A stretch of 64,000 bases of DNA. Origin: Chondrosia reniformis. Taxonomy: Eukaryota > Porifera > Demospongiae > Chondrillida > Chondrillidae. A model generated the notes under the pieces. That model was not told the DNA's origin, ran no database searches, and saw only the letters and a list, made by a program, of their open reading frames with translations. Shown here piece by piece: positions 1-64,000 of this stretch; the stretch's first letter is position 1; every line of letters starts with the position of its first letter. Position numbers and translations under genes: made by a program. The stretch is from the NCBI GenBank assembly GCA_947172415.1, contig OX359200.1, positions 5,954,501-6,018,500 on the forward strand, read 5' to 3'.

Positions 1-53
1 TTGTAGCTCAGTGGCAGAGTACCTGTGGTCATAACCAGCTGTCCTGGGTTCCT
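1..53 (+). repeat. tRNA-derived repeat fragment (SINE-like), cut by the window edge
   Basis: The first bases contain a pol III A-box-like stretch (TAGCTCAGTGGCAGAGT), then an anticodon-arm-like hairpin with CAT in the loop (GGTCATAACC), then the start of a B-box-like GGGTTC. It lies in an intron of the Derlin-1 gene. Similar tRNA-like sequences occur at 52825-52890 and, reversed, at 39598-39650. The degenerate ends argue for a tRNA-derived repeat and not a working tRNA. Confidence 0.5.
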
Positions 54-129
54 TTTCATGTTTTTTCCTCTTTTTAATAATTACTTGTGGTTTGATTATC
101 ACTCTGATTATCCATGATAGTCTTAACAG

Positions 130-725
130 TAGACAGATTATAGGCTTGCTCTTGGGCGTGTGGATACTGATGGTAGCTCTCATCATGAGTGCACTCTATG
201 TCTGGTGTCAGGTAAATAAGGACACCATTGTGCAGTTTTGGTTTGGAACTCAATTTAAGGTTAGGAAATTGCTAAATATGGATATTCCAACTTTGACCTT
301 TGACCTGTCTGTCTATATGCAGGCAATGTATTTGCCATGGATTCTCTTGGCTTTCAACTTTGTGCTCAGTGGAAGGTAACAAAGTGTATTTCATCAGGGA
401 ATTCTCTTTACATAAATGTTTCTCTTGCAGGTTTATGGATAATCTTCTTGGCATACTAATCGGCCATCTTTACTTCTTTGTGATGATTAAATATCCACAA
501 GATTTTGATGGAAAAGTGCTATTTTCTACACCCCAACTATTGTAAGTCATGTGACATCCATGTGACCTATTTATCTTGTTCAAAACTCCACTATCTAGTT
601 ACCAATACTTGCCTAATGAGAGGACAGTAGGAGGCTTTGGTCAGGCACCTCAGTCCAGAGCCAACCGGGGAGCACAGGAAGGCCGGTACGGCTGGGGAAG
701 AGGTCAAACTTTAGGGGGAAACTAG
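130..725 (+). CDS. DERL1: Derlin-1, C-terminal part (four exons; 5' end outside the window)
   Basis: Derlins are multi-pass ER membrane proteins (rhomboid pseudoproteases) that move misfolded proteins out of the ER and recruit p97/VCP. Exons are about 130-259, 323-375, 431-541 and 599-725 (stop TAG 723-725), with GT-AG junctions and consistent phases. Seen in order: the transmembrane stretch ending ALIMSALYVW, the conserved NKDTIVQFWFGTQFK, YLPWILLAFNF, then GHLYFF and STPQL, all co-linear with animal Derlin-1. The C-terminal tail ends in YGWGRGQTLGG, matching the p97-binding SHP box. The exact 5' boundary of the first exon (after 129 or after 136) is uncertain. About the first half of the protein is upstream of the window. 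Confidence 0.93.
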
Positions 726-1533
726 TAGTTTCTGATGAGCACTCAAACTATTGAACTTTCCATACATGACTATTTCTGCTCATATATATGATTTTCATTG
801 TGTGTTTCCAAAGTCTATCCTTACATCTTTGGATGTGTATTTAAGTTCATATACTAATATCTAGTGCACATTTAGTGCTGCAATTAGGTGATGTCACACT
901 TGATGTCAGCATTCACAAAGATTTATAAAGTAAAATTCAGTTTTTAATGTTTATTAATATTTGCCATATACATTAAGGGAATCACAACTTTCATTTCTGT
1001 AGCTAATACGTGACATGTTGTATTTCTCCTTTTACTTGGAATTGTCAATTTGAAGTTGCAAGGTGTTCACACTTTATAACCGCTGGATCCACTACCTTTC
1101 AGTTTGTTTGATATTTTTTATACATTTATTATAGAAGACTTAGAATTACTTGTGATAATTTACTAATAATCACTGGAAATTGGTTAAGTAACCAATATAC
1201 CATCTTGGCCGAGCACCAAGTTCCTATAATATTATAAGCGACAACCAGTTAATTGTGATGACTGTTATAGTCATGGATGATCACTACCAAAAAATGATCG
1301 AGGCATATGCATTCAGGCATACACGTGATCATATTCTTGATTGGGCGTGTGGGACGGTCAATAGTGTAAACTGTTCTAAATTCACACCTCTGTTGCTAGG
1401 ATATAATACGCTTTGGAATTTGCGGAGGTGTGCCGACGCAGATTTAGGACACGCCCCCTGCAGGGATCATATACCAACAGAATTCCTGGAGTAGAACTTA
1501 ATTCGCTGTACTTTGCTTTCTGGATTCAAGAAG
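726..1533. other. Intergenic, no gene recognised
   Basis: AT-rich spacer between Derlin-1 and the beta-trefoil gene. It holds a 79-codon open frame at 1255-1494 (+) with no recognisable motif and no splice or codon signal that I trust. The promoter of the next gene should lie near 1450-1530 if the proposed first exon is right. No repeat stands out. Confidence 0.4.
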
Positions 1534-4500
1534 ATGGCTGAGGCAAGTTTCCTAAAGATTAGATTCTTGAAGGGAAAGTCAACGCAATAGTTAATTTATA
1601 TAGGCCTACTTCTAAACACATTTTGCATGTAGTTATTTATCCTTTAACCGCAAGAATTAGACCACTTTGTATTCTTTTTGTCTTTCGCTATCTGTTTCGA
1701 GTTAACTGAGCATGTAACCGCAGCTTCGGTAGGCTGTTAGTACTTATGTAGCTAAGATGCAACTCAGTATTAGACTGCATCGAACGTTTTCGTATAGCAT
1801 TTTGACCTGAGTTTTTTTCTCAATTAAAGTACCCATAAAGCAATGATATACAGCTAACCATGAATTAATTAAACGTGTACGTAGCTATATATCTACCGTA
1901 GGCCTATATACCTACATTAATACCGAATTATGGACACCACAGAGATTCACTGTATGGTGCAACCTTAACTATCTACACTATGGACTAGTTGTTTTGATCA
2001 TATTATAATTACTAGGATATGGGCTTATACTCTTTCCCTGTCACACTCCTATATGTATAACCTAGCACCTTCCTTAGATCCACCCCCTCTCTCTTAAATA
2101 TGTACTATTGCTACCAAGTGCATTTCCATTACAATTGGGTCAAACTCTAGCTTGGTTATATAGTGGTAGGATGTAACCAAATATAACTACTACTCCTGTC
2201 AGGCTGTGGGACTATTACCATCTGCACCAATGGGATATTGCACCATATACTATCAAAACAACTAGTCTATAGTGTAGACAGTCAAGGTTGCACCATAGTT
2301 ACGTAGTCTATATGGTTGCACCATAGTTACGTAGTCTACGTATATGGTTACACCATAGTTACGTAGTCTGTATGGTTGCACCATAGTTACGTAGTCTATA
2401 TAGTTGCACCATAGTTACGTAGTCTATATGGTTGCACCATAGTTACATAATCTGTATGGTTGCACCATAGTTACGTAGTCTGTATGGTTGCACCATACAG
2501 TGAATCTCTGTGTGTGGTGTCCATAATTCGGTATTAATTTAGGTATATAGGCCTACGCTACGTACACATTTAATTAATTTATGGTTAGCTGTATGTCATT
2601 GCTTGGTAGGACCTAACCCAATATAACTACTACTCCTGTACTACTACAGCCTTATAATTTATGAGGTACATAAAGCGCTTTCATTGTTTGATGTGTATAT
2701 CACAATTATGTGCACAATAAAAACACATTATCATGTCTGGGAGCAAATTCATGGAATTGTTTGGAATGTAATTTTCCTCTACTGTAGAATATGCAGGAAA
2801 GTCCTTCAGCTCCTCCTCCAAGTGCTGATCCTCAGGGTTCAGACCCTCCTCCCCAGCAGTACCCCCCTGTACCTCAAGAGTATCCGCCTCCACAGGGCGT
2901 ACCACCTCAGCAGTACCCGCCTCCCCAGGGCGTGCCACCTCAGCAGTACCCGCCTCCACAGGGCATGCCACCTCAGCAGTACCCGCCTCCACAGGGCGTA
3001 CCACCTCAGCAGTACCCGCCTCCACAGGGCATGCCCCCTCAACAGTACCCGCCTCCACAGGGCATGCTTCCTCCAGGTCAACCATATCCTATGCAAGCTC
3101 AGCATCCACCATTTGGAGTCATTGTTGGTTTGAATGTTATGGTAAGTTTGTAGTTAGCCATTGCTATGTCAATGGCTTTTGCTGGATATGCTGATATGGA
3201 TACAAGTACATGTTAATTTTACAGACTCTATAAAAAGGTTCCTATTCTGAAGATTAAAAGGAGTGACAATGTGATACCTTTTAACTGTGTAGTTTTAAAG
3301 CTACGTATTTAAAGTTTATAATTAACAGAAACTTGTAGTTGGAATATACATTCATGTAAGGTGGCATTTTATTAGACAATTCCAATGCAAAAGTCATAAT
3401 TTAAACATACGTACATACGTACGTACGTTGTTATATAATCCCTTACGTACTTATGTAATATAGGACTCTTTCCGTGACAAGAATGAAGTCCAGTTAGTAG
3501 CTAGAACCAATGGATTGCCTGCGCGCATCCACAATGTTGACTTTTTTGGCAATGGTGACTTCACAAAGGAATGTAAGAAATAGTAGTTAGTATGTAGGTT
3601 CAGCACTAACAGTCATACATATATAATGTTAATGTGCTGTAAGTGGCATAAGCATTTTTGGCAGATATATTTACGTAAATATACGTACATGTACATTTAT
3701 TTATGATAGTCAGAATTCATGTCTACATACGTACATACATCTGTATGATACTACTTGTACCAGCAGTTGTGTTTCTGCTGGTATGAGGGTACTTAAGTTA
3801 AATATGTATGAATACAAAAGAGTAGCCAAGTGGAAAAAAGTGTACGTATTTGTGTTTGTTAAAGATATATGTATGCAAAGCTATTAACAACTATTCTGCC
3901 TATCTTTGAAATGATAAATCTTTAGTTTTTGAGCATCTAAAGGTGTATTTTGTTTACTTGAGTAAACAAACTGCGTGACTAGATGCTCAGAAAGATAAGT
4001 TTGGTGTACTGTAGTTTAAGAAATCCCCATCATCTCACTATTCTGCCTCTTCAATAGGTAACTTTATAGTGCACGTGACTGGTCCTGATACCTTGATGTT
4101 GCAATCAGCACTGAATACTGGAAGGTGGTTGGCTATCCTGAATAACAAGGAAGTCAGTGCTAAGGTAACAATTATACTCATTCCAAGAAATGTCCTTGAA
4201 ATATTTTAAGCTTATTAATAACAGATTTTAGAAAGGAACTTTTGAACTACTACATTGTATCTTTGAGATGGTCCATCTTTAGTCTTTTGAGCATCTAGAG
4301 ATGCAGTTTGTTCTTTTGGAATTGGACGTTTTGACCCTGGGGGTCTTTTTCAGTGACTGACTACATTGTATATGGGTTTTGACACTCTTATACCTGTTTT
4401 TGACAATACTGTCTTTAAAGCCAGCAAAGGAATGTTATATTAGTGTGTGTATTATACTGTAGGGTCGTGGGGATGCCAACAGTTCGCTAAAAGTGCATAT

Positions 4501-6376
4501 TCTACCAGAAGGCTTCATTATGCTTGAGTCAGTCAAAATGCCAGGTCACTTTGTAAATGTTTCTAAGAATGGCCGTTCAAAGGCTCCAGCTAGCGTTGCA
4601 CTCAATGACCCAGAAGGACAGTTCACCATTAGAGTCACTGTAAGTTGTAAGAAAAGTCAATATCATCAGCAGCCTTTATCATTTGTATATAATATATGTA
4701 TCTTCGTATACACGTACGTACGTATATGTATTGGTAGCATTTTAATATTTGGCTGAATAGATTAGAAGATTAGATTAGTAAGTGCTTTGGAAAACATAAG
4801 ATTCTATAGATGCCTTGTACAGTTTTAGATGAGAACGACTTAAGAAATCTATAATAGTCATTAATAGCAAAAAACATTCACTCTATGAGACATGCTATTA
4901 CATGTAAGCATTTCTGTGTGCATTGTAGAAGCAAAACTACAGTCCCTCTCAGTGTATTATGAACGGAGGAAGACAATCTATTTTGGTAAGGCAAAAAACT
5001 TAAGATATTTGGATGGATATTCATTTTTTTTGGATTTAACGTGTCAATTCAAAATTGCATGTTTTCCAACATAGAATCAGCTTGAGGATAAAATGTTGGT
5101 CCAGCTGGTTGGCCGTGCTACAGGACAATGTATGATGATCAAAGGAAATGGAGTCTTTGCTGGGACTGGCAATACAAATGACAGACAAAGTTAGTTAATT
5201 TTCAACTAAATTATGCACGGATATCATAAGCATCTAACAATTAACTGCAGAATTGAGAATTGAAACATGTGCTTATTATGTACGTACCTACTATAATTTT
5301 CAAATGTATATACACTCAATCCTCCCTTATCCGGGCACCTTGGGACCAGGAGTTTAGCTGCTTTATATACACTACGATGCTTGCTGTGCGACTTGTTGAC
5401 TATTATTCACATTCTCAGTGACTAACAAGACCGGTAAACACATTTGCCTTCAAAAACGACCATGAACGGGTAATGTGCGCAATTGTTGCCATCGCCATAT
5501 TGTTAACTTGCTGACTCAGCAACCGCTTCATGCTGTCCGGTAGAGGGACGTGCCTGTATCTGGGGCATCCAGATAAGGGAGGATTGAGTGTAAATATACG
5601 TATAACTTGGCACACATTTTGATAAATTTTAACTTTTGAGATGTTTATGAGGTAAGTGCATATGTATATTTATATGATTGCTATTGTTATTACAGCCTTC
5701 TGGATTCTGCACAATCGTGGCATGGGGATCGTATCTCTGCGCAGCAAGCCATGTGAAGGATATTGGATTAGATACTATAAAGGAAGGATGGTTAACCAGG
5801 TAGTTTCTCCCAATACTGGTGTCAGTGTCTTAGTGATGTATAGATACGTACCTGTCTTATTTTAGGGAGGAGAGAAGGAGCTGAGCGGAGATTTCCGAGT
5901 CTTAGAGAACCCCGATGGATCAGTCAGTTTTGAACTTGCCAATCAAGCTGGCAACTTTATTACTTTGAACGGAGATAGGAACTTCACCCTATTCAAAGTG
6001 GTATGATATTCTCATGAATATTAATTTAAAATTTTGAGACGTACGTACGTATGTACATAATTGTATTTATGTGAGAGATAGTATTTGCATATCTTTAAAA
6101 TGAAGAAAATAGTAAAATGTTGTTTTATCTGCTACAGGTTCTAACTGGTCCTGCAAAGAAGCCTACTGTCTCAAGGTTTGCTCTTAAATCAATCTCTTTA
6201 AAACTAGCCAAAATTATTACATATATGTAGCTTTGATACCCAAAGTGTTTTCTTTGGGTGTAATAATTAAATAAAACAGTAGATCTAGATTTAAAGTAGC
6301 CAATGGCTAATAAGAGGTTCCCAGTCTAAATAATATTGTATTTCATTTCTTTGTTTGCAGGACACAGCTCAACTAG
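1534..6376 (+). CDS. Proline-rich protein with two tandem beta-trefoil-like domains
   Basis: Exons: 1534-1542 (proposed, MAE, ending at a GC donor AG|GCAAGT), 2788-3141, 3464-3572, 4058-4164, 4463-4639, 5075-5189, 5696-5799, 5866-6000, 6138-6175, 6361-6376. Total 1,164 nt, 387 residues. Residues about 20-110 are repeats of the PPQQYPPPQG type, as in galectin-3 or annexin A7 N-termini. After that come six similar units of about 40 residues, each with a hydrophobic strand and a short turn: VQLVARTNGLPARI, LMLQSALNTGRWLAI, IMLESVKMPGHFVNV, VQLVGRATGQCMMI, SLRSKPCEGYWIRY, SFELANQAGNFITL. Six such units would make two beta-trefoils (inference). The third and fifth resemble AbfB and also the interleukin-1 family signature around S-x3-P-G-x-F, so family membership is open. 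There is no signal peptide or membrane segment. Exon 1 is inferred; without it the frame opens at ATG 2791. A polyA signal AATAAA lies at 6548-6553. Confidence 0.75.
1838..2615. mobile_element. Foldback/MITE-like element with long terminal inverted repeats
   Basis: The left end near 1838-1965 (AAGCAATGATATACAGCTAACC, then a tract ending in TGTATGGTGCAACC) is matched in reverse at 2478-2610 (GGTTGCACCATACA to GGTTAGCTGTATGTCATTGC). The inverted repeats are over 100 bp. A second, inner inverted pair surrounds CAAAACAACTAGTC near 1985 and 2255. The element lies in the proposed first intron of the proline-rich beta-trefoil gene. There is no coding capacity, so it is non-autonomous. Confidence 0.75.
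2280..2500. repeat. Tandem array inside the MITE (unit about 27 bp)
   Basis: About eight imperfect copies of a unit built on GGTTGCACCATAGTTACGTA followed by GTCTATAT, some with a short TACGTA insertion. The unit is derived from the element's own inverted-repeat tip, so it looks like expansion of part of the terminus. Confidence 0.8.
3885..4020. repeat. Hairpin MITE, TTTGAGCATCTAAA family
   Basis: Inverted repeat around TATCTTTGAAATGATAAATC and TTTTGAGCATCTAAAGG at the left, answered by TAGATGCTCAGAAAGATAAG at the right. It is in an intron of the beta-trefoil gene. The next intron has a related half copy at 4250-4370 that also carries the family core GACCCTGGGGGTCTT. Confidence 0.6.
4250..4370. 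repeat. Partial copy of the GACCCTGGGGGTC hairpin MITE family
   Basis: Contains TATCTTTGAGATGGTCCATC, TTTTGAGCATCTAGAG and GACCCTGGGGGTCTTTTTC, in the same order as the copies at 41795-41960 and 56905-57055. The right inverted arm is missing. Confidence 0.6.
5311..5592. mobile_element. MITE with about 30 bp terminal inverted repeats, pogo/Tigger-like
   Basis: Left end TACACTCAATCCTCCCTTAT followed by CCGGGCACC. The right end is its reverse complement (CATCCAGATAAGGGAGG, then ATTGAGTGTA). The flanks end in TA, as expected for TA target-site duplication in the Tc1/mariner superfamily. It sits in the intron between beta-trefoil exons 5075-5189 and 5696-5799. It has no transposase. Confidence 0.75.
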
Positions 6377-7267
6377 TACTGTTAGACCCAGCTGCTGAGA
6401 ATCTGTTTATTGGCTACATAGATATATGTATTTTTCCTAAAAACTGCTGTAGATCTTTCTATATATAAACTCATGGATATAGTCTATATATTCCTAATGA
6501 TTTTCTGTGAATTCTGACACTGATGTTTTGAGATACTAGAAATCACGAATAAATTATGATAAATCCAATGATGATATCATATACAGTATCTTTGATAATT
6601 ATCGATAAGAATAATATGAAGTTTAATCGAAGATTGAAGGGGGTTAATGAACTGAACCGGTCGCATCCGCTATACCTTGATTGAGGGCTGTATCGAGCAT
6701 GCGCAGTCACTGCCTCGTGAAGTAGTGCTCAACAGCAGCAGGACAATTTTTTTTCCCCCCTTTTCTTTTGTATTGTAACATAGGATCTCCACTCTTGTAG
6801 AGAGTGTGATTGGGAACCTGGGTCTGTGTCCCCCGGTGTGTCCTCTTCTGTGAGTCAATGTTAGTATATAGTTTGACTCATACTGTTAGGCTCAAGGGGG
6901 TTAAGTACAAGGGTCAAAGGACACGGTGGGTGCAACCCAGGTCCCATACGCCAAGGAGGTTCTCATTCAATGAGTCCCTCTAGCCAGATTGGGTAGATCT
7001 AGAGTCTATTTATATAGAGGATTACTCTATATAGGCTTGGGGTATCATGCACTATAGATGTACTCGTAGGCACTGGAGAACCAACTAGTCCAGAGGTGAG
7101 GAGTCATTAATATCTAACTGAGCTCAGTTGGTAACTGACTATACATTAGAAATAAGATATTATGGATTAAGACAACGACTTGTGTCTCCAATGTTGTAAA
7201 TAGTATATCACTATGGTCTAGTTGTTAGGAGCCATTAAGGAAAAGGGTCTGGCTATGCGGGACTACT
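6377..7267. other. Intergenic: 3' UTR and PIGM upstream region
   Basis: The 3' end of the beta-trefoil transcript (AATAAA at 6548-6553) is followed by about 650 bp before PIGM. A GCATGCGCAG sequence at 6698-6707 resembles an NRF-1 half site, a common element in promoters of animal housekeeping genes; its use here is a guess. I see no gene. Confidence 0.4.
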
Positions 7268-10200
7268 ATGGCCGGCCATTTTTACACTAAGAAGATGTCC
7301 GCTGCTAGCGCATTAAAGAGTGTATTGGTCGATATTCTTAGGCCAAAAGTGTTGGCTGTTATTTCCATTTTCCTCCGCATATTTCTGCTGGTATGGAGTC
7401 ACGTGCAGGACAGATACATGGATGTCAAGTTTACTGATATCGACTACAACGTATTCTCAGATGCAGCCGGCTATGTTGCGAAGGGACAGTCACCATTTAA
7501 CAGGCAAACGTATCGTTATTCGCCATTAATTGCATATCTATTACTCCCAAATGTCTGGATTTGGCGCGATTTTGGTAAAGTTCTATTTGCCGCCTGCGAT
7601 TTGCTAGTTGGGTGTGTCCTTTATAAGATGGCACGCCCACGCGTAACTACTACCACCAAATCTCAATCACCTAAGCATCAGAGATATGCGGAATTCAAAG
7701 CTACTCTTGGAGCGTCCTTTTGGTTGATAAACCCTTTAGTAGCAACGGTGTCTGTAAGAGGCAGTGCTGAGTCAGTTTTGGCTTTGTTTGTGGTTGGTAC
7801 AGTGTACCTGCTGCTGAACGACCACGTGTTCCTGAGTGCAGTCACCTTCGGGATTGTAGTTCACCTGAAGATCTACCCTGTTATCTACAGTCTTCCTATA
7901 TTCCTCTATCTGGGCCATGAAGGCGAAAACGGAAGTAAGCTATATTTTTATAGGTACTGAGTGACCAATTATAGAGGATAGGTGATTGTTAAGAACGGGG
8001 TATGTATATGTATACAATTAGATGTAATACAATTAAATCATCTGAAAAAAGATACCCAGAGATTGAACCCAAATGCATTAGTTTTCTATAAATTTTATTT
8101 TTATACTGGTTTCTCACTGTATATGTATTCCTAACATCCTACAACAAACAAGTTACTAACCTCATCTATTGCATGTATGCATACCATAAGTCACTTATTT
8201 AATTTGACATCAATTTTATAAGGCATATACCACCACTCCTCACTCACACCCCCAAGCTGCAGTAGTGTGATGACTATACCCAATCAGGAGGACTGCAAGC
8301 AGAACTTGGGGCCAATGGGACAAAATGAAAATTTCGCCCTCCCCCCTCTCTCTATGCAGCCCTGCCAATGTGACTTATAAACATAATCTGGTTGGGCCAT
8401 TTTTACTGATTTCAGTTCTTTGTATGGCATGTCACAGCTATTATATTTATAAGTCCAGAGAAATTATTCTATAGGTTTAATGTACATTATTAATGGGAAA
8501 TTTATATATACAGTCCACTGGAGTAGGTTTAATTAAACTTTAAAAACCTTGATATCGTTAAATAAACTATGTCTGAAAGGTCACCATATTAGGCATGACC
8601 TTCTGTTACCATAGCGCTGCTTAAAATATGGATTAAATATTAAGAGCACATTGAGCTAGTATGCAGTGTATTTTAGACGACTTTCTATTTTTCATTAAGT
8701 TGTTTCATCTCTTTATTCTTTAGGTTTCCTAAAGAAGTTAATACCTAATAAGAAACAGATTATTTTTGTATTAGTTAGTACAGCTGTGTTTGTTGGATTA
8801 ACTGAGGGATTTCATTACAAGTGCGTTAATATAAGTGTACACCGTGGCCTATTTTCATGTACATCAAAGTGCTCATACATACACATGTCAAAATAGTGTA
8901 TATAAGGTCCCTAGATTTAGCATAGAGAGCCAAGGATTCACAGAAGATCAAGATAAAGAAAAAGACAAAGACTCCCAGGATCACTGATGAAGGGTGGAAT
9001 TCCCAGAAACGGCTGTATGACCCAGTGGAGAAGAAGATGAAAGAAGGAAGAAAAGACTCCTGTATCTTCATCTAAAGCTCCCTTCAGGTTTAGTTCCCCT
9101 ATAGGCCCTTTTTACAGAATAGGCATAGCATGTAGGAAAATGGTATCTTAGATTTTTCATACATACACATGTACGTATATTGAGAGTTGTATTTTGACCA
9201 TAGGTATGGGGCAGAATACTTGAATGAAGCTTTTCTTTATCATTTTAAGAGAACAGACCCAAAACACAATTTTTCAGTCTTTTTTTACATGTTGTACTTG
9301 CTTGAAAGCACTTCAGTGCTAAAACTGATGTCAGTTGCAGCCTTTATTCCTCAAGCAGTACTTGTGATAATATCAGGAGTGGTGTATCACAAGGATCTGC
9401 CTTTCTGTCTATTTGTGCAAACTGTCCTTTTTGTATCATTTAACAAGATTTGCACTTCACAGGTTAGTACTTGTTTCATTCCTTCATCCTCTGTTTTCCA
9501 TCTTAATTCTTCTATTAACTGTTTCTCTATTCTCTGTCTTTCCTCCGCTAAATTTGCCTTCATCTTCTCTATATCTTATCTCTTCATTTATACCATTTCA
9601 CCCATCTCATTATCTCATTAATGATAGGGATTTCTTCTTACTATGTCAAACTTATCTTTCATCATCACTAAAGATGACCTCTGTAGTTCAAATATCCGTT
9701 GACCACTTTAAATCCAAATTACATTTTTAGATGTTCACATAACGAAAGATGGTCCATCTAAAAGATCATTTTCTTATGTTATATTAACATGCACGTATCT
9801 GTATAAGCTCTCGCCAACTCAAAGTATGATCCATGTAAGATTTATTTATTACATGTATCCTATTTTCTTCTTGTCTTATGTATGTAGTACTTTCTTTGGT
9901 ATTTGGCTCTGCTGCCCTTAGTTGTCCCACAACTGAAGATATCACTCCTCAGGGGAATAGTACTGGCTGGAAGCTGGCTTGGAGCTCAGGTACACATGTA
10001 TACAGTAACCGTTAATTAGTGGTTATCCAATTAACTTATACAAGCAAGTTCGTATGTGGGTGGAGATTCCTTGAATCCCCTCATAGATATTCTCTCTAAA
10101 GACACTCCCCCACAGACACTCCCTCCACAGACACTCCCTCCACAGACACCTCCTCCACAGACACTTCCTCCACAGACACTCCCTCCACAGACACTCCCTC

Positions 10201-11621
10201 CACAGACACTCCCTCCACAGACACTCCCTCCACAGACACTCCTTCCACGGACACTTCCTCCACAGACACTTCCTCCACAGACACTCCCTCCACAGACACT
10301 CCCTCCACAGACACTTCCTCCACGGACACTCCCCCACGGACACTTCCCCACAGACACTTCCTCCACAGACACTTCCTCCACAGACACTCCCTCCACAGAC
10401 ACCTCCTCCACAGACACTTCCTCCACAGACACTCCCTCCACAGACACCTCCTCCACAGACACTTCCTCCACAGACACTCCCTCCACAGACACTTCCTCCA
10501 CAGACACTCCCTCCACAGACACTTCCTCCACAGACACTCCCTCCACAGACACTCCCTCCACAGACACTCCCTCCACGGACACTTCCTCCACGGACACTCC
10601 CTCCACAGACACTTCCTCCACAGACACCTCCTCCACAGACACTCCCTCCACAGACACTTCCTCCACGGACACTCCCCCACGGACACTCCCTCCACGGACA
10701 CTTCCTCCACGGACACTCCCTCCACAGACACTTCCTCCACAGACACTTCCTCCACAGACACTCCCTCCACAGACACTTCCTCCACAGACACTTCCTCCAC
10801 GGACACTCCCTCCACAGACACTTCCTCCACAGACACTTCCTCCACAGACACTCCCTCCACAGACACTTCCTCCACAGACACTTCCTCCACGGACACTCCC
10901 CCACAGACACTTCCCCACAGACACTTCCTCCACAGACACTTCCTCCACGGACACTCCCCCACAGACACTTCCCCACAGACACTTCCTCCACGGACACTCC
11001 CCCACAGACACTTCCCCACAGACACTTCCCCACAGACACTTCCCCACAGACACTCCTCCACAGACACTCCCCTACATACACTCCCCCACAGACACTCCCC
11101 CACAGACACTCCCCCACAGACACTCCACCACAGACACTTCCCCACAGACACTCCCCACAGACACTCCCCCACAGACACTCCCCCAACTAACTGTTTGTAT
11201 ATTTATAGTGTCACTATTCTATATAAATGAAGAGAATTGGGCCCTATATTTAGGTTTTGAGGTATCATTTGAATATCTGCAGTGTATGATGAATGAGCCA
11301 TTTTTTTATTAATAACATTAGATGTGGTCTATAAATTAGTCCCTGTGTGTACTTAATCTGCAAGTTTCATTGTATATTTTAAATAAATTTCTGGCAGTGT
11401 ATATAGCTAGCTGTGGTTTGGTTATCACATGACCCATTCATGTCCTATACACTCTGTAGGGTCTCTGGCTTGGATTTGCTTATCTCTTGGAGTTTCGAGG
11501 AGCTAGTGTGTTTGAGGGCGTGTGGCTATCCAGTGTTCTCTTTCTTCTAGTCAATATTTTTGTGTTAAGAGACATTATCCAACACTATGTTCCTATTAAA
11601 TCTCGTCTGAAGACTCAATAA
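7268..11621 (+). CDS. PIGM: GPI mannosyltransferase 1 (PIG-M)
   Basis: PIG-M adds the first mannose to the GPI-anchor precursor from dolichol-phosphate-mannose, on the luminal side of the ER, with PIG-X as partner. Exons 7268-7934, 8724-8820, 9204-9462, 9888-9989 and 11460-11621, stop TAA 11619-11621. Total 1,287 nt, 428 residues, close to the human length. The luminal DxD motif is in FTDIDYNVFSDAA (about residue 56). Conserved stretches include YRYSPLIAYLL, FWLINPL, HLKIYPVIY, HNFSVFFYMLYL, FNKICTSQ|YFLWYLALLPL and LLEFRGASVFE. Start chosen at the first ATG of the frame; a second Met lies ten codons in. The last intron carries a very large minisatellite, and exon 4 is duplicated downstream at 14583-14684. 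Confidence 0.95.
8330..8368. repeat. Fragment of a CCCTCCCCCCTCTC repeat
   Basis: This short stretch ending in ATGCAGCCCTG resembles the ends of the element at 50521-50664 (GGGCTGCATATATAGAGGGG). It is in the first PIGM intron. It is probably a transposon remnant. Confidence 0.4.
8926..9165. repeat. Dispersed repeat (about 240 bp), copy 1
   Basis: Starts GAGCCAAGGATTCACAGAAG and runs through GATGAAGGGTGGAATTCCCA to GTAGGAAAATGGTATCTTAG. Near-identical copies are at 11929-12178 and, shortened, at 34443-34645. A fragment is near 44310-44370. It lies in the second PIGM intron. No gene product can be read through it. Confidence 0.8.
10098..11190. repeat. Large intronic minisatellite (15/14 bp unit, about 70 copies)
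   Basis: The unit is CACTCCCTCCACAGA with variants CACTTCC, CACCTCC, CACGGA and a 14-bp CACTCCCCCACAGA form that dominates the right end. It lies wholly inside the PIGM intron 9990-11459. One strand is nearly all pyrimidine plus CA and the other is G-rich. Because the unit is about 15 bp, long open frames exist in several phases (up to 418 codons); they are artefacts of the repeat. Variant types cluster, with pure 15-mers at the left and 14-mers at the right, as expected from local expansion. Confidence 0.95.
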
Positions 11622-13850
11622 CAGACACATAACTATGCACAAACTGTAAACTGCATTACTTATATACTTTATAAGTTAGTTGGTAATATGTCACTTGCTA
11701 ATATCTAAAGAATTATAAATTATATTACAACTTTGCATATTTACGAAAAATGTCTGTCATTCTCACAAGATGTAAGCACATCAATTCTGCTGGAATGCTT
11801 AGAGACGGTATACTAAACCCAGTTACAGTGTATATTAATTAACTTTAGTGTAATGTGTCTGTGTTTTACTGTGTCAATATTTTTACATAGTTATATATAC
11901 AGTTGCAGTTCCAATTGTGTCCTGCATGTGAGCCAAGGATTCACAGAAGATCAAGATAAAGAAAAAGACAAAGACTCCCAGGATCACTGATGAAGGGTGG
12001 AATTCCCAGAAACGGCTGTCTGACCCAGTGGAGAAGAAGATGAAAGAAGGGAAAAGAAGGAAGAAAAGACTACTGTATCTTCATCTAAAGCTCTCTTTAG
12101 GTTTAGTTCCCCTATTGGCTCTTTTTACAGAATAGGCATATAGCATGTAGGAAAATGGTATCTTAGATTTTTCATGTGTGGGAAAGTGATATGTTTTTAG
12201 GTATATATAGTTCTGCCTGACATGTGAAGTGTGTATATGATTTATAGACACTCAGTCTATGGAATCTGCGATTTATGTGCATTGCATTCCATATGTAATT
12301 ATTAGTATCTAGTCTGGGTCTTATTATATATTTAAAATCTGACTATAAGGCGTACATAGAAAAAATTTCATAACATTTTACACATACAGACTACATGGAA
12401 TGAATTAACTAATATACATTGGTATAGAAAATAAGATATATAGGAATTATATATTGTATATAATTATTATCACCAGTTTTTTAACAGAAGCTCTGGTATA
12501 TTATAGTACAACTAGTGGCAATCTCACGCTGATTCAGTTCAAGACCTGTAGCCAGTAGCAGCGCTCGTTGTAGTCCTATCAAATCTTGTACATATACAAC
12601 ATAAATATGTCACATTATATAGTTCTAAGTGATATATAACTAGTATACGTACGTACATCACAGAGCAATTGATCTTTATAATGTTACATGTATGTACGTA
12701 CAGTATATGAGAATTGCATATATTTACATTATACTACAGTATTATTATATTTAGATCCTGAAGCCACTGACATTTATTTACAAAATGTACGTATTATGTG
12801 CAATTCATGAGACGGTATAAACCAGATAGCTATATAGTGTATATTATCTTACAGCATCCAATGGTATCACTATTTTACCATGTATTATAGAAGCTTCTGA
12901 GATGGAATAAATTTGCCGACCTCAACTTTGATAATAGGCCGCCATCTCAGAAGTGAACGTCATGGTTGGTATAATTGTAGTGTATACGTAAGGGTACGGT
13001 GTCTGTTTAAATCTTACAGTGTCAACAATATATAGTTACAGTTCTAATTGGATCCTGCATGCGTGGAAAAGTGATATGTTTTTAGTTCTAATTATATGTG
13101 GTGCCTGCATCATTATGCATTAAGACAGTATAAACTTACAATTAAAGTGTGCGTGTATCTACAGATTTATATATAGACACTCAGTCTATGAATCTGTAGC
13201 TTATGTATGTGTATTGCATTCCAAGGCCTAGGTCGTTGAAGCAGTTGGTTCAGTAAGAGGCTTTGGTCTCACCATTTATTTGTGAACTTGTGATTAACCT
13301 ACTAGCTATGGGGTATGGTATATAGGTATAGTCAATCTTCATGGTCTTATATGACTCCCTCTTCAGGTAAGTACATTTTATCTGCTGTGATTAATTTAGA
13401 CTGCTTAAAAAAGATTGACTCTTTTGGAAGTAATGTATATAAGACAACAACTATATAATTTGCCCTGCAGTCTAGTTTTACAATCTGTAATTATATAAGG
13501 ATGCTCTATGTATAAGGGTGTTTATCTGGATGCTTCAATGTCAGTCTTAAACTTGCTGCATGGTATATAGCTGGAGCATTTGTACATTGCTATACATTAC
13601 TATATATAGATACAATTATTGAGCTTCAGCAGTAACTTACTTAAATAATACAACTTTTCGACCTGTAGGGGTAAATGAGTGGGTTAGTTTATTGGTGGTA
13701 TATAGAGTGCCCATGCACATACATACAGTTAATGTACATATAGATAGATATATGTATATATAAGGTGTGACAGTTATAATAAAATTAGTGATTAATTTGT
13801 TTATATATATATATATATATATAATCATGAAAGGAGTTTGAAAAGAGCTT
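11622..13850. other. Repeat-rich intergenic, degraded copies of neighbouring elements
   Basis: Contains copy 2 of the 240 bp repeat (11929-12178). About 12180-13400 are two diverged, inverted copies of the repeat family best seen at 18765-21430 (shared marks: GATCCTGCATG, GACACTCAGTCTATG, GCTTTGGTCTCACC). A small inverted pair of CTTCTGAGATGG and CCATCTCAGAAG lies at 12892-12954, and a (TA)n tract at 13800-13823. I see no gene. Confidence 0.6.
11929..12178. repeat. Dispersed repeat (about 240 bp), copy 2
   Basis: Same sequence and orientation as 8926-9165, with a short GAAGGGAAAAGAAGG expansion in the purine-rich middle. It follows the PIGM 3' end. Confidence 0.8.
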
Positions 13851-13879
13851 CTTTCTAACTGAGAAATAAATCATCCCAG

Positions 13880-14330
13880 ATTGGATCTAAAGTGATTCCT
13901 TGGTCTAAATTCATCTGCTAATGTTTATGGCCTCTTTAATCTTCCTTTTTTTCTGATTCCTCTCTATTACTTCTGCTCCTTGTCAGTCTATATGGTGGTC
14001 ATTAGTGTGAGTGTGTATATACAGCCAATGAGTTGTTATTGTCTCCTCTAGCTTCTTATTGCTCTTTGGTGTCCTTTCATTCTGTCTTCTATTGTCTTGG
14101 ATGTCTCACTGATGTACACTTCCCAATAGGAATCTTGGAGATGATACCTTTCCCAGCATTATTTGCAATAGCTCTCCGGTAAGCAGTTGTTTGCAAGCTG
14201 CCATTTGTTCCCTTCTGTATACAAGGACATCTAGGAATGGAAGGGATCCTCCCTCCTCTTCCTCCATTGTAAACTGTAAACTGTATACATAAAATGTATC
14301 TCCTTTTGTTAGTTATTGAATCTGGGGGAA
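13880..14330 (-). pseudogene. Penelope-like retroelement relic (RT tail and GIY-YIG-like part)
   Basis: On the minus strand, 14269 downward reads FTMEEEEGGSLPFLDVLVYR, typical of the end of the reverse transcriptase core of Penelope-like elements and some LINEs. Further on, near 14110-14030, comes WEVYISETSKTIEDRMKGHQ, which resembles the start of a GIY-YIG endonuclease (family: VYIGET-R-hexamer-EH). Frames are shifted and stops interrupt the tail, so it is dead. The combination of RT followed by GIY-YIG favours Penelope. Confidence 0.6.
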
Positions 14331-14394
14331 GCCTTGTAATTCTTGTTGTCCTAGCTATACATTGTAAGTTGACTATCAGCAGACTATATTATAT

Positions 14395-15268
14395 ATCTGT
14401 TGACCTCTCTAAAACCAAATTGCATTTTTAGATGTTCACATGACGAAAGATGATCCATATACGTAAAAGATTATTTTCTTATGTTAACACGTATCTGTAT
14501 AAGCTCTCGCCAACTCAAAGTATGATCTATTTAAGATTTATATATTACATATACCCTTTTTTCTTCTTGTCTTATGTATGTAGTACTTTCTTTGGTATTT
14601 GGCTCTGCTGCCCTTAGTTGTCCCACAACTGAAGATATCACTCCTCAGGGGAATAGTACTGGCTGGAAGGGGGCTTGGAGCTTTTGTACACATGTATACA
14701 TTAACCGTTAATTAGTGGTTGTCCAATTAACTTATATATACAAGCAAGTCCGGTCCGTATGTGGGTAGAGATTCCTTGAATCTCCTCATAGATATTCTCT
14801 CTAAAGACACTCCCCCATAGACACTCCCCCATAGACACTCCCCCATAGACACTCCCCCATAGACACTCCCCCATAGACACTCCCCCATAGACACTCCCTC
14901 CACAGACACTCCCCCATAGACACTCCCCCATAGACACTCCCCCATAGACACTCCCCCATAGACACTCCCCCATAGACACTCCACCACAGACACTCCCCCA
15001 CCTAACTGTTTGCATATTTATAGTGTCACTATTCTATAGAATTGGGCCCTTTATTTAGGTTTTGAGGTATCATTTGAATATCTGCAGTATGATAAATGAG
15101 CCATTTTTTATTTATAACATTAGATGTGGTCTATAAATTAGTCCCTGTGTGTACTTAATCTGCAAGTTTCATTGTACATTTTAAAAAAATATCTGGCAGT
15201 GCATAGAGTTGTGGTTTGGTTATCACATGACCCATTCGTGTCCTGTACACTCTGTAGGGTCTCTGGCT
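14395..15268 (+). pseudogene. Partial duplicate of the PIGM locus (intron, exon 4, minisatellite, edge of exon 5)
   Basis: The segment matches about 9690-11472 of the PIGM gene in order. It holds intron sequence, a copy of exon 4 at 14583-14684, the minisatellite, the 3' part of the last intron, and the first 13 bases of the last exon (GGTCTCTGGCTTG), where it breaks into an unrelated repeat. The exon copy is open, but its 3' end has changed from AGCTCAG to AGCTTTT, which removes the splice consensus. It cannot make PIG-M. Divergence is low, so the copy is fairly recent. Confidence 0.85.
14809..15000. repeat. Contracted minisatellite in the PIGM duplicate (14 bp unit)
   Basis: About 13 copies of CACTCCCCCATAGA, with one 15-mer in the middle (CACTCCCTCCACAGA) and CCACAGA ends. 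It is the paralogue of the 1.1 kb array at 10098-11190, but homogenised to a different variant (CATAGA in place of CACAGA). Confidence 0.92.
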
Positions 15269-16440
15269 TGAACTAATTGCTGACCTATTAAATGGCTTGT
15301 GGGACCACTGCATGCTAAGGTTGCATGAAACCTCTTCAGTTACAGTTTTCCAAACGTTTCTTTGGTTGCCTCAAAGGATATGTAAAATATTATATGTAGT
15401 CAGTTTACAGTACAAACTTAATTAACAAAATTCTTTTATGTCTTCCTATAAATTACTAAACAAGGTCTTACCGGCCTATCACCCTATATATGCATGTGTA
15501 TTAGTTTATTTTTACATAAAATGACAATTGCCTGAATATATACGTATGCAGTAATATATAAATCCTTAATTAATTATAAATAAGTCCCAGAAATTTTAAA
15601 TGGTAAATATTGGAGAGACAGTATATACCCAGGTATAATTTCACAGTTGGAAATCTGGTGTAAACGTTAACCTATATATGTAAACACTTGGCAACGTACG
15701 TAAACGAATGGTTAGGTAACTTACTTTTGAGTTAACCACAAGTTCACTAATGAGGCCAAAGCCTTACTGAAGCTACTGCATGCTTCCAATGACCTTGTAA
15801 TGGAATAAATCTGCTGGTATAATTAATGTATAATTGTATATACATATACAGTGCAGTTTATACTATCTTATACATTAATGCATTGTATAATTAGAACTAT
15901 ATACTTAAAAGCATATCAATTTCCTACACAGGATCCAATTAGAACTGTAACTACGTAAAACTGTTGACAATGTATATACAATAGACATGCACCTTTACAC
16001 ACAAGTCTAAATATCATATCTTAATATAATGAATATTATAGTGCAAGTGATATATTCTATAGTGCATGGACTAAAATTAATCAGCAACTATATCAAGTAT
16101 TACAAAGTGCAAATTTTAAAATGCTCTCACTCCTATATATCATGCAAGTGTAAATATATTCAATATAGTTAATGCTATAAAGTCATGTGAAGCGCACTCA
16201 TGCATAGTGCATATATATGTTTAGGCAGCGTAAAATGTGCAACAGCTACCAGATTCAGTGAAAGTTTTTAAGCTTCAAATTGTGACATTGAGATCATTAC
16301 AGTTACATTTGTATGTGTATACATATAGAGCTATACATATGTATTTTTTCATCTACATTACATTAGTTCATGCCCAAAAGAACCATGCAGTCTTAATAGT
16401 CTCATGATCAGCTATCAACCACATGCAGCAGATAAAACGT
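15269..16440 (+). repeat. Large repeat, copy A (fragment of repeated ORF plus 800 bp direct repeat)
   Basis: 15269-15480 matches the 3' half of the repeated reading frame at 19973-20308. 15540-15640 matches 20390-20490. 15640-16440 is a near-identical direct repeat of 18765-19550. The join to the PIGM duplicate at 15268 is abrupt. No intact gene. Confidence 0.85.
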
Positions 16441-16444
16441 ATCA

Positions 16445-17590
16445 TAGAGTACGGTAGTACGGTAGTACGGTAGTACTCTATAAGTAGGGATGGCCGAAAA
16501 AAACATGGCCGCCCTATCTAATGTATTATCAATTAACACCTCGTAATTCAACAACGATAGGATTTTCGGTTATATTCGAGTGTTTGCAGTCGTTTTTGCA
16601 TGCTTTTCTAAAAGCCAAAATATGTTTCGATGCTCTACAACCTTCGCAAAGTGGTAAAACCGAAATAGGCCAAATTCTGAAATTCCTCATTTTTTCTTCT
16701 TTTTCAAATGAGCTAGCGCTAACATGCAAACTTACGTAGATACACACAAGTACTAAATCGTCATTAATGTTTCCGACCTAGGGAATAGGCTACCCTAGAT
16801 TTCAACGCGCTCTATCCGAAGCGTGTTACTTTTGAAAGTGCCAAATTTAGGGCCTCTTCGAACGCCATTTTTTAATTAAGTTTCAAATTCTCTCTATATA
16901 TTATTATTATTATTATTATTATATAAATAAGTAACTCGAGTTAGAAAGATTGATGGTACTGCCGCCCCCCGCGATCGAATTTCCTAGTCACTTAGCAGGA
17001 CCTTTATACGGTCGTAGTCTTAACGATTATGGAGCCTTTAATATCCTAACCTGAATGTTAAAGCACGGTAAATAACCTATTTTACAAATTTGGGATCTTT
17101 TCGGACGCCATTTTTTAATTTAGAACTCTAGATTATAGCGTCTATTATGCTACTTTATTTCGAGTTTTCGCCAAGAAAACTTTCAAAACAAATATTAACA
17201 AGAAAAAAGGGGCAATACAAGTTAAATAAAAACATTCAAAAATGAAGTTAAAAGTAGGGATCGGATGGCACTATAACAGTGATTGGCACATCTAGAAAAA
17301 GTAACGAAACAAGAAAGTGATCATATGGTAAGGCTAACATTGCAGAAGTGGCATACTGAAACTTAACTATACACATCACTTCTATGTTTGGGCACATCGA
17401 TCCCTACTTCTAGTATATCCATGATGTGCCCAAACATAGAAGTGATGTGTATAGTTAAGTTTCAGTATGCCACTTCTGCAATGTTAGCCTTACCATATGA
17501 TCATTTTCTTGTTTCGTTACTTTTTCTAGATGTGCCAATCACTGTTATAGTGCCATCCCTACTTTTAACTTCATTTTTGAATATTTTTAT
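16445..17590. mobile_element. Non-autonomous transposon with a 350 bp palindrome (long copy)
   Basis: The left edge is an inverted tip AGAGTAC...GTACTCT followed by AAGTAGGGATGGCCGAAAAA and ACATGGCCGCCCTA. The right edge is CCCTACTTTTAACTTCATTT. A shorter copy with the same left edge and the same palindrome lies at 22921-23270, and a 60 bp remnant is at 34040-34135. The sequence GACGCCATTTTTTAATT appears twice inside. The open frames in it (72 codons) carry no recognisable domain. Confidence 0.7.
17235..17585. repeat. Near-perfect palindrome (arms about 170 bp)
   Basis: The arm from AAATGAAGTTAAAAGTAGGG through GGCTAACATTGCAGAAGTGG to TTTGGGCACATC is repeated in reverse complement through CCACTTCTGCAATGTTAGCC to TTAACTTCATTTTT, with only a few mismatches around a short centre near 17405-17415. 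A transcript would fold into one long hairpin. Confidence 0.93.
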
Positions 17591-18760
17591 TTAACTTTAT
17601 ATATACCTATAGAGAGGGAGCCATGAAGACCATGAATACTGGCTACATCCATATACACCTAGGTAAGTTAACCACAAATTCACTAATGAGGCCAAAGCCT
17701 TACCGAAGCTATATATTTCCAATTCATACAGTGCAGGTTTATACTGTCAGGCAGACACCCTTACTCCATACCTGGATATACTGTCTCTCCAATATTTACC
17801 ATTTAAAATTTCAGGGACTTAATTAAGGATTTATATATTACTGCATACATATACGTATATATACATTCAATTGTCATTTTATGAAAAAGTAAACTAATAC
17901 ACATATATAGGGTGATAGGCTTGTAAGATCTTGTTATTATATAGGAAGACATAAAAAGATTTTGTTAAGTTTGTACTGTAAAGTGACCACATATAATATT
18001 TACATATCCTTTGAGGCAACCAAAGAAACTTTTGGAAAACTATAACTGAAGAGGTTTCATGCAACCTTAGCATGCAGTGGTCCCACAAGCCATTTAATAG
18101 GTCAGCAATTAGTTCAAGTGTCTCTGGAGCCAGTATATCTGGCAGTTCCTGTATAAGTGTATAGCTAGCTGCTTGCATGGGATTCAAAGTACTATGATCC
18201 TTGCATTTAAGAAGTTCCACTTTGTAGTTTAAAATATTGCATGTCAGTTTGTATTTTTGTGTGATAGCCATTTCAGATTCTCAATCTACAAATGGAGTTG
18301 ATAATTTATGACATTCAGTATCTTATATTACACAGGAACAAATTTCAGGTTTCATATGGCATGAAATCTATATATATTTGAAACGTCTTGAACTGCCAGG
18401 TTTCATAGGGTGCTCAAGAATGAGCTAACAGATTAATTTCACTGGTTTCATATTTTAACAGCCCCCTTTCCGAGTTTTATACATATACTTTCATACCTTT
18501 TGAAACCTGGTTGTTCATAGAGTTTCAAATACTATTTATTAGGTTGCATACCTTCTGAATCCTGAGATTTGATCCTGTGTTATCTCTCCAAACTAATTCA
18601 TCTTGAAATATTTTGAAAGACCCTGTTCAGTATATTTTAATGAAATAGAAAAATTAATTTGTAAACTTCATTACAAATGTATATATACACGACGTCGACA
18701 TATTCTAAATTTATTTTGTAAGTTGGTACATGTGTTGGTGATTGTATATACAGTCTGTAC
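17591..18760 (-). repeat. Left arm of a 3 kb inverted repeat
   Basis: Reverse complement of 19730-20690, identity high by eye. It is interrupted by an insertion at about 18340-18590 that is absent from the right arm and carries GGTTTCAT/GAAACCTG motifs at its edges. It contains the minus-strand copy of the repeated reading frame. Confidence 0.85.
17894..18271 (-). CDS. Repeated open reading frame of unknown function, copy B
   Basis: A 125-codon frame starting MAITQKYKLTCNILNYKVEL, with LAPETLELIADLLNGLW and CMLRLHETS further on. The same frame is at 19973-20308 on the other strand (111 codons), and its 3' half at 15269-15480. I do not recognise the family. The surrounding DNA is repetitive, so it is more likely part of a transposable element than a host gene. 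Copies B and C differ by few changes up to codon 103 and then diverge. Confidence 0.35.
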   Translation of the reverse strand: MAITQKYKLTCNILNYKVELLKCKDHSTLNPMQAASYTLIQELPDILAPETLELIADLLNGLWDHCMLRLHETSSVIVFQKFLWLPQRICKYYMWSLYSTNLTKSFYVFLYNNKILQAYHPIYVY

Positions 18761-18764
18761 ATTA

Positions 18765-19650
18765 ATTTCACAGTTGGTGTAAAACGTTAACCTATAATTA
18801 TGTAAACGCTTGGCAACGTACGTAAACGAATGGTTAGGTAACTTACTTTTGAGTTAACCACAAGTTCACTAATGAGGCCAAAGCCTTACTGAAGCTACTG
18901 CATGCTTCCAATGACCTTGTAATGGAATAAATCTGCTGGTATAATTAATGTATAATTGTATATACATATACAGTGCAGTTTATACTATCTTATACATTAA
19001 TGCATTGTATAAGAACTATATACTTAAAAGCATATCAATTTCCTACACAGGATCCAATTAGAACTGTAACTACGTAAAACTGTTGACAATGTATATACAA
19101 TAGACATGCACCTTTACACACAAGTCTAAATATCATATCTTAATATAATGAATATTATAGTGCAAGTGATATATTCTATAGTGCATGGACTAAAATTAAT
19201 CAGCAACTATATCAAGTATTACAAAGTGCAAATTTTAAAATGCTCTCACTCTTATATATCATGCAAGTGTAAATATATTCAATATAGTTAATGCTATAAA
19301 GTCATGTGAAGCGCACTCATGCATAGTGCATATATATGTTTAGGCAGCGTAAAATGTGCAACAGCTACCAGATTCAGTGAAAGTTTTTAAGCTTCAAATT
19401 GTGACATTGAGATCATTACAGTTACATTTGTATGTGTATACATATAGAGCTATGTATTATTTCATCTGCATTACATTAGTTCTAAGAACCATGCATGCAG
19501 TCTATAGTCTCATGATCAGCTATCAACCACATGCAGCAGATAAAATGTATATACCTATAGAGAGGGAGCCATGCATGAAGACCATGAATACTGGCTACAT
19601 ACCATATACCCCAGTAAGTTACTCACAAGTTCACTAATGAGGCCAAAGCC
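18765..19650 (+). repeat. Large repeat, copy D (direct repeat of 15640-16440)
   Basis: Begins TAATTTCACAGTTGG and follows copy A for about 800 bp with small indels (for example AATTAGAAC against AAGAAC near 19010). It then continues into sequence shared with 17600-17700. It forms the spacer of the big inverted repeat and is itself repeated in reverse at 20690-21430. Confidence 0.85.
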
Positions 19651-19729
19651 TTACTGAAGCTATTTCCAATTCATACAGTGCAGGTTTATACTGTCTTAAT
19701 GCATGTCAGGCAGACACCTTATGTACAGA

Positions 19730-20690
19730 CTGTACAATCACCAACACATGTACCAACTTATATATATACAAACTAAATTTAGAATATTTCGTGTATATAT
19801 ACATTTGTAATGAAGTTTACTTAGTCTAATTAATTTGCTATTTCAGTACAATATATATATACTGAACAAAGTCTTTCAAGATATTTCAAGATGAATTAGT
19901 TAGTTTGGAGAGATAAGATACTGATCATGAATGTCATAAATTATCAACTCCATTGTAGATTGAGAATCTGAAATGGCTATCACACAAAAATACAAACTGA
20001 CATGCAATATTTTAAACTACAAAGTGGAACTTCTTAAATGCAAGGATCATAGTACTTTGAATCCCATGCAAGCAGCTAGCTATACACTTATACAGGAACT
20101 GCCAGATATACTGGCTCCAGAGACACTTGAACTAATTGCTGACCTATTAAATGGCTTGTGGGACCACTGCATGCTAAGGTTGCATGAAACCTCTTCAGTT
20201 ATAGTTTTCCAAAAGTTTCTTTGGTTGCCTCAAAGGATATGTAAATATTATATGTGGTCACTTTACAGTACAAACTTAACAGAATCTTTTTATGTAATTA
20301 TATACTAAACAAGGTCTTACTGGCCTATCACCCTATATATGTGTATGTATTAGTTTACTTTTTCATAAATGACAATTGCATGTATATATATTACATATGC
20401 AGTAATATATAAATCCTTAATTAATTATAAATAAGTCCCAGAAATTTTAAATGGTAAATATTGGAGAGACAGTATATACCCAGGTATGGTATATATAGAG
20501 TAAGGGTATCTGCCTGACATGCATTAAGACAGTATAAACCTGCACTGTATGAATTGGAAATAGCTTCAGTAAGGCTTTGGCCTCATTAGTGAATTTGTGG
20601 TTAACTTACTAGGGTATATGGATGTAGCCAGTATTCATGGTCTTCATGCATGGCTCCCTCTCTATAGGTATATACATTTTATCTGCTGCA
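19730..20690 (+). repeat. Right arm of the 3 kb inverted repeat
   Basis: Starts GTACAGACTGTACAATCACC and runs to the TCTATAGGTATATACATTTT region; it is the reverse complement of 17591-18760. It contains copy C of the repeated reading frame. Confidence 0.85.
19973..20308 (+). CDS. Repeated open reading frame of unknown function, copy C
   Basis: A 111-codon frame with the same first 103 residues as copy B (17894-18271, minus strand). It ends early because the 3' region differs by an indel. It has no recognisable domain, no signal peptide and no neighbour that suggests a role. It is probably a transposon remnant. Confidence 0.35.
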   Translation: MAITQKYKLTCNILNYKVELLKCKDHSTLNPMQAASYTLIQELPDILAPETLELIADLLNGLWDHCMLRLHETSSVIVFQKFLWLPQRICKYYMWSLYSTNLTESFYVIIY

Positions 20691-21430
20691 TGTGGTTGAT
20701 AGCTGATCATGAGACTATAGACTGCATGCATGGTTCTTAGAACTAATGTAATGCAGATGAAATAATACATATGTATAGCTCTATATGTATACACATACAA
20801 ATGTAACTGTAATGATCTCAATGTCACAATTTGAAGCTTATATATTGAATCTGGTAGCTGTTGCACATTTTACACTGCCTATACATACATATATATGCAC
20901 TATGCATGAGTGCGCTTCACATGACTTTATTGCATTAGCTATATTTACACTTGATATATAGGAGTGAGAGCATTTTGCATTTTGCACTATGTAAAACTTG
21001 ATATGTATAATTGCTGTTTAATTTTAGTCCACTATAGTACTTGCACTAAAATATTTATTATATTAAGATATGATATTTAGACTTGTGTGTAAAGGTGCAT
21101 GTCTATTGTACAGTGTCAACAGTGTCACATAGTTACAGTTCTAATTGGATCCTGTGTAGGAAACTGATACGCTTTTAAGTATATAGTTCTAATTATACAA
21201 TGCTTATATAATGTATGAGATAGTATAAACTGCACTGTATATGTATATAGAATTATACATTAATTATACCAGCAGATTAATAGACACTCAGTATATATAT
21301 ATATAATTATATGGAATCTGCACTTGATGAGAATATTCCATTACTAGCTATAGGTCATTGGAAGCATGTAGTAGCTTCAGTAAGGCTTTGGCCTCATTAG
21401 TGAACTTGTGGTTAACTTATATTACTAGGG
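20691..21430 (-). repeat. Large repeat, inverted copy E of 15640-16440
   Basis: Reverse complement of 18890-19550, more diverged than copies A and D. It includes GACACTCAGTATATAT, as in the copy at 13170-13200. A further degraded piece follows to about 21830. Confidence 0.8.
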
Positions 21431-22055
21431 TATATATATGGTATATAGTCAATCTTTATGGTCTTATATATATATATGTCTCCCTCTCAAGGTATATACA
21501 TCTGCTGTGATTGATATAGCTGAGACTCTATAAAAAGACTGGTTCTTTTGGAATTAATGTAATATTTATAGATTTAATTACTAAAAGTATATATACATAA
21601 AGGCTCTAGCTCCATGTACATATATATATATATAACTGTGATGATCTCAATGTCTCAATGTGAAGCTTATATAAACTTTCTGGGAGCTGTAACATAATAT
21701 TTTACACTCAGTCTGCCTATATACACTATTATATGTATGAGTGTGCTTCACATGACTATAGCATAAACTTACACTATAGTTGTCCTATAGGAGTCAGAGC
21801 ATTTTGAAATTTGCACTTTTGCACATGCACCTTTAGGCAATTATATATATGCGTGGGCTGTGCGTGGGCAACCTTGATCAAACTCCCCTATGTGACGGAC
21901 ATGCAATTAACATCGATCGCTATGTATACTGCTCAGTAACAAGGTTACCAACAGGAAGCCATATGCTAAAACCTCATTTCTGAAAACAACAATATGGCAC
22001 CTTCACCAAATGCTATGAAACCTTATATGTATGCGTACTACTGGCCAACGACTTG

Positions 22056-22062
22056 TATAAAA
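22056..22062 (+). promoter_or_regulatory. TATA box of the geodin-like gene
   Basis: TATAAAA, 83 bp before the start codon at 22145. A start site about 30 bp downstream, near 22087, would give a 5' UTR of roughly 60 nt. A clear TATA box suggests tissue-specific or inducible expression. Confidence 0.6.
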
Positions 22063-22144
22063 GGCTAGTGCTGGTCCATCTGGCACACTTATGATCCAGT
22101 CTGCAATCCAGCAATTCTAAAAATCATATAGAGAAAAAGGCCAA

Positions 22145-22636
22145 ATGTCTTTAGATGCAGGGATCTATTTTGCTGTTAATGTAGATGGAGACCAATCTAC
22201 CAAAGCCAATTATGATGCAATTGCAAATGTGCAATCACCTGACCCAAAGCATCCTTATACTTGTTATAAAATCGTAGAAGAATCAGGAAAAGCCAAATGG
22301 AGAATATATTCCAAAGAGGATTTCCAAGGGACTGACTCAGAGGAATCTGGAGCCACTGGATTCACGGAATTTAATGGTGGGGTGATCAAATCAGTTCAGG
22401 GGTTCAATGTTGAGGAGTTTACCTGTGCTTTGTGGCCACAAACCAAATACCAAGGCGTGATACACACTGTGTATACTAAAACCTCAAGCCTCCCAAGACC
22501 AATGATCTCTGGATCAATTATTGGGAAATGGGAAATTTTCAGTGAAGATAATTATAAAGGCGACCACACAACTGTTGCAAACCAGGAATATGACAACTTT
22601 AAGTTTCCAGTAAAATCAGTAAAACCTCGGAAATAA
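22145..22636 (+). CDS. Beta/gamma-crystallin domain protein, geodin-like
   Basis: Intronless frame of 163 residues. Two crystallin Greek-key signatures are visible: residues 52-84 (WRIYSKEDFQG ... IKSVQ) and 129-160 (WEIFSEDNYKG ... VKSVK), each with the aromatic-x-x-x-aromatic-x-G core and the closing SV. Two less obvious motifs precede them (around 6-45 and 91-115), so the protein probably has four motifs in two domains. The sponge Geodia has a comparable small beta/gamma-crystallin called geodin (established knowledge, cited from memory). There is no signal peptide, so it is likely cytosolic; its role is unknown. It stands alone between repeat blocks, 83 bp downstream of a TATA box. Confidence 0.82.
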   Translation: MSLDAGIYFAVNVDGDQSTKANYDAIANVQSPDPKHPYTCYKIVEESGKAKWRIYSKEDFQGTDSEESGATGFTEFNGGVIKSVQGFNVEEFTCALWPQTKYQGVIHTVYTKTSSLPRPMISGSIIGKWEIFSEDNYKGDHTTVANQEYDNFKFPVKSVKPRK

Positions 22637-22920
22637 GTTATGGAAGTGCTGCAGCTGAGTGAATTGTTATCAAGAACACGAATGAATTATTAGTATACCT
22701 TTTCTATAATTAGGAAAACATATAGATCATAAACACCATATAGCTACTGTACTTAACATTTACTTATGAAGTATATAATTAGAGTAATGAATCATCATTG
22801 TCAGTTGCAAACTTTCATTAATAATTGATTGAGAAATCCAATGTGTCATGCACTACAATTATGTATATGTCTGAAGCTGTTAAACTTGTCAACACATGCA
22901 TATTATTTTAAACAATTAGC
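22637..22920. other. 3' flank of the geodin-like gene
   Basis: AT-rich sequence of about 280 bp without a gene or an obvious repeat. A perfect AATAAA is not evident, so the polyadenylation site is uncertain. Confidence 0.3.
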
Positions 22921-23270
22921 CGTAATCAGAGAGTACAGCAGTACTCTCTAAGTAGGTATGGCCGAAAAAAACATGGCCGCCCTATTTAATGTATTATCAA
23001 TTAACACCTCATAAATCAACAACGGCTAACATTGCAGAAGTGGCATACTGAAACTTAACCTTACACATCACTTCTATGTTTGGGCGCATCGATCCCTACT
23101 TCTAGTATATACATGATGCGCCTAAACATAGAAGTGATGTGTTTAGTTAAGTTTCAGTATGCTACTTCTGCAATGTTAGCCTTACCATATGATCACTTTC
23201 TTGTTTCGTCACTTTTTCTAGATGTGCCAATCACTGTTATATAGTGCCATTCCCTTATTTTTGAATGTTT
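22921..23270. mobile_element. Non-autonomous palindromic transposon, short copy
   Basis: Left edge AGAGTACAGCAGTACTCT and AAGTAGGTATGGCCGAAAAA as at 16445, then directly the inner palindrome (GGCTAACATTGCAGAAGTGG and its reverse complement) and the right tail CTAGATGTGCCAATCACTGT. About 700 bp of the long copy are missing. The palindrome arms carry matched changes relative to 17235-17585: one arm has GGGCGCATC and the other GATGCGCC. Confidence 0.75.
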
Positions 23271-24130
23271 TATATATACGGACACAGCAGCCATTTGCAC
23301 TAATGACATAATTTTACTTATATTTACCAATCACTTCCGCTTTACTTCAAGAGGCACTTCCAAGCATGACTGGGTGCTTAATGCCTTTACTTCTTTGTTT
23401 GTTCGTAAGGGTTGAGGATCACCGTACACTTTTCAATATCATGATCAGATACGCCAGTAAGTTGTTGGCTGTGTCCATTATTCCTCTTCCTTGTTGTGAT
23501 TCTTCCCCTGATTTTCCATTTAAAAAATTACCAAAAAATTACAGAGCGCCTAGGTTCAGGCATTCTGTAAATGCTATACTTTAATCCCAGTTTAATAGTT
23601 GCACTTTCTTTCCCAGCAAATCTTTCATACATATGTCTTCATATCTTTCCATTATAACAGTATGGACAACCCGAAGAGCTCTGTTGGATTCATGCCTGGT
23701 GACAAAGATTGGCATAGGATCACCCGTTTTTGTTGTCACATTAGATATGTATTCTCAACTGTTTGTGTTTGTTTACTCTTTGTTTGTTTGTAAACAATCA
23801 TATCATTAAGTTAAAATCTATTTAATGGAGGTTCAACAGCACCTTCCCACTCTTTAATATCAAGGGCATAGATAACTTTTGGGGGCTAGTCCTGAAATAT
23901 TTTTGGGGATGACATGCCCACTTCATCTTAATTTAACTATGTTTCTTACTTGTGTAGTATAATTCTATCTATCTTTTATGTGTATTATTGTGATGTACAT
24001 GTTTTCGAGGGAAATCTGGGTGATGGTGGGGGGGGGGGCTAAGGCAGATATTTTGTCAATCCAATCATTATTATCTATGATTACAAAAAAAGGGATATAA
24101 ATAGTGTAAATGTGAAAGATGAAGTAACTA
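23271..24130. other. Intergenic without recognised gene
   Basis: There are short open frames at 23366-23584 and 23599-23793 (+), neither with a known motif. A poly-G run lies near 24029-24038. It may belong to the flank of the Merlin element. Confidence 0.3.
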
Positions 24131-24139
24131 TTTAAACAG

Positions 24140-24960
24140 GATATTGTTGTTTAATGTGTGCAATTAGGTTTTGAAAAGCTTCCCTTTTTGATACCCCATG
24201 CCAATCCCGCCACATGAACTCATCCAGGTAGGATGGTAGCTGTTCTTCCGAAACCCCTCTCATGTTTTAAATTTAATCTTCGTTCTATTCCAATAACTTT
24301 CAATGTTCTGTGTGTGGGTCCCAGTAGGACCCACAAAGTTAAGGCTATGATTTACAGTTCTGTGGGCAGCTACATTGGGTAGCTGTCCAACATTGCTGTA
24401 TGCTCTCCATTCATCAGAGGCGATGATGGTGCCAGGCTTCATGTGAGCTTGAATGATGGGCAGCAGAGTACTAGCCCTTTGGTCAGGCACCAGCTCCATA
24501 TACCCAAGGGCTGAGTCGAAGGAAGTGTCACATAACCCAACCACCCATCATTCCTGCCTTGGAGGTCTGCCCCTGTTATTCTGTGTATACATAAGTACAT
24601 TTGGAATGTTAATTGAATTTAAATGTTAATTTCTTTTCAATCATCATTTCTTTGTAGTTTTATATACCTTAGGTTTGTGGGAAAACAGAGACTCATCTAT
24701 TTGCACCACCACCCCTTGGTTTCCAAGGAGAATCTGCAGAGAACACGTGCACAGCTTAGTGGAGCACACCTCCCGAAACCACTGGTATGCTGCACATTCT
24801 GTGTTCTCATTTGGGCAGCAGCAGTTGTCACAGCTATCTGAAAGGCCCACAAGTGCATAAGGAGGAGCCACTTCTGCAGCGTCAACTTAGATTTACTGAA
24901 GAAGCTCCCCTCCCTGAGTGTGGCACACTTATGACATGCAGGACACCTCCATCTATGTGA
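24140..24960 (-). pseudogene. Merlin (ISXO2-like) DNA transposase, broken
   Basis: Read on the minus strand: a zinc-ribbon remnant CPACHKCATLREGSFF near 24940-24890, then LTLQKWLLLMHLWA, then in another frame YQWFREVCST and VVQIDESLFSHKPK (first catalytic Asp), then GLCDTSFDSALGYMELV, then PGTIIASDEWRAYS (second Asp), TVNHSLNFVGP and THTQNIESYWNR (catalytic Glu region), and a shifted SYLDEFMWRDWHG tail. At least two frameshifts and one in-frame TGA (24545-24547 region) break it, so it is inactive. The order of motifs matches the Merlin/IS1016 family. Terminal repeats were not found. Confidence 0.85.
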
Positions 24961-24971
24961 TAATTATACAT

Positions 24972-25224
24972 AATTGTGAGCACCGCCAGTAGAAATCGCA
25001 GAAAATGGCCCCCAACAGAAACCGACTTTTTCTTAGCAAATGTCTTTATGGCCCTTAGAGAACGTGTGTACCAAGTTTGAACGAAATCTTTTTTTACGAA
25101 GGAGATATGGTCGATTAAAATTATCGTACCGTTTACATTTTACTGTATTAAAAATATGACGGCCATTTTTCCATAAATATCTGAGGCCATTTTCTGCCAT
25201 TTCTACTGGCAGCGCTCACAATTA
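24972..25224. mobile_element. MITE with about 38 bp terminal inverted repeats
   Basis: Left end ATAATTGTGAGCACCGCCAG followed by TAGAAATCGCAGAAAATGGCC; the right end is GGCCATTTTCTGCCATTTCT followed by ACTGGCAGCGCTCACAATTAT. It lies directly upstream of the Merlin relic, so it could be a Merlin-mobilised element, but I cannot show shared ends. Confidence 0.75.
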
Positions 25225-25947
25225 TAATTTTTTATCCTATTTTTATTGTAAATAATTTTTATTAATTTTATATGTACCTGAATTGGTCCGAGATATATAT
25301 CTTGGTGTGACACCATGGTTTCAGAAAATCCTATATCCTTCAGATCCTTTAATTTCTAATGACATCCCTCCATTGTCTTCTAGGCCACATCTTGGGTGAT
25401 CGATGGTCCAGCCAGCCAAAGAGAACAGATTTTGGCATTCTGTAGTCAGGCGTAGGTACTACAGACCTAACCATTCAAGCCTTCTCTTGGTTACAGTTTC
25501 AATATATCACCCCATCTTCTTTGAATTTCTGTCATAGTAATTAATGCACCGAGACCACTGTTGTAGGTTTGAGATGCCTAAAACTGTGCAAACAATTTGA
25601 TTCAGAATCTAAATTGTTGTACATTCAATTACCTAAGAAAAAATGCTAATGGCTGGTGTATATCTTCTGTACTTAAAAATAAATATATAAGGCATTTTTG
25701 AACTGCTATAACTCGTGTATACTTATATCAAAATTACTAAACCTCACACACACAGCCATGAAGTATTAGCTTTACATTTTTCCACTAAAATAGTTGCAGC
25801 GCTATAAATATACATTAATTGATAAAACAAATGAATAAATGCTACATATATAACAGTATATAACAAGGATATGGATATACGTTACTGATACTGTTATATG
25901 TACTTATACCAATATAGTTTCTATGTGTCATACAGTTAAGGTTAACT
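25225..25947. other. Intergenic and cadherin 3' flank
   Basis: AT-rich, no gene seen. The cadherin transcript (minus strand) must end here; an AATAAA-like signal on the minus strand could not be fixed with confidence. Confidence 0.3.
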
Positions 25948-28900
25948 TTATTTCTTTAGTAGCAGAGTGGTCTCATTTCCAAAAGTGAGGTCACCGCTGG
26001 TGAAAGTGGATTGAAACATGTCATTTGCAAAAGTATCTGCTTCTATTTCCACATCTTCGTCTGACATGAGTTCTGATGGGGGATGGGACATTTTCAGATC
26101 ACCATCACTGTCAAAACCATCACTGTCAAACTGATCACCAAATATCTCAAGAGTAGTTTCCTGATATCAGAGAAGGACAAACAATAAACAACAAGGACAA
26201 ACAATAAACAACAAGGACAAACAATAAACAACAAGGACAAACAATAAACAACAATAACAAGAAAATAAAACGATTCATCTTTCAAATCTCTTTTAAGTAT
26301 ATGAAAATGTCACAGAAGAAGACCCCTAGAAATGCAAGCCAAAATTGTATCTTTTGGTATACAAAAGAGATCAAATAAGAAACCCTTTCAAAGATAACTT
26401 CAGGATCCTCTTTATATCAACAAGAAATATAGCTGACCTGTTCATCGTAAACCTTTGGCTTAGCTCTAGGCTTCCTCTTAAACATGGTGACTTCTGGAAC
26501 AGTCTGCTTTTCTTCTTTCACTTCTTCCTTCCTGCAGAGGACAAAGAGTCACTTCTTTATCAAAGTATTCTATTATTGCTTGCATGTGTAAGGTAGACTA
26601 TGAATATAATTATTACTACGCCAAATCATTAGACCATTTAATCTTAGAGACTTACTGCTTCTTCTGGGACCTGTGTCTAGTAATGGTCTTTTCTTCAATG
26701 ACCATGTGGACAGGTTCTTCTACTATTTGTTCTTCTACTTCTGTTTCTGATTCCTGCATACAAATTTGAAATGAGAATTACAGCCAGTATGCAAAATTCC
26801 TACTAAATATAAATTTAAATATAATATAAATTTTAACAAGTTGCTAATTACTTCAAGTGGAGGTGGTACCAAGGGCTCCTTTGGAGGTGGGGTCCATTCA
26901 TCGTAATCCTCTGGCTCCTCAGGCTTAAGCCAGTCTGGAGGCTGGTCCATCTTTAGCCAATCATCGTCCTCACCAAGGTCCTCATCCAACGGTACCTCCA
27001 GTTCCTGCAATAGAGGAATACACACCACGTGGAACAAACATACAGTTAGAGAAGTCTATACACGCCATACAACTTTAAGAGGCATAGTGGCTATAGCACT
27101 GACCTGAGAAGCATAGATGATGTTTTCCTTGTCGACAATGCTACCCGAGGCCCTGTATATCAGATATATATACACATGCAGTAACACCAAGACATTGCAA
27201 TAAGTAACAATAAAGCTATCCCAGAGCACATGTGTCAATAAAGCCAAGAAGTCAAATCAGCCAAAACTTACAAACTGGTTTCGCTTGCTGCCTCCCCAAG
27301 AGCAGGAACAAACAATGGGTTCTTCCTGTGAATTAATAAATTATGAAAAAGGACCTTGCAGCTTGTATATACAGTACACCGAGAGGTCATACAAGTAATC
27401 ACCAGCAATAACTTACGTTGCATAGAAAGAATGTGAAAACTTATCCAAAGTTGATAAACCAGCTGGAAGGAATAAAAAGTACCTCTTTGACAATCTTGCT
27501 TGAATATTCCATAATACATACAATTGCAAGTTAATACAGTAGGAATTCGGTTATCTGAACTTTAATTATGTCAAACAACCAAAAATCACATCATTGCACA
27601 ATCACTACAATCACTATGGGAACCATGGTATTAGTTAATAGATTTCTCTTGCAGCCATTAAAGTAGTAAGCCATGAATCAGAAACAGACAAAACAGTGAT
27701 TACTGTAGCAGACTTCAACTGACAACAAACAAATTGTATTGTAGAGACTCATTGTTGGGTCCGACAATGAAAAAGATTGTCGTTGACTAAGCAGCTGATG
27801 AAGACGTTTCGTTTGTGGTTGAAACGTCCTGTAATTTATTTATTTATTGATCCTGTTGCCTGATTTGTTCAACCACAATCAGTTGTGTTACATAAATTTT
27901 GTATATACGTACACTGTACGTACATTGCTTTAGCAATGAACACGTTTAAATTATCAAAACTTCAGTATCTAAACATCCTCTGGTCTTAATCGACAAACAA
28001 CTTCCTACTACTACTCTACTTTCATCACAGTGCCATTAAGCATACCAATTTTCTTCTGATATGTACGTCTTCTTCGTCTCTCCCAGCAGCAAAGGCATCC
28101 ACAGAGCAGGCAGAGACAGAGCAAACAGAACCCCCCAAGGACCACGCCCACTATCAGTCCAATAAAAACCTGAGTCTGGTCCGGTACAGAAGGTATCAGT
28201 CTCACACCAATAAGACCTATACCACACTCCTGGCTCAACAGACTGTTTAGAGTACTGTAACTTGACTCCAGAAGACTAAAGAGATGAACGTATAAATTGG
28301 TATTAATCAGTCAATTAATTAATCTTATTTTAGGTGGGAGGGCCTATTAGCCAAATTGGCTACTTTACAAGGAGCCCACCAAATCCAAATGGCACTTGAT
28401 TCAGAGAAAATACAGTTTTCATCTGTCTAGATGTTACATGTTTAATCAGCTCAAAGTTACAATTATTTATTATTATTATTTATTATTATTTAGAGATGCT
28501 ATACAAACATGAAACATGTTTGCAATGGAACAGATGCGTACAAATGCAAGGAATAATAAAAGGGGGGATACACAGAATAATTTCGGTTAATAAGAATGTG
28601 AACATTGTAAGCAGATGTACATTTTATCCTAGATACATGTTAATCGAGTTTCACTGTACTCACTTTAAGAGGTCCAAGGCGTAGATAACTTCTTTAGTGC
28701 CAGGATGTACAGCATGGATGACAATATCAGAGTTTTCAACGCTAACATCATAATACTCATCAGAACTAGCATGCCGAATCCTGTCCACATATACCATATG
28801 ACTAGTCACAGCTTCCAACACGCTGTGAGGAGAGAGTGAAACCATATCTTTTAAGACATTGCGGAGGTAGAAGTTCAATGGTAGGACATATATACAGTTG

Positions 28901-31900
28901 GTATATACAGCTAACAACTAAACATTCATTTACTTCATGATGTCATACGTACATACATGGTGATAATCAAATCACAGACAAGCATCATGAAGAGGGAAAT
29001 TTGAAAGGAAAGATTATTGAGAATTGTACATAACACAATACTATAGAACAGTTGTTGATGACCACCTGTGCTCAGTAACGTACAACCACATATTGCCAAC
29101 ACTTATATACATTTCTATTTTAAAAAATGAGATATTTCCCCAAAATGTTTCAACCCAAATATTGGTAAGCTGTTATGGTGAATATTACTTACTTTCTAGC
29201 ACATGTCTCCTTCAGTGGATCAGCAACAAAGTCTTGCAATGGATTTTCCACTGTAACCAGGATACGTCGTTCGTCTTCAGCCACATATATCTATGTAGTA
29301 TGATCATACAAGAAAGGTCAGTCTTGTATAATTAGAAACTTGCAATTGGTAAATTGGGATATAACTAAAAGGATTTATGTTTAACTGAATACACGAATGA
29401 TACAAGTTTTTTCTGACTACATTGAATGTCTCTTGACTGAGGAAGATACCAAGGTCCAATTGTCTGACGACAAAAAACTTGCATTCTTGGATGCTCTCAA
29501 AGGAGATGGACCCTTTCAGATATACATTTAGTATTTTGTATAAGTAACCTATTGGCCCATTGAAACCATGGCAATGCATAACATTCAAATGCATCAGTTA
29601 TTATACATGTGTGGTCCAACTTACAGTTATTGGCACTTCAGACCTCCTCCATCCATCATTATTTTGTTCCGGACCAATCTTCAAGTTATCATAGCCTCTC
29701 ATACTTAACTCAATTCTCCATCCTATTCTATCAACAAAGGAGCCAGCAGTATACAAGATACCCGTTGTCTCGTTCACTGTGAAGTATGGGTGATAGTCAG
29801 CGTAAGGGTATCCTTCAACAAATTCATATCTGACGGTAGCGTTCAGTCCCAGGTCCACATCGTTAGCCTGTCGCAAAAACTACCATGGCTGACAGTTCAC
29901 AGAAAAACTGAAAACAACTTACAAAAACAGACCCAAAGCCTTCTCCATATTCCAACTTGTGATCAATAGCTGTAAATAAATAGCATATTTTACAAGCTCA
30001 TAAATTGCAACAAAAACAAATTTATTCATTGTTTACCAAAAATATAGAATGGTTGCTCAAACTGAGGGGCATTGTCATTAACATCCAGGACTTGAATATA
30101 CAGCTTTGAATATACCATTTCTATGAACATCATAAAGTATAAGATAAACATAATAAACAATGAAAATGAAGGTTAGAAATAGATCGTGACTAACTTGAGT
30201 TCTGCACATGTCAAGTTGAATAGGGAAACACCAAATAGAGGAAAGGAGAGAATTAGAAAAAAACATTTTATTAACACTTCTTGCAAACATATAGTGTATC
30301 TTACCAAAGGAGAGTTCATGTAAAATATTGGATCTTTTGTACAGCCTACTGTCAAATTGTACTGATCCTTAATTTCACGATCCTGTTAGTACAAACAAAT
30401 ATACAGTATAAGGTATGTATACATGGAGATCGAATGAAAAGTCTTTATATGATCTTACAAGTAATTTGACTACAGTAATTTCCCAGGTTTCATTGTTGAG
30501 GCTTAGAACATCCTTTTCTGAGGAGAAATCTTCAAGGAGAAATCAGATAATGATTATGATCAATGTACGTATGTACATACATACATACGTACATATGTAG
30601 GTCAAACCAAATGTTTAGTACAAACTTCTTCTGTAAAGAACTCTTACCTACAATGTAACAGTAAATTGGTAACTTTATTAAATCTGGATCTTCTGGTTCC
30701 AATCGACCAATCACTTCACCCGTCCTGTTTTCTGTAGCATTTACTATTACAATAGGCTACATGCAAAGAGACAATATTAGGCATAGAGAACTACATGCAA
30801 AAAGAAAGAATTATTATGTGTGTACATACACATATAGAAGGTACATATATATAAGGATCTTCATAAAAATATCATTATAGAAGCAATGCCTTACCAACAT
30901 AGGAACACTGTCGGGTGCATCCAATATGCAAATTGAAACTGTTATATATTCCACCAGACTAGCTGTGGCTTGGTCAGTCACACGAACTGTAAACTACACA
31001 GTAGGGTATATACACTATGTATATCACTAGAAACACACTAAGAATGAATGTACTTCATTACTGAAGATAAGCCAGTCTTTGTGTGTGAAGGGAGGTCTAG
31101 GTAGGGAGGTTAAGATGGGATGAGAGGATGAGGCTAGGCAGGTGATGTAGGGAGGGTGATGTAGGGATGTTAGGTAGGATGGATGATGTAGGGAGGGTGA
31201 TGCCGGGATGTTAGGTAGGATGGATGATGTAGGGAGGGTGATGTAGGGATGTTAGGTAGGATGGATGATGTAGGGAGGGTGAGGGTAAGGCTATGATGGG
31301 TAGGGCTATAGGCAGTTGGTTAATCTATCAATCAATTAAATTTACATTAATTAAGAGATTAATTACATTATAAAAGTCGATGGTCTCTCTGTCTAGCCTT
31401 GCAGCTGTTCTAATTATTCCAGTCTCAGGCTCAATATCAAATGGAACTTCAAATGCTCCCTCAATCAAATTGTAATGAATTATAGCATTGACACCAATAT
31501 CTGCATCCATAGCTGAGAGCTGATGCACTTGAGATGATGGCACTACAGACTAAAGTAGAAAAATCCAGCAAATATCACATTGTATTGTTCACCAACCTAA
31601 TTATCATACTGACAAGTACATACAACTCAATCTTAGTCTAGTAAACCCTATTATATTATTCAACTTTATTGATGTATACATTGTGTTACCAATACATTGT
31701 GTTACCAACTTTATTTACATTGATAAACTCTCACCTTCACTATATATTTGCCAACTCAAGGTATTGTAAGAGGAAATGAATATTAAGTGACAAAATCTAC
31801 CAACACATATGTAGTCTTTGGTTGGGAAGCCATTGCAAATTTTAAACTAACAGTAACTGTGCTCATTTCAATAAAGTACTGTAAAAGAAAATATAAAATT

Positions 31901-34900
31901 TCCATACGCCCACTCTGTGTTATGCAATAGTGTATGGCGTCAATGTATGCATTCAATGTAAAGTACGTACCTCATTGACACAGAAAGCAATGTGAGCTTC
32001 TATAGAAGGTCTGTTATCATTGATATCCACGAGATTGACACAGAATGAGATGGTGGCACTACAAGGATCTGCTGATGGTACTCCAGCCAGACAAGGTGAA
32101 CCATCTCTAGCAGTCAGCTCCAGATGATGTTCTCCAATATTTTCTCTGTCAAGGATTGTGAGTGTGTGAACGTGGACCTGATAGAGAGTGGATCCATCAT
32201 CAACAGTTGTCATCTCTACAACTCTAACAGCAAAGGTGGCAGGTGTACCTAAATAAGAAAATAACATGTTAGAAACGAGTTCCATGAAAAATTTACTGCA
32301 GACTCTAAATAATAAACTTCAAAACTTAATCAAAACTTATTGTAGAGTAAAAGATATCAAGCATTGGAACTGACATGTACGTATGTATGTAAACACACTA
32401 ACCACTTATAGTTGAAAGGTCAAAGGTGAGGGCACCATTTGCACCTATATCATGATCAAAGACTGAGATTGTGAAGACATCTTGACCGGCAATGTTTTCA
32501 GAAAAGTCAATACACTCATTTGGATCAGGTGGATTTATAAACATTGGAATATTATCGTTAATGTCATTCAAACAAACAGTAACCTACAGAATGTACGAAA
32601 TTTGGATTACAAATACTTAATACAAAAATGATGACATTCAAATTAAAAGATCACACTCATAAAGAAGAGTTCATCAAGCCAAATTTCAAAAAAATTAATC
32701 CAGATAATTTACATACATATCTACTGTATCTCTTTAAATATATAGAAGAAATCCATATCCCATATATATATGTACAATCAGCTACTGTGTAATACCTAAA
32801 GCAACTTACAGTAATGGTTGTTGTGAGTACTGGAACTGCATTTGGATAGCCACTATCGCCAACAGTCAGGACAAAGCGGTGCTCATCATCAGTTTCCCGA
32901 TCCATCAGAGTGTGAGCACTGGGGGCCAACACTATTGCTTCATTAGTGTTGTCAACTGCAAAGTGTTGCTTGTCAACCAAATCTGCTATTTCATATGTCA
33001 GCATGCTGGCACTTGGAGCCAAGTCCCTCATCTCATCTGCATCTTGACAGCCGAATACACTCAGCGGTATGTTGAGAGCAAGTGGTGTCTGCTCATCAAT
33101 ACATACATAATAGCTATCAATACAGATTGGAATATTATCATTTATATTATCCAGTTCCACCACAATGGTTGCAGTGGCCGATTTAGGACTATTGCCATCA
33201 TCACAATCAGTGGGGACTGGTCCATTATCTGACACAGTTACTTCGATAGTGTACGATAATGCCATCTCCGTTTCATAATCCAAAGACCTATCGGCTATGC
33301 TATCAATAGTCATTGGAACTACCCGCAACTCCCCAGACACAGCTATAGAATAAAAAAACATTATTTGGGTGTCAAATCAGTAAGTCTTAAATGTATAAAT
33401 GACAAAACCCATGTAATTTACAGACATAATCTATGAACTGTTCAAAACACATGTCACAAAAGATGTTGCCACATAAATAGGTGCTATGGTCTGCTTCGTA
33501 TGGCAATTTAACTTGTGGGGAAAAGGATATTTTCCAAGTCTTCTCCTCTGCTAAATTTGCATAAAAATCTTATAAAAAACACTTACAATCAATTTCAAAT
33601 CTCCCCATATAGTCAGCTGGAGTCACTGAGGATATAACATATGTCAATTCAGAATTTTGACCAAAATCACGATCAGTAGCAGTGAATTCTTCAATTACTT
33701 GAAACACAGGAAACTCCTCATTTAGTTCCACAGTAATTGGTGGCTCAGTAGGTGGGTTGTTAGGGTACGGTTGATTCCAAACAGGAAAATAATCATTCTG
33801 GTCCCTTGGTAACACAGTAATTGTGGCAGTTCCAGTCAAGTGAGGTACCCCGCGATCGATAGCCTGCAATTGAGATGAACAAAACAGTACCACCTGGCTG
33901 GAAATGCACTTGTACATACATACATATGTGTTTAAGTAGCCAACTACTGTATTCAATAATTATTATATTATGCATACATACGTACATACGTATATGTATA
34001 TGTATTACTGTATAAATATATGGATAATTAATTATATGTATAAATGGATGGCTGCCCTATCCAATGTGTTAGCAAGCAACACCTCATAAATCACCATTCC
34101 TACTTCTAACATCATTTTTGTAAATGATTTTTCAATTTCACTTTGTAAATACATATGTATGCTATATTACATACATACCTGTACATAAACAAGGTAACGA
34201 TCTTCAGCTTCCCTGTCCAGACCTGGTGTGTACAGATCAACAGTTGAGCAATGGACATCTAATGGACTGACCATATTCTGCAACTCAAACAAATTTCGGT
34301 ACTCCACTAAATAAGAAAAGATTACGTAATTACAAAAGATTACGAAAAGATTACATAATACGTACGTACATAAAAATAATATAATCACCAATATTATATA
34401 GAATAAAAAAACAATAATAATACAGCTAGTAGAGCAAATTATATAAGGATTCACAGAAGACCAAGAAAAAGATTCCCAGGGTCACTGATGAAGGGTGGAA
34501 TTCCCAGAAACAGCTGTCTGGCCCAGTGGAGAAGAAGAAGAAAGCTCTCCAAATCTCTCTCCAGGTTTAGTTCCCTATAGCCTTTATAATGTATTACAGA
34601 GTAGGCATATCATGTAGGAAAATGGTGTATTAGATTATTCATATAAGCAATCACCTCTTTAGGTCTTAAACTACATACGTATATAGTCACTTACTGTAGA
34701 TCCAATCCTAAATCATTTACAACCTATAGTCACCCATCTAATGTAGTCAGATAAATTAAGTAGGCCCTAAAGTTAATCAGGTTATATAGGTTCTATTATA
34801 CTGCCCTTAGTTACTTACAAGGTTCTACATCTTGAATGATGAAGTCCACCAAACGATTTGATCCAAAATCAAGATCACAGGCAGTCAAAGTGGACAAAAT

Positions 34901-37900
34901 CCCGGCTGTCTCCTCACAAGGCTCAACTGTAGACACTCTCAAAGTAAATTCAGGGGTATGGTCGTTGGAGTCACAGACTTCTATGTCAACCAGAAGTATC
35001 CCAGTATTCTGAGGGGACCCTCTGTCTCTTGCTATAACTTGAAGGTGATAGATCTCTAGACTTAAAGGCAAGAGGCCTTCATAATCGAGGGGCTGTGTTA
35101 CTACCAAGAGGTCACTCTGTCTAATTCCAAAATCATCCATAAACTCTTCTGGTAGTGTACTAACAGACCCTGGATCGTAATGCTGTACATCGTAATATAT
35201 TTCACCATTATCTCCATCATCTCTATCAGAGAAAACGTCATGAAAGGCTAGATCCAAAACACGCTGGTCCACAGAAGCATTTTCACATACAACTGTCTTT
35301 ATCAGTGGTAGAGAATCTCGCATGTCTACAGGATAGCCGGTACCTATGAGATAGGCTTGATTTACTTCTGGACTATTGTCATTGATATCCAGCACATAGA
35401 TGGTAACAGTGGCAGTATCACTGAGGCTTGCTGTATCCATGACTACCACTTCAAACTGGTAGGAAGGAATAGCCTCGTAATCCAAAGCTTGACTTGATTG
35501 TAATGTAATATGCCATAATCCAAATCCGTTGTCACCTGTTGCTAAGCTAAATGGCGGTGCAGGGTCACCTGAAAGAGCTTGCAGGCTGAAGGAGAGTGAA
35601 TCTGATCCTGCAGTATAGGCTCGATCTAAGTCAGAAGCTGTGATGCCAGGATCCTGAGGAATTTATGAGAGAATATTATTCTTGTAGGGTGCTTGGCATT
35701 ATAGCATGTACGTATATAGAGGTACATACTGTACATACGTATGTATTAAAACACATTTATGAAAGTCTTACAGTGATCACATTACCTACAAGACCTAGTG
35801 TAAGACACTGTCATGTGACTGTTGATTTACCGGGCCCCAATCAAATTTTTTCTTGAGAATTATAATTAGTTAAAACTAAAACTGCTATTATCCCAGTTAT
35901 GCAATCATTGACTATATACACCATATGGTAACCTTAAAAGGTAATAAGAACAATGACATGCATTATGTACCATATTAACTGGAGCACTGTTCATCCCTTC
36001 TGTTACATAACCAATATAATGTGAGTCTGATAGAATTGGCTCTTCATCAATTACATTTGATAGATTGACTTCTATGATGGAATGTTGCTGCAGAGACAGT
36101 CATAGAAACAACAAGCAAATAAACATAGGATTCTATCCATTTATGTAGCTGTCTGGTTACTCATCCTCTTACTGTACACACCGCTACCTATACTGTGCAT
36201 ACCTGTCTACCTACGTACGTATATACTCAATCACTCTCCCATCTGTACCTACTTATTATACTTGCCCTTTATCTACTTGAGTCACTTGACTACCGAATTC
36301 TGAATACCTAATTACCTATCTGAATACCTAATTACCTATCTGAATACCTAATTACCTATCTGAATACCTAATTACCTATCTGAATACCTAATTACCTATC
36401 TGAATACCTAATTACCTATCTGAATACCTAATTACCTATCTGAATACCTAATTACCTATCTGAATACCTATTTATGTATGTATGTACCTACCTGACTACC
36501 ATATATTTAGTTAAATAAATAGATGGACACTAAACACACAACCCAGTAATTCTGTTCCCTCACCTCACAGCTTTGGCCAGTCAATACTCTATCAGAGGCA
36601 ACTAATAGAATGTTAAAATTATTAACATTCTCATAGTCTGTGGGATGTCGTAACATAAGATTGCTGGTCTAAATAAAAATGAAAAAAAAAACAACTCATT
36701 ACAATTTTTATGCAAATGGTGAGCTCTTGCAAACATGTACTCCGCCAAGTAGGAAAGTAAATCTTTGAAATGATCACTTGACAATTATTGAGCATATTCT
36801 AAAGATATATGTATACATATATAGTTGTTCTTTAAAATAGTTTCTTAGGACATTATACCCTGGGGATCTTCTTCAATAGCTCTCAAAAATCCTAAAAAGA
36901 TGGATCATCTTAAATATACACATTTGGCAAAGTCAGCAGAACTTCCAACTCTACCATTAAGCAAATGAACCACTACGTAGATTGCACTTACCAAGGTACC
37001 ATATTCAGGTCCCAAACTAGTCAGATAAAATGGGAATGGGTCTGTACTAACACCACTTGGGTTTACAATTGATAAAGTCAATTCAGCGTTGTCCTGGTTA
37101 TTGTCAGCGTCTGTGACTGTGATTTCAGCAATGAGAACATCAGCGGCACTGGCATCCTCATTCTCCGGAACGCTAGTAGCCACTTGATTTACAGCGAAGA
37201 TTGGGCAATTGTTATTGATATCAGATATGCAGGTAGTCAAGCGAACCTATAAATAAGGAATATTGTAATTGATCTTAACAAAGTTTTTTAAGCCCATAGG
37301 CAATTAAACACAGTCGTATACTTTCACACATACGTAGTATATACTTTCACACATATATACTGTATATAGAGCACAGTGGATACATTAAGTAATGGTTATA
37401 GTATATATAGATACAGTTGAACCCTGTTAAGATGAAATAGTTGTGACTATTAAAAATTTCATTTTAACAGATATTCAGCGAGTTCATCCTAAGAAGAATA
37501 CATGTGGAACACTTCCAGAATTTAAGGTACATTGAGGGCTGTAACTCTATCAAAAGTAACGATATGAAGCTAAACCTTTGTGTCACCATTCACAGACATC
37601 TTGACTATATTAAGGGGGCTGATTCTAGTATATAAGAGAGCCATAATACCAGAGCACTGGCTTAAACCACTAACACTCCACTAATATATAGGTTTTAAAT
37701 TCCTGTTCCCCTCTAAACCAAACTATATAACCAGTTATCAATTTAATAGCTTTTGACTCATTTAGTCAGAAACTACGTAAATAATTATATATATGTAGCT
37801 ATAGCCCACTGCTTCATACATACATGTATACATGCGTATGTATGTATGTACGTACATATTGTTACATGTGATAGAAATGCATAATCAACAGGAGTTATTA

Positions 37901-40900
37901 TACCTGACCAACCAAGTGACCAAAGTCTGATCTTGGTCATTATAGCCTTTGCATTGACTTTGTGCAATTAACTCCCTTTTTATATTGTAATATATATACG
38001 TCATTTATGTTACATAATTAAAACAACTCACACTTTCAGTAGTACCGCAAGGAGTTGGGTTTGATATGGTAATCTCTGACTCATGACAAGTTTCTGCACC
38101 ATCAATGAAGTCACAGATAGTTCTGACAATACCATTATTTATTGCAAAACAGTCCCTTCCTGAAATGAACGTAAGACCCCAAACAATATCATTATTTGTA
38201 CCACAATCTGGGTCATAAGCAGCCAATGAGATAACTTCAGTGCCCATGGGTGAGTGTTCAGCTATTGTACGCATGTATCCATCACTTGGAGGTGCAGGAA
38301 CAAATGATGGGCACACGTCATTCAAGTCACAAACCTCAAGGGTGATCTGTTGATCAGAAGCAGTGAAATATATAATATGGGTTCTTATGCTATTATTATA
38401 ACACTTTATTTACACATAACACATTTAATTTGCAAATGACAGCGTTCAGAAAACAAAATGAACTACATGTAAGGTAAAGGCAAAGCCAAACAATGGGGGC
38501 AAGTAATTTGAGTAGCTAGGCAATGGCCTACCAGTTTTTTTAACTCGAATTACTTGTTTACCATATACTATTTTGTTTATATATGCACATTGATTATTGA
38601 TTAATTTGAACATTTTAACAAGATTCCTTGTTTTATGTAAGCATTAACTATTAATCTGACCATAAAATCAGATGTCAAAGGAGGATCTCCTGTATCAGCA
38701 GCCCTCAGAGTGAGGTAGTAGAGAGCATTACAGTCTGCATCCCAAAAGGTTCCAGGCAATTCCCTGTCCAACACAGCATTTGTCTCAATCGCATACTGCA
38801 CGCACAAAGTATACAATGAACACTTTAAATACGTTGCTTTAAAACATTTAAATTGATTAATAATCTTTACAGGATAGGGTTCCCTGGAGTATACCTATTT
38901 AGTGATGAGGTTCCCTGGACTATACCTATTTAGTGATGAGGTTCCCTGGACTATACCTATTTAGTGATGAGATTCCCTGGACTATACCTATTTAGTGATG
39001 AGGTTCCCTGGACTATACCTATTTAGTGATGAGATTCCCTGGACTATACCTATTTAGTGATGAGGTTCCCTGGACTATACCTATTTAGTGATGAGGTTCC
39101 CTGGACTATGCCTATTTAGTGATGAGGTTCCCTGAACTATACCTACTTTAGTGATGAGATACTTGGACACACCCACCACTATAATTACAGACATTTACCT
39201 GTCCACTTGCAATCTCATTTAGTCTAAAAGGTTGCATTCCCAACTGCAGGGGACCATTTGTACCAGAAAGTATCTCTACAGTGAATTCATTGTTTTCTGT
39301 TGTCAGGTCAGTATCAGCGAATGAGACGGTTGCTGCGGTGGATCCAATTGCTGCATTCTCACACAAGACGGAATGTACAGGTGTGCCAACCACAACAGGA
39401 GTGTTGTCATTGCAGTCTAGAACTGTGACTACAATCATTATCTCATTCTATAAAGATGGAGAGTGTTTGCATATACTGTATGTACACATATTACACATAC
39501 GCAACCATGTATAAATAATCAAAGTAATGATTAAACCACAAGTAATCATTCTCAAACATCATAAAGTAAAGAGGGAACATATGAAAGAAGTAATTGCTGG
39601 GAATTGGATCCAGGAATGCTGGTTACAGCCACCAGCCACTGGGCTATATACAATTGCCACAGCACACACCATACACCATAAATTGCATTGCAATATAACA
39701 AAAGAAATACAAAATATCTATTTTATACATACAGAGGATAGAAAACTAACCATTGCAAATATTAATATACATGTACTCTACATAGACATAAATAATTCAG
39801 TCAATCCTCTTTGCAATCCAAAAATTCTCTTTATAAAAAACACTTTACCACCCAAAAATGGTAGTAGTAAATAAAATACAGGTTAGGTATATTGGCAAAA
39901 ATTGATTGATCTGTATTTATATAGGTTTAACTTACATGACATGGAGTATCAGAGAGAGGGTCTTCAGCTGATATATTCAAGGTATATGCTACAGTTCCAG
40001 TGTCTACATCTACTCCCAAAGTAGAAATGTGTATTTCTCCCGTCTGCCGACCAATTACAAATGGACCAGGTGGAGTGATTGACTCTATGGCGTAAACTGT
40101 GTTCACATTGACATCTGTGTCCCCGTCAATGGCTATAACAGTTGTAACATATCCTCCAGCATTTCCATTTGGACACTAAACACATGCACAAGAGAAGCTC
40201 TCCTAATCACAACTATATATGCCTGCTCCAGCAGCAGTAGCTTAACAATATACTGTTAGTATAGAGCCTAGTAGATCATATTTTAGGCTACAGGGTTGAT
40301 CTTAATTGCATACTGGATGGGATAATAAATCTTAATTATTGCTGTAGAATGGGCCTTTTCATCCTTTCACTGTATGTTATGTACACTAGGTACCTAAAAT
40401 AATAGACATTACCTAAAGGTCTCCCTAGTTAAAATAACACTTGAATACTTTATTAAGTACAAGAGGCTAATGGATCATCTACTCTACTTTTACTGTGCAA
40501 TACAGATGAAAGGTGTTTTTAAAACATTTCTATTGGCTGATTTTAGGACACTTTTTCACTGAGTAAAACCACTCAATTAAGTTAAATATAACAAAGAATG
40601 GTAAGTGGAAATTAGTATTTCAAGTGTAATGTCATGACAATTGTGTATGTGTGCATAAAGCAGCATTAATCGTTAAATGATTCACTCTGTGTACAGTTGA
40701 TTTTGTCACAGTAATTTACCTCTTTAACAGTAGCATTATGTGGTATGTCATCATTGAACAATGGACACAAATCATTGCTATCACAAATTGTGACAATCAA
40801 ATGTAGGTCGATCCTAAAATATAAGAAATACGTAGGTGACCTTGAGAAATGGTAGGAATAAATTTAGGCTAATGAAAGCCTGATTTTCCAGTTATGCTGA

Positions 40901-40976
40901 TACAAGCTGCAATGTTTACCTCAACAATTAAGTACATATGTATGTACATAATAGAATAATAATAATAATAATAATA

Positions 40977-41011
<35 letters not shown>

Positions 41012-44000
41012 TCTACCTGCATTGAACGTATCTTTGGATGGTTCATCTTTTGACTTTTGAGCATCTAAAAACAAAATCTTTACCGAACTGCACCTTTAGA
41101 TGCTCAAAGATGAATCATCCAAAGATATGTATGTACGAAGGATTCATCTTATTGTCAAAACAAAAAAACTACTTGTATTTGATTCAAGTGCAAATAGGTA
41201 CAGTGCAAACATTTCCAGCTTTATATTAAAATATTTTGATACATACATACTTGACTCATTAATTTTTCTCATACAATTGGATATATGTACAGTATGTAGT
41301 AATGGTACAGGTAACCCATATTCTTACGTGTGAACACCATCAGTAGCTGTTATCAATAGGTTGTGGTTCTGTTGAATTTCGTAGTCCAATGCACCATTAA
41401 CTGTTACCGTGCCTGATGCAGAATCAATTGCAAATTTATCCAACTAAATTGAAGATAAACAGCAACAATGTGGACCATGTATTTCTGAAGTGAGAGACAT
41501 CATAATATAGTTGAACCAACTTCATTTGTGAGAGTAAATGTCGGCGGAGCTAAGTTGTCTGGGTCAGCGACAGACACCGTAGCAACAAATGTACCAGCAG
41601 GAGAATTTTCATACAAACAAGTATCTCTTCTAAATGGACCTACAATCAAAGAATAAGAAGGAAAGTTACAAAAATAAAAGAATAAGATATACGTATACAA
41701 CTTATAAGGACCATCTGTAGAAAACTAAAACTCTAATATTGTCATTTTCTATGTGTCATAACAGGCTACAGTAATAGAATAAGTATTTCTTCTAACTACG
41801 TCAAACTTATCTTTGGAAAGGGTCATCTTTCAACTTTGGGAGCCAGACAGTCACTGAAGAAGACCCCCAGGGTCGAAACATCTGGCAGAAAGAAGAATCA
41901 GAAAAACTGTGTCTCTAGACGCTCCCAAAGTCTAAAGATGGCCCTTTCCAAAGATAGGCTACAGTACTTTCCATAGCGATTTAGAGATGCTATACAGTAT
42001 TTCAACTTACAATCTGGACAAACAGGTGTCTCGTCGTTCAGGTTTGCAACATTCACTGTGACCTACGTACATATATACATACATATATACAGTAGTAATA
42101 ATCTTGTATTTATAAGAATGCTATAGAAATATCCTATGAATAAAAGTGAATAAAGTCACAAAATAACCTCTGCTTCAGAGAGTGGAACAGTGTCACAGTC
42201 TTCATAGCCTGGGCCCTTGTTTCCTAAGTCATAGACACCAACCTGCACAATAGAACACTGGAGTATGATGTATACGTAGGAAGAGGGGACTAGCAACAAA
42301 GATAGTTCAAATCTGTTTTTAAAGCCTATGACCAATTAAATTAAAGATATGATATTAATCGACTTTCAGTTACATACTGTCATTGTGTGAGAAGTAGCTC
42401 TCTCATAGTCGGGTGAGTCGTCAATGGTTACCACACCAGTGACCTGATCTACTGCTAGTACGTGATCATTGTTCCCGGCAACTATGAAGAATCTGGTAAG
42501 AAAGAAATGTATAAGACAGATGTGAGGAAGAATTACATACATACATCGCTAATACGTATGTAATGAACGTCATTCTTGATAATCATATTCATAGAGGGAT
42601 AGCAGAATAATTCTCACCGGAATTGGTTGTTGGGCGCTGTAGCATCACCATCACTTGCAACTACTGTGACGCCAGTGAGGGTGCCATGGGGATCATTCTC
42701 GTCAACACTCCCAACATAGGAACCAGATAGAAAGCGAGGACAATGCTCATTTACATCCTATATAAGAGAGGTTTATGAGAATTTAAAGTTCTTAGGCAAT
42801 AGATGCATATATTACATCACAAAAATATACGTATACAAAACTCTGAACTCGGTCTTCTACTATACTATAGATTATATCAGTACATTACAATTATTATCAA
42901 AGCCTCAGTTATCCAAACCTTTCACTTATCCAAATTAAACATTCTCTGGTCCTAATGTGTTTGGATAAATGATTCCTGCTGTACTACGTATTACATACGT
43001 AGATTAACTAATTTTAATTGGTACTATTTTTAGCAAACTTAGCAAGCAATGCCATAATGTTTGTCTCTCCTCTGTCAAAGACATCTGTGTCACCTCAGCA
43101 GATTGCTAAATTTAGTACCCGTTAAAAATAATAACTTTAAGGTACACATAGACTCGTACGCACCTATTAAGTACGTATGTACTAACCTCAACACAAACCT
43201 CCACCATAGTAGTGGCAAAGAGTGACATGCCTTGACACATTTGTCCTGCTGTTCCTATGCAGCGTGAGTCTCCCGCACCGGCATGATTACTAGCAGTGAC
43301 TGTCAGAAGGTGACACTCAGGCTGTGGTGTTTCACGATCCAGTGGTGTAACAAGTAGCAAATCAAATAATTGGGGATCGTGAGTTGATTGCACATCAAAG
43401 AGTGAATTAGGTGAGACAGTGAGTTGAGTAACATTGTTAATTGGAGTGTCATCATCAAACACCTAAAAGACAAAGAAAAATATTTCAAGTGAGTTATAGG
43501 AAAGGTTAAAATAACTACAAGACTGACCCTTATGCTTAGCAGTGAACTCATAACAGTGTGGGCCTCAGTAATACTTTTACTGTAAAAATCAGTTTCGAAA
43601 TATGGTGCAAGGTCATTGTCATCACATATGAACACTCGCACTGAAGCAGAGCTTGAAAGAGTCATAACTGTATCTTCATCGGTTGCAGTTAGTTGAACTT
43701 CAATTAGACTGTCTGTTTCGTAATCAAAAGCACTGATTGAATTAACGGTTCCAAAGTTTTCCACCAGCTGTCGTGAATTGGGTCTAGGATACACTGTCCT
43801 TACATTATTAATCAAAAAACGTTCCGATTGCACACCAAATATTGCAAAGTTTAAGGTTCCAGCATTTGTCAAGTCCCAATCGTTTGCCTGCAACATAACA
43901 CAAAATACATAAATAAATAAAAGCTATAAGGAAACATCATAAAATAGTTACATACTAGACGATGTACGTATGCATGTACTTACATAAGCAAGTATGAAGA

Positions 44001-47000
44001 AATAGGATATACAGTACTTTTTGGGTCGGTTGTCCAGATTGGACATTACAATCGGTAATCGGCTAGCACTTGCTACTACCATTTGAACCAATGTTCCCAC
44101 TAGAATGACGTCACCATCCAGCAATAACCTTTTAACCAATTACGTCTGGACAACCGACCCAAAAAGTACTGTATATATTTTTGCAAGTATTACATTAGTA
44201 GATGGATTGTTGAAATATCCGGTAGAGTTTATGTTATTGATGTGTTCAACAATCTATCTACCATGCAGCAAGTACATATAAATATACAAATGTACATAAA
44301 CTCTATTATTGTGGCTGGCCCAGTGAAGAAGAAATATACGGTGATTACTCTTATATCGTCATCCAAAGCTCTTAGACTGTTGAAAATATATTATTTTGGT
44401 AGTAACTGCACTTGGCTATATATACGTATGTACATACATAGGATCCTTTTTTGCAATTTGCAATATTGCTATGATACTATAAAGTTTCATTGCTGCATAG
44501 TTACGTATGTTGATGAGTAAGGGGTGATACTTGGAGCATATCGCAGCAGGGAAACTTTCAATTTAAAAAATTACAAGATGTTTCGATCCATAGACCTTCA
44601 TCAGTTGTACTTTGGATGCATATTGTCCCTTTTATGAACTATGTATTATATACGTATTTATATATATGATATGCAGGTCAGGAAATCAACTCACTTGGAA
44701 GGTGAAGAGAGCGTCTGTCCCAGGTTGGTTCTCACATAAGTAGACGTCATACCTAACTTCAGTGAAGTATGCTTCGTTGTCATTGATATCCAAAATGGTT
44801 AAATAGACGATAGTGACATCTGAAAGGGATCCACTGTCCATTACTCTCACCTGAAGAATCAAAGCAGGTTTAGCAGTATCAAACATCAATGTTTTCTCTT
44901 AAAGTGCATAAATCAAGGTAAAGGGCCACTAAAGTGGCTAACTTGAATTCTGTAGTTCCGCAGGGTGTGGTCTTCGTCAGCATCTCCTCTTAGATCAAAG
45001 TTGTCCCTGATTATACCTGTGTCCTCTTCAATGGTGAAGTGACCATCCTTGGATGCACCATTTTTATATATGTCAAACCCAGTAATTGAATCAATACTGT
45101 ATCTTAGGACTGCATTGCTACCCTAAAATGCACAAATGATCACATATTATAGCCTTGGCTATGAATATGATTAAATGTGTATACCCATGAATTCCATTAA
45201 TAAAAAGTTCTATAAATAGAAGATTCCTTATAAGGTGCCTTACTATGTCAGGATCAGTTGCTTCCAGATAGTCCACAACAACAGCATCCTGTTCTCCATA
45301 TTCATGTATCTCCCCATAATAGTGGGACTTTAAGAAGCTAGGTGCCTCGTTTACATCACTGATGTCAAGATACACAGTAGTTGTGTTTTCCAGAGAAGAA
45401 TCTAGATCATCAGCCTATAAATACGTAGTTCACAATATGCATCAAAAATACTTATACCATATCTTTGAAAAGATTCATCTTTCAATCTTTTCGAGCAAAT
45501 ATATATCTAAAGATTGTGCACAAAGGCGATCCCAGGGTCAAACTGTCTGATAGAAAGATCAAACTGAACCTTTATTGATACTAAAAAAGATCAAAAGATG
45601 AACCCTTTCAAAGGTAAGTTCAACACAGTTAGAAGATTCTTAACATAGTAATCTACTTTAGAAATGAACTATATGGAAGCAACATCTTGTAGTGAAGCAG
45701 GCAAAACTAAGAGATATATGTATACACATTATAATTATAAGGAGAAACAATAAGAGATACGTATACACTCAATAATAAGGAGAAAAGAGTGTAAAATTCA
45801 GCTTACAGTAACACTGAATATGTAGGAAGATTGAAGTTCCCGATTTGGGTGTCCGCACATGTAAATCTTCCCATGTTCAGACAGATGAGTAAGGTTGTTT
45901 AAGATGTAAAATGTAACAAGATTACTACTGTACTGAGTAGCTATAGAATAGACAAAAGAAGGCAGAATATTCATTAATTCCGCATTATAGTACATACAAC
46001 CAAAATGTTAAATGGATAAAAGTACAAAGAACATTAAGTTTAATGTACTTTTAAAAAAATGTACAGTAAAACAGATTTATTGATCCCAACTTGTACATAC
46101 AATAATTGTGCTTACGTTGAGCAACTGCATATTGAATATGTCCTTCAGAGAAAGTGTTGCCATCAACAGCATGCACTGCTGTAATATATATACCATTCAT
46201 GAAGAAATTACTACCGTCCTGCAAAGGCAATCAAGAATAACACGTGCTTTTAAGTTGCGAGGCAGTTTTCTGGTGAACGTACACAAACAATATCAGGAGC
46301 TGTGTCAGCTATTTCAGGTGTAACATCATTCCAGTTATCTTGTAGGAAAATTGGATACTTTCTGTCCTCAGGTAAAACGGAAACTGTAAATGTGTGTGCA
46401 ACACTGGAGAGTGAGGGATTCCCGTAATCCTAAAGGAGGAGAAGTGATTGGATGCATGAATTTGGCCAATCATTGCAGAGCTTTTCTATGCTCTCACATC
46501 AGCATAGAGTTCAAAGCGAAACACATCACCAGAAATCAACGGATAAGGCCTGCTTATAATCAAGTCTCCAGTGTGAACATTGATGCTAAAATCCTGACCG
46601 CCCTGTTCAATAAATAAACACATATGCTTATATACTATAACATATGTAAATTAATAATACATAAATAAAATTAGTCCATTTATAGGAAAAAGAAATCAGG
46701 TTAAAGTAAGACACTGTGTACAGTGACATTCACGCAGGAAATGCAGGGGAATATTCTAGAGAAACATTTCATTAATGGGTTTCACTTATTATGCAAGAGA
46801 AAAGCTATCCTTTTGATAGTACTTGTAAAAATGGCCACTATGTATATCTTTGGGATGGTACATCCTTCGACTACATATATATGTACCTGGAATTCTGATT
46901 ATGCTTTGGAATCTTTGAAACACTAGGCTTATCACTGGGTAGTAGGGCCAGCAGGATTATTGATTGTCAGTACAACATTTAAAAGCTGGTGTAACAATTA

Positions 47001-48780
47001 GTATATATGTACATATACTATGGTAGGTAACACATATAAATGCTAACTCCTTCATCTTGATGAGGGGCTGTCTGAATCAAACGATAATCAAATCTCCCTT
47101 CTGGTCCATCGTTATCATCAGTAGCAGAGAAGCGATGGATAAAGAAACCCTTAGCTCTGTCCTGCAAGAGACACAAGCAATAAATGTGTCATTGCAGAGA
47201 AATTGCAAATAATCACTAGGAATTATCATACCCAATTAGGCCAGTGACCAAAGTCCCATTCTAAAATGTATATACGTAATATATTAGGTATGCGTATATG
47301 GAGAATTCTTACCTCCTGCACAGTGAGTGAGGTAGGGTTGTTGGTATCTGCTGGAAAGGTTGGCCTGTGGTTGGTTTGTTGGATAAATATCTCAACAGTT
47401 ATTGATGACTGTAATTAAGAATTCAAAATATAGCATTTATGCACTAGTGCAAAATGCAGGTTAAGATTTGCAACCTACGTACATAGCGGCTTGCATCAAC
47501 ATCTTCATAATATGCTCTGACTTCCATTTGAAATGTGTCATACTACATACGTATATACGTATGTACGTGTATATACTGAGAAAGATCATTACAGAGTGTC
47601 TGAAGTAAGTAACGGTGTATATATATTGACTGAAAAATTGGCCATCTACTATACAAAAATATACTTATACTGTAATACTGTACTACGTATGTGTATTCAC
47701 TGGAGGTTGCTGCATACATCACTCACTTACAATAATAGCCTTTCACAGCTATTACATGTACATTTTACATAATATTATTGTGTACATACATATGTACGTA
47801 CATATGTATGTACAAGCCTTTACCAACTCTGTTATAGTGCACTTGTTTTAAAGGTGTAAGGATGGCTGAAGGGTAGCTTAAAAGTCACTAAATTTGTAAA
47901 ATTATGTTTAGAATCAGATTTAATTTACGAGAAAACGAATTATATTAAACTGTGAAGGTAGAATCATATATATGTGTATATATATAATGAATCTTGTATG
48001 ATGTTGGGAGGACTAACTCTGTAAACTTGCAGTGAATTAGGTGTCATCTTTCTGATAACACCATCACTATCTGAAGAAAAGTAGAAATAGCGAGTGGCAA
48101 CACTTTGACCGGCAATGTCATGCAGAGAATATCGAACTCTGTTCTGGCAATGAGCATAACCAACAGCAAACACAGCCACTATTTCAGTATCTGTGGAGCA
48201 GAAATACATGAAATGGTAACACAGTGGTATTAAAGGGAATACATGCCTTGGACAGAAGGACACAAGTTAAAAGGATATTGGATAAGAAAATTATGCAAAT
48301 GTCTTTAAATTATTACAAGCCTGCAAGGCCAACTTCCAGTTACTTAATGATTTTTCATCCTCAATTTTGTGTCAGAACTACTTTCATCACACATACCTAA
48401 TATATAATTCCTCTATTGATGTATGTAAATCAGAATGTTTTCATGGAAGATTATCCATTTTCAAAAGATATTGTTATAGTTATATATATACGTATATAGC
48501 CACATAATTTGGTTAAAAAACATAGAGCACGTACTTGCTCCGTCATCTTCGTGTACCAAACCAGACACCGGAGAAGTTAGGTGTGCAAAAGTCGGTCTGT
48601 CAAGTGGACTGTCTGCAACAAGCAATACAAGCACAATGAAAATAGTTTTCCAACATTTGTAGAACTAACAAGAGCTTGCTGGTGGCTTTTCTTACTTAGA
48701 GTTGCTAATTCGTTGCATTCTTGTGACCAAACGATTGAAGTAACCACATAAATGGCCAACAACAGTAACTGAAGACGCAT
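25948..48780 (-). CDS. Giant cadherin (about 2,899 residues, about 20 EC repeats, one transmembrane segment)
   Basis: A type I adhesion receptor: signal peptide (MRLQLLLLAIYVVTSIVW), about 20 cadherin repeats, a transmembrane segment near residues 2624-2650, and a cytoplasmic tail of about 250. Calcium-linker motifs include DVNDNAPQF, DINDNIPMF, DINDNRPSI, DSNDHTPEF, DLNDVCPSF and DCNDNTP. No EGF or laminin-G domain and no clear beta-catenin site are seen. The 53 exons (5' to 3'): 48696-48780, 48535-48612, 48018-48190, 47483-47542, 47313-47408, 47048-47161, 46498-46602, 46283-46429, 46116-46218, 45807-45940, 45244-45414, 44943-45122, 44695-44850, 43528-43887, 43187-43462, 42618-42757, 42378-42492, 42168-42242, 42011-42062, 41521-41639, 41328-41443, 40720-40813, 39936-40175, 39199-39447, 38649-38795, 38032-38346, 36992-37246, 36564-36668, 35971-36087, 34819-35653, 34179-34306, 33587-33863, 32810-33342, 32403-32583, 31971-32248, 31367-31549, 30895-30993, 30648-30756, 30459-30529, 30305-30382, 30037-30103, 29923-29969, 29625-29867, 29193-29290, 28664-28822, 28046-28275, 27417-27462, 27272-27325, 27104-27152, 26852-27004, 26656-26753, 26438-26531, 25948-26160. 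Total 8,700 nt. Weakest joins: the donor at 28046 and at 38649. Confidence 0.92.
26170..26258. repeat. 20 bp tandem array at the last cadherin acceptor
   Basis: About four copies of AAGGACAAACAATAAACAAC, ending within about 10 bp of the last exon (acceptor at 26161-26162). On the transcribed strand it reads GTTGTTTATTGTTTGTCC, so it supplies the pyrimidine-rich tract before the splice acceptor. Confidence 0.9.
28046..28275 (-). other. Cadherin transmembrane exon
   Basis: Encodes the membrane-proximal LLESSYSTLNSLLSQECG, a hydrophobic segment VFIGLIVGVVLGGFCLLCLC continuing with LLCGCLCC, and a basic stop-transfer ERRRRRTYQKK. The cysteine cluster at the inner face suggests palmitoylation (inference). 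The donor used (ATTG|GTATGC) was chosen because it alone keeps the frame into the next exon; reading past it reaches a stop after MKVE, which could be an alternative short tail if the intron were retained. Confidence 0.8.
31120..31285. repeat. Tandem repeat in a cadherin intron (unit about 41 bp)
   Basis: About four copies of a G-rich unit containing GGTAGGATGGATGATGTAGG and GAGGGTGATG. It is in the intron between exons 31367-31549 and 30895-30993. Confidence 0.85.
34040..34135. repeat. Remnant of the palindromic transposon family
   Basis: ATGGATGGCTGCCCTATCCA, then AACACCTCATAAATCA, then CCTACTTCTAACATCATTTT: both edges of the 16445-17590 element joined, with the middle lost. It lies in a cadherin intron. 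Confidence 0.6.
34443..34645. repeat. Dispersed repeat (about 240 bp), copy 3, shortened
   Basis: AAGGATTCACAGAAGACCAA through GATGAAGGGTGGAATTCCCA to GTAGGAAAATGG, with two internal deletions relative to 8926-9165. It is in a cadherin intron, same orientation. Confidence 0.8.
36294..36472. repeat. 20 bp tandem repeat in a cadherin intron
   Basis: Eight to nine perfect copies of TCTGAATACCTAATTACCTA, flanked by related but diverged ACCTAC/ACCTGT sequence from about 36180. Perfect copies imply recent expansion, so length is probably polymorphic. Confidence 0.95.
37415..37520. repeat. Pogo/Tigger-like remnant
   Basis: TACAGTTGAACCCTGTTAAG is typical of the termini of pogo-type elements; no right end was found. 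Similar single ends are at 27537-27560 (TAGGAATTCGGTTATCTGAA), 42895-42985 and 60074-60160. Confidence 0.35.
38878..39145. repeat. 31 bp tandem repeat in a cadherin intron
   Basis: About eight and a half copies of a 31 bp unit made of GGTTCCCTGGACTATACCTA followed by TTTAGTGATGA, with few changes (GGTT/GATT). It ends 50 bp before the exon 39199-39447. Confidence 0.95.
39598..39650 (-). repeat. tRNA-derived repeat (SINE-like), minus strand
   Basis: On the minus strand: TATAGCCCAGTGGCTGGTGG (A-box-like), then GTAACCAGC, then CTGGATCCAATTCCCAGC (B-box-like). It has the same layout as 52825-52890. It is in a cadherin intron. Confidence 0.5.
40958..41011. repeat. (AAT)n microsatellite
   Basis: Run of AATAAT units with one TAGTAAT interruption, in a cadherin intron. 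Confidence 0.95.
41022..41128. repeat. Hairpin MITE, TTTGAGCATCTAAA family
   Basis: ATCTTTGGATGGTTCATCTT and TTTTGAGCATCTAAA are matched in reverse by TTTAGATGCTCAAAGATGAA and TCATCCAAAGAT. It is in a cadherin intron. Confidence 0.85.
41795..41960. repeat. Hairpin MITE with GACCCCCAGGGTC core
   Basis: The inverted arms are CTTATCTTTGGAAAGGGTCA and its reverse complement ending GGCCCTTTCCAAAGATAG, with an inner pair CTTTGGGAGC/GCTCCCAAAG. The middle holds GAAGAAGACCCCCAGGGTCG, shared with the copies at 4250, 45453 and 56905. Confidence 0.85.
44009..44174. mobile_element. Short MITE with about 30 bp terminal inverted repeats
   Basis: Left TATACAGTACTTTTTGGGTC followed by GGTTGTCCAGA; right TCTGGACAACCGACCC followed by AAAAAGTACTGTATA. 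The TA at each end suggests Tc1/mariner-type duplication. It is in the cadherin intron between exons 44695-44850 and 43528-43887. It is only about 165 bp long. Confidence 0.85.
45453..45622. repeat. Hairpin MITE, GACCCTGGG family, diverged copy
   Basis: ATCTTTGAAAAGATTCATCT at the left and AGATGAACCCTTTCAAAGGT at the right, with GCGATCCCAGGGTCAAACTG between. It is in a cadherin intron. Confidence 0.7.
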
Positions 48781-49060
48781 CTTCAGATATGCCTATAAAT
48801 ATTAAGAACAACCCATTGATAAAATTTCCTGTATACAATTGAGTATTTAACGAGTTTCTTTGAAATTAGTGCAATTTACTAATCGTTCGCACTTACCGTT
48901 CTAGCTTATACGTACTTTTACTAAGTCGCTTCTTGAAGTGCTTTCGAGCAAGGTGGTACGCCCAGTTTCGTGACGTCATAAAAACATCCGCCCCTTGTAA
49001 AGTTGTAAAGCTATGAATACACTTTATATATGTACATCATGGTAAAAGTGCTACATGTAA
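48781..49060. promoter_or_regulatory. Cadherin upstream region and ataxin-3 3' end
   Basis: 280 bp between the cadherin start codon and the ataxin-3 stop codon; both genes are on the minus strand. The cadherin promoter must lie here or overlap the ataxin-3 3' UTR. A TGACGTCA sequence (CRE/ATF consensus) is at 48971-48978. I see no TATA box that is convincing. Confidence 0.5.
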
Positions 49061-51561
49061 TTATTCCTGTTTGGGTTCCTGCAAACTAGCAGAAATGGCA
49101 AGTGCCAGTTCGTAATCGTCTTCCTCCTGCTGAAGCTGATGACAACCTACATGAGGCACTTGACCCTTCTGGTCTTTCTCCAAGGGCTGGGAGGGGTTAG
49201 GTGGAGCTGGAGCATCTTCATGCCTCTTCTCAAAGAGTGCAGCCTCTTTAGGAGTCACAGGGTTCTTTGTAAGCAGCATGTCTGCTTCACATTGCTCTAA
49301 CACACCATTGACCACAAATATAGAGTATCCTGCAACCAGAGACACAGTCGCAATACAGCCAGTGACGGGACTCCTTGGCAATTCTTATGACAAGATTACG
49401 TACATATATACAGGGGTTCTTTGGGGGTTCAGGGCTCATTTGCCTCCCCTTGAATAAAGTCAAATTGATATATTAGAATGGCAAACAACCAAATTGAACT
49501 AGGTTAACCCCTTATATTTTGCATTTTGCAACCCCTTGTGTTATTATTTAAAATTCTGTGAATATTTAATGAATACATATATCATTTGTCTTATAACTGA
49601 CCCATATTAGCTTTTAGCTGGTTTAACTTTCAAAGGCACAAAGTAGAATTCACTAATTTTATAAAAAAAGTAAAGTAAACGGAAGATCCATATGCTAATG
49701 TCTTCACAACCCTATCTCAGAGTTTTATTCAAATGCAATGTCCATAAACAACATAATACATGCTATTTACTATGCATGTCCTGTGTCCAGTGTCACATCA
49801 TATGTATAGCCTACCTTCCTGCCTGAGTTGCTCTAGTAACAAGCTAAGATAAGTGTCTGAAACTAGCCTTGGGCTGGCTAGAAGGGAGTCCAAATTAAAC
49901 CACTACAAATGAATAAAAGAAATGTTTACTTCATTTCAGTCTCATGGATCTTTCTCAACAGAAGGGTTGGCTCCCCACCCAGGACAGGAGGGCCGCCTCC
50001 CACCCAGGACAGGAGGGCCGCCTCCCCACCCAGGACAGGAGGGCTGCCTCCCCACCCAGGACAGGAGGGCCGCCTCCCCACCCAGGACAGGAGGGCTGGC
50101 TCCCCACCCAGGACAGGAGGATATTCTACATAAATCTTAAGACCTCACTTGCAGGCCAATCTTTCTTAGGGATAACCAGTGTTGTTCATGGTTACAGATA
50201 TAGGCGTTTGCCTCACTACAGACACAATCATAAGAGAAGGCAGAGAATGGCTAATATATACTGTATACAGGACTGAATTGAATAAATGGGAATAGTGAAA
50301 AATACATACAAATAATCAACACATTTGCATGTACCAAGAATCTGTAGAGGTGCCAGTGACTTAAGTGAACTTGTATCTCTTCGATAAAGCCATGATAAAC
50401 ACTTATAACCATGTGACCATTTATTGGGTTAATGTAAGAACTTAAAAAGCCAACAAACATTGAAATAAACGTATCTAAACTGTTGAGATTGCATGTAAAA
50501 TAAGTCAAAAGGCAATAGTACAGGGCTGCATATATAGAGGGGGGTGGGGGCTATTCGTCCCCCTAGGATTGACTTTGCCCCTCCCTCCCCAGACCTTTGG
50601 GAAGTTAATATACAGCTTAATATCCATGCCCCTCCCCCCTCTGCCAGGCCTCAATGTAGCCCTGAATACCATCTTATTGCAAAAGTTTTGATGAAAATCT
50701 TTCATCATTTACTCAGAGTATTAATACTCCAGTTTACCATATGTAGGATATACAGTAGAGTAGGAATCACTCGGTCACATGCAAAACATACACTGGATTC
50801 TGCCTCACATTCTTACAAGCTTCAGAGTTGTACGGGACCAATTCCAAATTAAAGACCTTCAGAGCATTTGACAACACCTGAAGAATATAACAATACATTC
50901 CAATCCACTTACACTGCTCTATTGTGTAGCCACAAATATTAAGCTATGAGGAAACATGGGGGGAACCCCTAGCCACTGTCTTGTATACACAATTAAAAGT
51001 CCACATGGGAAAAACTTTAATTTCCTGGTTCGCTTCCAATTCAGCCTTTTTTCTTAGCCACTTTAGGGCCATATTCAAGGAGTCGGTATTGGAAACATCC
51101 TCGAAAACCTTCCTTAATAAGCTTAATATACCTGAACTGAGAAAAATCCATGATCATCAACATTTCCAGAAGGCAGCTGGGGAGATAAATTTAAACAATA
51201 TACTTTTAGGTATACTTACAAATATTTACTGGTCACAAACCTCACCAAGATCTTCTTTCAGAAGATGGCCCCTCTCAGCAAAGTCTAGTTGCCTGCCCAA
51301 GTCTGCTAGATCAACAGCAGTAAAGTAATGCCCTTTCAGAAGATAATTAATCGATAAGAAAAAACATCGGAGGACAAGGAAAATGAATAGACTGATTACC
51401 ATGACTAGAAATTGATCATGCGCTTACCTTGAAGAAGTGAATTCAAACAATGCTGAGCACACAAAGAACCCTCTTGCTAGGAGAGAGACGGATTGATTAA
51501 TTGAGTTTAAGAAGATATAAATTATAATTAACAAGACCTTTTCGTGAAATATCTTCTCCAT
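49061..51561 (-). CDS. ATXN3: Ataxin-3-like deubiquitinase (Josephin domain, one UIM)
   Basis: Ataxin-3 trims ubiquitin chains and works with p97/VCP in protein quality control. Exons (5' to 3'): 51538-51561, 51428-51476, 51241-51332, 51132-51176, 50792-50877, 50149-50215, 49815-49902, 49061-49329; total 720 nt, 239 residues. The start is MEKIFHEKQEGSLCAQHCLN, placing the catalytic Cys at residue 14 as in human. The catalytic His is in CNHEQHWLSLRKIG and the catalytic Asn in WFNLDSLL. Also seen: GNVDDHGFFSVQ, VLSNALKVF, SDTYLSLLLEQLRQEGYSIF. The tail ends in one ubiquitin-interacting motif (EEDDYELALAISASLQ). There is no polyglutamine tract, and the tail is much shorter than in vertebrates. 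The third exon's end (GAG|GTTTGT) is the least certain join; about ten residues of the human helical hairpin have no counterpart. Confidence 0.92.
49968..50122. repeat. Minisatellite in an ataxin-3 intron (unit about 26 bp)
   Basis: Six copies of a unit containing CCCACCCAGGACAGGAGGGC and CGCCTCC. It lies between exons 50149-50215 and 49815-49902. Open frames across it on the plus strand are artefacts of the repeat. Confidence 0.93.
50518..50666. mobile_element. Short element with CAGGGCTGCA inverted ends
   Basis: Left AGTACAGGGCTGCATATATA followed by GAGGGGGG; right CCTCCCCCCTCT and AATGTAGCCCTGAATAC. A related end is at 8330-8368. It is in an ataxin-3 intron and has no coding capacity. Confidence 0.55.
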
Positions 51562-51681
51562 TTTGGATACTACGTTAATCTATTCCGTTTATTTGCGTCA
51601 CTGATTCATCGCTGGGGAAGTCGTATATAGGAGTGTGATGACCTATTATATAAATTCATCCCACCCACTTGCACAAGAGCC
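51562..51681. promoter_or_regulatory. Bidirectional promoter region of ataxin-3 and the receptor kinase
   Basis: Only 120 bp separate the two start codons, which point away from each other. TATATAAA at 51647-51654 is oriented for the kinase; a start site about 30 bp on would fall at about 51680, which makes the second in-frame ATG (51703) a good candidate start. TGCGTCACTGA at 51594-51604 resembles an AP-1/ATF site. Confidence 0.55.
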
Positions 51682-54600
51682 ATGACTCACTCATCCGGGA
51701 ACATGGCTCTGAACTATCTACTCATCCCTTTTCTAGTTTTGTCTACCTTGCAAAGCTGTGTCAACAGCGAAACGGTTATAGCGGCGTACGACAGCACTCC
51801 ATGGAGATTTCCAGACCAATGCGGTCCTCCTCCTTCGATGAGTAATGGAAGAGTCGTCGCTGGACATGTTTTCTTTTATTGGGATAGAGGCTCTGACCGA
51901 ATTGAGTTGATTGGGCGTCAATATAGTACTGCTATGTATACGGCTTCGCTCCTCAATGGCACGTTCCAAGTGTCGATGGAACCTTTAAATACATCAACCG
52001 GTAAGTGGGATTGCTTGTGTGATGCCTTATAAATTTGAGCTGATAATTCAGTCTGAGCACCCGGCGGAATCATCTGTAGTAATTGGTGTAACATTTTCGT
52101 AATATTGTTGAACGATCACTTAACGATTTTCCTCCTCATCATCTATCCATCTGTCTCTCTGTCAATCTACCCAATGTTTCAAATTGCATTCACATGGCAT
52201 GAATCTGTAATTACACTGCATGTATTTTCCTGTTTCCACCATAGGAGAGTTTCGAATCCATTTTAGCTCAGATAACCCCAACAGGGTTCTTCCTTCTGGT
52301 GTGTATCTGGTTGATATTGCATACATGTTTTCGGGTTCTGATCAAGACATTAATCCCACGGGAACAGTCAACCATACACTAGAAGTATTTGAGCAGTTTT
52401 TAATAATTGACAATGCTAACAGCACATTTGACTATATCATTCCAATTGAACCTGGGGGATCACTCAATGGCTTTACACCAGTAGCCACATTCCACGTCAA
52501 AACAGCCACCAACATCATTTCCTCCAACTTTACCTTAGTCAATGTATCAAACTCCGCAGGAACGTTTATTCTTACTTCTAATGGTTCTTTAAGTGTTAGT
52601 AGGAGCTCTCTATTTGGCTTCTACCAGATTAGTATTAGGGCAATTATCAGTACTGGCACTAGTGGCATGCGTTCTTGTGAAGGATCAGTAGAAGCAGTGC
52701 TTAATGTCAATGTAACTCAATCAAGTTAGTACACCAAAAGAACATTGTAATCACTGTGTTCATAAACTAACTTAATGATATAAGTAGAGTAGGCATGAAT
52801 GGAGCATTAATTGCTGAGTATGCATTTTGTAGCTCAGTTGGCAGAGCACTGGTAGTCAAAACCAGCTGTCAGAGGTTCAATTCCCAGAAATTACATTTGT
52901 GTTTTTCTCATCATGTTCAACAATTGTGGCAAGATTGATTATACGTATATCACTTTCATAGAAAAAGATTTTACTTCTTTCTATACTTGTGCTATTATTA
53001 TTAATACGTATGTAGCTATTTCTCAGTGTCCAAGTGTCTGAATAACTTTATCATTTTCTTTTGTCCTTTAAGATGTTACGGTAGCTGCTGACTTTGATAT
53101 TCCCTCTCCCTTGGTACATCTTGATCAGTGCAGCCCTGGAAATCTTGGAACTGTGTATTTCTACATAGTTACTGTCCCAGGTGGATCACGTAGCCTGGTG
53201 ACATCTCCTTATAGCATTATATATTCAGTTAGTGTCAACAGTTCAGATTTTGTCGTCAATTTGGAGCAATTTAATGAATCAGCTGGTAAGGTATTCCCAC
53301 AATAATCATTATCACAACTATACTATGGTTATTGCGTATATAAAAATTTTAGAATGCCACTTTTTATGGTTATATAGATGATTGTGTTTTCATATTATTT
53401 ACTTTTCCCAAATGTATAGTCACTTCAGCATGCCATTCCTACCTCAGTAATAACTTCATATTTTTTTTAATCCCTGTAATGTGAATGTTTTCTTCATTTC
53501 TCTCTTTACTTCTTCTGGTACATTGCATCTCTAATTTGTATTTTCAGCCAATATATTGATTCTCAACAATACTGTACCAACTGGTATATATGATATCCAA
53601 GTTGACTATGCCTTGGAGAATGGAGAGGTCAAACAAGTTACACATTTTACATTAGAAGTTCAAGATCAGTTCAAACTTGTTGATGCAGTGACTAGTGTGG
53701 AAATAAATGATATTACAGTGACTGTGAATAGGGGTGGTGATGGGAAAATTGATATAGTTAATCTTAACCTAGTTGCCAGCTTTCCCCTCTCTCAAGAAGA
53801 TGTTCAATTTGATTTAATCTTAGAAGACGGAAATCCATCGGAAAACTTTGATTTACTAGCCTCTGGAGGGTTAACAGTAAGGAGGCGGGCACCATTTAGA
53901 ACCTATGTACTATTCATTTCAGCTAACTTTACTAATATGAGCACACCACCCTGTTCAGCAGTTGTAAAGTGGAACATTACAGTGAAGATAGTACCAGGTA
54001 AGCCAAATGTAGCTATATAGTGAGGCCCTATACTAAGACTAGCAAGTATATATAGTGATTTTGTCTGAATGTTTGAGGAAATTAATCCCTAAAATTGTTA
54101 CTCATTTAATTTTTGGTGATCTTCCTCTTAATTATTCTCTGCAAAGGAAATGTTAGTATAGAAGTGGTATTTGATGATATGGAGGGAGAATGGACAATTC
54201 CTAATCAATGTGATGGTACCCTAGGCTATGCATCCTTCTACACGCGCAGTGGAGGTAATGGAGTTAATACAGGGACTCTAGTTCCAGTTGAACCACCGTT
54301 TATGTTTTTCACCTCGGCAACAGTCAATTCAGCAGCCTTCTCAATTAATTTCCTAAAGCTAAACTCATCATTTGGTAAAGTATTTCACATATAATGTGCC
54401 AAGCTAACTGACTACTGCTATATCCTCTTGTCTATTTTAGGAGAATATTATGTGAACTATAGTTCTTCAATGCAAGATGCTACTTTACCAATTGATGTAT
54501 TCTCAGTAGAAATACTATACAGTTTAAACATTAACTTAGTAAATAAAGTTGTAAATCGTAACCTGACAGTCTTTGAACCATTTAAAATTGCGGTTCAAAA

Positions 54601-57600
54601 CAGGTCTGAAAATGTTATATTTGCAGCTGGAGATGCAGCTGAATCTGATAGCCTTAAACTAGTATTACAGAGAACAGATGGAAATTCAGTAGCAACTGGC
54701 AATGAAGTCTTTACACTTATTTCAGAAAATGGACTACCACCCTTAAATGTTGATCTTGATAGAGGCGGTTATCTCTCTATTACTGACACCCTTCCCCCTA
54801 GCTCAATAGACCTACTTGTGAGGGGAGAGGTCATTACCTTTATAGAGTCAAACCTGTGTTCAAACATAGTAGAAGGTATTATAGTCTTAAAGATAGTAGG
54901 TAAGTTGATAGTCATGTGATGGACAACACATTTTAATAATTATAACTGTTAATATATGTTTTTATTTGCAATTGCCTTAATCCTTTCTTGTAATTTTAGA
55001 AAGAGTTGAAATGGTCATAATCACCCTAATTAGCTGGACTCGTATGGAAATAAGTTGGACGCCCCCTCAAGATACTTCTGATATTATAATATATGAGGTA
55101 CTTCTTATAACAGGCGCCAGCACTGTTACCAAACAAGCTGGCCGGAGCAAGAGGTTGACCAATTTAGCCATACCAGAGGGTGATACTGAAATATTAGTAT
55201 GTGCTGTCTATCAAGGGAATTTCAAAATCTGCAATACTCCTGGACCAATACTTTTTATATATGGTATGGTGCGTATAGCTAGAATGCTTAATGTGTGAAT
55301 AGTTTATGTGTTACAGGAATACTGTATACCCAGAAATGTTGGCAGGAAAAGTATTTGGCAGATTGTTTAATTATGGATATTTTAATTTGGCTCTTCAGCA
55401 GGCACTGATTTTATATTCTTTCTTTAAAGTAGTGAAGAATAATTGGTGAAATTTGCACCACAAAAATATTTATGTAATAATGATCATGTTGTGTATAAAT
55501 ATATTTTATTAATATTTTATTTTGACAGATAATTTATTGACAATTAGCCTTTCAAACTGCCAATCTGTCTAAATATATTCCCCGCCAATATTTCAAGCCA
55601 TATGGTATAGTGTATATGCCTATATACGAATTAAGAGTAAAGTTGCTCTAAAATATTCCCTTTCTGTTGACCACTCATTTAGTGTCTCCTTGATGTTATA
55701 ATTACACACTAAGTAAGTATGTACCCATACTGAAGGACTGGCTCCACTCTATAAACACCCACTACTTTGGTGTTGCATAATTGTATGTGATAAGTACCCG
55801 ATGTATGTATGGTATATGAATGTGATAATTTTGAGATGGATTAATGGAATGAGATCACCAGCAAACCAAAACAATTCAATTATCACATGTCACACTATGT
55901 AAATTTGAGCTGTTCACTGTAACTCACTGGTTTAAATGTTTTATTTTCACCCCATTAGATAACCTCCGCCCTCCAGCACCTACTGACGTACAGGCCACAG
56001 AGGTAGCTAGTAACATGATTGAGGTTACTTGGAAAGCTTCATCTGTTGTTGGAGAGGCAAACTACTTTATTTATATTAGAAGTTCTCAATCGTTTACAAA
56101 TGTTTCAGTTGGGAACAGTAGCTCATTTATAGTGTCCTTATCGCTGACTGGTAATGTTGATTTTACAGTTTCTGTGGTAGTTGTGACAGCAGTTGGTATC
56201 AGTTTGGAAAGTGAACCTGTCGGGATTACCAGTTAGTTACTGTCTATTTTAGAAAGAAAGGATTCATTGAAAGATGAACTCTAAAAATTTAACACAGTTA
56301 GAACAAACTTGTGTCGTATCAAAATTCTTTACTTAGTGAACAGAATTTAAGTGTTAAAGTTGGATCTGGCATTACCTTTTAAAATTGACAAAAATGTTTA
56401 TTGTACGTATCTTCTCTTAACTGTAGCTCTTGCAAAATCATCCAACCTAAATATTATCATAGGAGCATCAGCTGGCGGAGGAGTAATAGTTTTAATTTCT
56501 TTAGTTTTGCTGATAATCTGTCTTATTTGCTGTTGCCTGAGGAAACACAGAAGAGCAGAAAAGTATAATGTGCAGAAACCGTAAGTTAAAGAAATAAACC
56601 AATATACAAGTTATATGAGTTTGATAGTAAGCTGGTATTAATTAAACTATTTGGTTGAGTAACCATGTACACACAACCATATAGTCATGGGAAGAAAGGA
56701 GAATGTTTAATACTGTATCCTAACCTCAAGCTCTATAAGTTTTCTGTTAGTCATAAGTCTTATTTAGTCCTATCCTCATGTTCATGTTACCAGTAATAGG
56801 TTGGTGTTTTAGAATATTAATGGTTGTTACTTTATAATGACTGTTTTGTTTGAACTTTATACTTCTTTTTATGTTTATTTAGATTTTGAAGGTAGTTAAT
56901 ATTATGTAGAATAAGGATTTCTTCTAACTGCGTGAAGCTTATCCTTTGGATGGTTCATCTTTCGATAATTTTGAGCATCTAAAGACACTGTTCTTTGTTC
57001 TGTCGGACATTTCGACCCTGGGGGTCTTCTGTCGTTGTAAGATGAACCATCCAAAAGTTAATATGTATACTCTTTAATTATTGCCTTATTTATTACTATT
57101 GACACACATATTAAATAATTGTAGATATCAGCGTTCAGAGTCGGGTTCTGCCTTTCTCTACAATAAGGAAAATGAAGTTGAGTAAGTTTTAATATCACTG
57201 CAGACACTGTAGCTATATACGTAATTGTTATATGTAAGTTGTATACATCTATTGTACTGTATAAAGGAGTACATATGGTCACTTGAAGGTAATATGCTGA
57301 CCAGCCAAGTGACTGAAGTCTTGGTTATAGGACCAGATTTTCATTAAAAGTGGCAACCACTGATTGCCTCCCAGTCATCCAAGCGGAAAAATCATGAAAG
57401 AACTACAGACAGCTGCTTCTTCCTTCCCCAAGATAATAAGATTTCATTCATTTGGCTATTCATCATAATATCTGCCAGTGATTAATCACTTCTTTATCAT
57501 AGCTATACACAGGCTATATTTAGCTCTGTTAGTTCACATCTGCTTAATTATTAATATATGTACTCATCATACAAGAATTAAAAATTTATGAACTCAACAC

Positions 57601-60600
57601 TCAGTCTGTTACACTATTTAGCAATCACTTATAAATATTAACACATTGCATCATTACTACATACCTGTAGGATGTATGCAAATGTTACTCAAGGAGCTAG
57701 TTCTGTCCGTAAGTTAAGTTTGCAGTGTTTGTACTTGCGTCAAAGGGTGGAATGTTGAATCTGTTTTGCAAACTGTATAACAGTAAATTGTAATGTGGAG
57801 TTTTCTTTACAGGATATACTCCTAGTCCCAATAACAATAACGAGGAAGTGTATGCTAACTCAATGATGGAGTCGGAAAGAACTACCAGTATTCAGCCTCT
57901 CCTGAAGACATCAGAGGAGGTTGACATCTATGAGGAGGTTAGGGCTGTCATAAAGGACCCAAAGTTTGCCATTTCAGTGGTAGCAAAGATGGATGCCTGC
58001 AAAAGGTCTGGCCCTCTTTGGGATCCGCTGACAGGAAAGATGCAGAGTGGAGCACTAAGTCAAAACCTTCCTGATAGGGAAGCTACTCCTGAGGACTATG
58101 ATAAAGAAGACATCTATGTTGACTTTGAAAAAATTTATCACAAGGTAACTAATTGGTGCTGCAGTCTATGTGTCCTTGTAATTATGTTATTGTTTACACT
58201 TAGGATGCTTCAGATGACATACTGGGAGGATTTGAGAAGGATCCTAATACATTTGTTATGCAGCAAAATCCTATTGGTGAAGGAGAATTTGGAAAGTTGG
58301 TTGTTAACCATTTATTGTGATGTATAACGTCAGCTTTCATTTCAGCTGCACGAGGTTTTCATTTTACTTATAACTTTCCACTACTGTATATACAGGGTGT
58401 ATAAGGGAGTGGCCAAACATTTGGTTCCCGGAGAAACCTCTACCCCAGTTGCTATCAAAGTTCTAAAGGGTTAGTGCCACAACCACATAAAACCGCTTTT
58501 TTCCACCATGTGGTTTCAATTTATGGGGTGGGGATATGAATGAAGCTGTGACCACCATCTTGAGTAATATTTGATTCTTTATATGTAACCCAGACGATAC
58601 TTCTGAAAAGGCAAGAAAGGATTTCCTTTCAGAAGCTCAGATCCTAGCCCACTTCTGCCATCCCAACATTTTATCTCTTCTTGGTGTGTGTACAAAAGGG
58701 AAAGAGGTTATGGTTATTACAGATCTTTTTCCGAAAGGGGATCTGAAAAACTACTTGAAGAGGTGAGCATAATTTCAGACACTCTGCTAGGTTTTATAAT
58801 GCTTTCAGATAGTTTAATGACTTTCTATAAAGCTATACAATAAATTTAATATGTAAATAATCACAACTTTTGTATAAAATAGTACATTTATAGTTTTAAT
58901 TACATATCTTCTGAGATGCTAGCAATTTCTTTTCTTCAGAAATAGAAACACTCTATCAACAATAAGATGGCAATCTATTTTTGTTGTGCATGGTCTCTCT
59001 ATATTACTGATAGTTTTCATGATTTTTGCATTTTTAAATTAACAAGAATTGCCAATTTCTTACAAATTAACTAATCACACATACATCACTCTAATTTTTA
59101 TGCAATAGTTTCCAAAAGATTACCAAAGTGACATGTCATTACATATAATATGCAACTCTGTAGTGCTCAGAAAGCTAAAAAAGAAGGGAGAAGTAATTCT
59201 CAACTGCAAGTTGGAGATTTGATTCGTATTTCTGGACAAGTAAACAGTTTGATAAATAGTGGTCCATTAAAATTGTGATTAATCATTAAAATTATCAGCT
59301 ACCATTTGATCCTATAGATTGCATTAGGAATGGAATATTTGGCATCAAAATATTTCATTCATCGAGATTTGGCTGCAAGGTATCTCATCATAATATTGTA
59401 TCTAATTTGACTGAGACTGTGATATTATGCAATATGTTGTATAACAGGAATGTTCTAGTTGGAGATGGTCTTCATTGTGTCATTGCTGATTTTGGTATGT
59501 CCAGAGTGCTTGCTAAAGATGACTCATACTACGAGATGAGTTCTAACAGTAAGCTGCCATTTAAATGGATGGCTCCTGAGGCAATAGACTATAAGAAGTT
59601 CTCCACTTATAGTGATGGTTAGTAAATATATAGAAAGGTTTTCAACAGACAATTATTGTGTCCTTTATGTTAAACTTTAAAACAAACTACTTTGATATAC
59701 ATATCCTACGTAGATCTAGAGGCCCTTACCTCCTCAATTTTATTTTGGTCATTTTTTATCCAGCCTCAATTTGAGCCCAGTATCCCTTTCAGCAACCTGG
59801 CTTCTATAAAAATATTTATTTATTTTGGTGTCTTAGGAGGCACTTAATTAGTCTTTTCATGGCACCATTGAAGGAGGCATGTTGGGCTTTCACTCTGGCA
59901 GTACTACTGCACTGTAAACTGGTTTAGATATTACAATTGGTTCACATTTCAGCCCAATGTGTAATTGATTCAGGAACCCCTGCCTCTATTCAAGGTCCAG
60001 CTTCTATTTAAGAATACCAAACAACTAGTTTACTTTATCTACTGCAAGATTATCATCAAGCTCCTTTTATAGCTACAGTAAAACCTCCGATTAAAGGGAA
60101 CCAGACCTACCTATATTGTTCTTTATAAAGAAGTTGTCCTTTCTCGGAGGTTGCCCATAGAATGTATACAAAACACCAAATACTTACATGCTGTATAGAC
60201 ATCCTTTTTTATTAACATCGATCAATAATAATAAACTTTTTGACCGTAATACGTACATGCACAACTGAAGGTTTATATATGTATTAGTTTATTACTTATA
60301 AGCTTTAAGAAAGAAATTATCAAATAATCGAAGCCACAGCATCTAAGGATACTACCTATTTGATTGGATTAATAATTGTTGTGGCTCTTTTGTATTACAG
60401 TGTGGAGTTTTGGGGTTGTGCTGTGGGAAGTAGCAAGTTTTGGTCAAACACCTTTAAAGGTAAATGTATACAATTATGTACATGTGTATTATAAAGGAGA
60501 GTATACGTAGGTACGCATGTTCAAGTTTATAGCTGATAAGTGAATATATAATCACTGGAGTTCAGCCCAATGATTGAAGTGTTGGAAAAAATAGGGGAAC

Positions 60601-61533
60601 TTTAAGATCTAAAGCTGATCTTAAAGCATCGATGTCATCATCATTAAACTCTGGGTAGAGCTCATTGCGCTCCTCAGGGGACATGAGTGGGCAGGGGTAA
60701 TACCCAGAGTTTATTGATGATGACAGATTGAAGTGTTAGTGAACAGAGTCATAGTACATAGCAACCAAGTATAACATGAAGTATAATATACTCCGTTGCC
60801 GGGGCAACCGCCTGTGTTTAAATTTCGTAACCGTGATATAACAGGAAGAAGCTAAATACTGCATCGGCTTCTTAAATCCTGTTATATCCCTGCCCAAATA
60901 TGGTAAACTAAGACGTTTCTCCTTGGGGGGTAGACAATTCTCCTTGCATTTAGGACAGTTGGAGTAGTCAGGGCAAGAGCATTCTAGCGATGGACTATAT
61001 ATCACTCATACCATGGCGCTTCGGTGTATATGGATTTTATACGTAAACACCTCAGCATCGTGGTATAATTAATACATATAATAATGGAGTATATCATTAT
61101 ACCCTTACTGACTGTCTTCAGAAAGTGCCGCCATCTGATATCTCAAGTTATCTCAGAAGTGGTCGGAGAATGGCACAGCCAAGTCAATGCCCAGATGAAC
61201 TGTAAGCTACATACTTAAGAATGATCTTAATATTCTTAATTGTAAATGAATGCTAAAACTCGTATGTTTATGTACATGCACACTTCACCAGCCGTTTCCT
61301 AATTGCATGTCAAACCTATCTTATAATGATACAATATTAATTAATCATACTTAATTGGTATGGTTTGATTTATATATGTATGTGTCATTTTATAAAATTG
61401 TAGATATCAAATGATGTTAAAGTGTTGGGAATTTGAAAAGGAAAGGAGACCTACTTTCTCTTTGCTAAAAACTCAATTAGTTACACTCCAAAATATATAT
61501 AGCACAGAAAAGGAGGGCACCATATACATTTAA
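51682..61533 (+). CDS. Receptor tyrosine kinase with three-fold repeated ectodomain module and two FN3 domains
   Basis: Exons: 51682-52000, 52245-52724, 53073-53285, 53548-53997, 54147-54374, 54441-54899, 55000-55263, 55959-56231, 56427-56580, 57125-57181, 57671-57708, 57813-58144, 58204-58295, 58396-58469, 58594-58762, 59164-59239, 59318-59379, 59448-59617, 60401-60459, 61122-61201, 61404-61533; total 4,179 nt, 1,392 residues. The signal peptide is best from the second Met (MALNYLLIPFLVLSTLQSC). Residues about 30-716 are three copies of a two-exon module (see 52245 entry), 717-895 two fibronectin-III-like domains, and about 902-935 the membrane segment. The juxtamembrane region is long (about 150) with YANV, YANS and YEEV tyrosines. 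Kinase: GEGEFG loop, VAIKVLK lysine, SEAQIL glutamate, HRDLAARN catalytic loop, DFGMSR, activation loop YYEMSSNSKLPFKWMAPEA, SDVWSFGVVLWE. All key residues are present, so it should be active. The short C-terminal tail ends GTIYI. Sponges have many lineage-specific receptor kinases; I cannot place this one in a bilaterian family. Confidence 0.92.
51740..54899 (+). other. Three tandem copies of an unrecognised ectodomain module
   Basis: Exon pairs 1+2, 3+4 and 5+6 each encode one module of about 225-260 residues. The first exon of each has a QC around residue 25 (FPDQCGPP, HLDQCSPG, IPNQCDGT), a V(F/Y)FY or ASFYT strand, a V-x-S-x-x-F-x-V strand and ends in S/T-x-G at a phase-1 intron. The second starts with a strand then (V/I)LP.GVY..(D/Q)I.Y (LPSGVYLVDIAY, VPTGIYDIQVDY, LPIDVFSVEILY), then LEVFEQF / LEVQDQF / LTVFEPF, and a late Cys (RSCEGSV, PPCSAVV, NLCSNIV). 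The two Cys may pair. All junctions are phase 1, which fits duplication by exon shuffling. Confidence 0.75.
52825..52890 (+). repeat. tRNA-like sequence (tRNA-derived repeat or tRNA pseudogene)
   Basis: TAGCTCAGTTGGCAGAGC (D-arm and A box), CTGGT/ACCAG anticodon stem with loop AGTCAAA, and GGTTCAATTCCC (T-arm and B box). The acceptor stem does not pair and the loop lacks the expected U33, so it is not a working tRNA. It is in the second intron of the receptor kinase. Confidence 0.6.
56905..57058. repeat. Hairpin MITE with GACCCTGGGGGTC core
   Basis: TTATCCTTTGGATGGTTCAT at the left and AGATGAACCATCCAAAAGTT at the right; TTTTGAGCATCTAAAGACAC and GACCCTGGGGGTCTTCTG between. It is in a receptor-kinase intron. 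Confidence 0.8.
60074..60165. repeat. Pogo/Tigger-like remnant
   Basis: TACAGTAAAACCTCCGATTA at the left and GTCCTTTCTCGGAGGTTGCC at the right form a loose inverted pair typical of old pogo-type elements. It is in a receptor-kinase intron. Confidence 0.4.
60631..60725. repeat. Hairpin with 24 bp arms
   Basis: GTCATCATCATTAAACTCTG continuing GGTA at 60634-60657, matched by TACCCAGAGTTTATTGATGA continuing TGAC at 60700-60724. The loop is about 42 bp. It is in the receptor-kinase intron before exon 61122-61201. Confidence 0.85.
60780..61102. mobile_element. Small element with TATAATATACTCC inverted ends
   Basis: TATAATATACTCC at 60781-60793 and GGAGTATATCATTATA at 61087-61102 are inverted. Inside is a further hairpin (GATATAACAGGAAGAAGC / GCTTCTTAAATCCTGTTATATC, 60835-60890) and, on the minus strand, an open frame with a cysteine cluster CSCPDYSNCPKCKENC. 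It is about 320 bp long and ends 20 bp before the acceptor of exon 61122. Confidence 0.5.
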
Positions 61534-62943
61534 ATATAAAAGTTTGTGACATATATGACCAGTACCAAAGAAAAGCTATAAGGTCCAAATACATTTAATA
61601 TATTTTCTCTTGTTTATAGCTTTTAATTTGAGTTTTTTTGTATACATATTATTTATTTAAGTGCATTATATGTACACAGACTGACTAGGGTTATTAACCC
61701 AAAACAACACTATACAAAAGCAGTTGTTCTTGGAAGAAAACATTAAAACAATTATTCCATAATCTGCTCTTCTCAGCCATCATTCACTTCTGAGTCCATC
61801 TTGAATTAAATGTATTGTCCCGAATTCATTTCACTGCTCTAAACTTATATATTATATTTCTACGTATAACCTAAATATTGCAGATATAATGTGATTCCCT
61901 ATATATAGCTAGGCGAATTTAACGAGCGAGTTATCCCATTCAGCTAGCGCTATATAGCACGCGCACTTCTGTGGACACAAGATGGCGTCGCTTTTTCGGG
62001 GGTGACATAGCTAGTTTCAGGCCACAGGTACACCAGACCATTCGACCGTGCTCGAGCTGAGGTCTAGCTGCATTCTCACCCTACGTATATACGTGTACAC
62101 AAACTGCGATAGCTATACCTATCGCTACCTTTGTAAGTTTCGTGCGTTTTTGGAAGCGCCATATAGCATATGGCATAGGCGCCCCTATATTGTCAGAAAT
62201 TATGTAACGTATGGCTTACTGTTCGTAACCTTGTATATACATGTATATGCTCCTATACTGTGTATGGGGAAAACGAAAAATCCGCCTAATCCCTATATAC
62301 CTTACTCCCTGATATCTGTCACCAAAATGGCGGACGTTAGACTGGCTTTAGTTTTCTAGCTTAAAACTAGCTTTCTCTTCCTTAGCGTCGAATATTAAAC
62401 AAACGAAAAGGATTTAGAAACCACATTTACTAATACTATGTAACGTAAAGCCTGCGTAAAAACGTTTTCTACGAGATATAACCTTGAAAAATTATCGGCA
62501 ATCAAGCAACGACAGGGTTAGGGTCTAAGAACTACGTATAAGCCAGTTTGCTGGGGGCGCCCCACGAGTTTTGTTAAACTCGAACTACTTGTTTATGTAA
62601 CTTTGCGGCTGTCAACGGGCTATAAACAATCTACACCTCACAACTTTCCAAATTGATATAGGCCGGCCGAATTTTAACACGTGCAACGTGGACATGTGTC
62701 ACCATTAAAGGACAAGACAAGTTCGGTAAATTAGTTCGGTTTAGTTTGGTTTAGTTTGGTTTAGTTATCAGAAATCTCGAATGAAATGGGTTTTGGAAAA
62801 GAAATAGAAGGTACAGAGAGTGCATGTACTATATTTTCATGTAGTTTAACTAATTCGGACACTGTACGTAACCTTGCCTGAATATAGTTTACTATTTCTG
62901 TATCAAAGTCTTTCTTGTATAATATATAGTGAAAAGATTCAAG
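61534..62943. other. Intergenic between receptor kinase and BTB-Kelch gene
   Basis: No gene is supported. Two YY1-like motifs, ACAAGATGGCGTC (61978-61990) and CAAAATGGCGGAC (62323-62335), occur in a more GC-rich stretch (61920-62340) that may be a promoter or untranslated first exon of the downstream gene. A short GGTTTAGTTT tandem lies at 62731-62765. The open frame at 62048-62359 has no recognisable motif. Confidence 0.45.
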
Positions 62944-64000
62944 ATGGATAATGGCGAGGTAAAATGTGACTTTAAAGGCCACTGCTCGTCTCTCCTTAAC
63001 TCCTTCAAAAAGATGTCGGAGAACAGAGAACTGTGCGACGTGATACTGACCGTTGGAATTAAGCAGTTTCACGTTCACAAAGTCATACTAGCGGCGAGTA
63101 GCCCATATTTCCAAGCTATGTTTACTAGTGCACTTCAGGAGAGTGCTCAGAAAGAAATTAATTTGAAAGGAACCAATGCGGAGACTGTAGAGACCCTTAT
63201 CAACTGTGTATATGAATCTACTCTAACTATCACTGTAGAGAATGCCACTTCAGTCCTCGCTTTAGCAGCTCAGTGGCAGATGGAGAAGGTTGTGGAAGTC
63301 TGCGGTAACTTTCTCCTCAAACATCTGGACATTGAAAATTGCCTTGAAATGCTTTTTTTTGCTGATGTACATGGCTGTGATGTCCTGAAAAAAGCGGCCA
63401 CAGATGTTTCAATTATTGATTTCTCAGGTGTTTGTCAGACAGAAGCATTTGTCAATGCTCCCGTGGAAATCTTGTTGGAATTACTAAAATTCGACTTTTT
63501 GGTGGTTCAGTCGGAAGAGAAGCTATTTGAAGACCTTCTAAAGTGGTTTAATCACAGCCCTGAGCTCCGAAGAAGTGACATACTAAAGATGTTAGATCTT
63601 ATCAAGTTTCCCTTAATACCCTGGGAGGTCATTGAAGAGAAACTGAAACAGAATAAATTGTATTTTGAACAAAAATGTAAGAGGATGCTTACAAATGCAC
63701 GTAACTTTCAGATGCATCCTAAAAAGAGAGCAGACTACAACATGGAAGATCCCCTTTATGTTCCACGTAGTGGGAGTAAGCCAATTTATGTGATTGTATA
63801 CGATTACGATGACTCTGATAACAGAAAACACTTTGTAGAACAGTATGATCCAACATTAAATCAGTGGAAAAGACTTACATCTCTTCCTACTAAAAGGATG
63901 TACTTTGAAGTGTGCACCCATCATGGGTTACTGTATGTCATTGGTGGTGGAGATACCTTTGATGGTAGTCCTCTAAACCTTGTGGAATGCTATGATCTAA
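62944..64000 (+). CDS. BTB-Kelch (KLHL-type) protein, N-terminal part, runs off the window
   Basis: KLHL proteins are substrate adaptors of CUL3 ubiquitin ligases: BTB binds CUL3 and the Kelch propeller binds substrate. One open exon of 352 codons so far, with no stop before the window end. BTB, residues about 14-120: FKKMSENRELCDVILTVG, FHVHKVILAASSPYFQAMFT, and ENATSVLALAAQWQM. BACK domain, about 125-235: CGNFLLKHLDIENCLEML, ILLELLKFDFLVVQSEEKLF. Kelch repeats begin near residue 280 with VEQYDPTLNQWKRLTSLP, and LLYVIGGGDTFDGSPLNLVE starts the next blade. The start is the first ATG (AAGATGG context) and gives a normal BTB N-terminus. It cannot be assigned to a specific KLHL number without the propeller. 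Confidence 0.93.
   Translation, partial: MDNGEVKCDFKGHCSSLLNSFKKMSENRELCDVILTVGIKQFHVHKVILAASSPYFQAMFTSALQESAQKEINLKGTNAETVETLINCVYESTLTITVENATSVLALAAQWQMEKVVEVCGNFLLKHLDIENCLEMLFFADVHGCDVLKKAATDVSIIDFSGVCQTEAFVNAPVEILLELLKFDFLVVQSEEKLFEDLLKWFNHSPELRRSDILKMLDLIKFPLIPWEVIEEKLKQNKLYFEQKCKRMLTNARNFQMHPKKRADYNMEDPLYVPRSGSKPIYVIVYDYDDSDNRKHFVEQYDPTLNQWKRLTSLPTKRMYFEVCTHHGLLYVIGGGDTFDGSPLNLVECYDL

Follow-up and report, generated by a model that had tools for sequence, protein, structure and literature searches.

A candidate demosponge receptor tyrosine kinase with a three-fold repeated extracellular module

A predicted receptor tyrosine kinase gene

The window (the whole 64,000-nucleotide stretch of Chondrosia reniformis DNA analysed here) contains a predicted receptor tyrosine kinase gene at positions 51682-61533 on the plus strand, modelled from the sequence as 21 exons encoding 1392 residues (Table 1). 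GT-AG borders flank all 20 introns of the model, and, judged by its sequence, the demosponge product appears to be a complete receptor tyrosine kinase. A putative N-terminal signal peptide and a single transmembrane helix were read by eye in the translation. The ectodomain consists of three copies of a ~220-residue unit, or module, encoded by two exons apiece, and then two FN3 domains. The two FN3 exons, which sit between the modules and the membrane, lie outside the stretch described in the earlier note and went unmentioned there. For a tRNA-like stretch within intron 2, ARAGORN made no call.

Table 1. Exons and modules of the predicted receptor kinase gene (positions in the window). D1 and D2 are the two parts of each module defined in the text.
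Feature	Position	Strand	Content	Basis
Exon 1	51682..52000	+	start Met, signal-peptide-like stretch, module 1 first part (D1, Cys47)	gene model, alignment, Cys positions
Exon 2	52245..52724	+	module 1: D1 end and whole D2 (D2 = 52397-52723, Cys251)	
Exon 3	53073..53285	+	module 2 first part (D1, Cys286)	
Exon 4	53548..53997	+	module 2: D1 end and D2 (D2 = 53670-53996, Cys473)	
Exon 5	54147..54374	+	module 3 first part (D1, Cys509)	
Exon 6	54441..54899	+	module 3: D1 end and D2 (D2 = 54581-54898, Cys703)	
Exon 7	55000..55263	+	FN3-like domain 1, phase 1-1	
Exon 8	55959..56231	+	FN3 domain 2, phase 1-1	
Exon 9	56427..56580	+	transmembrane helix (by eye): hydrophobic stretch, then basic residues; cytoplasmic side begins	
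Exons 10-12	57125..58144	+	juxtamembrane tail with tyrosines, including YANV, YANS and YEEV	
Exons 13-21	58204..61533	+	tyrosine kinase domain, C-terminus and stop codon (last base 61533)	
Module 1	51760-52000 and 52245-52724	+		gene model
Module 2	53073-53285 and 53548-53997	+		gene model
Module 3	54147-54374 and 54441-54899	+		gene model

The kinase domain has the intact catalytic core that had been claimed for it, with GEGEFGKV, VAIK, HRDLAARN, DFG, APE and DVWSFG present in order, and it matches the Pfam family PK_Tyr_Ser-Thr with E 5.4e-94. Near-identical kinase exons recur every 7-9 kb downstream (77-97%, compared with 95-97% for the exons of the gene itself), which raised the idea of an array of receptors that share a kinase and vary in their ectodomains. 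We rejected this for the three downstream copies that were read. Exons 1-13 found no counterpart by tblastn in the 22.5 kb downstream (E limit 10), in a run that did recover both the exons of the gene itself and the kinase exons downstream of it. The DNA match of the copies begins at about 58300, just past exon 13, and exon 14 is short of one base in all three, resulting in a frameshift and a stop. The DNA between the kinase copies was examined for other outer parts by its reading frames. A further kinase copy, seen through kinase loci alone, lies near C12:6045k.

The three-fold module repeat

The earlier note described the modules as a three-fold duplication, and this was borne out. Whole modules align at 12.9, 10.5 and 14.8 SD above the shuffled mean (Smith-Waterman), scores reached by none of 1000 shuffles. 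When the exon halves were compared, modules 1 and 3 gave scores reached by 2/1000 (first exons) and 1/1000 (second exons) shuffles, and the other four pairs by 0/1000. Profile HMMs built from two copies recovered the third with E 4.4e-14, 1.6e-13 and 8.4e-11 (best of 2000 shuffles for the respective HMMs: 0.0061, 0.002 and 0.065). As controls, between 143 and 731 of 1000 shuffles equalled or exceeded the score between the first and second exon of one module, and between 102 and 656 that of second exons with FN3 exons.

The features by which the module had been recognised held to different degrees. In the alignment of the three modules, an early Q and C and a single late Cys occur in every copy. 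The proposed (V/L)PxG(V/I)YxVxIxY strand is present in modules 1 and 2 but degenerate in module 3 (LPIDVFSVEILY), and the LxVFExF strand is present in modules 1 and 3 but reads LEVQDQF in module 2. From 52000 to 56427, every exon border is in phase 1, in agreement with the two-exon, phase-1 layout; module 1, however, has no exon border on its 5′ side, since the start codon and the signal-peptide-like stretch share exon 1 with it.

Phase symmetry had also suggested that the module can shuffle between receptors. This found no support in the gene's own 117-Mb genome, where a consensus query found only the six module exons of this gene (49-65% identity, E 6e-44 to 2e-4), at a sensitivity at which copies below an estimated 45-50% identity could escape. 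Module HMMs were also run on 71 loci, most of them short kinase loci flanked by about 1.5 kb, with several included twice; outside this gene, a single 80-bp DNA fragment scored E 1e-4 to 0.003 and every other hit lay at E 0.16 to 0.99. Module patterns gave 35 matches in viral (IMG/VR) contigs and 45 in prokaryote contigs, none of them confirmed.

Domains and fold of the module

The module had been said to match no common receptor domain, and the libraries we searched indeed do not recognise it: neither Pfam nor NCBIfam nor the PDB sequences gave a significant match, and PDB profile searches returned 0, 0 and 3 matches, the three being unrelated (E 0.88 to 4.5). Among the titles and abstracts listed by word searches, none describes it. 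A fold search, in contrast, pointed to the cadherin/PKD class, which had earlier been excluded by eye.

We divided each module within its second exon: D1 takes in the first exon and some 40-50 residues of the second, D2 the 106-109 residues that are left. D2 of module 1 was modelled with seven strands (mean pLDDT 66.5, pTM 0.57). Among the best 50 of 1264 Foldseek matches in the PDB (E limit 10), cadherin, protocadherin or CELSR1 entries account for 35 or 36, the count turning on one row in which the matched chain could instead be the antibody in a cadherin complex; two are dystroglycan. The query TM-scores of these cadherin rows are 0.28-0.55. The top match is an AAVR domain (E 1.1e-3, TM 0.50/0.58), and none of the 50 falls at or below E 1e-3. 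The D2 model may share its seven-strand sandwich with cadherin EC (PF00028) and dystroglycan-type cadherin-like domains, a resemblance to the cadherin/PKD class that is supported but weak.

The sequence does not share this likeness. Neither the ectodomain nor its six single domains matched PF00028 in Pfam up to E 10, and a profile comparison of the module domains with cadherin repeats was not significant. Against shuffles, the cadherin HMM did best with D2 of module 2 (88/2618); D1 of module 3 gave no score, and D2 of module 1, the copy that was folded, was reached by 755/2513 and stands out more with an FN3 profile (67/2961). Cadherins bind calcium through motifs of the LDRE and DxNDN type. 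LDRE, DRE, DxND, DND and NDN are absent from residues 30-716, which contain one LDRG (residue 669 in module 3, the nearest to LDRE) and four xEN. A regular expression for the cadherin strand pattern, reached by 0/20000 shuffles, was given no weight: it had been derived from modules 1 and 2, which makes the test circular.

Could the modules instead be highly diverged FN3 or Ig domains, making the whole ectodomain one ordinary string of such domains? Exons 7 and 8, which directly adjoin the modules and have the same phase-1 borders, match FN3 by sequence: Pfam fn3 is found in two stretches of the protein (E 1.4e-10), the best being exon 8, which also matches a PDB fibronectin (E 1.1e-4), and exon 7 scores 10.1 bits with an FN3 profile built without it (0/2837 shuffles). 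These two exons do not match each other pairwise (718/1000 shuffles), so the pairwise controls above are blind to a remote shared fold and the lack of pairwise similarity excludes little. In addition to D2 of module 1, D1 of module 3 scored relatively well with the FN3 profile (134/2884). However, the other four module domains were reached by at least 693 shuffles, far from the result for exon 7, and among the best 50 of 1264 Foldseek matches none is titled FN3 and a single Ig domain, from FGFR1, appears at rank 23. We regard this explanation as unlikely.

Residues 30-716 contain exactly six Cys, one per D1 and D2 (Table 1). Each module is probably two beta-sandwich domains, D1 taking this fold by inference, and the lone Cys of D1 probably forms a disulphide with the lone Cys of D2 that clasps the two together. 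Were each module instead one integrated domain with a new fold, the two Cys would form an internal disulphide. This would suit the co-occurrence of first and second exon in all three copies, a structure model that covers D2 and not D1, and the lack of significant similarity between the D1 and D2 profiles in hhalign (E 0.14; score 13.8 vs. a mean of 10.8, SD 2.1 and maximum of 17.9 over 200 column shuffles). In favour of two sandwiches, the best local match of these profiles pairs VPTGIYDIQVDY with APFRTYVLFISAN, which belong to the same predicted strand, and D2 alone models better than a second exon with its D1 tail (pLDDT 66.5 vs. 44.9), a comparison made between different copies, modules 1 and 2; the latter model was too poor for a fold search. 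A single integrated domain seems to us distinctly unlikely.

Receptor family and proposed signalling

Among the best 60 of 822 PDB chains, the kinase scored best with the Eph (238.1 bits) and RET (230.5 bits) families, with TrkB at 223.4 bits; an EGFR construct ranks above them by way of two stretches (381.7 bits). As the margin is below 8 bits, the kinase settles nothing between Eph and RET. RET has four cadherin-like domains and a cysteine-rich domain between these and the membrane, and is not known to carry FN3; Eph has an ephrin-binding domain, two FN3 domains before the membrane and a SAM domain. The sponge protein resembles Eph in its two FN3 domains, and it would resemble RET in its repeated, diverged cadherin-like sandwiches, if that as yet unproven likeness holds. 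Yet it differs from Eph in having no Pfam match to an ephrin-binding or SAM domain up to E 10. It differs from RET in its three domain pairs, its FN3 domains and the absence of a cysteine-rich domain, the stretch from residue 716 to the membrane having just 2 Cys. We consider descent from an Eph- or RET-type receptor, with replacement or divergence of the ectodomain, highly improbable.

A word search of the literature for cadherin-like domains together with RET gave no match. Passages of one study name cadherin as the distinctive domain of RET and place the RET kinase motifs before the addition of its cadherin domains; they also describe lineage-restricted tyrosine kinases in sponges and choanoflagellates, for example Src-Aque1, HMTK and RTKC (PMC8662651), a known phenomenon with which the present gene may be compared.

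By a modest degree, we favour a single-pass receptor tyrosine kinase that would carry, atop two FN3 domains, a rod-like ectodomain of six small beta-sandwiches arranged as three duplicated, disulphide-clasped pairs. In fold, the sandwiches would be nearest to cadherin or PKD; in sequence, they would be a separate family that lacks calcium motifs. A ligand, or a surface protein of a neighbouring cell, might bind the rod and bring receptors together, whereupon the kinases would phosphorylate each other at the activation-loop YY and at juxtamembrane tyrosines (YANV, YANS), and the latter could recruit Grb2-type SH2 adaptors. More tentatively, the unit may be a new extracellular domain family, a disulphide-clasped, calcium-free sandwich pair that arose within sponges and was triplicated on an orphan receptor kinase, where it would do the binding in a sponge signalling system, based on a ligand or on cell contact, that has yet to be described.

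Early-animal receptor kinases often bear outer parts that databases cannot read, and for this reason their ligands stay unknown. The clear repeat, two-exon structure, two-cysteine signature and testable fold of this module offer a handle for finding its relatives in other sponges. If the module is cadherin-like, it would add a sponge receptor tyrosine kinase with cadherin-type domains.

Architecture of the receptor and relatedness of its modules

In our gene model, the receptor kinase gene has 21 exons encoding 1392 residues, with GT-AG ends on all 20 introns and phase 1 at every border from exon 1/2 through exon 8/9. The protein opens with a signal-peptide-like start, after which come the three modules and then a pair of FN3-like exons. 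Next are a run of hydrophobic residues with basic ones behind it, a juxtamembrane segment rich in tyrosines and, last, a tyrosine kinase. Residues 1-905 hold 22 N-glycosylation sequons. Beyond residue 716, Pfam recognized FN3 (E = 1.4e-10) and tyrosine kinase (E = 5.4e-94), along with weaker matches.

The claim that the ectodomain is a threefold duplication was borne out. Module pairs scored 121, 109 and 135, where shuffles averaged 37-38 (z = 12.9, 10.5 and 14.8; 0 of 1000 shuffles each), and an HMM built from any two copies recovered the third (E = 4.4e-14, 1.6e-13 and 8.4e-11). Cross controls (first versus second exons; second exons versus FN3) were equalled by 102 to 731 of 1000 shuffles, but the two FN3 exons were also at noise against each other (718 of 1000 shuffles reached their score), so a pairwise control of this kind could easily miss a remote shared fold. 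Identity to module 1 is 29% for module 2 and 23% for module 3; thus, either the copies arose long ago or the ectodomain is changing rapidly. Among the motifs that the earlier note ascribed to every copy, the QC and the late cysteine occur in all three modules, whereas each of the two strand motifs occurs in only two.

Fold of the module

We looked for a strong Pfam match that would contradict the description of the module as unrecognized, and found none. Over residues 1-716, the only Pfam match with E up to 10 was an ARM model (0.11); the six half-module domains, searched one by one, gave best E-values of 0.039 (ARM again) and 0.068, and NCBIfam likewise reached only 0.12. I read each module as two domains: D1, formed by the first exon together with 40-50 residues at the start of the second, and D2, the remainder of the second exon. 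For module 1 D2, with the D2 sequences of the other two modules as the alignment, AlphaFold2 predicted seven strands (pLDDT 66.5, pTM 0.57); the model of the module 2 second exon was poor (pLDDT 44.9). Foldseek returned 1264 PDB matches to the D2 model with E-values up to 10. No E-value was 0.001 or lower, and the top match was an AAVR domain (E = 1.1e-3). Cadherins, protocadherins or CELSR1 made up 35 or 36 of the best 50 of these 1264, a share that overstates specificity given how many cadherins the PDB contains; the remainder of the 50 included dystroglycan, one FGFR1 Ig domain and sandwich domains from bacteria.

Sequence results ran against the cadherin reading. When D1 and D2 were compared with 13 cadherin repeats by profile-profile alignment, scores stayed at shuffle level, and the joint six-domain profile scored 12.46 against 40 shuffles with a mean of 8.7 (SD 1.5, maximum 13.0). 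The cadherin HMM did not separate the domains from shuffles: the best, module 2 D2, was equalled by 88 of 2618, module 1 D2 by 755 of 2513, and module 3 D1 gave no score. Module 1 D2 fared somewhat better with an FN3 profile (67 of 2961 shuffles). D1 and D2 showed no significant match to each other (E = 0.14), and residues 30-716 contained no LDRE or DxND-type motif, only one LDRG in module 3. These tests can see a diverged domain, since the positive control, FN3-like exon 7, stood out both against an FN3 profile built without it (0 of 2837 shuffles) and in hhalign (18.3 versus a shuffle maximum of 14.7). Given a weak fold match and null sequence tests, the module is filed as unrecognized by sequence, and its fold is only probably cadherin- or PKD-like.

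Residues 30-716 contain six cysteines, one per D1 and one per D2. Assuming that all six form pairs, the simplest regular arrangement would be a D1-D2 disulphide within each module, across spacings of 204, 187 and 194 residues. Pairing from one module to the next would span only 35 and 36 residues, but would leave the first and last cysteines unpaired. Ig-like domains in series place the loop that follows strand A in one domain opposite the loop that precedes strand G in its successor, a geometry that would fit the within-module clasp.

Distribution of the module and its surroundings

We searched the genome (117,379,552 bases, 15 contigs). Queries with one exon or one module matched only their own sequence, a fragment of 80 bp or, at E = 0.03, a sister copy; because they miss most sister copies, one such query has little reach. 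Within the 117 Mb, a consensus query recovered each of the six module exons and had no other match. When module HMMs were run on 71 loci (65 of 3-4 kb, mostly kinase loci, some fetched twice), the 80-bp fragment alone rose above noise outside the receptor gene. At the tested sensitivity, the module is confined to one gene, and the suggestion that it is exchanged between receptors is not supported. The FN3-to-juxtamembrane query gave 35 matches with E up to 10, of which 6 were the gene's own exons, and this part has no close relative elsewhere in the genome (best E = 6e-4, around the membrane segment).

The 80-bp fragment is an exact copy (100% identity) of part of module 1 exon 2 and lies on another chromosome (contig C10). 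The 40 kb surrounding it contains two more short matches to the gene region, one of 46 bp with 89% identity and one of 30 bp with 90%; neither lies in an ectodomain exon.

The genome report of Chondrosia reniformis (PMC12181767) gives 117.37 Mb in 14 chromosomes plus the mitochondrion, assigning 7.66 Mb to chromosome 10 and 7.52 Mb to chromosome 12, and mentions an Ensembl annotation. The window very probably belongs to chromosome 12.

In the cadherin-repeat gene upstream, PF00028 matched at E up to 0.01 in 6 of 10 scanned stretches, two of them over the Pfam cut-off. The tRNA-like stretch in intron 2 is perhaps a tRNA-derived repeat; ARAGORN called no tRNA there.

Features in the window and elsewhere in the same genome (G000; C10, C12 and C13, contigs; L006, L009 and L010, fetched loci)
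Feature	Location	Strand	Remark
15-bp tandem repeat	window 10100-11179		73.5 copies; several frames open
Large cadherin-repeat gene	window about 31800-48800	minus	upstream of receptor
Exons presumably ataxin-3-like (Josephin-like and UIM-like stretches)	window 49061-51500	minus	between cadherin gene and receptor
Receptor kinase gene	window 51682-61533	plus
80-bp piece	window 52471-52550; G000:C10:220323-220402 (L006)
tRNA-like stretch	window 52829-52889		receptor intron 2
Tandem unit copies	window about 58300 to beyond 64000; G000:C12:6018501-6038500 (L009, L010)		by DNA identity
Presumed Rab-like GTPase exon pieces	L009 2320-2700; L010 6814-7137	minus	inside tandem unit
Far kinase places	G000:C12:1608477-1620674; C13:4518990-4529303		away from tandem array

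Kinase copies and the signaling half

The 3′ half of the kinase, together with a gene we take to be BTB-kelch-like, forms a tandem unit repeated downstream at ~86-100% DNA identity, depending on the piece. Among the kinase copies read, the intact receptor stands at the head of the row; the three downstream copies, the third partial at the edge of the DNA read, are without exons 1-13 and carry a one-base deletion and a stop in exon 14. In the first two downstream copies, exons 20 and 21 are 100% identical at the DNA level, as is exon 18 over stretches of 170 and 164 bases; intron identity is ~94-98%, suggesting recent duplication or gene conversion. The two far kinase places are 66-95% identical to the kinase exons; the 3 kb upstream of one of them (L071) had no blastn match to the receptor gene at E = 1e-5.

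The receptor's kinase domain has its catalytic motifs and a YY in the activation loop. Its juxtamembrane tyrosines lie in YANV, YANS and YEEV; the Grb2 SH2 consensus is pYxN. On the plainest reading, the receptor would be activated by ligand or contact, dimerize and signal via SH2 adaptors. Among the best 60 of 822 PDB chains, one EGFR construct tops the kinase matches (381.7 bits, via two stretches), with Eph at 238.1, RET at 230.5, TrkB at 223.4 and IGF1R at 220 bits; judged by kinase similarity, the receptor family is not settled. Overall, this is an orphan sponge receptor kinase of sound build, and its triplicated ectodomain module goes unnamed in the libraries tested. Odd ectodomains are expected in sponge kinases, and the module would gain interest if it proved to have relatives in other sponges or if its structure were solved.
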